A stretch of DNA of 64,000 bases from Chryseobacterium sp. ZHDP1 (GTDB taxonomy: Bacteria > Bacteroidota > Bacteroidia > Flavobacteriales > Weeksellaceae): the NCBI RefSeq assembly GCF_018603435.1, contig NZ_CP075682.1, forward strand, positions 806,001 to 870,000, in the 5' to 3' direction. The notes beneath the pieces are model-generated. The model was given only the letters and a program-made list of their open reading frames with translations, searched no databases and had not been told where the DNA came from. A program made the position numbers and the translations under genes. Positions 1 to 64,000 of this stretch are shown piece by piece (within the stretch, counting starts at the first letter, position 1; every line of letters begins with the position of its first letter).

Positions 1-74
1 GCTCCGATTTTACCAAGACCGATACCTACACCTAGTACTACGATACCAGCACCTACAATTTTAGGGATTTCCAT
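1..74 (-). CDS. atpE: F0F1 ATP synthase subunit c, N-terminal fragment
   Basis: Cut by the window edge; only the first 24 or so codons are present. They read MEIPKIVGAGIVVLGVGIG, the glycine-rich first helix of the c-ring subunit, which carries protons through the F0 membrane sector. It lies 52 bases downstream of atpB on the same strand, the usual order a-c in ATP synthase operons. The proton-binding carboxylate is outside the window, so only the N-terminal half can be judged. Confidence 0.9.
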   Translation of the reverse strand, partial: MEIPKIVGAGIVVLGVGIGLGKIG

Positions 75-126
75 AATATATAATTTTAAAAAATTTGTTT
101 CTGATAAATTAATTTAAACTTTCAAA

Positions 127-1230
127 TTAGTGAGCAGCGTGGTGTTCATGCTCATGCTCCTGCACTGCCATTCCGATGAATAAAGCAGATAACATTGTAA
201 AAATATAAGCCTGTAAGAATGCAACTAATACTTCTAACAAATAAATTACTAATGTTAAGAAAGGGAATGCAACTCCTGCCACTACATTTTTAAATACATA
301 AATCAATCCGATCAAACTCATTACTACAATATGTCCTGCCGTCATGTTTGCAAAAAGTCGGATCATCAATGCAAAAGGCTTAGTAATTGTTCCTAATAAT
401 TCGATTGGCAACATAATCAATTTCATTGGAACAGGAACTCCAGGCATCCAGAAAATATGCTTCCAATAATCTTTGTTTGCCGAAAAAGTCGTAATCAGGT
501 AAGTAAGAATAGCCAGAAAGAACGTCATCGTAATATTCCCTGTAACATTAATTCCGAATGGCATCAATCCTAATACGTTCAAAAATAAGATAAAGAAAAA
601 TACTGTTAAAAGATAACCAATAAATCTTTTATATTTATGCCCGATATTCGGAATAGCGATTTCGTCTCTCACGAAAATTACCAAAGGCTCCAAAAATCTT
701 GCTGCACCTGTAGGAACAGCAGACTTTTTATAAGACTTAGCCATTCCGGTAAACAATAAGAACATGAAAACCGCTGTCAATAAAATAATCAAAACACTCT
801 TCGTAATTGATAAATCTAAAACCTTTTCCGAAGTAACATGACCTTCTTCATCTTCTTTTAAATTTCCAGCCGCATCAGTCTTGTAAATTTTTTCATGATG
901 TAATTTATAGAAAGCTCCGTCAACCTCTGTAGTTTCACCATGCATGAATCCCTCTTTACTGTTGCTCATGAAAGCGTGAAAACCGTTATCATAAAAAATA
1001 ACCGGAAGAGGAAAACCAATATGATGACCTTCTTTATCCACCATCAATGTAAAATCGTGAGCATCCAATAAGTGATGATCGATATACTCTTTGTTTTCTT
1101 TACTTACTTTATCTTTTTCAGATAGCTCTGTAGTAGCAGAACCTGCTTCAGCATCAGCACCACTATGCTGTGCAGACACTAAGTTTAATACAAAAATACT
1201 GTAGAATAAAACTGCGAATTTCTTAAACAT
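127..1230 (-). CDS. atpB: F0F1 ATP synthase subunit a
   Basis: Membrane stator subunit that forms the proton half-channels against the c-ring. The 367-residue protein has a signal-peptide-like N-terminus (MFKKFAVLFYSIF, then an LVSAQ cleavage-type site), a long polar extracytoplasmic stretch of about 120 residues, then the usual run of helices. The conserved arginine segment is visible as LMIRLFANMTAGH, and the C-terminus ends in a histidine-rich tail. At 367 residues it is longer than the roughly 270-residue E. coli protein; the extra length is the N-terminal region, an arrangement I associate with Bacteroidetes. I chose the ATG at 1230 because the longer frame would begin with TTG inside a TAnnTTTG box at 1252-1259. 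atpE follows directly. Confidence 0.95.
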   Translation of the reverse strand: MFKKFAVLFYSIFVLNLVSAQHSGADAEAGSATTELSEKDKVSKENKEYIDHHLLDAHDFTLMVDKEGHHIGFPLPVIFYDNGFHAFMSNSKEGFMHGETTEVDGAFYKLHHEKIYKTDAAGNLKEDEEGHVTSEKVLDLSITKSVLIILLTAVFMFLLFTGMAKSYKKSAVPTGAARFLEPLVIFVRDEIAIPNIGHKYKRFIGYLLTVFFFILFLNVLGLMPFGINVTGNITMTFFLAILTYLITTFSANKDYWKHIFWMPGVPVPMKLIMLPIELLGTITKPFALMIRLFANMTAGHIVVMSLIGLIYVFKNVVAGVAFPFLTLVIYLLEVLVAFLQAYIFTMLSALFIGMAVQEHEHEHHAAH

Positions 1231-1251
1231 TGATAGGTTTTTTTCGTTGTG

Positions 1252-1259
1252 CAAAAATA
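1252..1259 (-). promoter_or_regulatory. Bacteroidetes -7 box upstream of atpB
   Basis: On the minus strand this reads TATTTTTG, a perfect TAnnTTTG match, 21 bases before the atpB ATG. It suggests atpB-atpE can be transcribed separately from the small membrane-protein gene upstream. Confidence 0.55.
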
Positions 1260-1289
1260 TAATAATTTTTCTAGTTTCAATAAATATTT

Positions 1290-1661
1290 TTACTGTTTTT
1301 TGTCATAATTAATAAGCTTAATTGCATAGTAGGTAAGCAGGGTTGTCAGGACAAAATATGGTAATATAAAGTGAAATTTATAGCCGGGAATAGATTCAAA
1401 GTTTAGTTTTTTTCTAATTAAATACATTAATCCAAACTTTAAAAGAATTAATCCAATAACTGACAAACCTAAAAACTCAGGAGCTATTCTATTAATTAAG
1501 ACAATAAGTGTTATCATCATCATAAACATAACACTCAGAAAAAGATAAAACTTTACAATAATGATTTCATCAAGATGGAAAACAAATTTCCATAATGAAA
1601 AATGAATCAAAAATGTTAAAAAAAACAGTATTGTAACCAGAATATTTGGATTGACCTTCAT
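1290..1661 (-). CDS. Small four-helix membrane protein next to atpB
   Basis: A 123-residue protein made almost entirely of four hydrophobic segments (about residues 8-28, 36-56, 65-83 and 94-114) with short charged loops, ending in INYDKKQ. Its position, 59 bases upstream of atpB on the same strand, is where AtpI-like accessory proteins of ATP synthase operons sit. It resembles small Flavobacteria proteins of unknown function found there (possibly DUF6168), but I could not verify the family. A role in ATP synthase assembly or Mg2+ supply is inference from position. It has its own -7 box at 1720-1727. Confidence 0.75.
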   Translation of the reverse strand: MKVNPNILVTILFFLTFLIHFSLWKFVFHLDEIIIVKFYLFLSVMFMMMITLIVLINRIAPEFLGLSVIGLILLKFGLMYLIRKKLNFESIPGYKFHFILPYFVLTTLLTYYAIKLINYDKKQ

Positions 1662-1719
1662 TTTTTATTTTAGTTGTAACCTAACATATATAAATATATA
1701 AGGTAATTTTTAATGATCA

Positions 1720-1727
1720 CAAAAATA
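1720..1727 (-). promoter_or_regulatory. -7 box for the small membrane protein gene
   Basis: Minus strand TATTTTTG, a perfect TAnnTTTG, 58 bases upstream of the ATG at 1661. It is surrounded by very AT-rich sequence; no clear -33 TTG was seen. Confidence 0.45.
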
Positions 1728-1874
1728 GACTTTTTCTATCGCATTTTGCTACAATTTGATTTTTATCATCTCAATCATTTCGGAATACTTTCAATTCAAG
1801 TAAAAATCCTATTTATAGAATAAAAAAATCATCCATATAATTTTAATATTAATTCATAAAAAGCAACTTATTTG

Positions 1875-1960
1875 TATATTTGCAATCAATTTTATAAAAA
1901 CACTTTGCTTTAATCTCATTTGTAATAAGAACTTGTTTTTCATGCATCAAATGAGTTTTT
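1875..1960 (+). ncRNA. Candidate short leader RNA: -7 box followed by a terminator-like hairpin
   Basis: TATATTTG at 1875-1882 matches the Bacteroidetes -7 box. Seventy bases later CTCATTTG (1915-1922) pairs with CAAATGAG (1948-1955) and is followed by five T. The unit would give an RNA of about 70 nt ending upstream of the regulator gene at 2063, either a small RNA or an attenuated leader. The 25-base loop is large for an intrinsic terminator, so this is tentative. The rest of 1662-2062 is AT-rich and shows no reading frame. Confidence 0.25.
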
Positions 1961-2062
1961 ACATATATATAATTTTTTGCTACATCAATTAAAGAAATTA
2001 TCTAATGTTTGTTATGTTTTAGCAGAGTACTTTTTTACAACACAAATAATTAAACACTTCTG

Positions 2063-3055
2063 ATGATAAAAAAAACATTTAATCGATTGTATTACGCTGT
2101 TTCCTATTGGAGAATTGATGATTCTTTAGATTCGGATAAAGAGAAAGATTCTGCTATTCTTTTCAATATCTACATCTTTTTATTATCTGTATTTTTCCTA
2201 ATTCAGTCTGCCTTTAATATCTTTTTTATCGGGATTTATTCTAATGCTCTCTTATTATTCTGTATATCCCTGTTTTACTGCTTCTGTTTTCTCTTCCTGA
2301 GAGATATTCTCATGAATAGATACTGTATAATTCTGTCTTTTATTGCCTTAACATTCCTGGTTACGTTTTATTCCTGTTATTACGGTATTAAAAGTGGTAC
2401 ATTTTTGTATTATTTTCCTCTATTGCTGGCAGTTTATTTATTTTTCTCTTCGGAAAATGATCGCTTATTAATTATTTTTCTCACTGCATTGATCTTATCA
2501 AATATTTATATTTCTGCATTTTCAGATTTTGAAATTTTTGATCATAATGAAAAGTATGAAAGCTTTGACAATTATCTGTTAATCGTAAACATCTCATCTG
2601 TACTTATCTTAATGTTTGTCAATTCGTATTACTTTATCCAGAAGCGGGAAAAATATTATATTACACTTTATCGAAATCTTTACAGAAAACAACAAATTGA
2701 AAACCTCAGCAACGAACTAAAACGGTTAAAAGAAAATTTAAATAAAGAAGCATTTTCTGAGGAAACATTAAAAGAACTTATTGAATCCGTACAGTTAAGC
2801 GATATGATCTTTATCGAAAAATTCAATACAGCATTTCCTGATTTTTTTGAAAAACTAAATGCAATCAGTTCGAATTCTCTTAACATTTCAGATAAGAAAA
2901 TGTGTGCAATGCTTAAGTTGGGATTTACAAGTAAGCAAATTGCCATCTATACAAATTCCTCTATAAAATCTGTGGAAGGCAAAATCTACAGATTGAGAAA
3001 GAAACTCAATTTATCATCAGATGTAGATTCCAGAGTCTGGTTTTCTGCCATATGA
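2063..3055 (+). CDS. Membrane protein with C-terminal LuxR-type helix-turn-helix
   Basis: A 330-residue protein. Residues about 30-205 hold six or so hydrophobic helices, residues about 205-240 are a charged and probably coiled-coil linker (LYRKQQIENLSNELKRLKEN), and the last 60 residues form a LuxR/GerE-type helix-turn-helix with the pattern GFTSKQIAIYTN followed by VEGKIYRLRKKLNL. This is a one-component regulator held in the inner membrane. It has no recognisable receiver or kinase domain. Such proteins are common in Flavobacteria next to surface-protein genes; the genes at 3209 and 5481 on the same strand are its likely targets. The ligand or signal is unknown. Confidence 0.75.
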   Translation: MIKKTFNRLYYAVSYWRIDDSLDSDKEKDSAILFNIYIFLLSVFFLIQSAFNIFFIGIYSNALLLFCISLFYCFCFLFLRDILMNRYCIILSFIALTFLVTFYSCYYGIKSGTFLYYFPLLLAVYLFFSSENDRLLIIFLTALILSNIYISAFSDFEIFDHNEKYESFDNYLLIVNISSVLILMFVNSYYFIQKREKYYITLYRNLYRKQQIENLSNELKRLKENLNKEAFSEETLKELIESVQLSDMIFIEKFNTAFPDFFEKLNAISSNSLNISDKKMCAMLKLGFTSKQIAIYTNSSIKSVEGKIYRLRKKLNLSSDVDSRVWFSAI

Positions 3056-3208
3056 TTAAAATTACAGCGTATTCTGACACCTTACTTTGCCACACGAGGA
3101 CTTCTGAGGTCTTGTTAATTAAATAGTTGCGATTATTTTTCATCTATTTGTATCGGTACACTTTAATCTAAAAAAAACAGATAGAAGTATAACTTTAAAT
3201 ACATATAG

Positions 3209-5428
3209 ATGAATATTAGATTTCTTTTTATTTTAACTTGCATTTGCAGTATATTCTGGAATGCAAAAGCTCAAAATTGCAACGCATTATATATAATAAA
3301 TGCTCAGAACGGAAATGTCTATGATATTTCTTCATTGAACGGAAATTTGCCCGCCGCTACAACCAATATGTCTTCTTCGGCAAGAAGCAATTTGGCTATG
3401 GGACCCAATCCTGCCAATACATCACAAACGGTTTTTACCTCTTCTAATATATCTGCCAACTCTCCGGTGTATGTAAGCAATTCCTCTATAGGAACAAATT
3501 TACCGTTAGGCGTGGGAGGATTAACTGCAAATCCTATATCAGGTTCTTCTACAGCAGGATATGTTTATGGCATATCAGATAATAAAAGTCTTATTAAAGC
3601 AAGTCCTGCACCTGCAGCCAATCTCGGAACGATTACCGGCGACACCATCTGGTCTGGCGGTACTGTTGCAAGCGACTCTTTTTTCGATTCAAACGGAAGA
3701 ATGTATACTGTAGTTACACAAGGTTCGGCAAGATATATTTACAGAATAGATTTGTCTACTTTACAGGCTGCACAGGTTGTTCAGTTGAGTGGTAATCTGC
3801 CGTCGACTTTTCAGGGATTGGCGTTTTATAACGGGAATATTTATGCTGTTGAGGGGTTCTCCACAACAATACTATTGGCAAGTTCTTTTGGAGCAAGAAT
3901 TTATGAAATAAATCCTAATACGGGTGTAAGCACAGTAAAAACATCATATACGTTAAATACTCTTTTAGGTCCATTTTCTAATGCAGATGATTTAGATCTT
4001 GCTTCTTGTCAGTCATTTACGCCCTCTGCCGCTCCTACCTGTAATGAATTGTTCGGTATCAATTCAAACCAGGGAATAACTTATAAGATCAATTTTGATT
4101 CTGCCGGTAACATTACAGGAACAACATCGGTAGCAGACGGTACGCCAGCCACTCATGGTAATATGTCTTATGGTCCTATTGCCGGAAATTTATCTCAAAA
4201 TCAATTTGTCTCCTCGCCTAATGGTTCCTCAGGAAGAATCTGGGTTGGAGTAGCTACATCAGCTAATACTACTTATCAACAACAAAGTACTTCAACAACC
4301 TGGGGTTCACCTTTAGGAATTGGTACCGATCCCTCTACAGGCTTAGTGTATGGAATTAACAACAAAGCTTTAACAAGATGGTCAGGAAGCGGAGCTGCCA
4401 CAACATTAGGAAATGTGACAGGTGATGCCAATTGGACAAATGGAAGATCCCTGAATGATATTGCCGTAGATAACGGAGGAAACCTGTATTTAATTATTAG
4501 CGTAACCGACACTAATAACTGGCTGTACAGAATAAATCCTTCAACACTTACAGCAACACCGGTAACGCAGATGAGCGGAACCGTGCCGGATCTCACCACT
4601 TCTAACGGTAATGGTTTAGCGTACCTTGGAAATTATTTTTACTACAGCAGAATAAACGGAAACGGAACCGATCTTTGGAAATTGGACGCAATGACAGGTA
4701 TTTCTTCTTTTGTGGGAAATATTGCAGGTACCAGTACAAACCGAAGAGATTTTGGCGATTTAGGATCCTGTGCTACTGTTACGAACGTACCCGGAAACTT
4801 TACATTTGACTGCAGTGCTCCCGGCGGAGGTATAGTAGGAGCACAACTGTTTGCAAACGGAAATATTCAAAATTCTGTATTACGAATTCCTATTTCAGGA
4901 GCAGTAAACGGATTGGCAGAATTTACTTTAAGCGGTAACGGAATTACAACATCCCCTTCTCCATATGTAGCATTCATTTCACAGGGAGCCAGTTATGTTG
5001 ATATTCCTTTTACCTATGACGGAAGCGGCAGTGCGGGAAATCTTACAATTTCAATAACATCTCCTCGTGCGACAGGATCATGCTCTATAACTATTGTAAT
5101 AAAAGATTCTGTTTGCTATGAAGATCCAGCTTTAGTAGCCAACCAGACTTATCCGGTAAAACATGGAATAACTTCGCTTGGAAGAGCGGGTGCCAATAAC
5201 GGAAACTGGCCTATGCTGAGAAATTCTGCCTATACTGTACTGGAAAGTAAAACAAAAGGTTTTGTAATTACCCGAAACAGCAATCCGGAAGGAACAATTG
5301 CAATTCCCGTAGTAGGAATGATGGTCTTTGATACAGACGAAAACGCAGGAAAAGGCTGCCTTAAAATCTATACAGGATCTGCTACAGGAGAAGGCTGGAA
5401 GTGCTTCACTACACAAACCTGTCCATAA
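3209..5428 (+). CDS. Secreted beta-propeller-like surface protein
   Basis: A 739-residue protein with a signal peptide (MNIRFLFILTCICSIFWNAKA, cut before QNC). Two homologous halves of about 250 residues follow, starting at CNALYIINAQNG (about residue 24) and CNELFGINSNQG (about 277). Each has repeated units ending in LYRINPSTL or YRIDLSTL-type strands and closes with an LASC or LGSC motif, as in secreted propeller-like DUF6923 proteins. After about residue 520 comes a region of unknown fold, then a tail with GMMVFDTDEN and WKCFTTQTCP that I recognise as a recurring ending of Flavobacteria surface proteins. No typical Por sorting domain was seen. Probably exported to the surface; binding partner unknown. 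Confidence 0.7.
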   Translation: MNIRFLFILTCICSIFWNAKAQNCNALYIINAQNGNVYDISSLNGNLPAATTNMSSSARSNLAMGPNPANTSQTVFTSSNISANSPVYVSNSSIGTNLPLGVGGLTANPISGSSTAGYVYGISDNKSLIKASPAPAANLGTITGDTIWSGGTVASDSFFDSNGRMYTVVTQGSARYIYRIDLSTLQAAQVVQLSGNLPSTFQGLAFYNGNIYAVEGFSTTILLASSFGARIYEINPNTGVSTVKTSYTLNTLLGPFSNADDLDLASCQSFTPSAAPTCNELFGINSNQGITYKINFDSAGNITGTTSVADGTPATHGNMSYGPIAGNLSQNQFVSSPNGSSGRIWVGVATSANTTYQQQSTSTTWGSPLGIGTDPSTGLVYGINNKALTRWSGSGAATTLGNVTGDANWTNGRSLNDIAVDNGGNLYLIISVTDTNNWLYRINPSTLTATPVTQMSGTVPDLTTSNGNGLAYLGNYFYYSRINGNGTDLWKLDAMTGISSFVGNIAGTSTNRRDFGDLGSCATVTNVPGNFTFDCSAPGGGIVGAQLFANGNIQNSVLRIPISGAVNGLAEFTLSGNGITTSPSPYVAFISQGASYVDIPFTYDGSGSAGNLTISITSPRATGSCSITIVIKDSVCYEDPALVANQTYPVKHGITSLGRAGANNGNWPMLRNSAYTVLESKTKGFVITRNSNPEGTIAIPVVGMMVFDTDENAGKGCLKIYTGSATGEGWKCFTTQTCP

Positions 5429-5480
5429 AATATCATCATTGAAATACTTAAAAAATTTTAACGATTAATTAAAACATAAA

Positions 5481-6059
5481 ATGAAAATAATTATATTGGT
5501 AACTCTTACCTCAGTTTTGAATATAATGAATGCTCAGGTAAGAATCGGAGAAAAATCCATAACAGCTAATCCAGATATTACAAATACGTCTGTTTTATTA
5601 GAATTCGGAGATACTCATGATAAAGGCATCATACTCCCCTATGTAGAAACTGTACCTACAGGAACAAATAATTCGAAAGGCGGAACATTTATTTTTGACG
5701 CATCTTCCAATACAGAATATAAAGTAAAGGTAAAAAATGAAAATACCGGATGGACCGATTTAAGTGTACAATCCGGTTACAGCACAACAGTTGAAGCCAC
5801 TGTAAAAGTACCACAAGCTTCACCTTTAACAGATCATCCGAACGCAAAAACTGTCATTGGTAATTCCGCTACGACAACTGATGGTATTTTGGTTTTAGAT
5901 TCCAATGACAAAGCAATGGTATTGCCAATCGTTACAGACTTTATGGCAATCAAGAATCCATCTCCGGGAATGCTGGCTTTTATAAAACATCCCACTGATT
6001 CTTCTAAACACAGGCTTATTCTATTTAATGGTCAGAAATGGACATTTTGGAAACCTTAG
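5481..6059 (+). CDS. Secreted protein of unknown function
   Basis: A 192-residue protein with a short signal peptide (MKIIILVTLTSVLNIMNAQ). The body has a repeated layout in which a line such as LLEFGDTHDKGIILPYVET is echoed later by LVLDSNDKAMVLPIVTD, and it ends with MLAFIKHPTDSSKHRLILFNGQKWTFW. The ending has the same style (a value, then an 'object text' sentence) as the tail of the preceding large protein, so the two may form a surface pair. Same strand, 52 bases after 5428, followed by a terminator at 6088. Function not recognised. Confidence 0.65.
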   Translation: MKIIILVTLTSVLNIMNAQVRIGEKSITANPDITNTSVLLEFGDTHDKGIILPYVETVPTGTNNSKGGTFIFDASSNTEYKVKVKNENTGWTDLSVQSGYSTTVEATVKVPQASPLTDHPNAKTVIGNSATTTDGILVLDSNDKAMVLPIVTDFMAIKNPSPGMLAFIKHPTDSSKHRLILFNGQKWTFWKP

Positions 6060-6087
6060 AGTAATTGTCATTCTAATTCTAAACCCC

Positions 6088-6116
6088 AACAGGCTTCCAA
6101 AAGAAGTCTGTTTTTC
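6088..6116 (+). terminator. Intrinsic terminator after the surface-protein genes
   Basis: A ten-base-pair stem (AACAGGCTTC with GAAGTCTGTT, one G-T pair) with a five-base loop, followed by a T run. It closes the 2063-6059 unit. Confidence 0.65.
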
Positions 6117-6225
6117 TGTATAAAGATCAATATCCGATTAATATATGAAGATGACCTTCAAATTGAATAAATATAATTCTCTGTCTGGTTTTTTATCTTT
6201 ATTGAATGTTTACAATCTTATCACC

Positions 6226-6239
6226 ATGAGAATTCTCAT
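6226..6239. promoter_or_regulatory. Perfect palindrome upstream of ffh promoter
   Basis: ATGAGAATTCTCAT is a perfect 14-base palindrome lying 18 bases before the ffh -7 box, where the -33 region should be. It could be an operator or chance; no second copy was noticed in the window. Confidence 0.25.
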
Positions 6240-6257
6240 TTTACTAAAAAATTTCCT

Positions 6258-6265
6258 TATTTTTG
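6258..6265 (+). promoter_or_regulatory. -7 box for ffh
   Basis: TATTTTTG matches TAnnTTTG exactly, 23 bases upstream of the ffh ATG, leaving a leader of roughly 20 bases. Confidence 0.55.
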
Positions 6266-6288
6266 CAAACCTATAATTTACAATACAT

Positions 6289-7650
6289 ATGTTTAATAGT
6301 TTACAGGATAAATTAGACAAAGCGCTTCATAATATTTCAGGACGTGGAAAAATCACGGAAATCAACGTTGCGGAAACCGTAAAAGAAATTCGTAGAGCAT
6401 TGGTGGATGCCGATGTTAATTATAAAGTTGCAAAAGATCTTACCAAAAGAGTTCAGGATAAAGCTTTAGGACAGGACGTTCTTACATCGCTTACTCCGGG
6501 ACAGCTGATGACTAAAATCGTTCATGACGAATTGGTGGATCTGATGGGAGGTTCTCAGGAAGGAATCAATCTTTCCGGAAAACCGTCTGTAATTCTTATC
6601 GCAGGACTTCAGGGGTCCGGTAAGACTACTTTCTCCGGAAAACTGGCGAATTATTTAAAGACAAAAAGAAATAAAAAACCTCTTTTGGTTGCGTGTGACG
6701 TATATCGTCCGGCTGCTATTGATCAGCTTAAAGTTTTAGGCGGACAAATCGGGGTTCCGGTTTTCACGGAAGAAGGTTCTATGGATCCTTCAAGCATTTC
6801 TCAGAATGCGATTAATTTTGCAAAAGCTAACGGTCACGATGTTGTGATCGTGGATACAGCTGGTCGTTTAGCAATCGATGAGCAGATGATGAAGGAAATT
6901 AAAACCGTTCATTCTGTTATTACGCCAAACGAAACGCTTTTCGTTGTTGACTCTATGACGGGACAGGATGCTGTGAATACAGCTAAAGCATTCAACGATA
7001 CTTTGAATTTTGACGGGGTTGTTTTAACGAAATTAGACGGTGATACCCGTGGTGGAGCCGCTTTAACAATCCGTTCTGTTGTTGAAAAGCCAATTAAATT
7101 CATTTCTACAGGTGAGAAAATGGAGGCTTTGGATCTTTTCTACCCGGAAAGAATGGCAGACAGAATTCTTGGAATGGGAGACGTTGTTTCCTTGGTAGAA
7201 AGAGCTCAGGAACAGTTTGATGAAGAGGAAGCGAAAAAACTTCACAAGAAAATCGCTAAAAATGAATTTGGTTTTGATGACTTTTTAAAGCAGATTAACC
7301 AGATCAAAAAGATGGGTAATATGAAGGATTTGATGGGGATGATTCCGGGTGTAGGAAAAGCGATTAAAGATGTTGAGATCAGCGATGACGCATTCAAGCA
7401 TATCGAAGCAATCATCTACTCTATGACTCCCGAAGAAAGAAGAAAACCTTCCATCATCAATACCCAAAGAAAAAACAGAATTGCAAAAGGCGCAGGAAGA
7501 AAAATTGAAGATGTAAACCAATTAATGAAGCAATTCGACCAAATGGGCAAAATGATGAAAATGATGCAGGGTCCACAAGGAAAACAGATGATGCAGATGA
7601 TGAGCAAAATGCCAAATATGCCTGGAATGGGCGGAATGTTCGGCAAATAA
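6289..7650 (+). CDS. ffh: Signal recognition particle protein Ffh (SRP54)
   Basis: GTPase that binds 4.5S RNA and signal sequences and delivers ribosomes to FtsY and SecYEG. The 453 residues show the N domain (1-about 90), the G domain with P-loop GLQGSGKTT (K112), DTAGR near 190 and TKLDGD near 247, and the M domain from about 325. The M domain has the RNA-binding segment QRKNRIAKGAGR and a methionine-rich end (MMKMMQGPQG, PNMPGMGGM). The length is normal for the family. It is followed 30 bases later by a TM2-domain gene, probably in the same transcript. Confidence 0.97.
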   Translation: MFNSLQDKLDKALHNISGRGKITEINVAETVKEIRRALVDADVNYKVAKDLTKRVQDKALGQDVLTSLTPGQLMTKIVHDELVDLMGGSQEGINLSGKPSVILIAGLQGSGKTTFSGKLANYLKTKRNKKPLLVACDVYRPAAIDQLKVLGGQIGVPVFTEEGSMDPSSISQNAINFAKANGHDVVIVDTAGRLAIDEQMMKEIKTVHSVITPNETLFVVDSMTGQDAVNTAKAFNDTLNFDGVVLTKLDGDTRGGAALTIRSVVEKPIKFISTGEKMEALDLFYPERMADRILGMGDVVSLVERAQEQFDEEEAKKLHKKIAKNEFGFDDFLKQINQIKKMGNMKDLMGMIPGVGKAIKDVEISDDAFKHIEAIIYSMTPEERRKPSIINTQRKNRIAKGAGRKIEDVNQLMKQFDQMGKMMKMMQGPQGKQMMQMMSKMPNMPGMGGMFGK

Positions 7651-7680
7651 ACACAAAAAAACGATTAAAAAATAATTATT

Positions 7681-7941
7681 ATGGAAATCAATCAACAAGG
7701 GAACAACCAACCTTACAAATCAGAAAAAAAAGTAACTGCTGGAATTTTAGCACTCTTACTTGGTGCATTCGGAGTACATAAATTTTATTTAGGCTATACA
7801 AAAGCAGGAATTATTCAGATCTTACTGAGTTTATTATGCCTCGGAGGTTTAATTGCTTTTATTGAAGGAATTATTTACCTTACAAAATCTGATGAAGAAT
7901 TTGACAGAACATATGTTCAGAACCAGAAAGAATGGTTTTAA
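7681..7941 (+). CDS. TM2 domain membrane protein
   Basis: An 86-residue protein. After a short polar N-terminus it shows the TM2 hallmark: one helix starting AGILALLLGAFGVHKFYLG, a turn with YTKAGIIQ, then a second helix with LLCLGGLIAFIEGI and the closing YLTKSDEEF. TM2 proteins are small inner-membrane proteins whose molecular role is unsettled. It follows ffh closely and ends in a strong terminator, which suggests one transcription unit with ffh. Confidence 0.85.
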   Translation: MEINQQGNNQPYKSEKKVTAGILALLLGAFGVHKFYLGYTKAGIIQILLSLLCLGGLIAFIEGIIYLTKSDEEFDRTYVQNQKEWF

Positions 7942-7963
7942 AACTTTAGTATTTTACAAATAC

Positions 7964-7995
7964 AAAATCCGGCTCATATCTGAACCGGATTTTTT
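7964..7995 (+). terminator. Intrinsic terminator between convergent genes
   Basis: AAAATCCGG pairs with CCGGATTTT, extended inward by TCA and TGA across one mismatch, with a T run on the plus strand. It ends the ffh-TM2 transcript and can also act on the facing beta-barrel gene at 8021. Confidence 0.75.
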
Positions 7996-8020
7996 GTTTA
8001 TCCTAATGAAAGAAATTGAA

Positions 8021-8644
8021 TTATTTATCAGATTTCTGAGCTTTAGCTTTGATGAAATAAGAGAAACCTACGTTTACCCCGAAAGTATCTACTCTATTCT
8101 TAAATTCAGTTCCGAAATAAGTTTCTTTGTTTGAGAATTGATCGAAAGATACCCCTAAGTTAATCCCTAAAGACTGAGTTGCCATATAAGTAACTCCTCC
8201 TTTCACTTTCCACGCTAAACCGTCAGCAGTAAAATCTGTTGAAGTTCCTGAAATAGTTTCTTTTGTTTTGCTCGAAGCATAACCGATACCTGCTCCCAAG
8301 AAAGGAACTACTTTGCTGCTGTTGGCAAAATAATAAGTCGCAGTCGGCATTACAGAAAAGCTGGAAACAGTATTCTTATCACCGTTGTCTTTTGTTGTAA
8401 CACTTGTGAAACCTAAATCAATTCCTACGGCTAATTTGTCTATTACAAAATAACCTACAGATGGAGTAACAGCGAAAGTGCTTACTTTAGTCCCGTCAAA
8501 AGTCTGTCCGTTCACCTTTGTTTTAGTTTCCATATTGTTGAAACCAATTCCTGTATTTCCGCTGATTACCCAGTCTCCTTTAGTCATCTGAGCGTTAGAT
8601 AATCCGAAAAATGCGATTGCACCTGCTAATAATAGTTTTTTCAT
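8021..8644 (-). CDS. Outer-membrane beta-barrel protein (OmpA/OmpW-like, porin family)
   Basis: 207 residues with a signal peptide (MKKLLLAGAIAFFGLSNAQ). The rest consists of alternating amphipathic strands separated by turns, for example TPSVGYFVIDKLAVGIDLGF and PFLGAGIGYASS, and the last strand FGVNVGFSYFIKA is followed by a short KAQKSDK tail. This is the eight-stranded small-barrel pattern of generic 'outer membrane beta-barrel / porin family' proteins. Its signal peptide is almost identical to that of the next gene (8731-9339), so the two look like tandem duplicates that have diverged. Substrate unknown. Confidence 0.8.
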   Translation of the reverse strand: MKKLLLAGAIAFFGLSNAQMTKGDWVISGNTGIGFNNMETKTKVNGQTFDGTKVSTFAVTPSVGYFVIDKLAVGIDLGFTSVTTKDNGDKNTVSSFSVMPTATYYFANSSKVVPFLGAGIGYASSKTKETISGTSTDFTADGLAWKVKGGVTYMATQSLGINLGVSFDQFSNKETYFGTEFKNRVDTFGVNVGFSYFIKAKAQKSDK

Positions 8645-8680
8645 AGTTAAAAAATTTATTTTAAAGTTTATTTAAAGATT

Positions 8681-8711
8681 AAAAAGCCCTAAGTAAAACT
8701 CAGGACTTTTT
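8681..8711 (-). terminator. Intrinsic terminator after the 8731 beta-barrel gene
   Basis: On the minus strand AAAAAGTCCTGA pairs (with wobbles) with TTAGGGCTTTTT, and the T run follows. It separates the two tandem barrel genes, although no clear -7 box was found for the downstream one. Confidence 0.6.
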
Positions 8712-8730
8712 AGTTTATATGCTTTGTTTA

Positions 8731-9339
8731 TTATTTTGCAAAAACATATTTTACACCGATTCCAACAGAAGCCAAATCAAGACCGAAGTTGTAGCTATCT
8801 ACACTTTTAGCATTCTTGTATTTGAAGTTGCTGTATCCGAATTCTCCGATTGTAGCTTCAATAGTCCAGTTTTTGTTTAAGAAATAATCTAAACCTGGCT
8901 TCACAGCAACACCGAAAGAATTGAATTTCTCTTCTGTAGTGTTTGTTACATTTGCAACAGTATTCTCAAGCTTATCTTTTCCGAAAGCCATTGGTACAGA
9001 AAGCTGACCGAAGATGTAGAATTTCTCACCTAAAGTCCAGTACTTTCTTGCAAAAGGTTCTACAACAAATGCAGAAACAGTGCTTTTAGTAGTTGTAAGT
9101 GCACCTTCATTTTTTGCTACGCTTGAAGCATAACCTACTCCAACTCCAACTGCTACGTTTGTTCCAACGAAATGTCCGATTGTAGGAACTAATCTTAAAT
9201 CACTAGTTTTGATGTTTGTATTGTTATCTTCATTAGCTGCAAAGTTTAAAGTTCCTGATACATATGTAGTTCCCTTAGCAATTTGCGCATTAGATAAACC
9301 AAAAAGTGCGATAGCACCTGCTAATAATACCTTTTTCAT
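8731..9339 (-). CDS. Outer-membrane beta-barrel protein (porin family)
   Basis: 202 residues from the ATG at 9339. The signal peptide is MKKVLLAGAIALFGLSNAQ, then come strands such as VPTIGHFVGTNVAVGVGVGY and WTIEATIGEFGYSNF, ending in the typical barrel closing signal ASVGIGVKYVFAK with an aromatic residue near the end. A longer frame starting at 9372 is rejected because a -7 box (9370-9377) overlaps its first codon. It resembles the 8021 protein and is likely a paralogue. Confidence 0.82.
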   Translation of the reverse strand: MKKVLLAGAIALFGLSNAQIAKGTTYVSGTLNFAANEDNNTNIKTSDLRLVPTIGHFVGTNVAVGVGVGYASSVAKNEGALTTTKSTVSAFVVEPFARKYWTLGEKFYIFGQLSVPMAFGKDKLENTVANVTNTTEEKFNSFGVAVKPGLDYFLNKNWTIEATIGEFGYSNFKYKNAKSVDSYNFGLDLASVGIGVKYVFAK

Positions 9340-9369
9340 TTTTTTAATAATTTTAATACTTTCTGACGG

Positions 9370-9377
9370 CAAATTTA
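9370..9377 (-). promoter_or_regulatory. -7 box for the 8731-9339 gene
   Basis: Minus strand TAAATTTG, a perfect TAnnTTTG match, 30 bases upstream of the ATG at 9339. It decides the start codon. Confidence 0.6.
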
Positions 9378-9498
9378 CAGTGACCGCTGTGAATATTAAA
9401 ATTTGTTAATGTGATTAATATCATCGGAAATTTTTAGCAATTTCCAACAATAAATGTTATTAAATAAAGGCTTTTAGCGTTTTCACAAATTTTTGAAT

Positions 9499-9530
9499 AA
9501 AAAAACTCCAATTTTGCAATCGGAGTTCAT
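9499..9530 (-). terminator. Intrinsic terminator after the 9551 gene
   Basis: AACTCC (9504-9509) pairs with GGAGTT (9522-9527), extended inward by ATT with AAT, and the minus-strand side runs into seven T. Confidence 0.65.
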
Positions 9531-9550
9531 TATAGTTGATTTTAAAAAAT

Positions 9551-10060
9551 TTACTTAAGGAAGAAATTTACCCCGAAATTCACCGCTCCGAAGTTAAATC
9601 TGTCGTCACCGTACCAATAAGGACCACGACCTTTGTATTTACTGCTTACACTCTGAAATCCTAAATACAGTTCTGTATTCTTCATCTGATACCCTACTCT
9701 CGGCGCAACATACAGTCCGCTGTTAATGTAGTTTCTCGTAGAAATTCCGGCACCAAGATCCAGTCCTACAAACAAAGGAATCTTATTAAATCTGTATTTT
9801 CCGGAAACTGCAACAGGTATAAATCCAAAATCGTCTACATTATCTTTTCCGAAAAAATGAGAATATCCTGTAGCAGCACCAATATCAAGACCTTTCGTGA
9901 TATTCCACATATACGCTGCGTCTAATCCCAGAGTTACACTCGCTGCATCTGCCGCATCTCCAAGCGGTGCACCAACATGAGCTCCCAGTCTGAAACCTTC
10001 CTGAGCCTGCGTAAGACCTCCAAAAAACGCAAAAGCACTTAACAATAATAGTTTTTTCAT
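9551..10060 (-). CDS. Outer-membrane beta-barrel protein
   Basis: 169 residues with a signal peptide (MKKLLLLSAFAFFGGLTQAQ), then short strands with aromatic girdle residues (FRLGAHVGAPLG, LDIGAATGYSHFFG, VAPRVGYQMKNTELYLGF) and a closing strand NFGAVNFGVNFFLK. It looks like a small eight-stranded barrel. It sits third in a row of four barrel genes on the minus strand, each with its own terminator, so they appear to be separate transcription units. Function unknown. Confidence 0.8.
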   Translation of the reverse strand: MKKLLLLSAFAFFGGLTQAQEGFRLGAHVGAPLGDAADAASVTLGLDAAYMWNITKGLDIGAATGYSHFFGKDNVDDFGFIPVAVSGKYRFNKIPLFVGLDLGAGISTRNYINSGLYVAPRVGYQMKNTELYLGFQSVSSKYKGRGPYWYGDDRFNFGAVNFGVNFFLK

Positions 10061-10123
10061 TTTAATAATTTTAAATTTTGAATTGAGAATTTTCCGGTAA
10101 TAAAAATGGGTACATTTATACAG

Positions 10124-10154
10124 AAAAAAAGCGGTACAAATTCTGTACCGCTTT
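10124..10154 (-). terminator. Intrinsic terminator after the 10176 gene
   Basis: An 11-base-pair perfect stem (AAAGCGGTACA with TGTACCGCTTT) and a five-base loop, followed by a T run on the minus strand. Confidence 0.8.
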
Positions 10155-10175
10155 AATTTTTTATGAGAATAATTC

Positions 10176-10847
10176 TTAGTTTCCTCCGAATTTAAATCCT
10201 ACACCCACTTGTAAAAAGCTGTTAGTTAACTTTTCCCCGTTCGAAGTATCTTTTGCTAAATTAGATACTCCCATGTTGTATCTTGCATCAAAAAACAATC
10301 CGTTCTCCAACATATATTCAGCTCCTAAGAAAGGAGCAATATTCAAAGTATTTAACTGATTTTTGATATCTACTTCATCGCTGCTGTTGATTTCGAATCC
10401 CGGAATAACTCCGCCTAATCCTAGATCTGCAGAATATTTTTGCTTAGCAGAAAGGATAACTCCAAAACTTGCACCTGCAGAAACCGAAAGACCTTCAGTA
10501 ATGAAATATTTAGCAGAAACAGGAATCAATAAAGTATGGTAAGTCTGTTTTGCCTTAACATTAAAAAAGTTGGTAGGATTACTAGGGTCAACTTCTGCAA
10601 TATTCAGTTTTCCTCCAAGTTGAGAATATAAAAGTTCCCCCTGTAAACCAAATCTATCGCTTACTTTATATTCGGCAATACCTCCAATGTAAAAAGTATG
10701 TAACGGATCTGATGTTTCAGAATCTGAGTTGTCTTTAAGCTTAAGAGTTGAATAAGAATATCCTGCTTTAGGTCCGAATCTGAATTCCTGAGCTTTTGCG
10801 CTCAACCCCATAACAGCGACTGCTGTCAAAAGAAATAATTTCTTCAT
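10176..10847 (-). CDS. Outer-membrane beta-barrel protein (PorT/OMP_b-brl_2-like)
   Basis: 223 residues: signal peptide MKKLFLLTAVAVMGLSAKAQ, then FRFGPKAGYSYSTLKLKD, the usual opening strand of Bacteroidetes 'porin family / PorT-like' barrels, further strands such as FGLQGELLYSQLGGK and APFLGAEYMLENGLFFDARY, and the ending VGVGFKFGGN. The domain style is a small eight-stranded barrel. It has a good promoter (10877-10884 with a TTTTG about 18 bases upstream) and its own terminator. Ligand unknown. Confidence 0.82.
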   Translation of the reverse strand: MKKLFLLTAVAVMGLSAKAQEFRFGPKAGYSYSTLKLKDNSDSETSDPLHTFYIGGIAEYKVSDRFGLQGELLYSQLGGKLNIAEVDPSNPTNFFNVKAKQTYHTLLIPVSAKYFITEGLSVSAGASFGVILSAKQKYSADLGLGGVIPGFEINSSDEVDIKNQLNTLNIAPFLGAEYMLENGLFFDARYNMGVSNLAKDTSNGEKLTNSFLQVGVGFKFGGN

Positions 10848-10876
10848 AGTTAATAGTTTTTTTTATTAATCAGCCG

Positions 10877-10884
10877 CAAAAATA
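10877..10884 (-). promoter_or_regulatory. -7 box for the 10176-10847 gene
   Basis: Minus strand TATTTTTG, preceded 18 bases earlier by TTTTG, giving both the -33 and -7 elements of the Bacteroidetes promoter. It is the most complete promoter noticed in the window. Confidence 0.7.
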
Positions 10885-10931
10885 ACATTTTTTTTCTAAT
10901 ATCAAAACTTTTGTTATTGATTGTTTAAAAT

Positions 10932-10964
10932 TAAAAAGCAGATCAACTCCTGTTCATCTGCTTT
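10932..10964 (-). terminator. Intrinsic terminator after phoH
   Basis: AAAAGCAGAT (10933-10942) pairs perfectly with ATCTGCTTTT (10955-10964) over ten bases, with T residues continuing on the minus strand. Confidence 0.75.
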
Positions 10965-10987
10965 TCAATTATATTATGATAAATTGT

Positions 10988-11947
10988 TTAATCGTTTCGC
11001 TGTCTTTTTTCCTCATCGTTGTAGGCTAAAATAATCTTTCTTACAACAGGATGCCTTACAACATCTTCTTCCGTTAGATGAACAAAACCGATTTCTTTTA
11101 CATCTTTCAGAATTCTCATGGCTTCCTTTAATCCGGATTGCTGTTTCGGAGGTAAATCCACCTGACTCGGATCTCCGGTGATGATAAATTTAGCATTCAT
11201 CCCCATTCTGGTTAAAAACATTTTCATTTGGGAATGGGTTGTATTCTGCGCTTCATCCAGAATTACAAAGGCATCATCCAGAGTTCTTCCTCTCATAAAC
11301 GCTAACGGAGCCACTTCAATCACTTTCTTTTCAATAAAACCTTCCAGTTTTTCATGCGGAATCATATCACGCAATGCATCATACAAAGGCTGTAAGTATG
11401 GGTCCAGCTTTTCTTTAAGATCACCGGGTAAAAATCCTAAGCTCTCCCCTGCTTCAACGGCAGGTCGTGTTAAAACAATTCTTTTAACGGTTTTATCCCT
11501 CAAAGCTTTTGCCGCCAAAGCCACACTCGTATACGTCTTTCCCGTTCCCGCAGGTCCGATCGCAAAAACCATATCTTTTTTCTCAGTTTCTTTAACTAAT
11601 TTTTTAAGGTTGGTGGTTTTTGCTTTGATGATTTTACCATTTACGCCTTTTACAATGATGTCCTGATCAAAAACAAGCTGTTTTTCGTTTTCATCTTTAA
11701 TATTCAGAAGATTTTCAACATCTTTCAGGTCTATAGAATTATTTTTTGAAATAAAATTGACAATATCATCAAGCTTTTTCTTAAAAATATCCAAAGCTTC
11801 CTGATTGCCCATCGCAAATATATAGTGATCTCTTCCGGTAATTTTAAGAGTGGGAAAAGTAGATTTTATAAGGTTGAAAAATTGGTTGTTTACTCCGTAG
11901 AAGATTTTCGCATCGATATCCTCAAGATCATATGTCAATTCAAACAT
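10988..11947 (-). CDS. phoH: PhoH family ATPase
   Basis: Cytoplasmic P-loop protein of the PhoH/YbeZ group, linked in other bacteria to RNA handling together with YbeY. The 319 residues show a KH-like N-terminal region, then Walker A GPAGTGKTYTS (K137) and Walker B FVILDEAQN, followed by FLTRMGMNAKFIITGDPSQ, the hallmark of the family. Length fits. Single gene with its own terminator. The biochemical role is not fully settled for the family. Confidence 0.93.
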   Translation of the reverse strand: MFELTYDLEDIDAKIFYGVNNQFFNLIKSTFPTLKITGRDHYIFAMGNQEALDIFKKKLDDIVNFISKNNSIDLKDVENLLNIKDENEKQLVFDQDIIVKGVNGKIIKAKTTNLKKLVKETEKKDMVFAIGPAGTGKTYTSVALAAKALRDKTVKRIVLTRPAVEAGESLGFLPGDLKEKLDPYLQPLYDALRDMIPHEKLEGFIEKKVIEVAPLAFMRGRTLDDAFVILDEAQNTTHSQMKMFLTRMGMNAKFIITGDPSQVDLPPKQQSGLKEAMRILKDVKEIGFVHLTEEDVVRHPVVRKIILAYNDEEKRQRND

Positions 11948-12047
11948 GCAGTATTATTATTAATTTTAGATTTTAAATTTAAAGCTTTTTTTGAAATTTA
12001 TATCAAATTCTTTTCCATAATTTTTCCGGCATTCCTTTTATTTTAGA

Positions 12048-12055
12048 TAAATTTG
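12048..12055 (+). promoter_or_regulatory. -7 box for the 12083 gene
   Basis: TAAATTTG, a perfect match, 27 bases before the ATG at 12083. It overlaps the first codon of a longer frame (TTG at 12053) and therefore argues against that start. Confidence 0.6.
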
Positions 12056-12082
12056 CATTTCTATCATTCTATACAACCATCA

Positions 12083-12910
12083 ATGTCAATTATAACCCTC
12101 ACTTCAGATTTCGGAAATTTGGATTACAGAGTTGCCGCTGTAAAAGGGAGCATTCTTTCTCTGAATCAGAAGGTTAATATTGTTGATATTAGTCACGAAA
12201 TACAGGCTTTTAACCTTATACAGACCTCTTACATCGTAAGAAATGCATACAAACATTTTCCGAAAGGCACCATACATATTGTTTCCGTAGACAGTTTTCA
12301 TAACAGAAACAGGAAAAATATTTTATATAAATCCGACGGACATTACTTTTTGGCGGCGGATAACGGCGTTTTAAGTTTAATTTTTTTTGATATTAAGCCT
12401 GAAGCCATTTACGAAATTACACTAAACAACCGTTTCGACGATATCGTTAATTTTACTTCTACGGATGTTTTTGTTCCTGCAGCCGTTCATCTGGCAAACG
12501 GAGGACTTCCCGAAGTGATCGGAAGAAAAATAGACTCTGCAAAACAGCTCCTGTTTCCAAAACCTGTTTATAATGAATCTGAAAAAATGATTATCGGAGA
12601 AGTTACGTACATTGATAATTTCGGAAATATAATCTCAAATATTAACAAAGATTTTTTCGAAACCATCTCAAAAGGATACGAAAGTTTCACGATAAAATTC
12701 AGAAACTTAGCACTTTCAAGAGTCTTTTCTAGTCATACGGAAGTGGTTTCGGACTGGGATAGGGAAACAGAATTTCACGGGCAGTCTGCTGCAATCTTCA
12801 ATGACAGTCAGCTTTTGGAGCTTACCATCTACAAAGGAAGCCGAAAAAACGGGGCAAAATCCCTGTTTGGACTTAACGTGGGCGAAAATATTTACATTGA
12901 ATTTTTCTAA
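12083..12910 (+). CDS. SAM hydroxide adenosyltransferase family protein (DUF62)
   Basis: 275 residues. The N-terminus ITLTSDFGNLDYRVAAVKG and the segment IVDISHEIQAFN are the family signature, and the C-terminal beta-barrel domain starts near GEVTYIDNFGNIISNI. Relatives hydrolyse S-adenosylmethionine to adenosine and methionine using an activated water; fluorinase and chlorinase belong to the same fold. The normal physiological role is unclear. The ATG at 12083 gives the canonical N-terminus and lies just after a -7 box. It is followed 63 bases later by an E2 gene with its own promoter. Confidence 0.9.
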   Translation: MSIITLTSDFGNLDYRVAAVKGSILSLNQKVNIVDISHEIQAFNLIQTSYIVRNAYKHFPKGTIHIVSVDSFHNRNRKNILYKSDGHYFLAADNGVLSLIFFDIKPEAIYEITLNNRFDDIVNFTSTDVFVPAAVHLANGGLPEVIGRKIDSAKQLLFPKPVYNESEKMIIGEVTYIDNFGNIISNINKDFFETISKGYESFTIKFRNLALSRVFSSHTEVVSDWDRETEFHGQSAAIFNDSQLLELTIYKGSRKNGAKSLFGLNVGENIYIEFF

Positions 12911-12945
12911 AATTTAATATTTCATAAAAAAATCGATTTTTTTTA

Positions 12946-12953
12946 TATATTTG
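12946..12953 (+). promoter_or_regulatory. -7 box for the E2 gene at 12974
   Basis: TATATTTG, a perfect TAnnTTTG match, 20 bases upstream of the ATG. Confidence 0.6.
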
Positions 12954-12973
12954 TCAAAATCTAAAAATTAAAA

Positions 12974-14284
12974 ATGGCAGAATACAAATTATTGCTTCCG
13001 TCCATGGGAGAAGGTGTTATGGAAGCGACAATTATCTCCTGGTTGTTCAACGAAGGTGATAGCGTAAAAGAGGATGATTCCGTAGTAGAAATTGCAACAG
13101 ATAAGGTAGATTCAGACGTTCCGACACCCGTTTCGGGGAAAATCGTAAAGATTTTGAAACAGAAAGACGAAGTTGCAAAAGTAGGTGAAGCCATTGCTAT
13201 TTTAGAAATTGAAGGAGAAGGCGGAAACCCAGTTTCTGAAGAAGTAAAAACGGAAACTCCGACTGCTGCTCCGGACGCAGAAACCTTAAAAACCATTGAA
13301 GAACCTTTAAAAGCAGCTGCTTCAACAGAGTTTTCGGGAGATCTTTATCTTTCGCCGCTTGTAAAATCTATTGCTCAGCAGGAAAATATTTCTGAAACCG
13401 AACTGAAAGCCATCAAAGGAAGCGGTCTGGAAGGAAGAATTACCAAAGAAGATATTTTAGCATACGTTAAAAACAGAGGAAACCAGCAAGTTCAGCAGGC
13501 AGCTCCAGTACAAACTGCATCTGTTCCACAACCGGTTGCAACTTCAGCTCCGGCTGCTACGATTACGGCTGCTGCAGGTGATGAGATCATTCCAATGGAC
13601 AGAATGAGAAAAATCATCGCTGAAAACATGGTAAAAGCGAAGCAGATTGCTCCGCACGTTACCTCTTTCATTGAAACAGACGTTACCAACGTTGTAAAAT
13701 GGAGAAATAAAAACAAATCTCTTTTTGAAAAACGTGAAGGTGAAAAACTGACGTTCATGCCGATTTTCGTGAAAGCAGTTGTGAAAGCGATTCAGGATTT
13801 CCCTATGATCAACGTATCAATCAGCGGAGAAAACATCATCAAAAAGAAAAACATCAACATCGGTATGGCAACAGCTTTACCGGACGGAAACCTTATCGTT
13901 CCTGTTATTAAAAATGCAGATCAGTTATCACTTTCAGGATTGGCAAAAGCGATCAACGATTTGGCGTACAGAGCAAGAAACAAAAAATTAAGACCTGAAG
14001 ATACTCAGGGCGCGACATATACAATTTCTAACGTAGGAAGCTTCGGAAATTTAATGGGAACTCCGATTATTCCTCAACCTCAGGTTGCAATCTTGGCAAT
14101 CGGAGCCATCGTTAAGAAACCTGCCGTTCTTGAAACTCCGGACGGAGATGTAATCGCGATCAGAAACCTGATGTTCATGTCTCATTCATACGACCACAGA
14201 GTTGTAGACGGTTCTTTAGGCGGAATGATGCTGAAACATGTTCATGATTACCTTGAAAACTGGGATCTGAACACGGAAATATAA
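12974..14284 (+). CDS. 2-oxoacid dehydrogenase E2 (dihydrolipoamide acyltransferase)
   Basis: 436 residues. Lipoyl domain 1-about 80, with the lipoylated lysine K44 in IATDKVDSDVP; peripheral subunit-binding domain about 123-170 (LSPLVKSIAQQ ... GLEGRITKEDIL); Ala/Pro/Gln-rich linker; catalytic domain from about 205 with the active-site histidine H408 and D412 in SYDHRVVDGSLGG. E2 transfers the acyl group from lipoate to CoA. No E1 or E3 gene is adjacent, and the 2-oxoglutarate E2 is a different gene (30976). This is therefore probably a pyruvate or branched-chain oxoacid E2 (bkdB-like); sequence alone does not decide. Confidence 0.88.
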   Translation: MAEYKLLLPSMGEGVMEATIISWLFNEGDSVKEDDSVVEIATDKVDSDVPTPVSGKIVKILKQKDEVAKVGEAIAILEIEGEGGNPVSEEVKTETPTAAPDAETLKTIEEPLKAAASTEFSGDLYLSPLVKSIAQQENISETELKAIKGSGLEGRITKEDILAYVKNRGNQQVQQAAPVQTASVPQPVATSAPAATITAAAGDEIIPMDRMRKIIAENMVKAKQIAPHVTSFIETDVTNVVKWRNKNKSLFEKREGEKLTFMPIFVKAVVKAIQDFPMINVSISGENIIKKKNINIGMATALPDGNLIVPVIKNADQLSLSGLAKAINDLAYRARNKKLRPEDTQGATYTISNVGSFGNLMGTPIIPQPQVAILAIGAIVKKPAVLETPDGDVIAIRNLMFMSHSYDHRVVDGSLGGMMLKHVHDYLENWDLNTEI

Positions 14285-14285
14285 T

Positions 14286-14325
14286 TTATAAATGATGAAT
14301 GATGAATGATAAGTGATAAATGATA
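14286..14325. repeat. Degenerate ATGATGA-type tandem repeat just after the E2 stop codon
   Basis: Short units of seven to eight bases (AATGATGA, AAGTGATA and variants) are repeated about five times with drift. It starts within two bases of the stop codon, like several other degenerate repeats in this window, and is followed by the terminator at 14367. Confidence 0.55.
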
Positions 14326-14366
14326 CAATTGTTATATTAAGCTTATCGAAACATCTTTACAATATA

Positions 14367-14396
14367 AAACCTTCGAATTTTTTCGGAGGTTTTTTT
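14367..14396 (+). terminator. Intrinsic terminator after the E2 gene
   Basis: AACCTTCG pairs with CGGAGGTT (one G-T pair) across an eight-base loop, followed by a run of T. Confidence 0.7.
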
Positions 14397-14411
14397 GTTA
14401 GCAAATATTTC

Positions 14412-15332
14412 TTATTGATTAGATTCTAACTCGTATTTTATTTCAGTATCCAGCTTGAAATTTTCTTTTTTATTGGACAGATAAATACTTTTCAGACTGT
14501 CATTTTTATCAAGATCGATGTGTAGATCAAAATGATCTGTAGATTTGTTTTTTAAAATTTCATAGAGATGATCAGGATCTAGATGTATTTTCATTCTTAA
14601 AACAGGCGCAAAAAAATATTCTTCCGACTTAGGTTTCATTCCGGCATTTTTAGTGACTTTAAGATCAATTTCATCAAAGGGACGTATTATAAGAGGTCGA
14701 TTTTCATAGAAAAATTTTCTGTTTATGAGTGTATCTGCTGAATAAGATGAATTTGATAAATAATGATAAGTCACAGGACTAAATTCTATTCCTGAAAACC
14801 CGGAGCCGCTTTTTATCGTAAGATATGGGGTAATTTTTATTTTATTCTGAGCAAAAAATACTGCGACATCTCTATTTACCTCTTTATTAAACCAAGGCTT
14901 TAAAACCGCAGTTCCCCTAAGTTTTTGTGTTACTTTATAATTCGCTTTTACAGTAAACGCTCCATGTTTTCCAAAGGTAAGCCCAAAATTTTCGCTATTT
15001 TCAATGTTTTTCCTGATAAGGTCATTATCAATTTCTCCATTGAATTCATAAAATTTGTTGTCCTCAAAACAGAACCAAAGCAAATGAAGTTTTTTAGGCA
15101 GAAGTTTTTCATTTACCGATAAATGATTTTCCCCATTGGGAATATTAATAGTATCATCTTTGTTTATGAACTTATTTTCCAGAAGTACAGTATTTATATT
15201 CTCTTCGTTTTCAACATAAATATAATAATCTGATCTGTCAAATCTTTTGTAAGCAGTTTCATGCAAAAAAATTCCGATAATTAATCCTCCAATAAGAATT
15301 AATAAAATGATATTCCAAATTTTAATAGCCAT
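14412..15332 (-). CDS. Unrecognised single-helix membrane-anchored protein
   Basis: 306 residues. One N-terminal hydrophobic helix (MAIKIWNIILLILIGGLIIG), then a soluble extracytoplasmic region rich in strands, with tyrosine-rich stretches and no motif that I recognise. The start ATG at 15330-15332 lies inside the last codons of the upstream gene (15322-15645), so the two are translationally coupled, and the partner is a three-helix membrane protein. A functional pair is likely, the activity unknown. There is no lipobox or classic cleavable signal peptide. Confidence 0.6.
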   Translation of the reverse strand: MAIKIWNIILLILIGGLIIGIFLHETAYKRFDRSDYYIYVENEENINTVLLENKFINKDDTINIPNGENHLSVNEKLLPKKLHLLWFCFEDNKFYEFNGEIDNDLIRKNIENSENFGLTFGKHGAFTVKANYKVTQKLRGTAVLKPWFNKEVNRDVAVFFAQNKIKITPYLTIKSGSGFSGIEFSPVTYHYLSNSSYSADTLINRKFFYENRPLIIRPFDEIDLKVTKNAGMKPKSEEYFFAPVLRMKIHLDPDHLYEILKNKSTDHFDLHIDLDKNDSLKSIYLSNKKENFKLDTEIKYELESNQ

Positions 15333-15645
15333 TTATATGCGCTTTAGCCAATCCTGATAACAATACTAAAAACAAGCTGTAAATAATAAGAAAAATAAAC
15401 ATACAGACAAGAATTATAATGTACACCGTTCTGATTTCTTTACCTGTTGTTACTGCAGAACTTATAAGAATAATTAGCATGTTAATGATTAACAGATAAA
15501 GATAATTATTTAAAAAATCAATTGATAAAAAATCATAACGCTGTAAAAACAGAATATGTGAAAGCAAAAAAAATATAAAAACCAATATCACATTTGTAGA
15601 GTTTTTTTTCAGTAGCTGATCTCTATTTTTATAAATATTCATCAT
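15322..15645 (-). CDS. Small membrane protein, partner of 14412-15332
   Basis: 107 residues with three hydrophobic helices (about 18-34, 46-62 and 70-98) and charged ends (MMNIYKNRDQLLKKN at the start). Overlaps the next gene by 11 bases. No family recognised. The divergent gene at 15728 lies 82 bases away across an AT-rich spacer without a clear -7 box. Confidence 0.55.
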   Translation of the reverse strand: MMNIYKNRDQLLKKNSTNVILVFIFFLLSHILFLQRYDFLSIDFLNNYLYLLIINMLIILISSAVTTGKEIRTVYIIILVCMFIFLIIYSLFLVLLSGLAKAHINGY

Positions 15646-15727
15646 GTTTTATAAACTTTTTTCCGTTTTTGTGTAAATCTACTCATTAATATTTAAATTT
15701 AACACAATTTAAAAAACCCTTTTCACC

Positions 15728-16351
15728 GTGGAACTCGATTTCAGAAAACTAAACGTTAAAAAACTTTTCGATTTTTCAAAAGAAGAGGAAAATCTGATTT
15801 TTGAGGTTTATGACAACCTTTTTGAAATTTACGATATTGCCGTTATTGAAATCAAAGACTCCCCTTTTCATGAATTTAACTCCGCTGAAGAAATACCGCT
15901 TTTTACTCCAAAAATAGGCTATTTTATTACAGACGAAAACAAGCAAAATTCTTTTTATCTTTTTATTGTCAGTAAAATCGGAACAACTGTAAAAGGAGCG
16001 TACACAACAACTTCTTACGACAGTCTGCAAATCTGGGGAATGAAAAAATTAAGCAGTGATTTTGAGTTCATTTCAGTCAACAGAAAAAAATGGGCAGATA
16101 AAATTGCAGGAATATTCAGCAGCTTTACTGTTAATTTCAAAGACCGTGATTTTAAAGACTTTTATGTTTTGGGAAGTGATCCTTTAAAAACCCAATCCTT
16201 TTTAAACTCAGAACGAAAAGAAATAATCAAAGCGTTTTCTGATGAAGATTTTAAGCTGGAAATTAAAAACGACTTATTAAGCTTCGCCTTGCCTAAAGAA
16301 CTTTCTGTACAAAATGCTTTAATGGTTTCAAAATTTTTGAAAGAAATATAA
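15728..16351 (+). CDS. Unrecognised cytoplasmic protein
   Basis: 207 residues beginning with a GTG codon (MELDFRKLNVKKLF). Acidic and lysine-rich, no signal peptide or helix spanning the membrane, mixed alpha/beta composition, with aromatic segments such as GYFITDENKQNSFYLF and FYVLGSDPLKTQSF. No recognised domain. Sits 40 bases upstream of the ClC gene on the same strand and may share its transcript. Confidence 0.55.
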   Translation: MELDFRKLNVKKLFDFSKEEENLIFEVYDNLFEIYDIAVIEIKDSPFHEFNSAEEIPLFTPKIGYFITDENKQNSFYLFIVSKIGTTVKGAYTTTSYDSLQIWGMKKLSSDFEFISVNRKKWADKIAGIFSSFTVNFKDRDFKDFYVLGSDPLKTQSFLNSERKEIIKAFSDEDFKLEIKNDLLSFALPKELSVQNALMVSKFLKEI

Positions 16352-16391
16352 ATTCCTTATTTTTATCAACAATCTTGCGACAAACCATTTA

Positions 16392-17750
16392 ATGCAGAAA
16401 ATAATAGTCATCATCCGAAGATCTCTAAAAAAATCTTTTGATAATATTAGAAACGAACAACTGAAGTACAATCTGCTTCAGGCAATTCCTTTTTGGATCG
16501 GTTCCGTAATTACGGGTTTTGTGGCGGTGATGTATGCCAAAATTTTTGCATGGGGAGAAAATCTTTTGCATTTTATTTTGGACTGGCATTCCTGGATGAT
16601 CTTCATTATTGCCCCGATTGGTTTTGTCTTGTCTTGGTGGCTCGTGAAAGAATTTGCCCCGAATGCAAAAGGAAGCGGAATTCCTCAGGTGATGGCAGCC
16701 GTAGAATTAGCCAACCCGAAAGAACATAAAAAGATCCGAAGTTTACTAAGCTTAAAAATTATTGTTTTTAAAATTCTTTCTTCTTTGGTTTTGGTTATCG
16801 GGGGCGGTGCAGTCGGTCGCGAAGGTCCTACGATTCAGATTGCAGGTTCTGTTTTCAGAAAAGTAAACGAATACCTTCCCGAATGGTGGCCGAAAATTTC
16901 AAAGAAAAACATGATCATGACGGGTGCAGCAGCGGGACTTGCAGCGGCTTTCAACACACCTTTAGGCGGAATTGTTTTCGCTGTGGAAGAGCTTTCCAAA
17001 ACGCATATCAATTACTTTAAAACCGCTCTGTTTACCGCAGTTATCATTGCGGGTTTAACGGCTCAGACTTTGGCAGGTTCTTACCTGTATTTGGGATATC
17101 CGAAAACAAATGACGTTTCTTTAATGGTCATGTTTCCCATCATTTTAGTGGGCGGAATTGCCGGAATTTTAGCCAGTCAGCTCTCCGTAATCATGCTGAA
17201 AATGAATGACTGGAAGAAAAGAAAACTTAAAACAGACCGTGCGAACGTAGCATTTTTAATTTTCTGCGCTCTGATCATCGCTTCTATAGCCTTTTTCATC
17301 AACAGAGAAATATTGGGCTCCGGAAAAGAAATCATGGAACGCGTTCTTTTTACTTCAGAAAAACATGAAGACTGGTACGTTCCGGTTTTAAGAATGTTGG
17401 GTCCTGCCCTTTCCTTCACTTCCGGCGGCGCAGGAGGAATTTTTGCCCCTGCTTTAACAGCCGGAGCAAGTATTGGTTCTGTTATTTCAGGATTCATTCA
17501 TTTAAGCCCGAATGAAACCAATGTTGTTGTTTTGGCAGGAATGGTTGCTTTTTTAACCGGAATTACAAGAGCACCTTTTACATCGGCAATCATTGTTCTG
17601 GAAATGACCGACAGACATTCTTTAATATTTCATCTTATGTTAGCCGGAATGGTGTCTTCCATTGCCTCGATCTTGGTAAGCCGACATTCTTTATATGATA
17701 TCATCAAAGTGAATTTTTTAACAGAGATCAGAAAAGACGACCGTATGTAA
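16392..17750 (+). CDS. ClC family chloride/proton antiporter
   Basis: 452 residues, the core length of bacterial ClC proteins without C-terminal CBS domains. The selectivity motifs are clear: GSGIPQ near residue 96, GREGPTIQ (gating glutamate E144), and GGIFAPALTAGASIG near 345. A second acidic pair E199-E200 in FAVEELSK occupies the place of the proton glutamate of E. coli ClC-ec1, which suggests an exchanger rather than a channel. Ten or more helices cover the rest. Inner membrane; roles known for the family include acid resistance. The stop codon is followed by drifting GGGTTTAAAG-like repeats. Confidence 0.93.
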   Translation: MQKIIVIIRRSLKKSFDNIRNEQLKYNLLQAIPFWIGSVITGFVAVMYAKIFAWGENLLHFILDWHSWMIFIIAPIGFVLSWWLVKEFAPNAKGSGIPQVMAAVELANPKEHKKIRSLLSLKIIVFKILSSLVLVIGGGAVGREGPTIQIAGSVFRKVNEYLPEWWPKISKKNMIMTGAAAGLAAAFNTPLGGIVFAVEELSKTHINYFKTALFTAVIIAGLTAQTLAGSYLYLGYPKTNDVSLMVMFPIILVGGIAGILASQLSVIMLKMNDWKKRKLKTDRANVAFLIFCALIIASIAFFINREILGSGKEIMERVLFTSEKHEDWYVPVLRMLGPALSFTSGGAGGIFAPALTAGASIGSVISGFIHLSPNETNVVVLAGMVAFLTGITRAPFTSAIIVLEMTDRHSLIFHLMLAGMVSSIASILVSRHSLYDIIKVNFLTEIRKDDRM

Positions 17751-17883
17751 AGTTCAGGGTTTTGGGTTTAAAGTTTATTTCTCAGAAATGCTTCAACAGC
17801 CAAAAACCATAACTAACAACACTTCGCCATCAATTATTTTCAAGAAAGACTCCTCTTATATTGCATATTACAAATATATTGTC

Positions 17884-17891
17884 TACTTTTG
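17884..17891 (+). promoter_or_regulatory. -7 box for the rpsF-rpsR-rplI operon
   Basis: TACTTTTG fits TAnnTTTG and lies 33 bases upstream of the rpsF ATG. A longer rpsF frame would start inside it. Confidence 0.6.
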
Positions 17892-17924
17892 CACCTCGAA
17901 ATAATTAACAAATTTTTTAACATT

Positions 17925-18266
17925 ATGAACAATTACGAAACTGTTTTCATTTTAACTCCCGTTCTATCTGAAGCTCAGGTGGAGGAAGCAGTGAACAAGT
18001 ATGTAGATCTTATCAAAGAAAAGAACTGCGAAATCGTTGCTAAAGAAAACTGGGGATTAAAAAAATTAGCTTACCCGATCCAATTGAAAAAGAACGGATT
18101 CTACACTTTAATCGAGTTTAAAGGTGAAGGTTCTGTAGTTGCTGATTTAGAATTGGCATTCAAGCGTGACGAGAGAGTAATCCGTTACCTTACTACAAAA
18201 CTAGACAAACACGCTGTTGACTACGCTGTAACTAGAAGAGCAAAAGTAAAAGCAGCTAAAGCTTAA
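17925..18266 (+). CDS. rpsF: 30S ribosomal protein S6
   Basis: 113 residues. [20 protein letters not shown] and the later segment [11 protein letters not shown] are the S6 signature, and the C-terminal [11 protein letters not shown] tail is basic. S6 binds S18 on the small-subunit platform. The start at 17925 gives the canonical N-terminus. It heads the S6-S18-L9 operon; the ssb or priB gene found between S6 and S18 in many bacteria is absent here. Confidence 0.95.
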
Positions 18267-18297
18267 TTATTAACCCTATTTTTTAAAAAGAAAAGAC

Positions 18298-18600
18298 ATG
18301 GCAATAGACGAAATGGCTAAACAAGCCTCAGCTGGAGGAGAATCTGAAGTAAAATTCCTTACTCCGCTTGATATCAATACAAAATCTGAAAAGAAATATT
18401 GTAGATTCAAAAAATACGGAATTAAGCACGTTGATTATAAAGATGCTGATTTCTTATTACAGTTCGTAAACGAACAAGGTAAAATCTTACCAAGAAGATA
18501 CACAGGAACTTCTTTAAAATACCAAAGAAAAGTTTCTGCTGCAATCAAAAGAGCAAGACACTTGGCGTTACTACCATACGTAGCTGACTTATTAAAATAA
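18298..18600 (+). CDS. rpsR: 30S ribosomal protein S18
   Basis: 100 residues. The C-terminal core is typical S18: DAFLLQF-like strand ([15 protein letters not shown]), [16 protein letters not shown] and [14 protein letters not shown]. The N-terminal 25 residues ([19 protein letters not shown]) are an extension compared with the 75-residue E. coli protein, as in other Bacteroidetes. 31 bases after rpsF. Confidence 0.95.
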
Positions 18601-18732
18601 AAAAATTGCAATTAGCCATTAGCTTCTCGCTTTTGGCTTTTTGTTGCTGAATTAATTTATAAATTCTAACGATGTGAAGAGTAAACCGGAACATACAATC
18701 CGGAGCTCCAAACTCTAAAACGGACAACAACA

Positions 18733-19242
18733 ATGAACATTATCCTAAAAAAAGACGTAGAAAACTTAGGTCTTGAATTCGACACAGTAAGCGTAAAGCC
18801 TGGTTATGCAAGAAACTTCCTTATTCCTCAAGGGTATGCTTTATTAGCTACTCCTAAAAACATTGCAGCTTTAGAAGCTACTTTGGAGGCTAGAAAAGAA
18901 GAAGAAGCGAAATTGGTTGCTGCTGCAACTGCTGTAGTTGAGCAATTAAAGAAAACTTCTATCACAATCCCTGCAAAAGTAGGTACAGGTGATAAATTAT
19001 TTGGTTCTATCAACAATGCGGATCTTGCTGAAGCTCTAGGAAAAGCAGGAGTATCTGTAGATAAAAAATACATCAAAATTCCTGGAAACACGATCAAGAG
19101 AACGGGTAAATTCTCAGCTCTTGTTAGACTTCACAGAAACGTTGAGTACAACTACGAATTCGATGTTGTATCTGATGCTCCGGTTGAAGCTCCGAAAGCA
19201 GCTCCTGCTAAAAAAGAAGAAGCATCTTCTGAAGAAGCTTAA
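18733..19242 (+). CDS. rplI: 50S ribosomal protein L9
   Basis: 169 residues: N-terminal domain MNIILKKDVENLGLEFDTVSV with the family motif VKPGYARNFLIPQGYA, the long connecting helix about 45-75, and the C-terminal domain up to about 148. A low-complexity tail rich in Ala, Pro, Lys and Glu makes it about 20 residues longer than usual. 132 bases separate it from rpsR; that spacer holds degenerate TTAGCCATTAGC-like repeats. It ends in a strong terminator. Confidence 0.95.
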   Translation: MNIILKKDVENLGLEFDTVSVKPGYARNFLIPQGYALLATPKNIAALEATLEARKEEEAKLVAAATAVVEQLKKTSITIPAKVGTGDKLFGSINNADLAEALGKAGVSVDKKYIKIPGNTIKRTGKFSALVRLHRNVEYNYEFDVVSDAPVEAPKAAPAKKEEASSEEA

Positions 19243-19266
19243 TCAAGACGAGATTTTCTCAACATA

Positions 19267-19296
19267 TAAACCACTTCAACCGAAGTGGTTTTTTTA
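19267..19296 (+). terminator. Intrinsic terminator of the rpsF-rpsR-rplI operon
   Basis: AACCACTTC (19269-19277) pairs perfectly with GAAGTGGTT (19282-19290) across a four-base loop and is followed by a T run. Confidence 0.85.
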
Positions 19297-19319
19297 TGTC
19301 TTTGCGAACAGACTGAAGG

Positions 19320-19820
19320 TCTGTGAACGTACTTCTAATGCAACGAAGCAATCTCTTACAATAATCTATTATTACATCAACAGATTTGTCATTTCGACGA
19401 AGGAGAAATCTACCTTCCAAGCAGAACATCTTTATATTTTTCAGGAGCTATTTCCCGCTTTCCATTACAATCTTTTTTTGCAAAAAAGGATTTTCATTAC
19501 AATCGGGGCTAAAATTCCCCTCATCAATCAATACTGATACGTTTTCACAGCATTTACCTCTCCAAAAATAAAGAATGAAGCAGAAATTTAATTATCCTAA
19601 GTTCGGAATAAGTCTTCTTAAACGCAAGGTTAAACAAAGAGATTCAATTATCAGGAATTCTGCTTTTAAGATATACAAAGGCGTAAAATTGATCAAAGTA
19701 ATACCATTTTTGTCTTTTTTAAATAAACGAAGTGCCTTTGTTTAGCTTAAAAAATTTCAATAAATAAAAAATCTTTTGTTTTTCTTTGCGATAAATTAAG
19801 GTTAATTAATGTTTCCATAA
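19320..19820. repeat. Gene-free spacer with Bacteroidetes dispersed repeats
   Basis: The 695 bases between rplI and the AraC gene have no gene. They contain GCAACGAAGCAATCTCT (about 19340-19356) and GTCATTTCGACGAAGGAGAA (19388-19407), both of which I recognise as sequences recurring in intergenic regions of Flavobacteria genomes, and a decayed CTTTGCG ... GGTTAA element near 19787-19812. The recognition rests on memory of such genomes, not on a search. Confidence 0.4.
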
Positions 19821-19860
19821 AAAACTTGTATCATTAGTATTTAGAAAAAACACAAAAACC

Positions 19861-19937
19861 CTCCCACTCTCAAACTCTAACACTCTCCAACTCTACCACT
19901 CTCAAACCCTACAACTCTAAAACTCTCCAACCCAAAA
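19861..19937. repeat. Degenerate CTCTCAAA tandem repeat at the 3' end of the AraC gene
   Basis: About nine drifting units of eight or nine bases built from ACTCTCAA / ACTCTAAC / ACTCTCCA. It touches the stop codon of the AraC gene. On that gene's strand it reads GAGAGTTTGAGAG, the same word as the repeat after the membrane-fusion gene at 23268. Confidence 0.65.
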
Positions 19938-20741
19938 TCACTCCTCACCTTTCAGCTTCTGTAGATAATCCGTCGGAGCAACCCCAATCACTTTTTTAAA
20001 AATATTACTGAAAGACGACAAACTGTTGTAGCCTACCATCATCGCGATTTCATACATATTATACTTCCCTTCCAGCATCAGTTCCAGAGAGCGGGTAATT
20101 CTCAGCGCACGTAAAAAACGGACGTAATTCATGCCCAGAATTTCCTTAAACTTTCGGGAAAGCGTTCTTGTACTCATCCCGAATTCTTTAGCCGTAGATT
20201 CTATGCTTAAAGGCTTTTCCAGATTTGCATGAATGTATTGTGCGACCTTCAGAAGCATTTCGTCATTCGGAAAAGGATGCTGAACCGGAAATGCAAGTTT
20301 CTTATCCCTCTTTTCAGATAGAATTCCTTTTAATGCTTTAAGAAAATCATATTTTACTCCGTCATTTTTTGTGATTTTCCCATCCCAGTCTTTAGTGTAC
20401 AAAATCATCTCCCGAAGAAGATGACTTACTGAATAAATATTGATTTCATCAAAAAAGCCATTTTCGTTGTCTTCTTTTTTAAAGTAAAAATTATACAGAT
20501 CTACTTTCGGACTGGTAGAAAAAATGTAATGCGGTGTTCCGGCAGGAATCCACATAAAACATCTTGCCGGTAAATACCAGTGTTTCAGATCAGTGAAAAT
20601 ATGCACGATTCCGCCTTCTGCATAAACCAACTGAGCCGAACTGTGATAATGGATTTCGGTTTTCACCTTTCCGGTAAGCACATGATAAACGTAAAATTCC
20701 GAATCTGCTTCTTCTACTGCTTTAAAATGACTTTCGTTCAT
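19938..20741 (-). CDS. AraC family transcriptional regulator
   Basis: 267 residues: an N-terminal cupin-type sensing domain (about 15-110, with YHSSAQLVYAEGG and MWIPAGTPHYI) and a C-terminal AraC double helix-turn-helix (about 165-262, with LSIESTAKEFGMSTRTLSRKF and YEIAMMVGYNSLSSFSNIF, the second half being the family signature). Divergent from the TolC-HlyD-MFS genes with about 137 bases between starts, so it is the likely local regulator of that efflux system. Inducer unknown. Confidence 0.9.
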   Translation of the reverse strand: MNESHFKAVEEADSEFYVYHVLTGKVKTEIHYHSSAQLVYAEGGIVHIFTDLKHWYLPARCFMWIPAGTPHYIFSTSPKVDLYNFYFKKEDNENGFFDEINIYSVSHLLREMILYTKDWDGKITKNDGVKYDFLKALKGILSEKRDKKLAFPVQHPFPNDEMLLKVAQYIHANLEKPLSIESTAKEFGMSTRTLSRKFKEILGMNYVRFLRALRITRSLELMLEGKYNMYEIAMMVGYNSLSSFSNIFKKVIGVAPTDYLQKLKGEE

Positions 20742-20828
20742 TCAATAAAGGTAAAGAGAAAATTTCAATATGGCGTAAATGAGCAAATCTTTTTCTGTTT
20801 TCACAAATCATGTCGGAAGCTGCACCGC

Positions 20829-20836
20829 GTAAATTT
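20829..20836 (+). promoter_or_regulatory. -7 box for the efflux operon
   Basis: TAAATTTG, a perfect match, 43 bases before the ATG at 20879. It lies downstream of the ATG at 20810, so the longer frame cannot be translated from this transcript. Confidence 0.55.
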
Positions 20837-20878
20837 GCAGAGTCAAAAACAATTCAGCAAAAAATCTTAACTATATTT

Positions 20879-22216
20879 ATGAAAATGATATCATACGCAA
20901 ACAGATATCAGTGGTTTGCGTTGTGCCTATTACTTATGAGTAATTTATTAAAGGCACAGATAACCGATTATCAACATCTTACCCTGCAAAAAGCAATAGA
21001 AATCGGATTAATTCAAAACAAAAAAATAAAAATCAGCCATTTAAAAGATGAAATGTCCGAAACCAGAGAAAAAGATCTGAAAATGGAAAAGCTTCCCGAT
21101 GTAGAATTTCACACAAGCTACAATCAGGTCACCAATCTTTTTCAGCATGAAGACGGCGTGTTTGCAAAAGCAACAAAGTACAACATCATCAATGGAATGT
21201 ATGATTTTACGCTTTCGGCTTCCATTCCTGTTTATATGGGCGGAAAAATTAAAAATACCGAAAAAAAAGCCGCTATTGATACCGAAATTTCATCTCTTAA
21301 AACCCATCTGAATGAGAGACATCTAAAGATGGAAATTATCACCGCCTTTCTCCAGATTCATCATTTAAAAGAACAGCAGCGTTTAATTAATGATAAAATG
21401 AAAGAAGATTCCGTAAACATCAAACAGGTAAAAGCACTGAAAGCAAACGGTGTGGTTACGGCAAATGAAGTTCTGAGAACCTCTTTACAGCTCTCTAACC
21501 ATAAAATGAGCCGGACAGAACTGGATAACGATATTCAGATTGCAGAACACAAGCTGAAAACGATGCTTTCGCTTCCGGAAAATCAGGAAATACATGTGGA
21601 AACAGAAGACTTAATTTCTGAGAATGCAGAAATCCCTTATATCAATGAATTAACGGAAACCGCTTTACATAAAAACGAATCGGTAGAAATTGCCAATAAA
21701 AATCTCACTCTGAAAGAATTAGATCAGAAAATTACCAAAGCGAATTATTTACCGAAAATTACCGCAGGCGGAGAATACTTTTTAAAATATCCCAATATGA
21801 TGTTTTTTCCGCCCGAACCTTATGCGTACCGTTTGGGAATGATCGGTATCAATCTTACCTATCCCATCGAAAATCTGTACAAAAATAAATACAAAATGCA
21901 GGAAGCAAAAGAAAATATAACTCTTGCCCGATTGCAGATCGAAGAAAACGAAGAAAATATCCGGCATGAAGTGTATGAAGTTTTCAAAAAATTCGAAGAA
22001 ACGGAAGAGAAGGTAAAAATCGCAGAAGAAGCCATCAATCAGGCAAAAGAAAATTACAGGATCGTAAAGACCAAATATGCGAATAAGTTAAGTTTAATCA
22101 CCGAACTCATTGATGCCGACAATGCCTATCTGGAAGCGCAATCCAACCTTATTTCTGTAAAAATTAACCGACAACTTAAATATTATCAACTCCAGTACAC
22201 GATTGGAAATTTATAA
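20879..22216 (+). CDS. TolC family outer-membrane efflux channel
   Basis: 445 residues with a signal peptide (MKMISYANRYQWFALCLLLM ... LKAQ). Two repeats of long coiled-coil helices separated by strands follow, as in TolC: LTLQKAIEIGLIQNKKIKI near the start and the second half opening with ENLTLKELDQKITKAN-like heptads, with YLPKITAGGEYFL as the membrane strand. The chain ends with a helix and short tail. It exports drugs or other solutes across the outer membrane together with the next two gene products. The next gene starts five bases after its stop codon. Confidence 0.9.
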   Translation: MKMISYANRYQWFALCLLLMSNLLKAQITDYQHLTLQKAIEIGLIQNKKIKISHLKDEMSETREKDLKMEKLPDVEFHTSYNQVTNLFQHEDGVFAKATKYNIINGMYDFTLSASIPVYMGGKIKNTEKKAAIDTEISSLKTHLNERHLKMEIITAFLQIHHLKEQQRLINDKMKEDSVNIKQVKALKANGVVTANEVLRTSLQLSNHKMSRTELDNDIQIAEHKLKTMLSLPENQEIHVETEDLISENAEIPYINELTETALHKNESVEIANKNLTLKELDQKITKANYLPKITAGGEYFLKYPNMMFFPPEPYAYRLGMIGINLTYPIENLYKNKYKMQEAKENITLARLQIEENEENIRHEVYEVFKKFEETEEKVKIAEEAINQAKENYRIVKTKYANKLSLITELIDADNAYLEAQSNLISVKINRQLKYYQLQYTIGNL

Positions 22217-22220
22217 AACT

Positions 22221-23267
22221 ATGGCGAAGAAACAATTAACGCAAAAGGAAAAAAGAATCAATAAAATCATCAGCGTTTTGGCGTGGATTCTTATCATCAG
22301 CGGAATAACAGGAATGTTAAGCTTCTATCTTTTTTCGAGAAAAAATGTAACGACCAACGATGCACAGATCGAACAGTACATTACGCCGGTTTCCAGCAAA
22401 GTTTCGGGGTTTATAAAAACAATAAAATTCAATGAAAACCAGTTTGTGCATAAAGGTGATACTTTAGTTATCATCGACAACCGCGAATTTATCAATCAGG
22501 TAAAAATAGCGGAAGCCGGTCTCCATGCCAATTCAGATAATATCAACACTATCGAAAGCGGAGTGAATACGAAAGAAAGTGACACTAAAATTATTGATGC
22601 AAAAATTGCTTCCGCCAAAATCGACATCTGGAAAACCGAACAGGATTTTAAGCGGTATAAAAATTTAGTGGATGAAGATGCAGCAACCGATCAGCAGTTT
22701 GAAAATGCAAAAGCTTTGTACGAACAGGCAAAAGCGAGTCTTTTGGCTTTAGAACAGCAAAAAAATGCCGTGAAAGCAGGCGTTAGTGAGCAAAAAACGA
22801 AAATCGCTCCGGTAAAAAGCCAGGTACAGCAAAGTTCTGCCAATCTTAACAATGCCAAACTTTTTCTTTCCTATACTTTTGTTACTGCGCCTTACGACGG
22901 TTGGGTAGGAAAGAAAACCATTCAGGAAGGACAGCTCATCAAAGAAGGTCAGGCTTTGGTTCAGATCGTGAGCAAAGAAAAATGGATCATTGCCAATTAT
23001 AAAGAAACGCAGTTGGGACAAATCGATCAGAAAAAAGAAGTCATTATCACCGCAGATGCCTATCCTGATGTTGAATTTAAAGGAAAAATCGTATCAGTTT
23101 CTCCCGCTTCTGGTTCTCAGTTTTCTTTAGTAAAACCCGACAATGCAACAGGAAATTTTGTAAAGATTGAACAGCGATTTCCGGTAAAAATCATTCTCAA
23201 TAAAAATCAAAACAATGAAAAATTGCTTTCCGGAATGAATGTTCTGGTGAGTGCGAAGAAGATTTAG
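22221..23267 (+). CDS. HlyD/EmrA-type membrane fusion protein
   Basis: 348 residues from the ATG at 22221; a frame starting at TTG 22203 overlaps the previous gene and is less likely. One N-terminal helix (about 18-40), then the biotinyl-lipoyl-like half motif (TPVSSKVSGFIKTIKFNENQ), a coiled-coil hairpin about 95-200, the second lipoyl half (VTAPYDGWVGKKTIQEGQLI) and a beta-barrel. This is the EmrA layout, a periplasmic adaptor linking an inner-membrane MFS pump to TolC. Operon with both neighbours. Confidence 0.92.
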   Translation: MAKKQLTQKEKRINKIISVLAWILIISGITGMLSFYLFSRKNVTTNDAQIEQYITPVSSKVSGFIKTIKFNENQFVHKGDTLVIIDNREFINQVKIAEAGLHANSDNINTIESGVNTKESDTKIIDAKIASAKIDIWKTEQDFKRYKNLVDEDAATDQQFENAKALYEQAKASLLALEQQKNAVKAGVSEQKTKIAPVKSQVQQSSANLNNAKLFLSYTFVTAPYDGWVGKKTIQEGQLIKEGQALVQIVSKEKWIIANYKETQLGQIDQKKEVIITADAYPDVEFKGKIVSVSPASGSQFSLVKPDNATGNFVKIEQRFPVKIILNKNQNNEKLLSGMNVLVSAKKI

Positions 23268-23310
23268 CGTTTGAGCGTTTGAGAGTTTGAGAGTGAAAGG
23301 GTTTGAGCTT
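23268..23310. repeat. Degenerate GAGTTTGAGAG repeat after the membrane-fusion gene
   Basis: Units GCGTTTGA, GAGTTTGA, GAGAGTGA and GGGTTTGA follow the stop codon directly. In gene-sense orientation it has the same words as the repeat behind the AraC gene at 19861-19937. Confidence 0.55.
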
Positions 23311-23464
23311 TTTTAGTGTTTTCATTTTTCAAATTTCTTTTCTCGGATTTTTAATTAACCAATCAATTATTTTTTAGCGAAAAGGCAGAATACAATTTTG
23401 TCATCATACCTTTTTTTACCACTTCTGTCTTTTCGCAATTTTTATTTCCTTTATTTAATTAATC

Positions 23465-25027
23465 ATGCATCACAATTCAGTTTATCATCGATGGGTTCCG
23501 CAGTGGCTGAAGCTTCCGCTCCTTATTCTCGCGCTTTTCCCACATCTGATGCTTTTGTCTCTCCTGCATTCCAACAGTGCTTTTACCGCTTCTTTTATGG
23601 ATGCAGATTCGGACGACATTCAGTATCTCATGATCCTGATGTACGGAACATTTGTGGTCACGCTTTTGGTGATACAGCGTTTTATGGCATATTTCAGCGT
23701 AAAATATTATACTTTGCTTATGTCTTCCGCTTCCGTTCTCATTCTTTACGGACTTTCCGTTACGCATGATTATCATATTATTCTTATCATCCGTTTTTTG
23801 GAAGGAATTTTCGGAGTTCTGGAAGGGGCTATATTTCTTCCGCTTATTGTGGCTGAGTTAAAGACAAAACACGCCAAAGAAATTGCCTACCTTTTTATGT
23901 ACACCATTATTCTTACAGGCGGAACATTAACCACTTCCCTGCTAAAATCAAGCATTGAAAACTATGATTTCCGGCACATGATTCTTATGATGGTTTATTT
24001 TCACGTTTTTGTATTGGTCATGGCTTTTGCTATTTTCAATAAAAACAGATTTTTCCCGAAAAAGCCTTTGTATCAACTTGATATTACAAGCTGGTTTTTA
24101 CTTTGGGGATGTCTTCAGGCAGGAGGTTACGCGCTGATCTACGGAAAAAGACTGATGTGGTTTGAATCTGATACTATTGTATTCTGTTTTTTACTGTTCC
24201 TGATTTTTGGAGGATTATTTATGCTGAAACAGAGAAATCAGCCGCGCCCGTTTTTTCATTTTGAAGTTTTCAGTTCAAAAAATGTAATTGTAGGCGTTAT
24301 TCTTTTCTTCATCTTTTATATTCTCAGAGCTTCTATCAACAATGTATACAGCGTGATGGCTGTTGTCTGGAAATGGCAGTGGGATTATATCGTGGAAGTA
24401 CAATACTGGAACGTTGCAGGAAGTCTGTTGGGCGTTTTTCTGTCCGCATTGTGCATCACGAAAGGGGCATCTTCAAGGCTTGTATTTTTTACCGGATTTT
24501 TAATTTTAGCCATAGACAGCGCATGGTTTACCTACACTTTTTATCCGGATACAACGCTTCAGACGATTTGTCCGCCCTTGTTTCTTCAGGGAGTCGGACA
24601 AGGCTTGCTTTTTACTCCGCTTGTGTTCTTCTTAATCGCAGGAATGCCGGAACAGTACGTTTCCAATGCGACCGCAGTAGGAACTGCCACAAGATTCTGG
24701 ACCACGGCAATCGGTTATGCGTTAATGCAGAATCTGATGCTTTTTTTAACGTTAAAACATTCCTATTCTTTAAGTTCAGGATTTGTAAGCACAAATCCGA
24801 TTTTCGCGTCACAATGGAACCAGATTTTTGGAAATAGCATTTCGAAACTTCCGGTTAATGACTCTTTGTCTGTCACTGCCGGAATTTTTAAGTCAAAAAT
24901 CAATTCACAGGCAATTCTGCTGTCCAATATGGAGATTTTTACAGGACTGTTCTGGCTCGCTTTAATTACCGCAGTGATTATTTTACTGTATCATCCGGTG
25001 AAAATTGCCGTGAGAAATATTATGTAA
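23465..25027 (+). CDS. MFS multidrug efflux transporter (EmrB-like)
   Basis: 520 residues, about 14 hydrophobic segments, the size and count of the DHA2 (EmrB) branch of the major facilitator superfamily. Recognisable pieces are RFLEGIFGVLEGAIFLPLI (motif C-like region) and PPLFLQGVGQGLLFTPLVFFL. With the TolC and EmrA-like genes before it, it forms a tripartite drug-export system driven by proton gradient. The gap of 197 bases to the fusion gene is longer than usual within an operon and contains a degenerate repeat. The N-terminus starts MHHNSVYHRWVPQWLK. Confidence 0.88.
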   Translation: MHHNSVYHRWVPQWLKLPLLILALFPHLMLLSLLHSNSAFTASFMDADSDDIQYLMILMYGTFVVTLLVIQRFMAYFSVKYYTLLMSSASVLILYGLSVTHDYHIILIIRFLEGIFGVLEGAIFLPLIVAELKTKHAKEIAYLFMYTIILTGGTLTTSLLKSSIENYDFRHMILMMVYFHVFVLVMAFAIFNKNRFFPKKPLYQLDITSWFLLWGCLQAGGYALIYGKRLMWFESDTIVFCFLLFLIFGGLFMLKQRNQPRPFFHFEVFSSKNVIVGVILFFIFYILRASINNVYSVMAVVWKWQWDYIVEVQYWNVAGSLLGVFLSALCITKGASSRLVFFTGFLILAIDSAWFTYTFYPDTTLQTICPPLFLQGVGQGLLFTPLVFFLIAGMPEQYVSNATAVGTATRFWTTAIGYALMQNLMLFLTLKHSYSLSSGFVSTNPIFASQWNQIFGNSISKLPVNDSLSVTAGIFKSKINSQAILLSNMEIFTGLFWLALITAVIILLYHPVKIAVRNIM

Positions 25028-25117
25028 AGGATGAGCAACAAAAGTCGAAAAGAAAATCATGCAGCAATGATAAGAATATTGAAAATTATCAGAACAATAA
25101 AAATCTCAGTTTTTTCT

Positions 25118-25205
25118 AAAGCTACCGTAAGCTTTTCCATTAAACCAACCAACCTTAAAGAAAATTACTGCTGATATTTTGTGATTTTTGCGGTTAATAA
25201 AATTT
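25118..25205. other. Weak hairpin and dispersed repeat in the MFS-aldehyde dehydrogenase spacer
   Basis: AAAGCT and AGCTTT (25118-25135) can form a short hairpin followed by T, a weak terminator candidate. TTTTGTGATTTTTGCGGTTAA at about 25174-25194 resembles the 'TTTGCGGTTAA' words seen at 19787 and 54891-55053. Confidence 0.3.
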
Positions 25206-25254
25206 AAACCGTATTTAGGCAAAAAATTTGCTATAATTCAGAAAATTTTGTTTT

Positions 25255-26616
25255 ATGGAAATTCAGGAAATTGTAGCGAAGCAGAAAGACTTTTTCAAAA
25301 CACAGCAGACGAAAAACATCAAGTTTCGAAAGATGTATCTTGAAAAACTCAAAGATCTGATCATTAAAAACGAAAACCTCCTGTACGAAGCTATTCACAA
25401 AGATTTTGGAAAATCTGCATTTGATACATTTACTACAGAGATTTCCTTTATTCTGAATGATATTGATTTTTATCTGAAGAACCTAAAATCGCTTTCCAAA
25501 CCTAAAAAAGTGAGTACCAATCTTGTTAACCAGATCGGGACAAGCAGAATTTTATCCGAACCCTTAGGAAATGTACTGGTAATCGGAGCGTGGAATTATC
25601 CTTATCAGCTATCCATTTCTCCTGTTGTCGCTGCTTTGGCAGCCGGAAACTGCTGTATTCTGAAACCCAGCGAAATTGCTGAAAACACTATGAAAATCAT
25701 GGCAGAAATCATCAATAAAAATTTTCCTCCGGAATATTTGTATGTTTATGAAGGCGGCGTTGATGAAACAACGGTACTTTTAAAACAAAAATTTGATAAA
25801 ATATTTTTTACCGGAAGTACGAAAGTCGGGAAAATTGTTTATCAGGCTGCTGCGGAAAATTTAACGCCTGTAACGCTTGAACTGGGTGGAAAATCGCCTG
25901 CCATTATTACCAAAGATGCCGATTTTGAAGTTGCCGCTAAAAGAATTGTCTGGGGAAAATTCCTTAATGCCGGACAGACGTGCGTTGCTCCTGATTATCT
26001 TTTAGTTGAAGAATCTGTTCAGGAACAGTTTCTGGAACTGCTGAGAAAGTACATTAAAGAATTCAATTATCTGCCTGATTCCGATCACTATACCAGAATT
26101 ATCAACGAAAGGAATTTTGACCGGCTGATTAAAATGATTAATAAAGATAAAATTTATTTCGGCGGAAATTGGGACAGAGAAAAATTATATATTGAACCCA
26201 CCGTTCTTACCGATGTTAACTGGAATGATGATGTAATGCAGGAAGAGATTTTCGGACCGATTCTGCCTGTTATTTCTTTTACCAATTATAATATTGTTCT
26301 GAATGAAATTTTAGAACATGAAAAACCTTTGGCAGCCTATCTTTTTACAAATAATTCTGAAGAAAAGGATAATTTTAAAAATAAACTGTCTTTCGGAGGA
26401 GGATGCATCAATGATGTCATTATGCATCTGGGAAATGATAATCTTCCGTTTGGCGGCGTAGGAAATTCAGGGATCGGAAATTATCACGGGAAATTCGGGT
26501 TTGATACGTTCTCGCATCAGAAATCTATTCTGGAAAAAGCAACGTGGGGAGAACCGAATATGAAATATCCGCCGTATTCTGATAAAAAATTAAGCTGGAT
26601 TAAAAAATTCATGTAA
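25255..26616 (+). CDS. NAD(P)-dependent aldehyde dehydrogenase
   Basis: 453 residues, in the shorter class 3-like group that acts on medium or long-chain aldehydes. Coenzyme and catalytic motifs are present: GAWNYPYQLSISPVVAALAAGN, FFTGSTKVGKIV (NAD loop), VTLELGGKSPAII (general-base glutamate), and NAGQTCVAPDYLLV with the catalytic cysteine. The C-terminus (PPYSDKKLSWIKKFM) fits the membrane-associated form of class 3 enzymes. Single gene, ends in a bidirectional terminator. The exact aldehyde substrate cannot be told from sequence. Confidence 0.93.
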   Translation: MEIQEIVAKQKDFFKTQQTKNIKFRKMYLEKLKDLIIKNENLLYEAIHKDFGKSAFDTFTTEISFILNDIDFYLKNLKSLSKPKKVSTNLVNQIGTSRILSEPLGNVLVIGAWNYPYQLSISPVVAALAAGNCCILKPSEIAENTMKIMAEIINKNFPPEYLYVYEGGVDETTVLLKQKFDKIFFTGSTKVGKIVYQAAAENLTPVTLELGGKSPAIITKDADFEVAAKRIVWGKFLNAGQTCVAPDYLLVEESVQEQFLELLRKYIKEFNYLPDSDHYTRIINERNFDRLIKMINKDKIYFGGNWDREKLYIEPTVLTDVNWNDDVMQEEIFGPILPVISFTNYNIVLNEILEHEKPLAAYLFTNNSEEKDNFKNKLSFGGGCINDVIMHLGNDNLPFGGVGNSGIGNYHGKFGFDTFSHQKSILEKATWGEPNMKYPPYSDKKLSWIKKFM

Positions 26617-26620
26617 AATA

Positions 26621-26648
26621 AAAACCGGGAAAAAATTCCCGGTTTTTG
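26621..26648. terminator. Bidirectional terminator between convergent genes
   Basis: AAAACCGGGAA pairs perfectly with TTCCCGGTTTT across a four-base loop, with T runs on both strands. It serves the aldehyde dehydrogenase and the facing thioredoxin-like gene. Confidence 0.85.
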
Positions 26649-26649
26649 G

Positions 26650-27228
26650 TTATGATCTTGGAGACCAGACATTGAAAAATTCTTTCACTTTTTCAAGGCT
26701 GTATCCTTTTCCTTCCTCTAAAACGTCGCTCTGCTGAACGTGGATCATTTTACCATTCTGATCCAGAACGATGAAAACCGGATATCCGAATTTGGTTCCG
26801 GGATCGCCGTACTTCGCAAAGATTTTTTCATTTTTATTTTCCGGAGAATAATTCAGGTGATAATATATATAATTGTCGTCCACTAATTTCTTCAGTTCCG
26901 GAGTAGTCTTTACATACTGATTGAATCTTAAACACCAGATGCACCAGTTTCCTCCTGCCTGAATCATGATATTTTTCTTTTCCTTTTTAGCTTTTGCAAT
27001 CAGATTCTGTATATCTTTTTCTGCATCTGCTTTCGGATCATAAGGTTTTGGAAGCTTCGCCTTTTCTTCTGCTGCCTTTTTCTTGGCATCCAGTTCGGCC
27101 TGATCTGTCTTTACCAATAACGATTTTTCTTCCGAACCACTTTTAACTTCCTGTCTTACGGTATTGGTATTCTGGGAGAAAGCAATGGAACTTAAACCCA
27201 GAAATGCGATTAATGATAATTTTTTCAT
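26650..27228 (-). CDS. Secreted thioredoxin-fold protein
   Basis: 192 residues: a signal peptide (MKKLSLIAFLGLSSIAFSQ), a lysine/glutamate-rich spacer of about 60 residues, then a thioredoxin fold with the active site W-C-I-W-C (C96 and C99) inside the segment AGGNWCIWCLRF. The later FGYPVFIVLDQNGKMIHVQ carries the conserved cis-proline region of the DsbD-gamma/thioredoxin_7 type. It should act in the periplasm in disulfide reduction or protein repair. Promoter at 27263-27270, divergent from the acyltransferase gene. Confidence 0.85.
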   Translation of the reverse strand: MKKLSLIAFLGLSSIAFSQNTNTVRQEVKSGSEEKSLLVKTDQAELDAKKKAAEEKAKLPKPYDPKADAEKDIQNLIAKAKKEKKNIMIQAGGNWCIWCLRFNQYVKTTPELKKLVDDNYIYYHLNYSPENKNEKIFAKYGDPGTKFGYPVFIVLDQNGKMIHVQQSDVLEEGKGYSLEKVKEFFNVWSPRS

Positions 27229-27262
27229 ACGTTAAAAATAAAAAAATAATACTATTTGTAAG

Positions 27263-27270
27263 CAAAAATA
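27263..27270 (-). promoter_or_regulatory. -7 box for the thioredoxin-like gene
   Basis: Minus strand TATTTTTG, 34 bases upstream of the ATG at 27228. The divergent plus-strand box begins 22 bases away, so the two promoters overlap closely. Confidence 0.55.
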
Positions 27271-27291
27271 GAACCATAATTTTATTATACG

Positions 27292-27299
27292 TAAATTTG
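27292..27299 (+). promoter_or_regulatory. -7 box very close to the acyltransferase start
   Basis: TAAATTTG, perfect match, ending eight bases before the ATG at 27308. The transcript would have a leader of only a few bases. Confidence 0.55.
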
Positions 27300-27307
27300 C
27301 ATGTTTT

Positions 27308-28192
27308 ATGAATTTCCTTATCAAAATATTATATCTGATCTCCAAACTTCCCCTGAAAGTTTTATATATATTTTCAGACATCATGTTCTTTCTGAATCAT
27401 TATATTGTCGGGTACAGAAAAAATGTAATTACACAAAACCTGAGGAAGTCTTTTCCTCAAAAGACAGATGAAGACATTGCAGAAATCCGGAAGAAGTTTT
27501 ATCTCAATTTTTCAGATTATCTTGTAGAAACAGTAAAATCTTTCAGTATTTCCGAAACGGAATCTCGGGTAAGAATGCAGCACATCAATCAGGAAGTTTT
27601 TCATGAAGCAAAAGCGGAAGGTAAAAATGTGATTATGCTTGCAGGGCACGTCTTCAACTGGGAATGGATCAATGCTTTAGCGAGAGTAATTCCTCAAAAG
27701 CACTGTCATCCGGTTTACAGAAAAGTGAACAGCGATTTCTGGGAAAACCAGATGAAAAAAGTCCGCAACAAATTCGGGAACGAAGCTTTGGAAGCCAATG
27801 AAGTGATTCTGAATATCTTCCGTTCAAAAAATGACGGCGATTCAGCGTATATGTTTGTGGCAGATCAGACTCCCCACTTTTCCCACGTAAACTACGGTCT
27901 GGAATTTTTAAACCAGAGAACTCCGGTTTTTATCGGGTATGATAAACTGGCAACAAGAATGGATCTGGCGTTCATTTATTGTGAAATGAAGAAGGTAAAA
28001 CGCGGTTATTATCAGGTCAATTATCACAGAATTTATCCTGACGGGGAAAAATTTGCAGAAAATGAAGTCGTAAAAAAATTCCATAAATTATTGGAAAACA
28101 CTTTGAATAAAAGACCCGATAATTACTTATGGTCCCACAGAAAATGGAAATATCAGGATTCCATCAAAAATTTTGATTCAGAAAAAATTTAA
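27308..28192 (+). CDS. Lysophospholipid/lipid A acyltransferase (LpxL/HtrB-like)
   Basis: 294 residues. The catalytic HX4E motif is AGHVFNWEW (H114, E119). An N-terminal hydrophobic segment (about 1-30) anchors it to the inner membrane, and YMFVADQTPHF fits the later conserved block of the lipid A acyltransferase family. It is expected to add a secondary acyl chain to lipid A or to a related lipid. The next gene begins six bases after its stop codon and encodes a glycosyltransferase, so both may serve envelope glycolipids. Confidence 0.85.
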   Translation: MNFLIKILYLISKLPLKVLYIFSDIMFFLNHYIVGYRKNVITQNLRKSFPQKTDEDIAEIRKKFYLNFSDYLVETVKSFSISETESRVRMQHINQEVFHEAKAEGKNVIMLAGHVFNWEWINALARVIPQKHCHPVYRKVNSDFWENQMKKVRNKFGNEALEANEVILNIFRSKNDGDSAYMFVADQTPHFSHVNYGLEFLNQRTPVFIGYDKLATRMDLAFIYCEMKKVKRGYYQVNYHRIYPDGEKFAENEVVKKFHKLLENTLNKRPDNYLWSHRKWKYQDSIKNFDSEKI

Positions 28193-28198
28193 TTTCTC

Positions 28199-29185
28199 AT
28201 GTCGAAAAAATTAGCAGTCGCCATTTTAAACTGGAACGGAAAAAGCTGGCTGGAAAAATTTCTTCCGAATGTTATTCAGTTTTCTCAAAATGCTGATATT
28301 TATGTAATTGACAATCTTTCCACCGATGATTCTGTCGATTTTCTTCAACAGAATTTCCCTTCGGTAAAGATTATTAAAAACAATAAAAATTACGGTTTTG
28401 CAGGAGGTTATAATGAAGGTTTAAAAGAAGTTAAAAATGAATTATACTGCCTTCTGAATTCCGATGTGGAGGTTACCGAAAACTGGATAGAGCCTGTTTT
28501 GGAACTTTTTGAAAAAGATTCTTCCATTGCAGCAGTTCAGCCCAAAATTCTTTCCTACAACAATAAAAACTACTTCGAATTTGCCGGTGCAGGAGGCGGA
28601 TTAATTGATAATCTTGGCTATCCATACTGCAGAGGAAGAATTTTTGATGATCTGGAAGAAGATAAAGGGCAGTATGATGATGAAACGGAAATTTTCTGGG
28701 CTTCGGGATGCTGTTTATTTATCCGAAACAAGGATTTTTGGGATCAAAAGGGTTTTGATGAACGTTTTTTTGCACATCAGGAAGAAATTGATCTTTGCTG
28801 GAGACTGATTAATTCCGGAAAGAAAATTTTTTATACCGGAAAATCTAAGATATATCACGTTGGCGGAGGAACTTTGAACAAGCAGAGTGCACAGAAAACT
28901 TTTTTAAACATCCGGAATAACTTTTCGATGTTGCTGAAGAATCTGCCATTTCCCAGACTGATCTGGCTGATTTTTTTCAGATTGTGTCTTGACGGAGCTG
29001 CCTCATTTTATTTTGCTTATAAAAACGGGATTTCTCATTTCTGGGCAGTTTTAAAAGGGCATTTCGGATTTTATGCGCAGATTCCCGGCACTTTAACACG
29101 TCGCCAGAAACACCAGAAAACAGATTATTATCAAACCAAATGGCTTGTTTTTAAACATTTTTTAGGTAACAAAAAGAAAATTTAA
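28199..29185 (+). CDS. Glycosyltransferase family 2 (GT-A fold)
   Basis: 328 residues. It begins LAVAILNWNGKSWLEKFLP, then IYVIDNLSTDDSVDF and YCLLNSDVEVTENWIEPVL (the DXD-type metal-binding region), and FFAHQEEIDLCWRLINSGKK in the acceptor-side block, a pattern of rhamnosyltransferase-like WbbL-type enzymes. The C-terminal part has a hydrophobic region (about 245-285) that can attach to the membrane. Operon with the acyltransferase; probable role in surface polysaccharide or glycolipid synthesis, sugar unknown. Confidence 0.9.
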   Translation: MSKKLAVAILNWNGKSWLEKFLPNVIQFSQNADIYVIDNLSTDDSVDFLQQNFPSVKIIKNNKNYGFAGGYNEGLKEVKNELYCLLNSDVEVTENWIEPVLELFEKDSSIAAVQPKILSYNNKNYFEFAGAGGGLIDNLGYPYCRGRIFDDLEEDKGQYDDETEIFWASGCCLFIRNKDFWDQKGFDERFFAHQEEIDLCWRLINSGKKIFYTGKSKIYHVGGGTLNKQSAQKTFLNIRNNFSMLLKNLPFPRLIWLIFFRLCLDGAASFYFAYKNGISHFWAVLKGHFGFYAQIPGTLTRRQKHQKTDYYQTKWLVFKHFLGNKKKI

Positions 29186-29215
29186 TCCCTTAACTCAAAA
29201 CAATAGACTTTACTT

Positions 29216-29773
29216 ATGGATTTTTGTGCAATAGATTTTGAAACAGCAACTCACGAGCGAAACTCCGCCTGTGAACTGGGAATCTGTGTTGTACAGGATT
29301 CAAAAATCATTGAGACCAAAACATGGCTCATCAAACCACCAAGTTTTCCTTATTTTAGCCCGTTTAATGTGGATGTTCACGGCATTCTTCCGGATGATGT
29401 GAAAGATGCACCAACTTTCGATGAAATCTGGTATGAAGTGGAAGAAATGATGTACGGAACGTTAATGATTGCCCATAATGCAGGTTTCGATGCAGGTGTG
29501 CTTCGCGGATGCCTGAATCATTACGGAATGTTCACGCCGAAACTCAATTATCTCTGCAGTATCCGGTTAGCCAAAAAATCATGGAATTATCTTCCGAGAT
29601 ATGGATTAAAACATCTTGCTGAATATCATCAGATTAGTTTCAACCATCACAGAGCCGGTGATGATGCAGAGGTTTGTGCTAAAATATCTTTACTGGCTTT
29701 TGAAAAATTATTCATGACGGAAAATGATGAGATAAACAATTCTATTTTAAATAAGTATATAAAAAAATTGTAA
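29216..29773 (+). CDS. 3'-5' exonuclease (DEDDh, DnaQ-like)
   Basis: 185 residues with all exonuclease motifs: ExoI CAIDFETAT, ExoII MIAHNAGFDAGVL, and ExoIII HHRAGDDAEVCAKI with the histidine of the DEDDh subgroup. Compact single-domain protein as in DnaQ-type proofreading or RNase T-like enzymes. No polymerase gene nearby, so the nucleic acid substrate is open. Confidence 0.88.
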   Translation: MDFCAIDFETATHERNSACELGICVVQDSKIIETKTWLIKPPSFPYFSPFNVDVHGILPDDVKDAPTFDEIWYEVEEMMYGTLMIAHNAGFDAGVLRGCLNHYGMFTPKLNYLCSIRLAKKSWNYLPRYGLKHLAEYHQISFNHHRAGDDAEVCAKISLLAFEKLFMTENDEINNSILNKYIKKL

Positions 29774-29791
29774 TTTTAAAAATAAAAAGAG

Positions 29792-30499
29792 ATGAACAAA
29801 AATTTATTTTTTCTTGCTATATTTATTAGTTGTTTTTTATCTGCTCAGGCAGATCTTTATAATACAAATTGGTATTTAAGAAAAGTAGTAAAGAATAATA
29901 TCACTTATAATGTTCCACAAAATATTGAGATAAGTGTGCCTATACTTACTTTTAACGATCAAAATACCACGTCAACAAATTTAAGCAGTTCTGTTTGTGA
30001 GCAAAGCATTTGGGGAACGATAAATAATTTTGATATAACAGTAAATAATTTCAGTTTTTGGACCTATGGTGTAGGAAATGGAAATAATTGTACATTGCCT
30101 GAAAATATTACATTTTCTTCTATCTATACAGGCTATTTTAGTCAATATTCACCTTTACACAGTTATCAAATTACTTATACAGGAAATATAAAAAACCTGA
30201 TACTCACAAATTATTTAGGAGATCAAGCTTTTTATCAATCCGGTACTTTATCTAGTAACGATATCAATCAGACATCAGAAAAAAATATACTTATTTATCC
30301 TAATCCAGCAAATGAGTACTTAGTCATAAAATCAAAAGATCAAATAGAATGGGTTAAAATCTATAATTCTGAAGGAAAATTGATTCTACAAAATAAATAT
30401 GAAACTAAAACTGATATTTCTGCTTTGCTTAAAGGAAGCTATTTTTTAGAATTAGCATCAAAAAATGGTATCTCAAGACATAAATTTATCAAAGAATAA
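29792..30499 (+). CDS. Secreted protein with T9SS C-terminal sorting domain
   Basis: 235 residues. Signal peptide MNKNLFFLAIFISCFLSAQA, a central region of unknown fold rich in tyrosine, asparagine and threonine with two cysteines (about residues 69 and 91), and a C-terminal type A sorting domain opening with ILIYPNPANEYLVIKS and closing with LASKNGISRHKFIKE. Proteins with this tail are exported by the Por/type IX system to the cell surface. Its DNA is more AT-rich than neighbouring genes. Function unknown. Confidence 0.85.
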   Translation: MNKNLFFLAIFISCFLSAQADLYNTNWYLRKVVKNNITYNVPQNIEISVPILTFNDQNTTSTNLSSSVCEQSIWGTINNFDITVNNFSFWTYGVGNGNNCTLPENITFSSIYTGYFSQYSPLHSYQITYTGNIKNLILTNYLGDQAFYQSGTLSSNDINQTSEKNILIYPNPANEYLVIKSKDQIEWVKIYNSEGKLILQNKYETKTDISALLKGSYFLELASKNGISRHKFIKE

Positions 30500-30503
30500 T
30501 TTG

Positions 30504-30893
30504 TTAATTGCTTAAAACTTCTGATAAGAGATTGAATTTAGGGATATCAATTTCAAAAGTCTCCTGCGTTTCCATGTTTTTTACAAGGTATTTTCCACTC
30601 ATATTTCCTACTCCGGAACGAAGCATTACATTGGAGAAATAAGCGAAATTTTCGCCTGTAGAAATCTCAGGAGTAAGACCGATTACGCCATCCCCTATTA
30701 TCTCTGTATATCCGAAGCCTACGTCGAAAATCAGCCATTTTCTTTTAAGGATTTTTACAGGAAAACTGCCTTCGTTTTCGATAACGATATTGTATTTGAA
30801 AACGTGTCTGTTTTCAGACGGATAACTGTTTTTGCTATCATATTCAGGTATTACTGAAACTTTGATATTGGAGGTCATTTTAGAAAACATCAT
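30504..30893 (-). CDS. apaG: ApaG domain protein
   Basis: 129 residues, entirely the ApaG fold (fibronectin-like): VFKYNIVIENEGSFPVKILKRKWLIFDV and LRSGVGNMSGKYLV with the conserved GNMSGKY-type block. The family is annotated as Co2+/Mg2+ efflux-related in E. coli, but the biochemical role is uncertain. Several starts are possible (ATG at 30893, 30890 or 30878); the last gives MTSNIKVSVIPEY, closest to the family. Convergent with the T9SS cargo gene, with only four bases between. Confidence 0.87.
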   Translation of the reverse strand: MMFSKMTSNIKVSVIPEYDSKNSYPSENRHVFKYNIVIENEGSFPVKILKRKWLIFDVGFGYTEIIGDGVIGLTPEISTGENFAYFSNVMLRSGVGNMSGKYLVKNMETQETFEIDIPKFNLLSEVLSN

Positions 30894-30917
30894 CTTAAGT
30901 ATTTACGGTAAGAGATA

Positions 30918-30950
30918 CAAAAATCTCGCCCTTTTTGAGGCGAGATTTAT
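30918..30950 (-). terminator. Intrinsic terminator after sucAB
   Basis: AAATCTCGCC pairs perfectly with GGCGAGATTT across an eight-base loop, T run on the minus strand. Confidence 0.8.
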
Positions 30951-30975
30951 TTTATACTATAATTTTTATCAATAA

Positions 30976-32247
30976 TTATAATCCAAGACCTTTTCTTTCG
31001 TCTCCGTTCATCAAGATACCAACCGGATTGTCGATCGCTTCTTTTACTGCAACTAAGAATCCTACAGATTCTTTTCCGTCGATAATTCTGTGGTCATAAG
31101 ACATCGCAACGTACATCATCGGACGAATTACCACCTGTCCGTCAACCGCAACCGGTCTCTGGATAATGTTGTGCATTCCTAAGATTGCAGATTGAGGAGG
31201 ATTGATGATTGGTGTAGACATCATCGATCCGAAAGTTCCACCGTTTGTAATGGTGAACGTTCCGCCTGTCATTTCGTCAACCGTGATTTTTCCGTCTCTT
31301 ACTTTAGTCGCTAAATCTTTAATGTTCGCTTCAACGCTTGCAAAAGACATATTTTCAGCATTTCTCAATACAGGAACCATTAATCCTTTCGGACCTGAAA
31401 CTGCAATTGAAATATCACAGAAATCGTAATTTACTTTGAAATCTCCGTCGATGGATGCGTTTACATCCGGATACATCTGTAAAGCTCTTGTTACCGCTTT
31501 TGTAAAGAAAGACATGAAACCAAGTCCTACTCCGTGTCTCTGAGCAAATTCTTCCTTATATAATTTTCTTAACCTGAAAATTTCAGACATGTCAACTTCA
31601 TTGAAAGTCGTTAACATTGCCGTTTCATTCTTCACAGAAACTAATCTCTGAGCAATTTTTCTTCTAAGAACTGAAAGTTTAGTCGTAGTTGTAGATCTGG
31701 AACCTGTAGCGGTAACAGGGTTTCCTCCCAATGCAGGAACTGCAGCCAGTTCAGCGTCTGATTTAGTGATTCTTCCGTCTCTTCCGCTTCCTGAAACCTG
31801 TGAAGCATCCATTCCTTTTTCGTCAAGAATTTTCTTAGCAGCAGGAGAAGGAGCACCCGTTGCATACGTCTGCGTTGCAGCAGCTACAGGCTGAGCAGCA
31901 GGTTGTGGAGCCGGAGCTTCCTGTTTAGCAGGTTCAGCAGCTTTCGGAGCTTCTTCCTGTTTTGGAGCTTCAGCAGCAGGAGGAGCAGCGCTTCCTGAAG
32001 GTTTTGCAGCATCCATATCGATTAAACAAACCACCTGTCCTACTTGTACAACGTCACCTTCTTCAGCTTTCAGAGTGATTACACCACTTTGTTCAGCAGG
32101 CAATTCAAGAGTTGCTTTATCTGAATCTACTTCAGCGATGGGTTGATCTTTTTCTACATAATCTCCATCTTTTACAAGCCAGGTTGCAATTTCAACTTCT
32201 GTAATTGATTCGCCCGGTGAAGGAACTTTCATTTCTAAAACTGACAT
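30976..32247 (-). CDS. sucB: Dihydrolipoyllysine succinyltransferase, 2-oxoglutarate dehydrogenase E2
   Basis: 423 residues. Lipoyl domain with lysine K44 in [11 protein letters not shown], Ala/Pro/Gln-rich linker about 85-130, subunit-binding domain ([13 protein letters not shown] ... [12 protein letters not shown]) and catalytic domain with H386 and D390 in [15 protein letters not shown]. It transfers succinyl from lipoate to CoA in the TCA cycle. Its start is 38 bases after the sucA stop, in one operon, which identifies it as the 2-oxoglutarate form rather than another E2. Confidence 0.95.
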
Positions 32248-32285
32248 ATCGTATTTTTTATTTTTTTATTGATTATTATTTTTAA

Positions 32286-35099
32286 TTAAGCGGTTACAGG
32301 TCTTTTTACCGGAGCATCGTTTCTGTCGAATACTCTGTTGATTACTGCATTCTGGTTTTTCTCAAACATTTTGTGACTTCCCGGAGCCGGAGCACCGCTA
32401 GGAACCGGAGCAATAACATTGATTCCTGTTTCTCTGAAGTTTCTCAGGATATAAGACCAGGCTCCCATATTTTCTGGTTCTTCCTGAGCCCAAACCAATT
32501 CTTTTCTGTTTGAATATTTTTCGAAGATTGCTTCGATAGCATCTGTCTGAAGCGGATATAACTGCTCGAATCTTACCAATGCAATATTTTCAGCATTTAA
32601 TTCTTCTTTTTTAGCTAATAATTCGAAGTATAATTTACCTGAACAAAGTACTAATTTTTCTACTTTTTTAGGATCTGCAGTAGGATCGTCTAAAACCGGC
32701 TGGAAACCTCCGTTAGCGAAATCTTCAAGCGGAGAAACCACTTTCGGATGTCTTAACAATGATTTCGGACTCATTACCACCAATGGTTTTCTGAATGCCC
32801 ATTTCAACTGTCTTCTTAACAGATGGAAATAGTTAGCAGGAGAAGTGATGTTTGCAACCACCATGTTTTCGTTTGCACAAAGCGTTAAGAACCTTTCCAG
32901 TCTCGCTGAAGAGTGTTCTGCTCCCTGTCCTTCGGAACCGTGAGGCAACAGCATTACCAAACCGTCCTGAATTTTCCATTTTTCTTCTGCGGCAGCTAAA
33001 TACTGGTCTACGATAATCTGCGCACCGTTCACGAAATCTCCGAACTGAGCTTCCCAAATCGTTAATGTATTAGGAGAAGCCATGGCATAACCGTAATCAA
33101 AACCAAGAACTCCGTACTCGGAAAGGTGAGAGTTGAATACATCAAATCTACTTTCAGAAACCTGTCTTAAAGGGATATATTCTTCTTCAGTATCTTCCGT
33201 TTTTACCACTGCGTGTCTGTGAGAGAATGTTCCTCTTTCTACATCTTCACCGGAAATTCTTACATTATGACCTTCTACCAAAAGCGTTGCATAAGCCAGC
33301 CATTCTCCAAGAGCCCAGTCTAAAGAGTTTCCTTCAATCGCTTTTAATCTGTTTTCGAAAAGTCTTGTAATTTTATTTAAGAACTTTTTATCTGCCGGAA
33401 GTGTAGACATTTTAACAGCCAATTCTTTCAGCTTTTCAAGGTCATATTTTGTATCAACAGGTTCCTGAACGGCTCCTCTTTTCCCGATAGGATAATTCGT
33501 CCAGTCATCTGCCATGAAAACGTCCATTACGTTCTTTTCAATTTCTTTGGAAGCATCAAAGTCTTTATCCAAAAGTGCTTTGAATTCTGTTTCCATTTTA
33601 GCGATAACATCGTTGGATGTTACGTTATCTTTTAGTAATTTATCTTTATAAATTTCTCTCGGATTCGGGTGCTTGGAAATTGTTTTATATAAATTAGGCT
33701 GTGTAAATCTCGGCTCATCTCCTTCATTATGACCATATTTTCTGTATCCTAACAAATCGATATACACATCTTTTCCGAATTTTGCTCTGAAATCAGCCGC
33801 AAAATGGATTGCATGAACCACTGCTTCTGCATCATCTGCATTTACGTGCATTACAGGAGATTCTGTAACTTTAGCAACGTCTGTACAGTATGTAGAAGAT
33901 CTCGCATCCATATAGTTTGTTGTAAACGAAACCTGGTTGTTTACCACGATATGAACCGTTCCTCCTGTTTTATAACCGTCTAAAGTCATCATCTGCGCAA
34001 CTTCGTAAGCAATACCTTGCCCCGCAATCGCTCCGTCACCATGAATAATGATCGGTAAAACTTTAGAATAATCTTTGTATTTATCGTCCACTTTTGCACG
34101 GCAGATTCCTTCCACAAGGGCTGCAACCGTTTCAAGGTGAGATGGGTTTGGTGTTAAATTAATAGAAACTTCTTCTCCTGAAGCTGTTTTGATTTTTTTG
34201 GATGAACCTAAGTGGTATTTTACGTCACCTGAGAATACGTCTTCTTCAAATTCTTTTCCTTCAAATTCTGAGAAGATCTGCTTATAAGATTTACCGAAAA
34301 TATTGGTTAAAACATTTAATCTTCCTCTGTGCGCCATTCCTAAAACCACTTCATCTACGCCCAACTGAGAAGATCTTGAGATCAACTGATCCAAAGCAGG
34401 AATTAAAGTTTCACCACCTTCCAATGAGAATCTTTTCTGCCCTACAAATTTGGTGTGAAGATAATTTTCAAACGCTACCGCCTGATTTAATTTTAATAAA
34501 ATCTCCGTTTTTTCGTTAGCTGAAAGATTCGGGTGGTTTTCGTTTACCTGAAGCCACTGTTTGATGAAATCTTTTTCTTCAACATTGTTGATGTGCATAT
34601 ATTCCACACCGATAGAATCGCAGTAGATGTTCTCTAAATGTGTGATTAGATCCTGTAAAGTTGCAGGACCTTTCATTCCTGTTTCAACCGCACAGTTGAA
34701 TTTTGTATTTAAATCTGACTTATCCAGACCGAAGTTTTCGATGTCTAAAGTCGGCGTATAATGTCTTCTTTCTCTTACAGGGTTTGTTTTGGTAAACAAA
34801 TGTCCTCTCGTCCTGTACGCCTCAATAAGGTTTACTACCTTGAATTCTTTTTTGATGTGTTCCGGAACTTCTCCGTTTGTTGCTGCCTGAGCTGCCTGCT
34901 GAACAACAGGTGCTGAAACTGCGGGAGCCTGAACATATTGAACGTTATCATCGTCTCCGTAGTTCTCCAAAGCAAAATCGAAACCCTGAAAGAAGGCTTT
35001 CCATGATGGTTCTAAAGAATCGGGATATTTTAAGTACTGTTGGTATAAATCCTCAATTAACTGAGAATGAGCTGCGTTTAGGAATGAAAATCTGTCCAT
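32286..35099 (-). CDS. sucA: 2-oxoglutarate dehydrogenase E1 component
   Basis: 937 residues, the family length. N-terminal YLKYPDSLEPSWKAFFQGF, then the E1 signature VVLGMAHRGRLNVLTNI, the TPP/Mg binding block HGDGAIAGQGIAYE and IVVNNQVSFTTNY, and the transketolase-like half with LLPHGSEGQGAEHSSARLER. E1 decarboxylates 2-oxoglutarate with thiamine diphosphate and succinylates the E2 lipoyl group. First gene of the sucAB operon; promoter at 35146-35153. The E3 subunit gene is not in the window. Confidence 0.97.
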   Translation of the reverse strand: MDRFSFLNAAHSQLIEDLYQQYLKYPDSLEPSWKAFFQGFDFALENYGDDDNVQYVQAPAVSAPVVQQAAQAATNGEVPEHIKKEFKVVNLIEAYRTRGHLFTKTNPVRERRHYTPTLDIENFGLDKSDLNTKFNCAVETGMKGPATLQDLITHLENIYCDSIGVEYMHINNVEEKDFIKQWLQVNENHPNLSANEKTEILLKLNQAVAFENYLHTKFVGQKRFSLEGGETLIPALDQLISRSSQLGVDEVVLGMAHRGRLNVLTNIFGKSYKQIFSEFEGKEFEEDVFSGDVKYHLGSSKKIKTASGEEVSINLTPNPSHLETVAALVEGICRAKVDDKYKDYSKVLPIIIHGDGAIAGQGIAYEVAQMMTLDGYKTGGTVHIVVNNQVSFTTNYMDARSSTYCTDVAKVTESPVMHVNADDAEAVVHAIHFAADFRAKFGKDVYIDLLGYRKYGHNEGDEPRFTQPNLYKTISKHPNPREIYKDKLLKDNVTSNDVIAKMETEFKALLDKDFDASKEIEKNVMDVFMADDWTNYPIGKRGAVQEPVDTKYDLEKLKELAVKMSTLPADKKFLNKITRLFENRLKAIEGNSLDWALGEWLAYATLLVEGHNVRISGEDVERGTFSHRHAVVKTEDTEEEYIPLRQVSESRFDVFNSHLSEYGVLGFDYGYAMASPNTLTIWEAQFGDFVNGAQIIVDQYLAAAEEKWKIQDGLVMLLPHGSEGQGAEHSSARLERFLTLCANENMVVANITSPANYFHLLRRQLKWAFRKPLVVMSPKSLLRHPKVVSPLEDFANGGFQPVLDDPTADPKKVEKLVLCSGKLYFELLAKKEELNAENIALVRFEQLYPLQTDAIEAIFEKYSNRKELVWAQEEPENMGAWSYILRNFRETGINVIAPVPSGAPAPGSHKMFEKNQNAVINRVFDRNDAPVKRPVTA

Positions 35100-35145
35100 T
35101 ATTACAGTTTATCTGTTATTAAAATTTGTTTGTAGAATTAAGCTT

Positions 35146-35153
35146 CAAATTTA
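35146..35153 (-). promoter_or_regulatory. -7 box for sucAB
   Basis: Minus strand TAAATTTG, a perfect match, 46 bases upstream of the sucA ATG. Confidence 0.6.
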
Positions 35154-35223
35154 ATAAAAAAAACCGATTCTGAACAGCCTTTAAACTATTAAAAAAACTA
35201 TAAAAGAAATAAATCTACAGAAT

Positions 35224-36264
35224 TTACTTAAATACTGATAATGAGAGCTTCATATTGACATCCTGATCTTCCGTCGGGCGTTCTATAAAAGTCTGACGAA
35301 TATCATTAAAACGCATCTCGTCTTTCTTGGCTTTCTGAATTAATTGTTGTATAGCCTTTACTCTTCCGGCATAGTTTCCTTTGTAGTAGATCACATAATT
35401 CTGGGTTGGACTAATTGTTCTGAAACTGAAGTTATTATCTGTAACTCCAAATTTTTTAGACAGAGGAATCCCCAGAAAATAGGACACTTCTTTGTCTTTA
35501 TAATTATCCGCATCCGTAATCAGCATTGGAAAACCGAATTCATCTTCTTTTTTGCCCAGATCCATTGTGGTGTAATTGTAAATCTTGTTATAATTCATCA
35601 CAATATTTTTGTAAAGGGCATCTTTTTTATTGGAAGTACTTACGTTGATTCCTAGCAATAACTTTTCTTCTTCATTTTCTACCATCAGGCTGTCATATTT
35701 TATCGAAGCCATCTGATTGTCTTTTTCCACTTTATTGCCTAAAACATTTTTAAGATTCACCATACTTTTGTTGATGTTTTCTGCGAAACGGTCTTCGGTC
35801 CAGAAATTTTCAACCCTTCTTAAAACAGAAAGTTTAGGCGTATGAACTACCCATGTAATTTTGGTTTTTTCAGCGGATAATGCTTTAAATTTAACGTCGA
35901 CGACAGTCGGGCTTTCATTTTTTTCTTCAAAAAGCTGATACCTTAAAGATTTATTAAGGTTTTCGTAGCGGATAAACATTTCTCCATCCGTATCATTTTT
36001 AGGATCTGCGTAGCTGATGGAACTTCCCTGCCCTTCATACGGCGTATAATAATCGATATCAATAGACTGAGAACTTGTAAAAAAGTTATTCCATCGCGTA
36101 AAATGCTGCAGATTGTTGAATTGTGAAAAGACTTTTTCCAAAGGATAATCGATCTCCTTTTCTATTTTGAAATCTTTGCTTTCGTCCACAAAATAATACA
36201 TGGAAGCTGCATAAGCTCCAATCAGCAAGACAATTACTACCGCTATGATCTTAAAAAAACGCAT
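35224..36264 (-). CDS. Membrane-anchored SRPBCC (START-like) protein
   Basis: 346 residues. One N-terminal helix (IIAVVIVLLIGAYAASMYYF), then a START/polyketide-cyclase-like domain (about 35-170): IDYPLEKVFSQFNNLQHFTRWNNF followed by the strands and long helix of that fold (ENFWTEDRFAENINKSMVNLKNV). The C-terminal half (about 180-346) is like a bacterial GyrI/effector-binding region, but I am not sure. The ATG lies about four bases after a -7 box (36269-36276), so the transcript would be leaderless. Function unknown. Confidence 0.72.
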   Translation of the reverse strand: MRFFKIIAVVIVLLIGAYAASMYYFVDESKDFKIEKEIDYPLEKVFSQFNNLQHFTRWNNFFTSSQSIDIDYYTPYEGQGSSISYADPKNDTDGEMFIRYENLNKSLRYQLFEEKNESPTVVDVKFKALSAEKTKITWVVHTPKLSVLRRVENFWTEDRFAENINKSMVNLKNVLGNKVEKDNQMASIKYDSLMVENEEEKLLLGINVSTSNKKDALYKNIVMNYNKIYNYTTMDLGKKEDEFGFPMLITDADNYKDKEVSYFLGIPLSKKFGVTDNNFSFRTISPTQNYVIYYKGNYAGRVKAIQQLIQKAKKDEMRFNDIRQTFIERPTEDQDVNMKLSLSVFK

Positions 36265-36268
36265 TGTA

Positions 36269-36276
36269 CAAAAGTA
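36269..36276 (-). promoter_or_regulatory. -7 box directly at the start of the SRPBCC gene
   Basis: Minus strand TACTTTTG, ending four bases upstream of the ATG at 36264. If used, translation begins at the first bases of the RNA. Confidence 0.5.
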
Positions 36277-36286
36277 TAGAAAATAA

Positions 36287-36320
36287 CAAGAGTGACCAAT
36301 ATGCTGATCACTCTGTTTTT
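36287..36320 (-). terminator. Hairpin after glgC
   Basis: AGAGTGA pairs with TCACTCT and, after one mismatch, CA with TG. The minus-strand tail is TTGTTATTTTC. It sits between glgC and the next minus-strand gene and is likely the end of the glycogen operon. Confidence 0.55.
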
Positions 36321-36432
36321 AATTATTTTTTAGCTGGAAGATACGAAGTATGGAGGATGGAAGTTTACTATCTGACTGTTTTATTTCTTTAGAATTTAAT
36401 TGAATCAGACCTACCCAATACTTCTCTACTTT

Positions 36433-37701
36433 CTACCCTATGTGAGTTCCCGGTTTAATAACGGCTCCTTTTTTCACCACAATAATTCCGTCCTGTACAG
36501 AATGTGTTCCGTAATCTCCGTCTTTAAGGTGTTTCCCGCCGATGATTCTTACATTATCCCCGATGTAGCAGTTTTTATCCAGAATTGCTTTTTCGATGTA
36601 ACAATATTTCCCGATTCCCATATTAGGTTGTCCGTTTCTGTCGTTCATTACGATTTCTGTGGTATCCTGATAAAAATCGGCTCCCATTACGTAAGCATTC
36701 ACAATAGTACTTCCTTTGTCTATTCTTGTTCTGTTTCCGATAACGGAGTTTTCAATTTTATCTGCCATTATAATGCATCCGTCTCCGAAAACAGCTTTGC
36801 TTACATAAGAACCGTTTACTTTTGAAGGCGGAAGCATTCTTGCGCGTGTGAAAATCGGCGAAGAAGAAAATAAGTTGAACTGCGGGAAATCCTGACAAAG
36901 ATCCAGATTGGCTTCATAGAAAGATTCGATGGTTCCGATGTCAGTCCAATAACCTTCGTACTGATAGCTTAAAGTGGTATATTTTCCGATGGAATTCGGG
37001 ATAATATCTTTTCCGAAATCATCTCCGGCTCCTTCATCAAACATCTTTTTCAGAATACTTTTCGTGAAGATATAAATTCCCATGGAAGCCAGATATTCTT
37101 TTCCGGCATGTTTATTTTCTTCAGAAACCTCAGATTTTAAGCCGTCTAAAAGATCATGAGTAGGTTTTTCGACAAAAGAAGTAATATTTCCTTCATCATC
37201 AGAACTCAGAATTCCGAAACCTGTTGCGTCTTTTGCATTCACCGGAATGGTTGCAATGGTTACATCGCCGCCTTTTTCAATGTGAAAATTCAGCATCTCC
37301 CTGAAATCCATCTGGTACAACTGATCTCCTGAAAGAATCAGGATATAATCATAATCATACTTTTCAAGGTGCTTCATCGACTGGCGCACCGCATCTGCGG
37401 TTCCCTGATACCAACTGTCGTTTTCAACGTTCTGTTCCGCAGCCAAAATATCTACGAAACCTTTGCTGAAAATATCAAAATGATAAGAATTTTTGATATG
37501 GGAATTTAATGAAGCTGAATTGAACTGTGTTAAAACCAGAATTTTATTTAATCCTGAATTTAAACAGTTGGAAATAGGAATATCCACCAATCTGTATTTT
37601 CCCGCGATGGGTACAGCCGGTTTGGATCTTGAATACGTAAGTGGGAACAATCTCGTTCCTCTACCTCCTCCTAAAACAATGGAAATTACATTGCGATTCA
37701 T
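36433..37701 (-). CDS. glgC: Glucose-1-phosphate adenylyltransferase
   Basis: 422 residues. The N-terminal nucleotidyltransferase domain opens with IVLGGGRGTRLFPLTYSRSK and PAVPIAGKYRLVDIPISNC (pyrophosphorylase signature), contains LILSGDQLYQMDF, and the C-terminal left-handed beta-helix has the hexapeptide pattern VIGNRTRIDKGSTIVNA and GIGKYCYIEKAILDKNCYIG. It makes ADP-glucose from glucose-1-phosphate and ATP, the first committed step of glycogen synthesis. Last gene of the operon glgB-x-glgA-x-glgC. Confidence 0.96.
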   Translation of the reverse strand: MNRNVISIVLGGGRGTRLFPLTYSRSKPAVPIAGKYRLVDIPISNCLNSGLNKILVLTQFNSASLNSHIKNSYHFDIFSKGFVDILAAEQNVENDSWYQGTADAVRQSMKHLEKYDYDYILILSGDQLYQMDFREMLNFHIEKGGDVTIATIPVNAKDATGFGILSSDDEGNITSFVEKPTHDLLDGLKSEVSEENKHAGKEYLASMGIYIFTKSILKKMFDEGAGDDFGKDIIPNSIGKYTTLSYQYEGYWTDIGTIESFYEANLDLCQDFPQFNLFSSSPIFTRARMLPPSKVNGSYVSKAVFGDGCIIMADKIENSVIGNRTRIDKGSTIVNAYVMGADFYQDTTEIVMNDRNGQPNMGIGKYCYIEKAILDKNCYIGDNVRIIGGKHLKDGDYGTHSVQDGIIVVKKGAVIKPGTHIG

Positions 37702-37716
37702 AGTTTATCTTGCGTT

Positions 37717-38250
37717 TTATTTTATTAGGTTTACTGTTCTGTTTTTTGTATCAACATTTACTGTAAATGCAATCCCGTTTTCAGGATATATTTTGTTAAT
37801 ATTTACTTTATAAAAGTCCGGTCTGCCCAACTCTTCAGCATCTTTATCTACATCATCAATCTCAATCTTATGCTTAGCCAGTTCTTTTCTGAATACTTTA
37901 TTAGTGATTAAAACATCCATGATATCCACTTGTTTCATTGTATAATCCTGAATATCCTTATCATATAAATCTTTCCAGTTTTTGCCGTATCTTTTTTGAA
38001 GAGCTAGATCTGTTTTTTCATTTTCAGATCTTACACTGTCCACCAATTCTTGGGTAACTTCGCATCCTGCAACTCTTACTGTTTTTATTTTCCATTTTTT
38101 GTTAACTGTTTTTTCGATTTCTTCTCTCTGAAAATTTGGAAGTCCATAAGTTAAAAACCAATAGTATCCGTCTTTATGGATCATCGTTTCCTCTTTTTGA
38201 TGACAGGAAAGAACAATTATTATTGCAAATAGAAAATACAGCTTTTTCAC
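37717..38250 (-). CDS. Putative lipoprotein between glgA and glgC
   Basis: 177 residues. The start MKKLYFLFAIIIVLSCHQKEE has a lipobox-like LSC, so the protein is probably a periplasmic or surface lipoprotein. The mature part is basic and acidic mixed, with a block LALQKRYGKNWKDLYDKDI that reminds me of the FEKKY-type segment in Bacteroidetes proteins. It lies three bases from glgA and 15 from glgC, inside the operon, so it should be co-expressed with glycogen synthesis. No link in function is known to me. Confidence 0.65.
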   Translation of the reverse strand: MKKLYFLFAIIIVLSCHQKEETMIHKDGYYWFLTYGLPNFQREEIEKTVNKKWKIKTVRVAGCEVTQELVDSVRSENEKTDLALQKRYGKNWKDLYDKDIQDYTMKQVDIMDVLITNKVFRKELAKHKIEIDDVDKDAEELGRPDFYKVNINKIYPENGIAFTVNVDTKNRTVNLIK

Positions 38251-38253
38251 GAT

Positions 38254-39660
38254 TTAATTCTTATATAAAGCTATGTATTTTTCGGCTGATTTTTCCCATG
38301 CAAAGTCAAAATTCATATTGGCACGGATTAAATTTTCCATTTCACCTTTTTTATTGTAAACCAATAAAGCTCTGTTCATTGCATGGATAATATCGTCCAC
38401 TCCCGGAAACGTAAAATTAATTCCCGCTCCACCTGTGGAAACATCTTCCACCGTATCTCTTAATCCTCCTGTATATCGTACAATTGGAACGGTTCCGTAT
38501 CTCATGGAATACATCTGGTTAAGACCGCATGGTTCCACTCTCGACGGCATGAGCAAAAAGTCCGCCGAAGCGTATATTTTATGCGAAAGATGTTCCTTAT
38601 ATCCAAGATCCAAAGCAAAATTGGAATAAATATAATCGTATTCTTTCAGTTTATTTTCAATGTAAGCATTTCCTGAGCCTAAAATCATGATATTTAAAGC
38701 GCCGTAACTCTGCTTAATGCTTTTCCAGACTACATCGGGAAGAAAATCGGCTCCTTTTTCGGTAGCAAATCTTCCAATAAATGCGAAAAGAGGAAGTTCC
38801 GGTTTCAGACCATATTCTTTACATAGTCTTTCTTTGTTCTTTTTCTTCTGGGCAATGGCATTTTTAACGTTAAAATTAAAATCCAACATCGGATCGGTCT
38901 CCGGATTCCAGACTTCCGTATCAATTCCGTTAATAATTCCGTAGGCTTTCCCAAATTCATCACGAACAAGACTTTCCAGACCTCTGAAGCTTACAAAAAG
39001 TTCTTCAAGATACCCCTGCGAAACCGTTGTAAAAGCATTGGCACATTTAATCATGCTTGCCAAAGGATTTATGACTCCGTTCCAGTCCAGCAATCCCCAT
39101 TTATACTGATCGAAAGCCGGCATGTAATTCGCCATTTCCCAGCTCATCATTCCCTGATATTCACCGTTATGAATGGTTCCGATGGTTTTTACCCCTTTTA
39201 AAAACGAAAATTCAGGACAATGCTGAATCATAAAAGGAACAAGACCTGTGTGATAATCATGACAATGCAAAATATCCGGTCGAATCCCCATCGCACTCAG
39301 CCAATGAAGCGTGCCGTGCTGAAAAGCCAAAAACTGAAAATTTTCATCTGAATATCCGTAAGGATTATCTCTATCCAAAAGTCCCGGAATTCTTACCATA
39401 AAAAGCTCAAAGCCCAAAGCATTGGTTTTTTCCTTTAAAACCTGCACCTGAAGCATATTTGATCCCTGATGAATGAAGCCATCAAAAACTATGTCAAACT
39501 CATGATCATGCACGAAAGATTTGTTGTACCAAGGCATAACCACCTTCGCATCAATATCTTTAATTTTGTTCTGATATTTTGGTAAAGCTCCCACTACATC
39601 TGCCAAACCTCCCACTTTTGCCACCGGATAACACTCCGTACTTAGATGATAAATGATCAT
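38254..39660 (-). CDS. glgA: Glycogen synthase (ADP-glucose)
   Basis: 468 residues, GT5 family with two Rossmann domains. The N-terminal signature HLSTECYPVAKVGGLADVVG contains the KVGGL ADP-glucose-binding loop; the C-terminal domain has FAFIGRFATEKGADFLPDV and PSRVEPCGLNQMYSMRYG with the EPCGL block. It extends the alpha-1,4-glucan chain. The start is 29 bases after the upstream unknown gene. Confidence 0.96.
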   Translation of the reverse strand: MIIYHLSTECYPVAKVGGLADVVGALPKYQNKIKDIDAKVVMPWYNKSFVHDHEFDIVFDGFIHQGSNMLQVQVLKEKTNALGFELFMVRIPGLLDRDNPYGYSDENFQFLAFQHGTLHWLSAMGIRPDILHCHDYHTGLVPFMIQHCPEFSFLKGVKTIGTIHNGEYQGMMSWEMANYMPAFDQYKWGLLDWNGVINPLASMIKCANAFTTVSQGYLEELFVSFRGLESLVRDEFGKAYGIINGIDTEVWNPETDPMLDFNFNVKNAIAQKKKNKERLCKEYGLKPELPLFAFIGRFATEKGADFLPDVVWKSIKQSYGALNIMILGSGNAYIENKLKEYDYIYSNFALDLGYKEHLSHKIYASADFLLMPSRVEPCGLNQMYSMRYGTVPIVRYTGGLRDTVEDVSTGGAGINFTFPGVDDIIHAMNRALLVYNKKGEMENLIRANMNFDFAWEKSAEKYIALYKN

Positions 39661-39689
39661 TTTTTTCTCTCTCGTTTATTATTTATATC

Positions 39690-40244
39690 TTAATTAAAAT
39701 CTTCAATATTCGGGATTTTATAAATCTCAAATACAAAAAAAGATTTGCTTTCTATGAATTCTTCTTTAATGATAATATTCACTTCGTGTGATCGAAAACC
39801 CATAACGCCATATTTATCAATATTATTTCTGTCAAATTGAGAAGAAGGATCAAAATCGAAACGCTTTCTTTTGAATTCCGTGAAACCCTTCTCTTCTGTA
39901 TTGTCATCTATTATTTCCCATTCCGTCTCTTCAACCTGCTGCTTGGTGATAAACCTAAACTCAAATTCCTTCATCGTTCTGAGAACATCTATAATTTCCT
40001 GAGTTTTATTTTTATCTTCAATGAAATCAATCTGACAAATCTTATTTCTTAGAAACTCTATTTTATATCTTTCAATTTTAAAAGTAAAAAAATATAAATC
40101 CTCATTAAATTTCCCTTCGCTTACAGGAGCATTAATTCCGGCTTTCGAAAACGACTCCAGAGTTTCACTGTCGAAATCTGTCCTTGTAATTATATCTTTG
40201 AGACTTTCATAGTCTTTTCCTAAAATTTCTAATAACTGAATCAT
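39690..40244 (-). CDS. Unrecognised protein between glgB and glgA
   Basis: 184 residues, soluble, acidic, no signal peptide. It starts MIQLLEILGKDYESLKDII and contains long charged stretches with strands (FFTFKIERYKIEFLRNKI). Its ATG overlaps the glgB stop codon by four bases (ATGA), a sign of translational coupling with glgB. No domain recognised. Confidence 0.6.
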   Translation of the reverse strand: MIQLLEILGKDYESLKDIITRTDFDSETLESFSKAGINAPVSEGKFNEDLYFFTFKIERYKIEFLRNKICQIDFIEDKNKTQEIIDVLRTMKEFEFRFITKQQVEETEWEIIDDNTEEKGFTEFKRKRFDFDPSSQFDRNNIDKYGVMGFRSHEVNIIIKEEFIESKSFFVFEIYKIPNIEDFN

Positions 40245-42193
40245 TGCTTTTTATGTTGTTTGATTCTGTTATGCTTATTATACTTTTTATCTTTTCTTTT
40301 TAAGATAATTCCTGAAAGCGGCGGCAGACTTACGCTGATGGATTTCTGATGATTCATGTATTCCTCATACTGTTCACTGAAAATTTCAGGCTTATAACCG
40401 CTTCCCGAATACCGTTCATCATCAGAGTTAAAAATAATTTCCCAGTGACTTCCCGCATTTACGCCTATTTTATAATCCAGAACTTCCGGTTTCAGGTTGA
40501 GAATCACCATAAAAACATCATCTTTTTTCTTTCCTTTTCTCAAATAGACATACACGGAATTCTCCAGATCATCTGCTTCCACCCATTCAAAACCATCCCT
40601 GCTGAACTGATTTTCATAGAAAGCCGTTTCATATCTGTAAAGATGATTAAGATCTTTTACCAATGTCTGCAAACCTTTATGAACAGGATATTCCAGTAAA
40701 TGCCAATCCAGACTCTGTTTGAAATTCCATTCGCTGGTCTGCCCAAATTCATCGCCCATAAAAAGCAGTTTTGCTCCCGGATGCGTAAACATATACACAT
40801 ACAGTGCGCGAAGATTGGCAAATTTCTGCCATTCATCGCCTTTCATTTTATAGATAAGACTCGCTTTTCCGTGTACCACTTCATCGTGAGACAAGGGCAT
40901 CATATAATTTTCATTATACATATACATAGAAGCGAAGGTAAGTTTATGATGATGAAACTTTCTGTTTTCGTGTTCTTCTTTAAAATAATCCAGCGTATCG
41001 TGCATCCATCCCATCATCCATTTCATTCCAAATCCTACTCCGCCGTCATGAACAGGCTTTGTAAGCATAGGAAAATCTGAACTTTCTTCTGCAATGGTAA
41101 TGATATTGTCTCCGAATTCTTTATAAACAGCCGTATTAAAATCCTGCAAAAATGCTTTTGCTTCGAGATTTACATTTCCTCCGTAAATATTCGGTTCCCA
41201 TTCTCCTTCATTTCGGGAATAATCGAGGTGAAGCATCGAGGTTACTGCATCTACACGCAATCCGTCTGCATGATAGCGTTCCAGCCAGAACATCGCATTG
41301 GAAATCAGAAAAGATTTCACTTCATTTCTTCCGTAATTGAAAATGTATGATTTCCAGTCGGGATGAAAGCCTTTTCTGGGATCTTCATGCTCGTAAAGAT
41401 AAGAACCGTCAAATCTGTGCAAACCATTTGCATCACCCGGAAAATGCGAAGGTACCCAGTCTAAAATCACGCCGATTCCATTCTGATGAAGCTCATCAAT
41501 CAAAGACATCAAATCCTGCGGAGAACCGAAACGTGAAGTGGCTGCATAAAATCCTGTAATCTGATATCCCCAGCTCGGATCGTAAGGATATTCCATCACC
41601 GGCATAAATTCTACGTGGGTAAAGCCCATTTCTTTAATATAAGGAACGAGTTTTTTCCCGATATCGCGGTAATTCAGAAACTTTTTCGGATCATTTCCTT
41701 CTCTTACCCAGGATCCCAGATGCAGTTCATACACCGACAACGGAGCATTTAACGTATTTTTTTTCCAGCGGTTTTCCAGCCAGTCTTTATCTTTCCATTC
41801 GTACCAAGTGGTAGAAACCAATGAGGCAGCCTGAAGATTCTGTTCCCAGCTCAAAGCGTATGGATCACTTTTTTCTAAAATTTCTCCGCGCGGCGTTTCT
41901 ATAGCATACTTATACAAAGTTCCCCATGTTAAACCTGCAATGAAGCCTTCCCAGATTCCGGATTCGTCCCATCTCGGAAACAGGATGTGGTCTTTATGGT
42001 TCCAGTTGTTGAAATTTCCGATTACCGAAACTTTCTTGGCGTTGGGAGCCCAGACTGAGAAATAAACTCCTTTTACTCCATCTTTTTCAGCGGAATGTGC
42101 GCCGAATTTATCATACAGCTTATAATGCTTACCTTCTTTGAAAAGATAAACATCATGATCCGTAAAAAGAGTGTATGTTTTAACCGAATTCAT
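40241..42193 (-). CDS. glgB: 1,4-alpha-glucan branching enzyme
   Basis: 650 residues. N-terminal CBM48-type domain (GVYFSVWAPNAKKVSVIGNFNNW), then a GH13 barrel with SVYELHLGSWVREG, the nucleophile D315 in DGLRVDAVTSML, the acid/base E369 in TIAEESSDFP, and LSHDEVVHGK; C-terminal all-beta domain. It moves glucan segments to form alpha-1,6 branches. I start at ATG 42193; a GTG at 42196 would add only one residue. First gene of the glycogen operon, with promoter at 42310-42317 and a leader of about 110 bases. Confidence 0.96.
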   Translation of the reverse strand: MNSVKTYTLFTDHDVYLFKEGKHYKLYDKFGAHSAEKDGVKGVYFSVWAPNAKKVSVIGNFNNWNHKDHILFPRWDESGIWEGFIAGLTWGTLYKYAIETPRGEILEKSDPYALSWEQNLQAASLVSTTWYEWKDKDWLENRWKKNTLNAPLSVYELHLGSWVREGNDPKKFLNYRDIGKKLVPYIKEMGFTHVEFMPVMEYPYDPSWGYQITGFYAATSRFGSPQDLMSLIDELHQNGIGVILDWVPSHFPGDANGLHRFDGSYLYEHEDPRKGFHPDWKSYIFNYGRNEVKSFLISNAMFWLERYHADGLRVDAVTSMLHLDYSRNEGEWEPNIYGGNVNLEAKAFLQDFNTAVYKEFGDNIITIAEESSDFPMLTKPVHDGGVGFGMKWMMGWMHDTLDYFKEEHENRKFHHHKLTFASMYMYNENYMMPLSHDEVVHGKASLIYKMKGDEWQKFANLRALYVYMFTHPGAKLLFMGDEFGQTSEWNFKQSLDWHLLEYPVHKGLQTLVKDLNHLYRYETAFYENQFSRDGFEWVEADDLENSVYVYLRKGKKKDDVFMVILNLKPEVLDYKIGVNAGSHWEIIFNSDDERYSGSGYKPEIFSEQYEEYMNHQKSISVSLPPLSGIILKRKDKKYNKHNRIKQHKKQ

Positions 42194-42309
42194 CACGGTT
42201 TTGATTTAATTTTTATATTTTTCTTGAAACTACAAAAAATATCTGCAATAATCATTAATAAATTTTGAATAAATTATTATGTTAAACTCTTTGCAGTACT
42301 TGTTTCTAT

Positions 42310-42317
42310 CAAATATA
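42310..42317 (-). promoter_or_regulatory. -7 box for the glycogen operon
   Basis: Minus strand TATATTTG, a perfect TAnnTTTG, 116 bases before the glgB ATG. The spacer 42194-42408 to the divergent gene is AT-rich and holds no other clear site. Confidence 0.5.
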
Positions 42318-42408
42318 CCGCTTTTTTATTCAGTGTTTATCGTTTTAAAATGATTTGTCTTAAAAAGATTTTTTATAAATTTATGCTTTAATTTTACTAA
42401 AAACACGG

Positions 42409-43530
42409 ATGAAGTTTGAACTTTACACAGCAGAAAGTGATGAACGAACGGTTTACATCACAGGAAATTTTAACAATTGGAATCCGAAAGACTACAACTT
42501 TCAACTGATCCAAAAAGACTCTCAAAATTATTTTATCGAAATCGACGATCAGCTTTTGCCAGATGTTATTGAATACAAATTTACTAAGGGCGGCTGGGAA
42601 AATGTAGAACTTGACAAATACGGAAGTATCACCCCAAACAAAAAAGCTTTAAAATCCTCAGGAAAAACATCAGATACCGTTGAAAAATGGAGATTCAACT
42701 GGGGACCTTTCAAGGATGAATATTTTCCGATTGCAGAAATTATTTCGGAGGAATTCTACATTCCGCAGTTAGACCGCTACAGAAAAATCTGGGCACTTCT
42801 ACCCTACGATTATTATGTTTCCGACAAAAAATATCCTGTTCTGTATCTTCAGGATGCACAGAATTTATTTAATGAAGGAAGCGGTTACGGAAACTGGGAA
42901 ATCGATAAGAAACTTTCCATTCTCTCAGAATACGGTCGTGGAGATGTCATCATCATTGCAGTAGAACACGGAAGCGAAGAAAGGATTAAAGAATATATTT
43001 TTGATAACGACAATGTCGCGAACGGATCAGAAGGTAAAAAATACATCCGCTTCATTACAGATACTTTGAAACCTTATGTCGACCAGACTTACCGTACAAA
43101 AAAAGACCGCGACAATACAGGAATCGGAGGAAGCTCTCTCGGCGCGCTGATCAGCATTTACAGCGGATTTCTTTATCCTGAAGTCTACTCCAAACTGTTG
43201 ATATTTTCGCCTTCACTTTGGGTAGAACCGAACAATAATTTCCCGATGATGAATTTCAGGGTTCCTTTTAAAACGAAAATCTATCTTTACGGAGGCGGTC
43301 AGGAAGGCTCAAAAATGGTAAAGAGAATTCATATTTTTGAAGAATATTTAAAACGCTGGGAGAAGAAAAACCTATTCGATTTTGAATTCAGAACAAGCAT
43401 CAATCCGGAAGGTACACACAGCGAATTTTACTGGTCGCAGGAATTCCCGAGAGCGATTGAATGGCTTTATTATAACAACACAGAAAATCCGGTGGAAGTA
43501 AAACCACAGCAGGAAAGCATTAAAAATTAA
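42409..43530 (+). CDS. Esterase-like alpha/beta hydrolase with N-terminal carbohydrate-binding-type domain
   Basis: 373 residues. The first 90 residues are a CBM48/AMPK-type immunoglobulin fold (RTVYITGNFNNWNPKDYNF, with the typical aromatic glucan-contacting residues), the same type as the start of GlgB. The rest is an esterase-D-like alpha/beta hydrolase with the nucleophile elbow GGSSLGAL (S243 as G-x-S-x-G). It diverges from the glycogen operon and is followed after four bases by an M17 peptidase gene. A role on a glycan-attached substrate is inference from the domain and position. Confidence 0.78.
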   Translation: MKFELYTAESDERTVYITGNFNNWNPKDYNFQLIQKDSQNYFIEIDDQLLPDVIEYKFTKGGWENVELDKYGSITPNKKALKSSGKTSDTVEKWRFNWGPFKDEYFPIAEIISEEFYIPQLDRYRKIWALLPYDYYVSDKKYPVLYLQDAQNLFNEGSGYGNWEIDKKLSILSEYGRGDVIIIAVEHGSEERIKEYIFDNDNVANGSEGKKYIRFITDTLKPYVDQTYRTKKDRDNTGIGGSSLGALISIYSGFLYPEVYSKLLIFSPSLWVEPNNNFPMMNFRVPFKTKIYLYGGGQEGSKMVKRIHIFEEYLKRWEKKNLFDFEFRTSINPEGTHSEFYWSQEFPRAIEWLYYNNTENPVEVKPQQESIKN

Positions 43531-43534
43531 AATT

Positions 43535-44950
43535 ATGAAATTAATCAACAAAAAAAATAAAAATTATACGCAGGTTTTTCATCTTTTCACAGAAGAAGAA
43601 TGGACGAAAACCAGCAAAAATTTCAATAAAAACATTTCAACTTTCTTTACGGGTAAAAAACATGAAGTTTTTGTGAATGCCCATGAGGAAGGAATAACAT
43701 ATTTTATAGGTATCGGAAAATCTACTTTGCAGAATTTTGAAATTCAGCAAGTTGCTGTTAAATTTTCCCAGACGCAGAAAGGGAAAGTACAGCCTGTTCC
43801 TACATTAGTTGTGGCAGATTGCATCAATGAGAAGCAATTTGAAGAATTTGCAAAAGGTTTATTACTGGGAACCTATAATTATCCTTTCGAAAAAACGCAT
43901 GCGTTCTGGAATGCTAAATTTGAGCTTCATTTTGAAAATTTAAGCCAGAAAAAATTAGACACCATCGGCAAAAAAGCTGAAGCACTGAGCAACGGACAGA
44001 CCGTCTGTCAGGAATGGCTGAACAAACCCGCCAATCTTAAAAAACCGGATACTTTCAGTTTATATTTAAAAAATTTAGCTAAAAAATATGATTTAAAATA
44101 TACTTCTTTCAACAGGAAAAAGTGTGAGGAACTTGGTTTGGGAGCTTATCTTTCCGTTAATCAGGGAAGTGCTTATGACGCAGCATTTACCATTATTGAA
44201 TACAAAACCAATGTTAAAAATGCAGTCACTTTCGGCTTGGTCGGAAAATGTGTATTGTTTGACACTGGGGGAATTTCTCTGAAAAATCCCGACAATATGC
44301 ATTATATGAAATCGGATATGGGCGGTGCAACAGCCGTTTTGGGAACTCTGATTTATGCCGCGGAAATGCAGCTTCCGGTTAATATTGTTGCTATTTTACC
44401 TGTTACCGACAATGCTATTTCTGAAAATGCCTTTCTTCCGAGTGACGTTATTACCGCTTACAACGGAAAAACAATTGAGGTTCTCAATACCGATGCGGAA
44501 GGCAGAATGATCCTTGCCGACGGACTTTCCTATATGGCAAAAAACTTCAAAACAGATTTTCTGATCGACCTTGCCACGCTTACCGGAAGTTCTGTAAGGA
44601 TGTTTGGCGATACTTGCGGAGCTCTGTTTTCCAACAATGAAGAATTGAAAAATCTTTTGATAAAAACCGGCGATAAAACCAATCAGAGACTTTGGAATTT
44701 ACCGCTTTGGGATGTCTGGAAAGACGATATCCAGTCGGATGTGGCAGACATTAAGAATATTTCGATGAAACCTATCGGAGATTGCATTATTGCGGCTAAA
44801 TTTTTAGAACAGTTTATTGAAAACCATCCTAAATGGGCGCATCTTGATATTGCCGGAGTGGCATTCGGAAATGTAGGATATGCCAAAGAAAAGGCTGCAA
44901 CGGGATTTGGAGTGCAATTATTAGCCGATTTAATCGAAAATTATCACTAA
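43535..44950 (+). CDS. M17 leucyl aminopeptidase family protein
   Basis: 471 residues. N-terminal macro-like domain of low conservation, then the C-terminal M17 core with VLFDTGGISLKNPDNMHYMK, MGGATAVLGTLIYAA, and VLNTDAEGRMILADGLSYM, which carry the two-zinc ligands and the catalytic bicarbonate-site arginine. It should remove N-terminal amino acids from peptides in the cytoplasm. Co-transcribed with the preceding esterase gene. Confidence 0.93.
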   Translation: MKLINKKNKNYTQVFHLFTEEEWTKTSKNFNKNISTFFTGKKHEVFVNAHEEGITYFIGIGKSTLQNFEIQQVAVKFSQTQKGKVQPVPTLVVADCINEKQFEEFAKGLLLGTYNYPFEKTHAFWNAKFELHFENLSQKKLDTIGKKAEALSNGQTVCQEWLNKPANLKKPDTFSLYLKNLAKKYDLKYTSFNRKKCEELGLGAYLSVNQGSAYDAAFTIIEYKTNVKNAVTFGLVGKCVLFDTGGISLKNPDNMHYMKSDMGGATAVLGTLIYAAEMQLPVNIVAILPVTDNAISENAFLPSDVITAYNGKTIEVLNTDAEGRMILADGLSYMAKNFKTDFLIDLATLTGSSVRMFGDTCGALFSNNEELKNLLIKTGDKTNQRLWNLPLWDVWKDDIQSDVADIKNISMKPIGDCIIAAKFLEQFIENHPKWAHLDIAGVAFGNVGYAKEKAATGFGVQLLADLIENYH

Positions 44951-45053
44951 AAATTAGTTTATTACAAAAATTCTCTGTATAATTGAAATAGAATTTTCAA
45001 AAGCGCACAATATTTTAATTTTTAACATTAAATAATTAATAAAAAAACGTTTT

Positions 45054-45061
45054 TATTTTTG
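45054..45061 (+). promoter_or_regulatory. -7 box for the ATP-grasp gene cluster
   Basis: TATTTTTG fits the box, 29 bases upstream of the ATG at 45091, and would drive the genes 45091-50192 as one operon. Confidence 0.5.
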
Positions 45062-45090
45062 AAAGTTCATCAAAAATTAAAAAACATTGT

Positions 45091-46302
45091 ATGGAGGAGA
45101 AAACAATAGTATGTATTTCGTGCTATTACAAGGGTTATGATTTCATGGATGAAATGAAAAAACTCGGTAATAAAATTATTTTAGTAACATCCGAAAATCT
45201 TAAAGAAAAAAACTGGCCGTGGCATGCCATTGATGAGGTATTTTATATGCCTGAAGTAAAGCCTTCTGTCTGGAATCTGGATCATCTCGTTCAGGGATTT
45301 TCCCATCTCATGCAGACCAGAAAAGTACACGCCGTTATTGCTCTAGACGATTACGATGTGGAAAAGGCTGCGCTTATCCGCGAAACATTCAGAATTCCGG
45401 GGATGGGACAGACTACGCACCGCTATTTCAGGGATAAACTTGCCATGCGACAAAAAGCAAAAGATTCCGGAATTAATGTTCCTGAGTTCACGGCAGTTTT
45501 TAATAATGATGAGGTTAATCGTTTTATTGATGATGTTCCTGCACCGTGGGTTTTAAAACCACGTTCTGAAGCATCTGCTTCGGGAATTAAAAAACTGTCT
45601 TCCAAAGAAGAGCTTTGGGAAGCTTTGAATAATCTTGGGGAAGAGCGTCACTTATTCCTTCTGGAAAGCTTCAAGCCGGGAGATGTTTATCATGTAGACA
45701 GCCTTACTTTTAATAAAGAAATTGTTTTCACTTCTGCCTCAAAATATTTGGCGCCGCCGATGCAGGTTTCGCATGAAGGAGGTGTTTTCAGAACAAAAAC
45801 GCTTGGGAGATATTCTGATGAATTTATGGCTCTTGAAGAGGTCAATTCGAAAGTTTTATCCAATTTCGGACTAATCAACGGAGCGACTCACACAGAATTT
45901 ATCCGCAGCAAAGACGACGGCAAATATTATTTCCTTGAAACTTCATCAAGAGTGGGAGGAGCACATATTCCGGATCTTGTGGAAGCATCAAGCAGCATCA
46001 ATATCTGGAGAGAATGGGCGAAAATTGAAGATGCTTTATTAAGAGGAAAAAACTATGAGGTTTCTAAACCTACAGGCTATTATTCGGGACTTATTGTCGC
46101 TTTAATTAAAGACAAAGAGCCGGATTACAATCAGTTTGAATGTGAAGAGGCTGTAAAATTCCTGCCTATAGATTATCATGTCGGAATTGTTTACAAATCG
46201 AAAGACTCAGTAGTCGTACAGGAAAGATTAGACACGGCAGCAGAAAAAATTCATGCTGAATTACTGAATATTCTTCCGCCGAAAGACAAACCCATGTCAT
46301 AA
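45091..46302 (+). CDS. ATP-grasp ligase (carboxylate-amine ligase fold)
   Basis: 403 residues. N-terminal pre-ATP-grasp Rossmann-like domain (about 1-105), then the ATP-grasp core: GWDRLRT-style TTHRYFRDKLAMRQKAKDSG, the ATP-binding segment PAPWVLKPRSEASASGIK, and the metal-binding end FLETSSRVGGAHIPDLVEA. Enzymes of this fold join a carboxylate to an amine through an acylphosphate. It opens a cluster with further ligases, an amidotransferase and a hydrolase, so it probably adds one building block to a small molecule. Substrate unknown. Confidence 0.87.
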   Translation: MEEKTIVCISCYYKGYDFMDEMKKLGNKIILVTSENLKEKNWPWHAIDEVFYMPEVKPSVWNLDHLVQGFSHLMQTRKVHAVIALDDYDVEKAALIRETFRIPGMGQTTHRYFRDKLAMRQKAKDSGINVPEFTAVFNNDEVNRFIDDVPAPWVLKPRSEASASGIKKLSSKEELWEALNNLGEERHLFLLESFKPGDVYHVDSLTFNKEIVFTSASKYLAPPMQVSHEGGVFRTKTLGRYSDEFMALEEVNSKVLSNFGLINGATHTEFIRSKDDGKYYFLETSSRVGGAHIPDLVEASSSINIWREWAKIEDALLRGKNYEVSKPTGYYSGLIVALIKDKEPDYNQFECEEAVKFLPIDYHVGIVYKSKDSVVVQERLDTAAEKIHAELLNILPPKDKPMS

Positions 46303-46303
46303 T

Positions 46304-46432
46304 TTGAACAGAGAAATTAACATCAAAGAAATTATTGATTTTATAAAATTAAGTTTACACGAAGGTTCTGCTTTAAGAAGTACTTTAGATACAATTAAAT
46401 CAGGAGAATGGAAAGGTAAACCTTATTATTAA
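46304..46432 (+). CDS. Possible small protein directly after the ATP-grasp gene
   Basis: A 42-codon frame starting at TTG one base after the stop of the ATP-grasp gene, in another frame, with coding-like composition. It reads IKEIIDFIKLSLHEGSALR and ends GEWKGKPYY. There is no ATG, and the frame is only open from about 46268. It could be a tiny peptide gene, the rest of a broken gene or a chance open frame. The 160-base gap between two cluster genes is otherwise empty. Confidence 0.3.
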   Translation: MNREINIKEIIDFIKLSLHEGSALRSTLDTIKSGEWKGKPYY

Positions 46433-46462
46433 TTTAATGATTAAACCCAAATACGAAAAAAA

Positions 46463-47176
46463 ATGCCACAGATAGAGCATACAGATTATTACTCACATAT
46501 ACTAGGAACAAGTCTTAAAGTGGAAGTTACGGGACATTACGGTTATCCGATTATTATGTTTCCGACTTCACAGGGACAATATACCCAAAACCATGATTTT
46601 CATCTTAACGGAAGCATCAACTGGTTTATAGAACAGGGAAAAGTAAAACTGTACAACGTTCAGACCATAGACGGATGGAGTTTTTATGACAACAATATTT
46701 CTCCTCAGCAAAGGATTAAAAATTATGAAAGATATGTTCAGTTTCTGATTCAGGAATTTGTTCCTTACGTTCAGAAAATTCATAAGACGCATCGCGTTGC
46801 GGTAGCAGGAGCAAGTTTCGGAGGATATCATGCGGCTAATTTTGCTTTCCGTTTTCCGGACGTTGTCTCGCATCTGTTCTGTCTGTCAGGAGCATTCAGC
46901 ATTCGAAATTTTATGGACGGCTATTCCGATGAGCTGGTTTATTTCAACTGTCCGCGCGAATTTGTAAGAAATGATGAAGCATGGAAATACAAACATATGC
47001 ATATTGTTTTGAGTACTTCCGATCAGGATATCTGCAAAGATAAAAACGTGGAAATGGCAGAAATTTTAGCTTCCAAAGGCATTGATTTCTGGTATGATGA
47101 AAGAAAGTGGATCAACCACGACTGGCCGCTCTGGAGAATGGTTTTCCCAACTTTTATCGGAGCATTCTTTTCTTAA
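46463..47176 (+). CDS. Alpha/beta hydrolase (COG4947-like esterase)
   Basis: 237 residues. The fold starts with strands HYGYPIIMFPTSQGQY and VKLYNVQTIDGWSFYD; the nucleophile elbow is AVAGASFGGYHAANFA (S118); the late histidine is probably that of KWINHDWPLWR and an aspartate precedes it. Length and motifs fit the Ser hydrolases found beside ATP-grasp ligases. It may remove a protecting group or release a product. Second protein gene of the cluster. Confidence 0.82.
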   Translation: MPQIEHTDYYSHILGTSLKVEVTGHYGYPIIMFPTSQGQYTQNHDFHLNGSINWFIEQGKVKLYNVQTIDGWSFYDNNISPQQRIKNYERYVQFLIQEFVPYVQKIHKTHRVAVAGASFGGYHAANFAFRFPDVVSHLFCLSGAFSIRNFMDGYSDELVYFNCPREFVRNDEAWKYKHMHIVLSTSDQDICKDKNVEMAEILASKGIDFWYDERKWINHDWPLWRMVFPTFIGAFFS

Positions 47177-47221
47177 AAACTTAAAAATTAATATTAAAAT
47201 ACAACATTAAAAAATACATTT

Positions 47222-48175
47222 ATGGCAAAAAAAGTAGGAATTCTATTCGGTATGGAAGATACGTTTCCTTGGGCGTTTATTGATAAAGTCAACGAATTGG
47301 GAGGCGGAGAAATCATCGCAGAACCTGTACATATCGATAAACTTGAACAGGGCGCAGATTACGGATATGCTGTAATTATCGACAGAATTTCGCAGGATGT
47401 GCCTTTTTACAGAGCGTACCTGAAAAATGCAGCATTGAACGGAACCTATGTCATCAACAATCCTTTCTGGTGGAGCGCAGACGAAAAGTTTTTTAATAAC
47501 GCTTTGATGACAAAACTGGGAATTCCGCTTCCGAAAACAGTTTTGCTTCCGTCTCACGAAAGACCGACAAACACTTCAGAAACCTCTTTCAGAAATTTGA
47601 AATTCCCTCACGACTGGGATTATATCTTTGATTATGTAGGTTTTCCTGCGTACATGAAACCGCATGACGGAGGCGGATGGAGAAATGTATACCGCGTGGA
47701 AAATCCGGAGGATCTTTGGTCGAAATTAAGCGAAACTGAGCAGTTGGTTATGATGGTTCAGGAAGAAATTATCTTTGACGATTATTACAGAGTCTACTGT
47801 TTAGGTAAAAAATATGTTCATATCATGCCTTATGAGCCGAGAAATCCTCATCATCTGAGATATGCAACTACACATCAGACGCAGGGTGAAGAACTGGAAA
47901 AATTATTAAAAACAATTCACGACTACACCATTAAGATGAATGAAGCGCTTGGCTATGATTTCAACACAGTAGAATTTGCAGTAAGAGACGGAATTCCTTA
48001 TGCAATCGACTTCTGTAATCCTGCTCCGGATGCAGACAAAAATTCTGTAGGAGAAGAAAATTTTGCATGGATCGTAGAACACGCAGCAAAATTAGCGATC
48101 GAAAAGGCAAAAGAATATGTTCCGGGAAAACCAAACATCTCATGGGGAAATTTCGTAAAAGATTCTGTAAAATAA
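47222..48175 (+). CDS. ATP-grasp ligase, RimK/D-Ala-D-Ala ligase-like
   Basis: 317 residues. N-terminal Rossmann-like domain to about 95, then ATP-grasp with FPAYMKPHDGGGWRNVYRV (ATP-binding lysine and glycine loop), LVMMVQEEIIFDDYYRVY, and at the end DFNTVEFAVRDGIPYAIDFCNP, where the Glu and Asn bind magnesium. No predicted ribosome partner. With the first ATP-grasp, the GCS2 ligase and the GATase it makes a multi-step amide-forming set. 45 bases after the hydrolase. Confidence 0.87.
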   Translation: MAKKVGILFGMEDTFPWAFIDKVNELGGGEIIAEPVHIDKLEQGADYGYAVIIDRISQDVPFYRAYLKNAALNGTYVINNPFWWSADEKFFNNALMTKLGIPLPKTVLLPSHERPTNTSETSFRNLKFPHDWDYIFDYVGFPAYMKPHDGGGWRNVYRVENPEDLWSKLSETEQLVMMVQEEIIFDDYYRVYCLGKKYVHIMPYEPRNPHHLRYATTHQTQGEELEKLLKTIHDYTIKMNEALGYDFNTVEFAVRDGIPYAIDFCNPAPDADKNSVGEENFAWIVEHAAKLAIEKAKEYVPGKPNISWGNFVKDSVK

Positions 48176-48202
48176 GAATATCAACAAAAAGCACGAAAAA
48201 AA

Positions 48203-49321
48203 ATGCATCAATTTACTATTGGAATCGAAGAAGAATATCAGATTATTGATGTTGAGAGCCGGGATCTGGTCTCTCATGTTTCGAAAATTATTGAAGGCGG
48301 AAAAGCTGTTTTAAGTGAAAATTTAAAGCATGAAATGCATGAATCCATGATTGAAATGGAGACAGGCATCTGCCAGAATATTCAGGAGGCAAAAGCCGAA
48401 TTAACGAATTTAAGAAGACATCTTATAAAAACCGCCCACGAACAGGGACTGAGAGTTTCCGGCGGCGGAACGCATCCTTTTTCTAACTGGGAACACAACA
48501 CCATTACAAATGGAGAGCGTTATATTAAGATTGTGGACGATATGGGAGATGTGGCAAGAGGAAATTTAATTTTCGGGCTTCACGTCCATATCGGAATTCC
48601 GAACCGTGAAGAAGGCGTGAGAATCCAGAACGTGATGAGGTATTTCCTTCCGCACGTTTATGCACTATCAACAAATTCTCCTTTCTGGATCGGAAGAAAC
48701 ACAGGATTTAAGTCTTACCGACAGGAAATTTTTGTTAAATTCCCAAGAACCGGAATTCCAAGCTTTTTTAATTCTTTAGCTGAATTTGACAGTTATGTAG
48801 ATCTTTTGGTAAAGACAGGAACCATTGATAACGCTAAAAAAATATGGTGGGATCTCAGAGTTCATCCGTTCTACCCTACCATCGAATTCAGAATCTGCGA
48901 TATGCCGATGAGAATTGATGAAACCGTTTGTCTCGCTGCCATTATGCAGGCTTTGGTTGCAAAAATCTACAAACTTCATCAGCAGAATTTAAGTTTCAGA
49001 AGTTACAGAAGATTGCTGTTAAATGAAAACAAATGGCGTGCTTCGAAGAGCGGAATTGAAGCTCATTTAATTGATTTTGGAAAAGAAGAATCTGTTCCAT
49101 ATCCTGATTTATTAAAGGAACTTCTTGAATTTATTGATGATGTGGTGGACGAATTGGGATGCAGAAAAGAGGTTGAATATGCATGGACCATTCTTGAAAA
49201 CGGAACCGGAGCAGACCGACAGCTTAAAGTATTCAATGAAACAGGTGACCTTACGAAAGTTGTTGATTATATGATCTCAGAAACAGAGTATGGCATAACA
49301 CACGGTGAAACTGCTTCATAA
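48203..49321 (+). CDS. GCS2-type carboxylate-amine ligase (YbdK-like)
   Basis: 372 residues of the glutamate-cysteine ligase 2 family. The signature FTIGIEEEYQIID opens the protein, then HPFSNWEH, LIFGLHVHIGIPN and the metal/substrate block TIEFRICDMPMR. YbdK-type proteins make weak gamma-glutamyl amides in vitro, but their cellular amine is often unknown. Placement between two ATP-grasp-type enzymes and a glutamine amidotransferase suggests a dedicated biosynthetic role, not glutathione synthesis. 27 bases after the previous gene. Confidence 0.92.
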   Translation: MHQFTIGIEEEYQIIDVESRDLVSHVSKIIEGGKAVLSENLKHEMHESMIEMETGICQNIQEAKAELTNLRRHLIKTAHEQGLRVSGGGTHPFSNWEHNTITNGERYIKIVDDMGDVARGNLIFGLHVHIGIPNREEGVRIQNVMRYFLPHVYALSTNSPFWIGRNTGFKSYRQEIFVKFPRTGIPSFFNSLAEFDSYVDLLVKTGTIDNAKKIWWDLRVHPFYPTIEFRICDMPMRIDETVCLAAIMQALVAKIYKLHQQNLSFRSYRRLLLNENKWRASKSGIEAHLIDFGKEESVPYPDLLKELLEFIDDVVDELGCRKEVEYAWTILENGTGADRQLKVFNETGDLTKVVDYMISETEYGITHGETAS

Positions 49322-49329
49322 TTTTTTGG

Positions 49330-49337
49330 TAACTTTG
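49330..49337 (+). promoter_or_regulatory. -7 box before the amidotransferase gene
   Basis: TAACTTTG matches TAnnTTTG, 18 bases upstream of the ATG at 49356. It may give extra expression inside the cluster. Confidence 0.35.
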
Positions 49338-49355
49338 TAAAAAATATGAAGTCGT

Positions 49356-50192
49356 ATGAATGATATTCGAATTGCTTTGCTGGACATGAACAACAATCAT
49401 GTTAATCAGGGTTTTAAAAATATTAAAGAAATTTCCGAAGCATTTAAAAAGAGCTGTATTCAGGAAAACGTAAGCATTGAAACATTTGATGTGAGATTTA
49501 AAAATGAAATGCCCAATGTTGAGGATTTCGATATTTTTATTTCTTCGGGAGGTCCGGGAGATCCGCACAGAGAAGGTCTTGAATGGGAGGATAAATTTGC
49601 TCAGTTTCTGGATAATGTTTTCGAACATAACCAGTACAGCGACGACAAAAAGTATCTGTTTCTGATCTGTCATTCTTTTCAGCTGGCAAGTATTCACTGG
49701 AAACTTGGAAATATCTGCAAGAGAAAATCGTATTCTTTCGGCGTAATGCCGGTTCATAAAACCGAAGAAGGAGAACAGGAATTTTTATTCAAAAATCTTC
49801 CGGATCCTTTCTATGCAGTAGATTCCAGAGCGTATCAGTTTATCGAACCGGATCATGACCGTTTTGAGGAACTGGGTATGAAAATCGTTGCCATTGAAAA
49901 ATTCCGCCCGCACATTAACCTTGAAAGAGCGGTAATGGCGATTCGTTTTTCGGAGGAAATATTCGGAACACAGTTTCATCCGGAAGCCAATCCTGCAGGG
50001 ATGATTGAAAATCTGAAAGACGAAAAGAACAAGCAGGCGATGATCGAAAATTTCGGAATGGAAAAGTATCTTGAAACGGTAGACAGAATGGATGATGAAG
50101 ATAAGATTATCCTTACTCAGGCACAGATTCTTCCGAGATTTTTGCAGTTTGCAAAAAAAAACGTTTTGAAGCAGGCAGAAGCAATGGCTTAA
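49356..50192 (+). CDS. Class I glutamine amidotransferase
   Basis: 278 residues. The catalytic cysteine is C105 in LFLICHSFQLASIHW and the histidine H208 in GTQFHPEANPAG; the oxyanion loop is SSGGPGDPHR. The protein hydrolyses glutamine and passes ammonia to a partner. The partner is not fixed by sequence; the ligases of the cluster are the natural candidates. An amidated carboxylate would be the expected chemical output. Confidence 0.88.
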   Translation: MNDIRIALLDMNNNHVNQGFKNIKEISEAFKKSCIQENVSIETFDVRFKNEMPNVEDFDIFISSGGPGDPHREGLEWEDKFAQFLDNVFEHNQYSDDKKYLFLICHSFQLASIHWKLGNICKRKSYSFGVMPVHKTEEGEQEFLFKNLPDPFYAVDSRAYQFIEPDHDRFEELGMKIVAIEKFRPHINLERAVMAIRFSEEIFGTQFHPEANPAGMIENLKDEKNKQAMIENFGMEKYLETVDRMDDEDKIILTQAQILPRFLQFAKKNVLKQAEAMA

Positions 50193-50220
50193 ATTTGTAA
50201 TACACGAAATTTCAATACAA

Positions 50221-50252
50221 AAAATCGGGCAAAAAACTGTCCGATTTTTTAA
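50221..50252 (+). terminator. Intrinsic terminator inside the ligase cluster
   Basis: AAAATCGGGC pairs with GTCCGATTTT (one G-T pair), seven- or eight-base loop, T run. It splits the cluster into genes to 50192 and genes from 50274. Confidence 0.7.
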
Positions 50253-50273
50253 ATCACAAAAAGAAAAAGAATT

Positions 50274-51458
50274 ATGATTCCAAAATACAGAAAGCAATTT
50301 AATCAGGAATTTTCTCAGGAAAAATACAATCAGTTTAAAGAGATATTGAAACAGAAAAGTGGTCTGGAAGCCGGATTCAGAATTTCCGAAAGTCCTTTGT
50401 TTTTAACAAAAGAATTTGAATCTAAACTCATTGATGCCAGCGAAAGCATCATCACACAGATTAAAAATCTTCCTGAGGAAACTTTGCAAAAAGCGATTCC
50501 TGATAACTGCAGGGTTCCCAACGACACAAAACAGCCTCACTTTTTCACGATAGATTTCGGGATCTGCAAGAGCGAAAACGGCGAGATTGAACCTCAGCTG
50601 ATCGAGCTGCAGGCTTTTCCTTCACTGTATGCATTTCAGAAAGTTTTTGAACAGACATTCTGTGATGTTTATCCTTTTCTTTCGGAGCTGCAAAATAAAA
50701 CACCTCATGAAGATTTTAAAAATTATATAAAGGATTTAATTCTGGGTAACGAAAATCCTGAACATGTAATTCTCCTTGAAATTTACCCTGAAAAACAGAA
50801 AACCGCTATCGATTTTGTTTTAACTGAAAAATTACTGGGAATAAAAACGGTCTGTTTAACCAAAATAAAAAAAGACGGAAGAAAATTATTCTATGAAAAC
50901 GATGGAAAATTAACAGAAATCAGAAGGATTTACAATCGTGTTATTTTCGACGAATTAGACCGGATTCCGGATCTGAAAACCGAATTCGATTTCCGTGAAG
51001 ATGTTGATGTAACTTGGGTTACGCATCCGAACTGGTTTTTTAAAATTTCTAAATTCCTCCTTCCACTTTTACAGCATCAGTTTGTTCCGAAAAGCTACTT
51101 CCTTCATGAATTTCCGGAAAGCGAAAGCCTTGAAAATTTCGTTTTAAAACCTTTATTTTCTTTTGCTGGAAGTGGAGTGAATTTAAATCCGACAAAGGAA
51201 ATTACAGATGCCATTGAGGATAAAGAAAACTATATTTTGCAGAGAAAGGTAAACTATGAGCCGATTTTTGAAGATATCAACGGAGAGTTTTCAAAAGCAG
51301 AGATCAGATTACTGTATATCTGGCGCGAAAATGACGAACGTCCTATTCTACTGGAAAATCTGGGCAGAATGACAAAAGCAGCCATGGTAAATGTAGATTT
51401 CAATAAGAAAGATGCGATCTGGATCGGAAGTTCAAATGCCTTTTTTGCGGAGGAATAG
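50274..51458 (+). CDS. Divergent ATP-grasp-like protein, third ligase candidate
   Basis: 394 residues. No signal peptide. The order of its motifs suggests an ATP-grasp fold with rearranged parts, as in glutathionylspermidine synthase-type enzymes: EPQLIELQAFPSLYAF (metal-binding type block) early, then a long central region, and FVLKPLFSFAGSGVNL (ATP-binding type lysine) and LLENLGRMTKAAMVNV late. I call it ATP-grasp-like from these patterns only; identity with a known family was not checked. It follows the GATase after a terminator. Confidence 0.55.
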   Translation: MIPKYRKQFNQEFSQEKYNQFKEILKQKSGLEAGFRISESPLFLTKEFESKLIDASESIITQIKNLPEETLQKAIPDNCRVPNDTKQPHFFTIDFGICKSENGEIEPQLIELQAFPSLYAFQKVFEQTFCDVYPFLSELQNKTPHEDFKNYIKDLILGNENPEHVILLEIYPEKQKTAIDFVLTEKLLGIKTVCLTKIKKDGRKLFYENDGKLTEIRRIYNRVIFDELDRIPDLKTEFDFREDVDVTWVTHPNWFFKISKFLLPLLQHQFVPKSYFLHEFPESESLENFVLKPLFSFAGSGVNLNPTKEITDAIEDKENYILQRKVNYEPIFEDINGEFSKAEIRLLYIWRENDERPILLENLGRMTKAAMVNVDFNKKDAIWIGSSNAFFAEE

Positions 51459-51474
51459 ATTATACGAATAAACA

Positions 51475-51930
51475 ATGGAAGAAAAGTCAGCTTTTGAAGA
51501 GTTTGAAACACAGGGTGATGTACGAAGAAGAAGTTTATTGCCGCTCTGGATCAAAATATTTTTATGGTTCTTTTTGATTGGAGGTTTTTTTGCGGTCATC
51601 TTTTTAATGATTGCACCTTTTTTAAGTAATATAAGTCTGTCGCTTTATGGCATCAATGCCAATCATCCTTACACTTTACCCGGAATAATTGTAGCATTAC
51701 TGTTTATATTCAAAGGAATTGTTGCCTACGGACTTTGGTTTGAACAGAAATGGGCGCCACAAACTGCTATTATTGATGCTTTTTTGGGTATTGCAATTTG
51801 TATCATCATGATGTTTGTTATTCCTTTTACGGTTCCAAATATAAGTTTTACCATAAGATTAGAATTAATCCCTTTGTATTTTTATCTGGTTAAAATGCAG
51901 AAAATAAAATCTATCTGGGAAAATATGTAA
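51475..51930 (+). CDS. Small integral membrane protein
   Basis: 151 residues with four hydrophobic segments (about 22-44, 59-82, 95-113 and 118-138) and a polar N-terminus (MEEKSAFEEFETQGDVRRR). It is not homologous to anything that I can name. 16 bases after the ligase-like gene and probably co-transcribed, so it could carry the cluster product or be unrelated. Followed by a strong terminator. Confidence 0.6.
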   Translation: MEEKSAFEEFETQGDVRRRSLLPLWIKIFLWFFLIGGFFAVIFLMIAPFLSNISLSLYGINANHPYTLPGIIVALLFIFKGIVAYGLWFEQKWAPQTAIIDAFLGIAICIIMMFVIPFTVPNISFTIRLELIPLYFYLVKMQKIKSIWENM

Positions 51931-51931
51931 T

Positions 51932-51960
51932 AAAAAAGCTTCAAAATTCGAAGCTTTTTT
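51932..51960. terminator. Bidirectional terminator between the cluster and cphA
   Basis: AAAAAAGCTTC pairs perfectly with GAAGCTTTTTT across seven bases, with T runs on both strands. It separates 51475-51930 from the convergent cphA. Confidence 0.85.
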
Positions 51961-51964
51961 ATTG

Positions 51965-51997
51965 AGTATCGGCGGCATCTTCGATGCCGCCGATACT
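51965..51997. repeat. Perfect GC-rich hairpin with TTC loop
   Basis: AGTATCGGCGGCATC is followed by TTC and its exact reverse complement: 15 base pairs, three-base loop. It is far richer in GC than its surroundings and lies next to the previous terminator. It may be a second terminator or a REP-like repeat. Confidence 0.7.
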
Positions 51998-52014
51998 TTT
52001 AAATCATAGTATGA

Positions 52015-54642
52015 TTATATTTTATCATCTTCAAGCAATTCTCTCGCCTGATATTCCTGAACCAGATCAATCGCATTCGAAATCACATCGCTTAAAGCGG
52101 TAATGAAGGTTCCTTCTTCTGCCATTCCCATGGCGTGTTTCAGAGCTTCAATTTCTTTAGGTATAATCTCATAGCTTACATCTCTTCCGGAAGATTGCAT
52201 TCCTTCGATAATCAATCCGTTGATTTCCTCTTCCGTTCTTCCGCGAAGATGCTTTTCATTTCGGATGATAATATGATCGAACATTCTTCCTGCAATTTTC
52301 CCACATTCTCTGATGTCATTATCACGTCTGTCTCCTACCCCGGAAATAATTCCGATTTTCTTCGTTGCTTCTACATTTTTAAGATAATCTTCAATTGCCT
52401 CATACCCTGCAGGATTATGCGCAAAATCGATCAGTACTTTAAAGCTTTTGAATTTAAATACGTTCAATCTTCCCGGAGTAAGCTGCGCACTTGGTATAAA
52501 TGTTCTTAAAGAATTCGAAATATCTTCGATCCCGAAACCGTAGAGATAGGAAGCCAGACTTGCTGCGAGAACGTTTTCGATCATGAATTTAGCCTTTCCT
52601 TCCATCGTGATCGGGAAATCTTTTGCCTTTCCGATTCTGATCTTCCAGTCTCCTTTTTTAATGGTAACAAACCCTTCTTCATACACACAGGTAATTTTAC
52701 CTTCTTTAGCGAATTTTTTGATGTGCGGATTGTTTTCATCCATACTGAAAATGGCAACATTAGAATGGAGATCATTAACAATTCTCATGGAATATTCGTC
52801 ATCGGCATTCATTACGCTCCATCCGTTTTTCTTCACGCTGTCCAGAACAACCCTTTTTACTCTGGTAAGATCTTTCAGGTTGTGGATATCGTTCATTCCC
52901 AAATGATCTTCTTTGATGTTGGTTAAAACACCGATGTCACACTGAGAAAATCCTAAACCGGAGCGTAAGATTCCGCCTCTTGCAGTTTCCAAAACGGCAA
53001 ATTCTACCGTTGGATCTTTCAGAATAAATTCAGCAGAAAGAGGTCCTGTTGTATCTCCTTTCGTCAACATCGTATTTTGAATATAAATTCCGTCCGATGT
53101 CGTGAAACCTACTCTGTAACCATTGCTTTTCACAATATGGGAAATAAGTCTTGTAGTGGTTGTTTTTCCATTCGTTCCCGTTACCGCAATAATTGGGATG
53201 GTAAAAGGTTTTCCCTGCGGATAGAGCATATCTACAACGGGAGCAGCAACATTTCTCGGCAATCCTTCACTTGGAGCCAAGTGCATTCTGAATCCCGGAG
53301 CTGCATTCACTTCAATAATAGCACCGCCGCTTTCTTTTAAAGGCTGGGTTAAATTTTCTGCCATGATATCAATTCCGCAGACATCAAGACCGATGATTTT
53401 TGAAATCCTTTCCGCCATGGTAATGTTTTCCGGATGTACCATATCGGTAACATCAATAGAAGTTCCTCCTGTAGAAAGATTGGCGGTTGATTTCAGATAA
53501 ACCACTTCCCCTTTCTGCGGAACGCTTTCCAGAGTATACTGAAGTTTATCAAGAAGCTCTGTGGTATCTTTATCAATTAAGATTTCGGTTAAAACATTTT
53601 CGTGTCCGTAGCCTCTTCTCGGATCTTTATTTTCTTTATCAATTAACTGCTGAAGATTCAGTTCTCCGTCTCCTACAACATGAGCCGGAACTCTTCTTGC
53701 AGCGGCTACCATTTTATTGTTGATGACCAAAACTCTGAAATCGTATCCGGTGATGTATTTTTCAACAATAACTTTTCTTGAGTATTTCTGAGCGTGTTCA
53801 AGACCTGTTTTTGCAGATTCCCAGTCGTTCACATTAATCGAAGAACCTTTTCCGTGGTTTCCGTCCAATGGTTTAATCACAACAGGATAACCAATTTTTC
53901 TTATCACACTTCCTAATCCTTCCTCATCTACGATAAGATCTCCGATAGGAACAGGAATTGCCGCATCGTGGAGCATTTTTTTTGTTAACTCTTTATTACA
54001 GGCAATATCTACCGCAATTGAGCTTGTATTTCCTGTAATCGTTGCCTGAAATCTCTGCTGATTTACGCCATAGCCAAGCTGAACCAAAGAGTTGGTTCCC
54101 AGACGGATCCAAGGAATTCTTCGGGAAACCGCTTCTTCCACGATACTTCCCGTAGAAGGACCAAGACGCACTCTTTCCCTGATTTCTTTTAGCTTTTTTA
54201 TACAGGCATTCAGATCATATTCTTCACCAGTTATTAAAGCTTCAGCAATTTTTACAGATTCTTCTGCAGCATAAATTCCTGCATTTTCTTCAATATAGTT
54301 GAATACGACATTATACACTCCCGGAGTTTTTGTTTCACGAGTTCTTCCGAAACCGACGTCCATTCCCGCTAAAGTCTGGATTTCCAACGCGATATGCTCA
54401 ATAACGTGTCCCATCCATGTTCCCGTTTCGATACGGTGAAAAAAACCGCCTTCTACTCCTTCGGAACATCTGTGAGAGAACAAAGAGGGAATCAGTTTTT
54501 CTATTCTTTCTCTGAAGCCGTCAATTTTATTGGTTGGGAAATTCTCCATTTCTTCGAGGTCCAATCTCATCTGTATCAGTTTCTTTCTTCTGATGCTCCA
54601 AATGTTTGGTCCCCGTAACGCCTGTATCTTCTCAATTTTCAT
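52015..54642 (-). CDS. cphA: Cyanophycin synthetase
   Basis: 875 residues. N-terminal CphA domain (to about 160), ATP-grasp domain with KPLDGNHGKGSSINV (K257) and a Mur-ligase-like domain with P-loop VTGTNGKTTTTRL (K493), TARGGILRSGLGF and DFAHNPAGYEAIEDYL. It uses ATP to add aspartate to the chain and arginine to its side chain, building the multi-L-arginyl-poly-L-aspartate reserve. Both active domains look complete. Genes for breakdown (cyanophycinase, isoaspartyl peptidase) lie at 61512-63983. Promoter at 54687-54694. Confidence 0.95.
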   Translation of the reverse strand: MKIEKIQALRGPNIWSIRRKKLIQMRLDLEEMENFPTNKIDGFRERIEKLIPSLFSHRCSEGVEGGFFHRIETGTWMGHVIEHIALEIQTLAGMDVGFGRTRETKTPGVYNVVFNYIEENAGIYAAEESVKIAEALITGEEYDLNACIKKLKEIRERVRLGPSTGSIVEEAVSRRIPWIRLGTNSLVQLGYGVNQQRFQATITGNTSSIAVDIACNKELTKKMLHDAAIPVPIGDLIVDEEGLGSVIRKIGYPVVIKPLDGNHGKGSSINVNDWESAKTGLEHAQKYSRKVIVEKYITGYDFRVLVINNKMVAAARRVPAHVVGDGELNLQQLIDKENKDPRRGYGHENVLTEILIDKDTTELLDKLQYTLESVPQKGEVVYLKSTANLSTGGTSIDVTDMVHPENITMAERISKIIGLDVCGIDIMAENLTQPLKESGGAIIEVNAAPGFRMHLAPSEGLPRNVAAPVVDMLYPQGKPFTIPIIAVTGTNGKTTTTRLISHIVKSNGYRVGFTTSDGIYIQNTMLTKGDTTGPLSAEFILKDPTVEFAVLETARGGILRSGLGFSQCDIGVLTNIKEDHLGMNDIHNLKDLTRVKRVVLDSVKKNGWSVMNADDEYSMRIVNDLHSNVAIFSMDENNPHIKKFAKEGKITCVYEEGFVTIKKGDWKIRIGKAKDFPITMEGKAKFMIENVLAASLASYLYGFGIEDISNSLRTFIPSAQLTPGRLNVFKFKSFKVLIDFAHNPAGYEAIEDYLKNVEATKKIGIISGVGDRRDNDIRECGKIAGRMFDHIIIRNEKHLRGRTEEEINGLIIEGMQSSGRDVSYEIIPKEIEALKHAMGMAEEGTFITALSDVISNAIDLVQEYQARELLEDDKI

Positions 54643-54686
54643 AGTCTATTTGCATTTTTTTTGTTAACAATAACTCCATTTAAAAT

Positions 54687-54694
54687 CAAAGATA
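54687..54694 (-). promoter_or_regulatory. -7 box for cphA
   Basis: Minus strand TATCTTTG fits TAnnTTTG, 44 bases before the ATG at 54642. Confidence 0.5.
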
Positions 54695-54886
54695 ATGTAA
54701 AACCCGAAACGAAACTATACCACAGTTAAACATTTATTAAAAAATGAATAAAAAATATTAAAATTTTAAAAATCTCAGGAATAGAGAACAATATATTGAA
54801 ACTTATTTGAATGTCTGCCGTCATTAAAGATTGTTTAATAAGGATTAGTAACAACCGTTTTATGTTAGCTGTTTACATCTAAACTT

Positions 54887-55053
54887 TTTTACCGCAAAAG
54901 ATTGTAACACTTTAGTTGTTTAAGTTTAATCCTTAAATGAAAAGAAAGAGCAGATAAGTTTAAAAAAAATCAAAGATTTTTTCTCTTTGCAGACTTGTGA
55001 AATACTTTACATACATCCAATAAAGTCTTTTGTACCTCTTTCGCGGTTAAATT
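54887..55053. repeat. Decayed dispersed element with imperfect inverted ends
   Basis: The left end TTTTACCGCAAAAGA (54888-54902) and the reverse complement of the right end (CTTTCGCGGTTAAA) match over about 15 bases with two differences, giving a 165-base element. Such ACCGCAAAG words recur between genes in Bacteroidetes. The rest of the 54643-55151 spacer shows only the cphA promoter. Confidence 0.4.
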
Positions 55054-55151
55054 CAAAATGAGTTTAAACTTTCTTTAAAAAATTAAACAAAGATATTCTA
55101 AAAACCTTTAATAGCTGAACCAATTTGCCACAGAAACAAACGATTCTCTTT

Positions 55152-55463
55152 TTAAATCCATAGAATCGTTTGTATGTCTTTACCGGTTTCAAGCTTTTCT
55201 TTTTTTCGTATCTCTGCCTTTAATGGCAGTAAGTACGTTTCATGTTTGGAGTCAAACCAGATAGCTGTCTCCCATTCGCTCTCTCCAATTCGTGCTTTTG
55301 CCTTTAACCGCCCCCATCCTTCTTCTTCCGATTTTAAATTTTTTCTGATTTCTTCTGCCAGCTTATTCGGAAGCGAAACAAAATACCAACCGCCCTTTCC
55401 GGAGGACTGCCACATTTTTGTAGTAAATTCATACTTTAGTCTTCCTCTTTTTTTCAGATTCAT
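55152..55463 (-). CDS. DUF1905 domain protein
   Basis: 103 residues. The sequence MWQSSGKGGWYFVSLP, GRLKAKARIGESEWETAIWF and TYLLPLKAEIRKKEKLETG is typical of DUF1905, a small beta-barrel domain often of the YdeI/OmpD-associated type. Function unknown. It lies 25 bases after the YcaQ-like gene on the same strand, so likely one transcript. Confidence 0.85.
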   Translation of the reverse strand: MNLKKRGRLKYEFTTKMWQSSGKGGWYFVSLPNKLAEEIRKNLKSEEEGWGRLKAKARIGESEWETAIWFDSKHETYLLPLKAEIRKKEKLETGKDIQTILWI

Positions 55464-55488
55464 AGCTGTTTTATAGTCAATGATTTAA

Positions 55489-56679
55489 TCAGAATAATGG
55501 TCTTATTTTATTTGTGAATTTTGATGGACTAACTTTTGTCAGTTTAATGATATTACAACCATTAAAAGAGGCAAAAGATTTCATCCTCTCTACAAACGAT
55601 TCTTTCCATAATTCGCTGTCAATACTTGTATTTTCAATGTGTAAATGGATGATTTCAAATTCTTTTTCTTTTCTGTGCGCCTTACAATCCACCCGTCCTA
55701 TAAAGGTGTCGCCAAATAATACAGGTAAACAGAAATAACCGTATTGCCTTTTCTCTTTTGGTGTGTAACATTCAATCTTATAATCAAAATTAAAAAACTG
55801 TTTTATTCTGTCCCGATGAATAATTGAATTGTCAAATGGCGATAAAATACGAATGTCTGAACTGGTTTTGTTTAACGAATTTTCAAGTGAACTTTTATTC
55901 ACAAAAACAGAAGGCATATTTTCAATATTTACTTGTTTTATGGTTCCTTCCTGAAGCATTGATTTTAAGACGATGTCAACATTTTTTCGTATTAATTCTC
56001 CTGTTTTAAGATGGGTAATTTGCTTTACTGTCGTAAATCCATAGGCTTTCAAATAGGTTTTTACTAAATATTCAGCGAATTCGAGTTCAGTTGGTAAAGC
56101 TGTATCAATTGTGTTTGGTAAAACATTTTCAGTAAGGTCATACGTTTTTTGCATTCCCTTTCTGCCTGTAATCATTAAGTCACCTTGCAAAAAAAGTCTT
56201 TCAAGAGCTATTTTTGTAGGTTTCCAGCTCCACCAGCTTCCCGCTTTTTTGGTTTTATTTTCAAAATCCCTTGCTCTTTTGGGACCTTCTCCACGAATGG
56301 TATCTAAAACATACTTCATCACTTTTGGGTCTACATTGTAATAATGCGTTTTGCTTTGTTTCACCCCTATCATTTGAGGCAATGCAAACCGAAAATCCTT
56401 TATGGACAGATAAGACGCAGCATGAAACCAATATTCAAATATTTTATGTTCTTCAACCAATTCATCTAAATATTCTGCTTTATAATCAGGTATTCTCGTC
56501 CAAAGTGTATGATGATGAGCTCTTTCAACAACTGATAAAGTGTCAATTTGTAGATATCCAAGATGTTCTAATGCCTGAAGAACTGCATTTTTACCTTTTC
56601 CAAAAGGATATGGTTTTGTTAATCCCTGACTTTCTAATGTCAAAAAACGAAGCTGTGATAAAGTCAATTCTTCCGTCAT
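55489..56679 (-). CDS. Winged-helix protein of the YcaQ family
   Basis: 396 residues from the ATG at 56679. Three winged-helix-like parts and the family motifs GYLQIDTLSVVERAHHHTLW, EYWFHAASYLSIKDF and ILSPFDNSIIHRDRIKQFF. E. coli YcaQ (the interstrand crosslink glycosylase) has this layout and uses a QΦQ-type active site; here the LQIDTLSV region is the counterpart, with the DNA-glycosylase active motif only approximately visible. A role in DNA damage repair is inferred. Shifted start: the longer frame adds an unlikely 27-residue N-terminus. Confidence 0.82.
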   Translation of the reverse strand: MTEELTLSQLRFLTLESQGLTKPYPFGKGKNAVLQALEHLGYLQIDTLSVVERAHHHTLWTRIPDYKAEYLDELVEEHKIFEYWFHAASYLSIKDFRFALPQMIGVKQSKTHYYNVDPKVMKYVLDTIRGEGPKRARDFENKTKKAGSWWSWKPTKIALERLFLQGDLMITGRKGMQKTYDLTENVLPNTIDTALPTELEFAEYLVKTYLKAYGFTTVKQITHLKTGELIRKNVDIVLKSMLQEGTIKQVNIENMPSVFVNKSSLENSLNKTSSDIRILSPFDNSIIHRDRIKQFFNFDYKIECYTPKEKRQYGYFCLPVLFGDTFIGRVDCKAHRKEKEFEIIHLHIENTSIDSELWKESFVERMKSFASFNGCNIIKLTKVSPSKFTNKIRPLF

Positions 56680-56809
56680 AATTGTTATTACGAAAAATTC
56701 AATAGAATTACTAAAGTTGAACCTTACAATAATGTTTGGTAAAAGCACTTCTGCCCCCATTTTGACAAACCATTGTTATCTGCTTTCATTTACTATTCGT
56801 TTTCAATTA

Positions 56810-57221
56810 TTAAACTGATCAATCATAAAGACTAATAACAGTCATATATTTACAGAATTGTCCTATTTTAATATTTGTTATACCAAGTTTGTCGATATGC
56901 TAAATAAATCATAGACATTTTGCAATATCAGATTTTCCTGCTTTTGTAAAATCATATTTTACTTTTTTTATATCAGCGTATAATGTAAAGTTGCTTATAA
57001 TTAATATGTCTCCATTAGTTTCAAATAATGATTTCTCTAAATGTCCATTTTCACCATTCAATATTCTTAGGCTGCTTATTTTTGATGAAATTTGTTCAAT
57101 TATTTACTGTGTCTGATTTACTAAATCTAATTAAACAACTATTACTTTTTTTATTTTTGAATAAATTTGATTATAAATTAATAGTGACAAATTTAAAAAC
57201 TCTTTGTATTACTGATCTCAT
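56810..57221 (-). pseudogene. dtd: Decayed D-aminoacyl-tRNA deacylase gene
   Basis: Hand translation of the minus strand gives MRSVIQRVFKFVTINL, then a stop and frame change, KIKKVIVV, another stop, then SSLRILNGENGHLEKSLFE and GDILIISNFTLYADIKKV, a stop, and finally HIDKLGITNIKIGQFCKYM and TVISLYD in the same frame. In order these match the start, the RIFxDExGKM-type block, the SQFTLxAD core and the GxFGxxMxVSLxNDGPVT end of the Dtd family, about 137 codons compared with about 150. At least one frameshift and four in-frame stops make it nonfunctional. It starts four bases after the stop of the 575-residue gene. Confidence 0.8.
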
Positions 57222-57225
57222 ATTT

Positions 57226-58953
57226 TTAAGAAATTATTTTATTATAAATCAAAATTGTGCTTTCTACAAATCCCGTAGCAAATTCAAACGCATTTTCATT
57301 CCAATCTGATTCGTCAAGTAAGTGAAAATGTAAATGAGATGGCAAATATGTGTCTTTTGAATCTTCTTGAATTTTTCTAAACCAAATTTTCCATAAATCA
57401 TTAATTTGACCATTTATGGCATATTTTAAGTCTTTTTCAAAATTATTTTTAAGTTTTTCAGAAAATTTATTAAGTTGTGCATTTATTGTCGGCTTATTAT
57501 TTGATTTTAACAAATTATTAATTACTTCAATTCCTAATTGTTCGGTTGCAAGAATAACAAACCAAATTAGATCGGAAAATATTTTATTTCTTTGTAAAAC
57601 AGGAGTCATTTTTATTATTTCTTGAACTAATTTACTTTCTTGCACTCTGTCAATTAATATAATTTCATCATAAAGATGTTCGTGGTTTTTTTCGTCTTTA
57701 CTTCCAAAATCTAATGAAAGTGGTGTGTAAGGAAGCACTCTGTATTTGCCAATTTGATATTGAGGCGAATAAATTGATGAAATTCTTTCTTCATTAAAGA
57801 ATTGGTTTAAACTTTTTTCATCAGATAACAAATCTTTTGTTGTGTGACCCTCTCCCCAAGTTTTAAAATATTTATCTAAATCATTAAAAGGTTTATCAAA
57901 CTTTGACTCTGAAATTGGAGCTATTTTTAGTACTTTGCCTTTGTACTTGTCTTGCGCAAAATATTGTGCGAAAAAATAACTAAAAGTGTTTTCGTCAAAA
58001 ATATTAAACTGTTTTGCTATTGTTCTTAAGATTTGTAAATGGTCATTAAGTTGTTTTTCTATTGCACCCAATACACTTGGAAATTGAGAGAGTACTCTAA
58101 TATGTTCTGGTAATAAGTCTAATAGTTCTTTATCCAAAAATGTTATATTATTTAATGGCTTTGATATAATGGAAACTAAATTATGGTCTAATCTTTTGCC
58201 AATTGCTTTTTCTCCCCAAAGAGTTTTAGAAAGTTCAAGATAGTATTTACTTATTTTTGCTAATTTTTCACTGTTGATGAAATCTTTTCTTTCAAAATGA
58301 ACGATTTGTCTTAAATCAACTTCAAAGCCAAATTTTGAATAAAGTTTTCCTTTCCTATCTCTACATTTATCTAACCCTTCATTAATTTGTGTTTCATTTA
58401 AAGTTTTAAATTGTCGAATAGTTTTATTAGAACTCATCCACTCACTATCAGCCAACATTACTCTTATTGGCTTTTTAAGAATTTTACTAACTCTATAAGC
58501 TCTACCAAACTCACATAGAAGAGCAATAGAGTCATCAACTGGACTTAAACCACCACATAAAAGTATTGTCTCTGCTTTTTTAATTTGTTCGGAAGTTTTT
58601 ATATTGTAAAATTCTACTTGTTCGTCTTCTTTTCTAATCAGCTCTAATAAATTTAAAGAATCCGTACTAAAATTTGAAGATAATTCTAAATAAGGTTTGT
58701 CAGTTGGTTTTCCAATAGACATATAAATCAACTTAGCAATTAATCTTTCAGGTATTGCAATAAACAACAATTCATCAACTCCTTTTGGATCATCGTGTGA
58801 TTTTTGACAAGCATCAATTAATCTATCCTGAAAAGTAGCATTCTCCTTATTTGAATAAATTGCTAAAAAGTCAGGTGCTTTATCTGATGAGTTTTTTACT
58901 CTTGAAGAAGTTCTATCTGATGATAATTTAGATAATGTATATAATGAAACCAT
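57226..58953 (-). CDS. Unrecognised 575-residue protein in an AT-rich islet
   Basis: No signal peptide or membrane segment. The N-terminal third has mixed alpha/beta character with the segment ILLCGGLSPVDDSIALLCEF followed by KPIRVMLADSEWMSSNKTIR, faintly like a nucleotide-binding Rossmann/HUP region; the rest is long helices. The C-terminus has HLHFHLLDESDWNENAFEF. The gene is visibly more AT-rich than its neighbours and uses more AT-ending codons, so transfer is likely. It is intact over 1.7 kb. A defence or tRNA-related role can be imagined because a dtd remnant follows, but this is unproven. Confidence 0.6.
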   Translation of the reverse strand: MVSLYTLSKLSSDRTSSRVKNSSDKAPDFLAIYSNKENATFQDRLIDACQKSHDDPKGVDELLFIAIPERLIAKLIYMSIGKPTDKPYLELSSNFSTDSLNLLELIRKEDEQVEFYNIKTSEQIKKAETILLCGGLSPVDDSIALLCEFGRAYRVSKILKKPIRVMLADSEWMSSNKTIRQFKTLNETQINEGLDKCRDRKGKLYSKFGFEVDLRQIVHFERKDFINSEKLAKISKYYLELSKTLWGEKAIGKRLDHNLVSIISKPLNNITFLDKELLDLLPEHIRVLSQFPSVLGAIEKQLNDHLQILRTIAKQFNIFDENTFSYFFAQYFAQDKYKGKVLKIAPISESKFDKPFNDLDKYFKTWGEGHTTKDLLSDEKSLNQFFNEERISSIYSPQYQIGKYRVLPYTPLSLDFGSKDEKNHEHLYDEIILIDRVQESKLVQEIIKMTPVLQRNKIFSDLIWFVILATEQLGIEVINNLLKSNNKPTINAQLNKFSEKLKNNFEKDLKYAINGQINDLWKIWFRKIQEDSKDTYLPSHLHFHLLDESDWNENAFEFATGFVESTILIYNKIIS

Positions 58954-59071
58954 TTTTTAATTTACAAATTTTTATAGGGTCATTTAAAAAATAACAATTA
59001 ACATTTGCATCAGCACATTGCGCCAATACAAACTAAAAACACCTAAGAAGTTATCTTCCCCTCCCCGCTCT

Positions 59072-59722
59072 TTACCTTATCCACATGCAGCGCAGCTTGG
59101 CGAGCATTCTTTTGATGATATATTCATCGGCTTTTTGCTGTCCTTCGAAGATTAATTTGCCATCTTCGCAGATCTCAGAAATATATTTGTATAAGCCGTC
59201 GTACAGCTCTTTTTGAGTGCCGATGATTCCTGCTACCTTTTTCATTAACTGCGTCTGCTCATCGGCTTTTGCGGCAATAGCCAATTGAAAATCCTGCAAA
59301 TCCTGAGGTATCGTACTTTTCATTCCCTTATCCTGTAAAACCGTAAGATGGGCATCGACCAATGAAATAAGGTCTGTAAGCTTACTGCCGACTCCTTCGA
59401 AATTACGCTTCTTAATATCCGTCAGAATCTGTGTGGTGAGGTTAGTGGGAATCCCTGCTCTTTCAATGCGTATCCGTAGACTTTTAAGAGGTTTCTTCAG
59501 GTCTTCTCCTAAAAGATAAAGTGCCTGCGTTGCCTGTTTCTGCTGTACCAAAGCCGTATTACTGGCTTCTTTCTGCTCTACTTCTGTAATTTTCGACTGA
59601 AAAGCATCTTTATATGCCTGTGTATAATTATGATCTTCCTCTGCAAAAAGCAAAAGATCCCTGCTGAAACTAGCCATAAGATCTTTGGCCAGTGGAAGAT
59701 ATTCTTCCTGTTTAATATACAT
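59072..59722 (-). CDS. All-helical protein of unknown function
   Basis: 216 residues without signal peptide, almost wholly predicted helix with heptad-like stretches (DAFQSKITEVEQKEASNTA, QKQATQALYLLGEDLKKPL). Resembles the helical DUF6261-type proteins of Bacteroidetes, but I cannot confirm the family. Composition returns to that of the host genome, in contrast to the preceding islet. Isolated, no promoter box found. Confidence 0.6.
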   Translation of the reverse strand: MYIKQEEYLPLAKDLMASFSRDLLLFAEEDHNYTQAYKDAFQSKITEVEQKEASNTALVQQKQATQALYLLGEDLKKPLKSLRIRIERAGIPTNLTTQILTDIKKRNFEGVGSKLTDLISLVDAHLTVLQDKGMKSTIPQDLQDFQLAIAAKADEQTQLMKKVAGIIGTQKELYDGLYKYISEICEDGKLIFEGQQKADEYIIKRMLAKLRCMWIR

Positions 59723-60177
59723 GGTTACTTGTTTTTAATTTAATACTAATATAATAATTTTTATTATCAATTCAATATATAGTTAAACATTTTTTTAAAA
59801 AATTATATTTTTAAAAATTTTTTTAACACCTTTATAAATAATTTAAAACCAATCATTAACAGTCTATACATAAGATAAAATCTATTACTCATCATAAGCA
59901 AATAAAAAATATTTATTGGTGAAATTTTGTCCTTCTTGGGATTAAAAAACCTTTGGTTCGCAGGATAATGAATATTGCATACCGTACAAAACGACTGCGC
60001 ACCAATATTAACAGCTTTTTTCGCCCGGCAAAATGCTGTTTTCTGTAGGACGAATTTCTTTTATCTGTTGGCTGAAATCAATTTTCATAAGAGTCAATTA
60101 CTTTTTACACCAGAGAAATTCCTGTTTTCTGTAGAGAAAATACCTTTTAACCCTAAGGTGAAACTTTAATCCGCTTA
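59723..60177. other. 455-base gap with a direct repeat and no gene
   Basis: AT-rich, no convincing reading frame. CTGTTTTCTGTAG occurs twice as an exact 13-base direct repeat at 60036-60048 and 60122-60134. I see no promoter, RNA or terminator in it that I can support. Confidence 0.45.
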
Positions 60178-61038
60178 TTATTCCAGTTCAATGGGGTTAT
60201 ATGGAAGAGGTGCAGATTTTACAGCGATCTGGCTTCCATCCTCATTGTAAGCCTTCCCATGGAAAAAACCGGGATTATCACAGTACGTTTGAAGGGCTTT
60301 TCTAAACTGCTCTCGGGTTACATGAAGAATTCTTTTTTCGGTTCTTAAATAGATTTTATCTGCTTTTTTATCCATTCCAACTGCAGTAAAATGAAAATTC
60401 TCTTTACTATCCTCTATTTCTAAAATCAAGCCGGGAAGATTCTGAAAAATATAGGGTCCGTTATTAATAGGAATTTCTTTACAATACCATGCTGTATACT
60501 TTCTTCCCCGATACTTTGCCGTGGCTTTGTTACATACATAGCCTAGAATCTCCCTTGTCTCATTTTCAAGTTTCCAGTCAGGAGACGGCTGTTCTTCTTC
60601 ATATTGGTACATGATATTTGCTTTATCCTGCACTGTAATTTTATTTTCCGGAAAATTTTTTATTAAAACACTTTTCCATTTTTCTGCTAAATTAAGAGAC
60701 TGATTTAATTCTTTAGCTCCTATTTTCTCCAAATGACTGTATTTCTCCATTAAAGAATCTTTACGCAATACATTAAAATCTGAAAATTTAGAATATTTCT
60801 TTCCTATCTGCAGAACGCAGGTTGTTTCCAGATTTTTCTTTTTGGTATCTTTAACAAATTCTGTTTTATAGTAAACATTCTGATAACTGCTGTCAATAAC
60901 CATTGCTTCATAAGAATCAGGTTTCATAGAAAAATTTCCGCTCACAGAAATCTGAGCATAGGAGAAAAAACTTAAGAATAAGAACAATAACCGTAATAAA
61001 TTACGGCTATCATAATTCTTTTCATTTGTAATTAGCAT
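60178..61038 (-). CDS. GLPGLI family protein
   Basis: 286 residues. N-terminal hydrophobic export signal (LLRLLFLFLSFFSYAQ after a 14-residue polar start) and the family block IFQNLPGLILEIEDSKENFH that gives GLPGLI proteins their name (here NLPGLI), with upstream WKLENETREILGYVCNKATA and YTAWYCKEIPINNGPY. These periplasmic proteins occur in Bacteroidetes, often near small double-glycine peptide genes and peptide export systems; their role is unknown. The start ATG overlaps the end of the leader-peptide gene by seven bases. Confidence 0.88.
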   Translation of the reverse strand: MLITNEKNYDSRNLLRLLFLFLSFFSYAQISVSGNFSMKPDSYEAMVIDSSYQNVYYKTEFVKDTKKKNLETTCVLQIGKKYSKFSDFNVLRKDSLMEKYSHLEKIGAKELNQSLNLAEKWKSVLIKNFPENKITVQDKANIMYQYEEEQPSPDWKLENETREILGYVCNKATAKYRGRKYTAWYCKEIPINNGPYIFQNLPGLILEIEDSKENFHFTAVGMDKKADKIYLRTEKRILHVTREQFRKALQTYCDNPGFFHGKAYNEDGSQIAVKSAPLPYNPIELE

Positions 61039-61214
61039 TTTGCATCATTAAAATATTCTACAGCTTCTTGTAATTCTGCCCAATTCTTATAATTGTCTGT
61101 ACATAAAGAATAGGTAGCTCCGCAAAAAGCAGTAATACCAACCCATTGGCTGCAAGCCTTTCCACCTATTACTGTTTTAAGGTCATCTCGAGATAATTTT
61201 TTTAGTTTTTTCAT
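61032..61214 (-). CDS. Double-glycine leader peptide (bacteriocin-like)
   Basis: 60 residues from ATG 61214 (63 if 61223 is used). The leader MKKLKKLSRDDLKTVIGG ends in the GG cleavage motif of C39-peptidase exporters, with the LSRDDLK pattern of Chryseobacterium bacteriocin-like peptides. The 42-residue product begins KACSQWVGITAF and has four cysteines at positions 3, 13, 20 and 42, enough for two disulfides. It overlaps the GLPGLI gene by seven bases, so the two are co-expressed. The matching exporter is not in the window. Confidence 0.82.
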   Translation of the reverse strand: MKKLKKLSRDDLKTVIGGKACSQWVGITAFCGATYSLCTDNYKNWAELQEAVEYFNDAKC

Positions 61215-61497
61215 TATTTTCATGTGTATGTTCACTGCTAATTTAACAATATAAATCACATTAAAAAGAAAAATTTTATTATGTTAAATTATTTTGAGAT
61301 AGATACTTATACACATTTAAAAATACTATCATACAAAACAATCACCTTAACTTTTCTGGAGTTTACAACAGATTAAAAACACAATTAATACCAAAGAAAT
61401 AAAGAAACAATCACTTCTCATACCTGCTTTTTAAATTTTATTTTCACTTATTGATTATCAATCCCTCTTAATCCTTTCTCAAATGTTAATTATTTTT

Positions 61498-61505
61498 TAA
61501 ATTTG
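61498..61505 (+). promoter_or_regulatory. -7 box at the start of the cyanophycinase operon
   Basis: TAAATTTG, a perfect match, seven bases before the ATG at 61512. The RNA would begin at or next to the start codon. The preceding 61260-61497 is AT-rich and shows no gene. Confidence 0.55.
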
Positions 61506-61511
61506 CACCCT

Positions 61512-62402
61512 ATGATGAAACCTGTTGGAAAATTAATTGTTATCGGAGGTGCTGTAAACAAAGGAAGTTTTGCAGAAACCGATTTTGATCAAAACGTAGA
61601 AAAAAACCTGAATTTCTTTGAGAGAGGAATTCTTCGAAAGATTATCAATGAATCGAAGTTAAAAGAGAATTCCGTGATTGAGATTATCACAACTGCCTCT
61701 CAGATTCCGCAAATTGTAGGTTCCGAATATAAAAAAGCCTTCGAATTTCTAGGCGCTAAAAATGTAAACATCCTTGACATTCATAACCGTGAGGAAGCAA
61801 ATTCTGATGCGATTGTTGCCAGAGCCAATGCAGCAGATGTAGTGATGTTTACGGGTGGAGATCAATTGAGACTGACTTCAATTCTTGGCGGAACAAGGTT
61901 TCACGATACCATTTTACTGAAATATCAGGAACAGGATTTCATCTACTCAGGAACTTCTGCCGGAGCCGCGGCAGCATCGGAGAATATGATTTATCAGGGA
62001 AGCAGTTCCGAAGCTTTGCTGAAAGGAGAAATTAAAACCACTCAGGGTTTAGGACTGATTGATAACGTGATTATCGATACGCACTTCGTACAGAGAGGAA
62101 GAATCGGAAGACTTTTTCAGGCGGTGGTAAACAATCCGAGAACTCTGGGAATCGGCCTGGGAGAAGATACCGGATTGTTCATCCATAATGATGTGATGAC
62201 GGCGGTAGGTTCCGGACTGGTGATTCTGGTCGACGGAAGGTTTATCAAGGACACCAATCTTACCAACATTAATCTTGGAGAGCCTATTTCTATTGATAAT
62301 TTAACGGTTCATGTAATGTCGATGAACGATCATTATGATCTTACGACAAAAACGCTGACGATAGAGAATTCTCAGTTTAATCCGATCCCGCAAGACCGTT
62401 AA
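61512..62402 (+). CDS. cphB: Cyanophycinase
   Basis: 296 residues of the peptidase S51 family. The N-terminus KLIVIGGAVNKGSF is followed by VVMFTGGDQLRLTSILGG, the nucleophile Ser149 in YSGTSAGAAAASENMI, and NVIIDTHFVQRGRIGRL, which fit the exo-acting serine peptidase that cuts cyanophycin to beta-Asp-Arg dipeptides. The start is ATG 61512 or 61515; a TTG frame starting in the -7 box is rejected. With the isoaspartyl peptidase three genes on, it makes a full breakdown route. Confidence 0.95.
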   Translation: MMKPVGKLIVIGGAVNKGSFAETDFDQNVEKNLNFFERGILRKIINESKLKENSVIEIITTASQIPQIVGSEYKKAFEFLGAKNVNILDIHNREEANSDAIVARANAADVVMFTGGDQLRLTSILGGTRFHDTILLKYQEQDFIYSGTSAGAAAASENMIYQGSSSEALLKGEIKTTQGLGLIDNVIIDTHFVQRGRIGRLFQAVVNNPRTLGIGLGEDTGLFIHNDVMTAVGSGLVILVDGRFIKDTNLTNINLGEPISIDNLTVHVMSMNDHYDLTTKTLTIENSQFNPIPQDR

Positions 62403-62418
62403 ATACGATCTGTAGAGT

Positions 62419-63138
62419 ATGTTCAGACATAAAGGCAGAACTAGGACATATTATCATAATCTGCATATAGCATGTTTATTGTCTTTTGTTGCCGGAATTG
62501 TAAATGTTGCCGGTTACCTTTCTGTACAGACTCTTACAACCAATATAACAGGTCATTTTGCTTATTTTATTGATGAGATATTCAGTCTTAGATTCTGGAA
62601 GGGAACAGTTTACTTTCTGTACATACTTTTTTTCTTTTTCGGATCTTTTGTCTCGAATTTTATAACAGAATTTGCATCAAGAAAAAACAGTAAATATCTG
62701 TATATAATCCCCACTCTTATTGAATGCTGCCTTTTACTGGCAGCCGGGATCTGGGGGAATTACTTTATAGTATACAACTCTGTTCTTCTGTCTTTTATTC
62801 TGCTGTTTGCCATGGGTTTACAAAATTCAATGGTAACCACTATTTCCAATGCAACAGTAAGAACAACCCATTTAACAGGATTATTTACAGATCTGGGTAT
62901 TGAACTTTCACAGCTTTTCTTTTATAAAAAAGCGGATGATAAAAGAAAGAAACTTTTGTCTTCAATAAAACTCAGGATTTCCATCATCAGTTTTTTCTTT
63001 CTGGGAGGTATTACCGGAGGAACACTTTATGGATCATTGAGTTTAAAAATATTAATTTTAGCTGCCCTAACATTGATTTCAGGAATATTGTATGATTTTA
63101 TCAAAATTGGGTATATTGTCTACAGAAAACAACATTAA
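62419..63138 (+). CDS. YoaK/DUF1275 membrane protein
   Basis: 239 residues with about six helices. The family block CLLSFVAGIVNVAGYLSVQTLTTNITGHF is in the first third and FAMGLQNSMVTTISNATVRT in the middle. DUF1275 proteins have been suggested to be transporters, but no substrate is proven. It lies between two genes of cyanophycin breakdown with 16 and two bases to them, so a role linked to the released dipeptides or amino acids is possible. Confidence 0.88.
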   Translation: MFRHKGRTRTYYHNLHIACLLSFVAGIVNVAGYLSVQTLTTNITGHFAYFIDEIFSLRFWKGTVYFLYILFFFFGSFVSNFITEFASRKNSKYLYIIPTLIECCLLLAAGIWGNYFIVYNSVLLSFILLFAMGLQNSMVTTISNATVRTTHLTGLFTDLGIELSQLFFYKKADDKRKKLLSSIKLRISIISFFFLGGITGGTLYGSLSLKILILAALTLISGILYDFIKIGYIVYRKQH

Positions 63139-63140
63139 AA

Positions 63141-63983
63141 ATGAAAATAATCATCCACGGCGGATTTTTCTCGGAAAGCGACCAAAGCCACGAAGTGAAA
63201 ACAGCCAAACAAAATTCATTAAAAAATATTGCTCAGAAAGCATTTGAATATTTAAAATCCAACTCAGCATTTGATACCGTTGCCTACGCTGTTTCTTTAC
63301 TGGAAGATGATGATCTGTACAATGCAGGAATCGGTTCGCAGATCCAGAGTGACGGCGTGATCAGGATGAGTGCAGCCATTATGGATGGAGAAACGCAGAA
63401 ACTAAGCGGTGTTATCAATATTCAGGAGGTGAAGAATCCCGTTTTTGTGGCGAAAGAGCTGATGAAGGAAGACGACAGGGTTTTGGGAGGAAGCGGCGCT
63501 AAAAATTACGCAACAGAGCATGGTTTCGAGAATTTTTCAACTGAAATTCCGCAAAGAAGAAAAGAATATGAAGCAAAACTGGAAAATGGCGGAAAAGGAA
63601 CGGTAGGCTGCGTCGCGATTGATAAGGACGGAAAATTAGCCGTTGCCACTTCTACCGGAGGAAAAGGTTTTGAAATCCCGGGAAGAATATCAGACTCAGC
63701 AACTGTTGCCGGAAATTATGCGAATTCTTTCTGCGCGGTAAGCTGTACCGGAGTAGGTGAAGATATTGTAAGCAATGCCACTGCAACGAAAATCGTAACC
63801 AGAGTTACCGATGGTATGACGATAGAAGAAGCGTTTACAAAAACTTTCGACGAGTTAAAAATCATTGATGGCTTTGCGGGTGCTATTGCCATTGATAAAA
63901 ATGGAAATATATACCATCAGGACTCTTATCCCACTATGGTTTTCGCAAGTTTTGACGGAGAAAATTTTGAAGTCTTCAATTAA
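63141..63983 (+). CDS. iaaA: Isoaspartyl peptidase / plant-type L-asparaginase
   Basis: 280 residues of the N-terminal nucleophile family. Typical segments are KIIIHGGFFSE, the oxyanion/substrate block DDLYNAGIGSQIQSDG, and GGKGTVGCVAIDKDGKLAV with the catalytic threonine T154 that becomes the new N-terminus after self-cleavage, followed by GDI-like CTGVGEDIV. It cleaves isoaspartyl (beta-Asp) bonds, here most plausibly the beta-Asp-Arg dipeptide from cyanophycinase. Complete. Confidence 0.93.
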   Translation: MKIIIHGGFFSESDQSHEVKTAKQNSLKNIAQKAFEYLKSNSAFDTVAYAVSLLEDDDLYNAGIGSQIQSDGVIRMSAAIMDGETQKLSGVINIQEVKNPVFVAKELMKEDDRVLGGSGAKNYATEHGFENFSTEIPQRRKEYEAKLENGGKGTVGCVAIDKDGKLAVATSTGGKGFEIPGRISDSATVAGNYANSFCAVSCTGVGEDIVSNATATKIVTRVTDGMTIEEAFTKTFDELKIIDGFAGAIAIDKNGNIYHQDSYPTMVFASFDGENFEVFN

Positions 63984-64000
63984 ATTTAACATTATTTTAT

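Follow-up and report, generated by a model that had tools for sequence, protein, structure and literature searches.

A conserved Chryseobacterium gene block with a three-ligase core, probably for a small glutathione-like gamma-glutamyl amide

The window analysed here is a 64,000-nucleotide stretch of the genome of Chryseobacterium sp. ZHDP1 (NZ_CP075682.1, positions 806,001 to 870,000 of the forward strand), and all coordinates refer to it. Six open reading frames on the plus strand, reported by the first-pass annotation at 45091-51458, were all found at those positions. They encode an ATP-grasp ligase that resembles L-amino acid ligases (gene 1, 45091-46302, 403 aa), a small esterase of the alpha/beta hydrolase type (gene 2, 46463-47176, 237 aa), a RimK-like ATP-grasp ligase (gene 3, 47222-48175, 317 aa), a YbdK-type GCS2 carboxylate-amine ligase (gene 4, 48203-49321, 372 aa), a class I glutamine amidotransferase (GATase)-like protein (gene 5, 49356-50192, 278 aa), and a ligase of the glutathione synthetase/GspS/YgiC superfamily, assigned from its predicted structure (gene 6, 50274-51458, 394 aa). 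The set is larger than the six genes first described: it extends upstream on the same strand to 42409, through an esterase (gene A, 42409-43530, 373 aa) and a cytosol (leucyl) aminopeptidase of the M17 family (gene B, 43535-44950, 471 aa). The order A-B-1-2-3-4-5-6 was identical in 20 of 20 loci from the same genus, taken from the 33 further genomes of the genus in which gene 3 was found. Together with the recurrence of the order in other phyla described below, this conservation exceeds chance.

The three ligases 3, 4, and 6 form the core. Gene 3 was scored at 36.8 bits by the RimK family model TIGR00768 (cut-off 143.4) and is RimK-like only; its GGGW loop is invariant in 21 aligned rows, as are Asp and Asn within its IDF-NPAPD motif. 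Gene 4 is the sole match to PF04107 in its genome (219.8 bits, cut-off 21) and passes TIGR02050 (303.8, cut-off 176.4) and NF010039 (538.3, cut-off 371). The GhExE signature, described in a passage of PMC2588565 as the ATP/Mg signature of GCS2-type ligases, is present in gene 4 as GIEEE (residues 7-11), with G7, E9, E10, and E11 found in at least 95% of 64 rows. The predicted structure of gene 6 shows the glutathione synthetase/GspS/YgiC fold along the entire chain and places the protein in that structural superfamily. At the sequence level, PF03738 gave 17.8 bits (cut-off 29.3) and a search with the single sequence gave YgiC at E 0.014, while no NCBIfam model and, in a profile search, no PDB chain was matched at E 0.1; comparison of the gene 6 profile with c7 gave a probability of 13% and E 0.0021. 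Neither gene 3 nor gene 6 reached the cut-off of a curated family (Pfam and NCBIfam-type models).

Gene A carries PF00756 and a weak N-terminal match to the glycogen-binding AMPK1_CBM; it was found in 38 of 40 genomes of the genus, and esterases related to it also occur close to gene 3 in Acidobacteriota, Balneolota, Rhodothermota, and further Bacteroidota. Gene B (PF00883, 348 bits) lies no more than 6 kb from gene 3 in 32 of the 33 same-genus genomes that carry the latter, the two genes being on separate contigs in the 33rd, and was not matched in the two genus members without gene 3. Gene 2 (PF00756, 38.2 bits, cut-off 22) has conserved Ser118, Asp189, and His219, with Ser118 present in 44 of 47 aligned relatives. 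Gene 1 passes PF13535 (ATP-grasp_4, 29.3 bits, cut-off 27) and matches the L-amino acid ligase 4wd3 in the PDB (1.1e-16). A same-strand copy no more than 7 kb from gene 3 was seen in two of 81 loci fetched by place (one of them the window itself) and in one of 80 loci of a second set, taken from genome contigs; gene 1 is an accessory outside the family.

A cyanophycin synthetase is encoded on the minus strand at 52015-54642, convergent with the block, and was found beside it in 20 of 20 genus loci. The adjacency to cyanophycin genes pointed out in the first-pass annotation thus stands within the genus, whereas 160 loci outside it (80 + 80, many of these stretches being short) showed no cyanophycin synthetase in the vicinity of gene 3, and a cyanophycin-linked product was rejected for this reason. 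The region 41501-52000 contains one exact match to the Bacteroidetes promoter pattern, at position 50165; scans for sigma-70 promoters and terminators gave results at the level of shuffled sequence only.

The distribution of the core was determined in 392 Bacteroidota genomes. Gene 3 was found in 140 of these, or 132 after eight weak or divergent cases had been dropped; leaving out the same eight, genes 3 and 6 occur together in 114 genomes (often at separate places), gene 3 alone in 18, and gene 6 alone in four. A genome-wide search for gene 4 covered 33 genomes with genes 3 and 6, all from outside the 81 in which a GATase or M29 peptidase accompanies the two, and detected it in 32; of those 81, the genome of ZHDP1 was covered as well and has it. 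Among genomes without gene 3, the search covered 80 of the 245 listed and detected gene 4 in two. Bacteroidota, Acidobacteriota, and Ignavibacteriota all contain loci with the order 2-3-4-(5 or peptidase)-6; the rows collected for gene 3 number 84, of which 82 are different. In several families of Bacteroidota genes 3, 4, and 6 lie apart, so that the scattering named beforehand as an argument against a cluster does occur in part, yet the genes still share genomes. Their presence in the same genomes even when unlinked speaks for a single pathway served by genes 3, 4, and 6. The possibility that they belong to separate routes and stand together by chance or through shared regulation could draw on the unlinked families, but it is left with almost no probability by this genome-by-genome co-occurrence and by an order common to several phyla. 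Plasmid-borne spread was also considered and rejected, as a search of 72,556 plasmid records with genes 3, 5, and 6 found nothing at E 1e-5.

Gene 5 passes PF00117 (42.3 bits, cut-off 22.8) and belongs to the class I GATase fold family, with a complete triad (Cys105, His208, and Glu210) that is invariant in 23 rows. The supply of ammonia, the function first proposed for it, would have a ligase of the block form a primary amide, as in the osmolyte N-acetylglutaminylglutamine amide (NAGGN). When the position of gene 5 was compared across 69 loci (a count that includes at least one repeated locus, the likely pairs being L087/L182 and L122/L139), it was occupied by a GATase in 16, by an M29 metallopeptidase in 32, by neither in 21, and by both in none; nor was a GATase found together with the M29 protein in any of the 392 Bacteroidota genomes. 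The M29 protein scores 64.0 bits with PF02073 (cut-off 27), and E196, E268, H294, H314, and D316, which we take to be its five metal ligands, are invariant in 19 rows. Furthermore, both proteins are absent from 33 of the 114 genomes that carry genes 3 and 6. Gene 5 thus departs from what marks an ammonia supplier, namely a fixed synthetase partner and no peptidase substitute. Glutaminases have a nucleophile of the form CxGxQ; the corresponding stretch of gene 5 is unlike it, reading CHS in each of the 23 rows of the alignment, at least 90% of which carry Gln two positions further on. The first Foldseek match of gene 5 is gamma-glutamyl peptidase 1 of Arabidopsis. Several proteins named amidotransferases fit the predicted fold equally well, tying with the peptidase by Z, and some are placed above it by VIA-align. 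Because an M29 peptidase fills the same slot and never stands alongside the GATase, gene 5 is likely the hydrolase of an amide, perhaps a gamma-glutamyl one, and probably not an ammonia donor. This displacement pattern reduced ammonia donation from the original proposal to a rival, and an unlikely one. It also calls for caution when the label 'glutamine amidotransferase' is taken to mean an ammonia donor.

On balance we favour the following reading. In this genus the stretch 42409-51458 is a conserved set of eight genes, and its core of three ligases (genes 3, 4, and 6) is associated across phyla. The set probably makes a small glutathione-like gamma-glutamyl amide, which would later be unmasked or recycled by peptidases of the set. 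Gene 4 would ligate glutamate, through its side-chain carboxylate, to an amine or amino acid. Gene 3 may add an amino acid, and gene 6 may attach another amino acid or amine to the free carboxylate of the gamma-glutamyl compound. Amide cleavage would fall to gene 5, or elsewhere to the M29 metallopeptidase, with a gamma-glutamyl or N-terminal bond as the simplest target; the M17 peptidase B might then cut the remaining dipeptide, and esterases 2 and A might act on ester or thioester intermediates. The earlier proposal of an amide-bond-forming pathway whose genes belong together is supported by the order shared across phyla, the coincidence of genes 3 and 6, and the tracking of both by gene 4. 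None of the six genes passes a curated cut-off for an ordinary glutathione, purine, or cell-wall enzyme.

One of the closest comparisons is with the glutathione and homoglutathione system (glutamate-cysteine ligase and glutathione synthetase, with gamma-glutamyl peptidase 1 in plants). Both have a first ligase of the GCS2 family and a second with the eukaryotic glutathione-synthetase fold (gene 6), and the GATase-like gene 5 finds the plant gamma-glutamyl peptidase as its first Foldseek match. The block differs in its third, RimK-like core ligase, in its two additional esterases and aminopeptidase, and in passing no sequence-level glutathione model. Plain glutathione synthesis, with gene 4 as glutamate-cysteine ligase, gene 6 as a bacterial glutathione synthetase of eukaryotic fold, and gene 5 and the M17 peptidase for degradation, would account for this combination of families, and the title of a reference in PMC2588565 credits E. 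coli YbdK with glutamate-cysteine ligase activity. It is nevertheless improbable: gene 3 would be left without a role, gene 4 scores just 66.1 bits with TIGR02048, the model for the cyanobacterial type of glutamate-cysteine ligase (cut-off 249.05), gene 6 is without an NCBIfam match at E 0.1, and the GshA and GshB models gave no PF02955 match for genes 1-6 at E 0.1 and PF04262 just at E 0.079 for gene 4. A passage of PMC6282198 places gshA-gshB only in Cyanobacteria, Proteobacteria, one actinobacterium, and eukaryotes, although its queries may not reach the present genes; in the same source, bacillithiol genes are placed in Bacteroidetes and Acidobacteria, phyla that also host the block.

Gene 6 shares about 16% identity or less with E. 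coli GspS and the peptide-spermidine ligases YgiC/YjfC and is without the amidase domain of GspS; we know of no GCS2 or RimK-like partners in those systems. The NAGGN trio combines an ATP-grasp ligase, an amidotransferase-type protein, and an M42 peptidase at one locus. An M42-type peptidase directly precedes genes 5-6 in two loci (L248 and L251), but the trio's models are far from being reached (TIGR03103, 15.1 with a cut-off of 569 for gene 1; TIGR03106, 36.9 with a cut-off of 397.75 for the L248 copy of the M42 neighbour), and no acetyltransferase family was matched among the eight window genes. The amidoligase operons predicted by the Aravind group likewise combine ATP-grasp and GCS2-like ligases with GATase-like proteins. 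For glutathione-like peptides, a passage of PMC2588565 that deals with another ligase family already suggests a thiol peptidase of the GATase-like type next to GCS2-like ligases.

A catabolic role, in which an amine is gamma-glutamylated, processed, and freed as in the degradation of putrescine or isopropylamine, is highly improbable. The Puu route follows the same logic of a ligase and a GATase-type hydrolase, and in one genus a sodium-solute symporter shares one open frame with gene 6; such a route would need fewer than three or four ligases, and the core order is without a recurring oxidoreductase. Genes for a pyruvate:ferredoxin oxidoreductase and a dihydroorotate dehydrogenase-like protein were seen upstream in six loci, all of one family (code f31).

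The favoured gamma-glutamyl amide pathway may be carried one tentative step further, to an overlooked second system of the glutathione type in Bacteroidota, Acidobacteriota, and neighbouring phyla. The GCS2 ligase would make a gamma-glutamyl compound, the RimK-like ligase and the ligase of eukaryotic glutathione-synthetase fold would extend and cap it, and a gamma-glutamyl peptidase, or the M29 protein that takes its place in many lineages, would turn it over. If this were true, the product would rank with bacillithiol among the small peptides found most widely in these phyla. In a literature search limited to open-licence papers, no named product of the operon and no paper on it was recognised among the titles listed, and absence from print is not claimed; that so common a pathway was found without a named product suggests that a cofactor, osmolyte, or redox peptide has been missed.

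Where the genes are unlinked, their neighbours were inspected. In one family, a histidine ammonia-lyase adjoins gene 3 and an S10 carboxypeptidase adjoins gene 4; unlinked gene 6 adjoins an amidohydrolase and a symporter, and an M42 peptidase adjoins gene 5. No common substrate emerged from these neighbours of genes 3, 4, 5, and 6.

The row of six genes at 45091-51458 (plus strand), read in the first-pass annotation as an amide-ligase cluster, was found with every gene as described. The families proposed for gene 1 (ATP-grasp), gene 2 (esterase-type alpha/beta hydrolase), gene 4 (GCS2) and gene 5 (class I glutamine amidotransferase, GATase) were upheld by Pfam and NCBIfam. Gene 4 was assigned as a YbdK-type GCS2 ligase with scores far above the cut-offs, and genes 3 (RimK-like) and 6 (glutathione synthetase/GspS/YgiC fold) reached no curated cut-off in either collection. 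Gene 3 shares 94% identity with a protein of C. flavum. The block extends upstream in the same direction with an esterase gene (A, 42409-43530) and an M17 aminopeptidase gene (B, 43535-44950). Loci were fetched from 20 of the 33 other Chryseobacterium genomes with gene 3, and the order A-B-1-2-3-4-5-6 was intact in all 20. Genes A and B were found in 38 of 40 genomes of the genus, the two lacking them being the same two that lack gene 3, and the distance from gene 3 to the M17 gene was below 6 kb in 32 of 33 genomes. The glgB and cphA (cyanophycin synthetase) flanks are likewise invariant across the genus loci, so the borders of the block are not definable from the genus alone.

Matches to gene 3 were obtained in 140 of 392 Bacteroidota genomes (93 of 178 genera). 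Its neighbourhoods were compared in two sets, one of 80 genomes (79 gene-3 Bacteroidota genomes and one of the genus Chryseobacterium) and one made up of the best-scoring 80 among 581 loci of named genomes. Over the two sets taken together the order 2-3-4-(5 or an M29 metallopeptidase)-6 recurs in Bacteroidota, Acidobacteriota and Ignavibacteriota; it is found with fewer genes in Chlorobiota, Calditrichota and Verrucomicrobiota, and gene 3 is solitary at some Bacteroidota loci. An alternative arrangement, 2-3-c7-5-A, includes a circularly permuted ATP-grasp protein, c7 (PF14403, 31.6 bits versus a cut-off of 32), and is seen in Rhodothermota, Balneolota and certain families of Bacteroidota; gene 6 is absent from all 19 c7 loci. 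All six genes recur together within the genus (20/20 loci); gene 1 is seldom seen outside the family. The cyanophycin link noted earlier was seen only in the genus, where the cphA flank is constant; no cyanophycin synthetase was detected near gene 3 in the 160 loci of the two sets.

After removal of 8 genomes with weak gene 3 matches, 132 gene-3 genomes were used for pairing, 114 with gene 6 and 18 without. Gene 6 (118 of 392 genomes) occurs without gene 3 in only 4 genomes, and the GATase (88 of 392) in 2. Gene 4, searched in 56 selected genomes, was present in 32 of 33 having genes 3 and 6 but neither GATase nor M29, in 9 of 18 having gene 3 without gene 6, and in 4 of the remaining 5; among 80 of the 245 gene-3-negative genomes it was matched in only 2 (35-39% identity). 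Because the genomes are related and not independent, these figures are taken as counts and not as probabilities. Many genomes carry the genes far apart or on separate contigs. One exception (G209) has consecutive genes 4-5-6 with gene 3 not adjoining.

The gene 5 position was surveyed at 69 of 183 gene-3 loci, those in which genes 4 and 6 both share the strand of gene 3 and lie no more than 7 kb from it. Between genes 4 and 6 a GATase was found in 16, an M29 metallopeptidase in 32, neither in 21 (genes 4 and 6 almost abutting) and both in none. Thirty whole genomes were then checked. The GATase was missing from 6/6 genomes with M29 in the slot, and the cluster-type M29 from 9/9 with the GATase there, although distant M29 relatives (~30% identity) do exist; of 15 empty-slot genomes, 13 encode a GATase elsewhere and 2 neither protein. 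Cluster-type M29 was found in 11 of the 392 Bacteroidota genomes, none of which combined it with the GATase. On a quick gene 3 tree the two slot states require 4 changes, and well-supported branches alone demand fewer. The M29 family retains residues that we take to be metal ligands. This exchange suggests that the GATase-like protein and the M29 peptidase probably have one common job, for which the predicted role would be hydrolysis.

The co-travelling ligases and hydrolases would fit a putative small gamma-glutamyl peptide or amide, built by three ligases (GCS2, RimK-like and glutathione-synthetase-fold) and trimmed by the GATase- or M29-type hydrolase and further aminopeptidases (M17 in the window, an M42-type protein at the loci L246, L248 and L251), much as glutathione is made and then trimmed. 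For another ligase family, found beside GATase-like thiol peptidases, PMC2588565 has proposed an involvement with glutathione or related peptides; according to PMC6282198, Bacteroidetes and Acidobacteria have genes for bacillithiol, and gshA-gshB is found in other groups. Amidoligase operons are already known as a kind. A literature search recognised no paper naming this gene set or its product, the 2009 amidoligase survey being outside the comparison; found here were the eight-gene extent within the genus, the three-ligase core seen from co-occurrence, the mutual displacement of GATase and M29, and the fold of gene 6.

The intergenic stretch that separates gene 5 from gene 6 (50193-50273) contains an inverted repeat with a T run at its end, and gene 6 may be transcribed separately; this repeat was not listed in the terminator scan. 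Downstream of gene 6, a small hydrophobic protein without a Pfam match (51475-51930) was detected in only 8 of 20 genus loci. In one genus a PF00474 sodium-solute symporter and gene 6 form a single open frame (L224, 5137-7737; L231, 5879-7633), and at L225 such a symporter lies immediately 5' of gene 6, a hint that the substrate of gene 6 may be imported. At L248 and L251, genes 5-6 have an M42-type peptidase immediately upstream, and at L246 one lies close to gene 5; a 301-303 aa protein is also upstream of gene 5 (the L248 copies were scanned). In one Bacteroidota family (L105, L109, L136 and relatives) a metallophosphatase and a histidine ammonia-lyase flank gene 3, and an S10 carboxypeptidase adjoins gene 4. 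Divergent gene 3 relatives at L128-L132 (31-36% identity) lack the GGGW loop and are possibly inactive or altered ligases. Elsewhere in the window, two minus-strand genes (57226-58953 and 59072-59722) matched no Pfam family at E 0.001, and a Flavo-1 RNA lies on the minus strand at 19447-19514 (72.5 bits versus a gathering score of 42).
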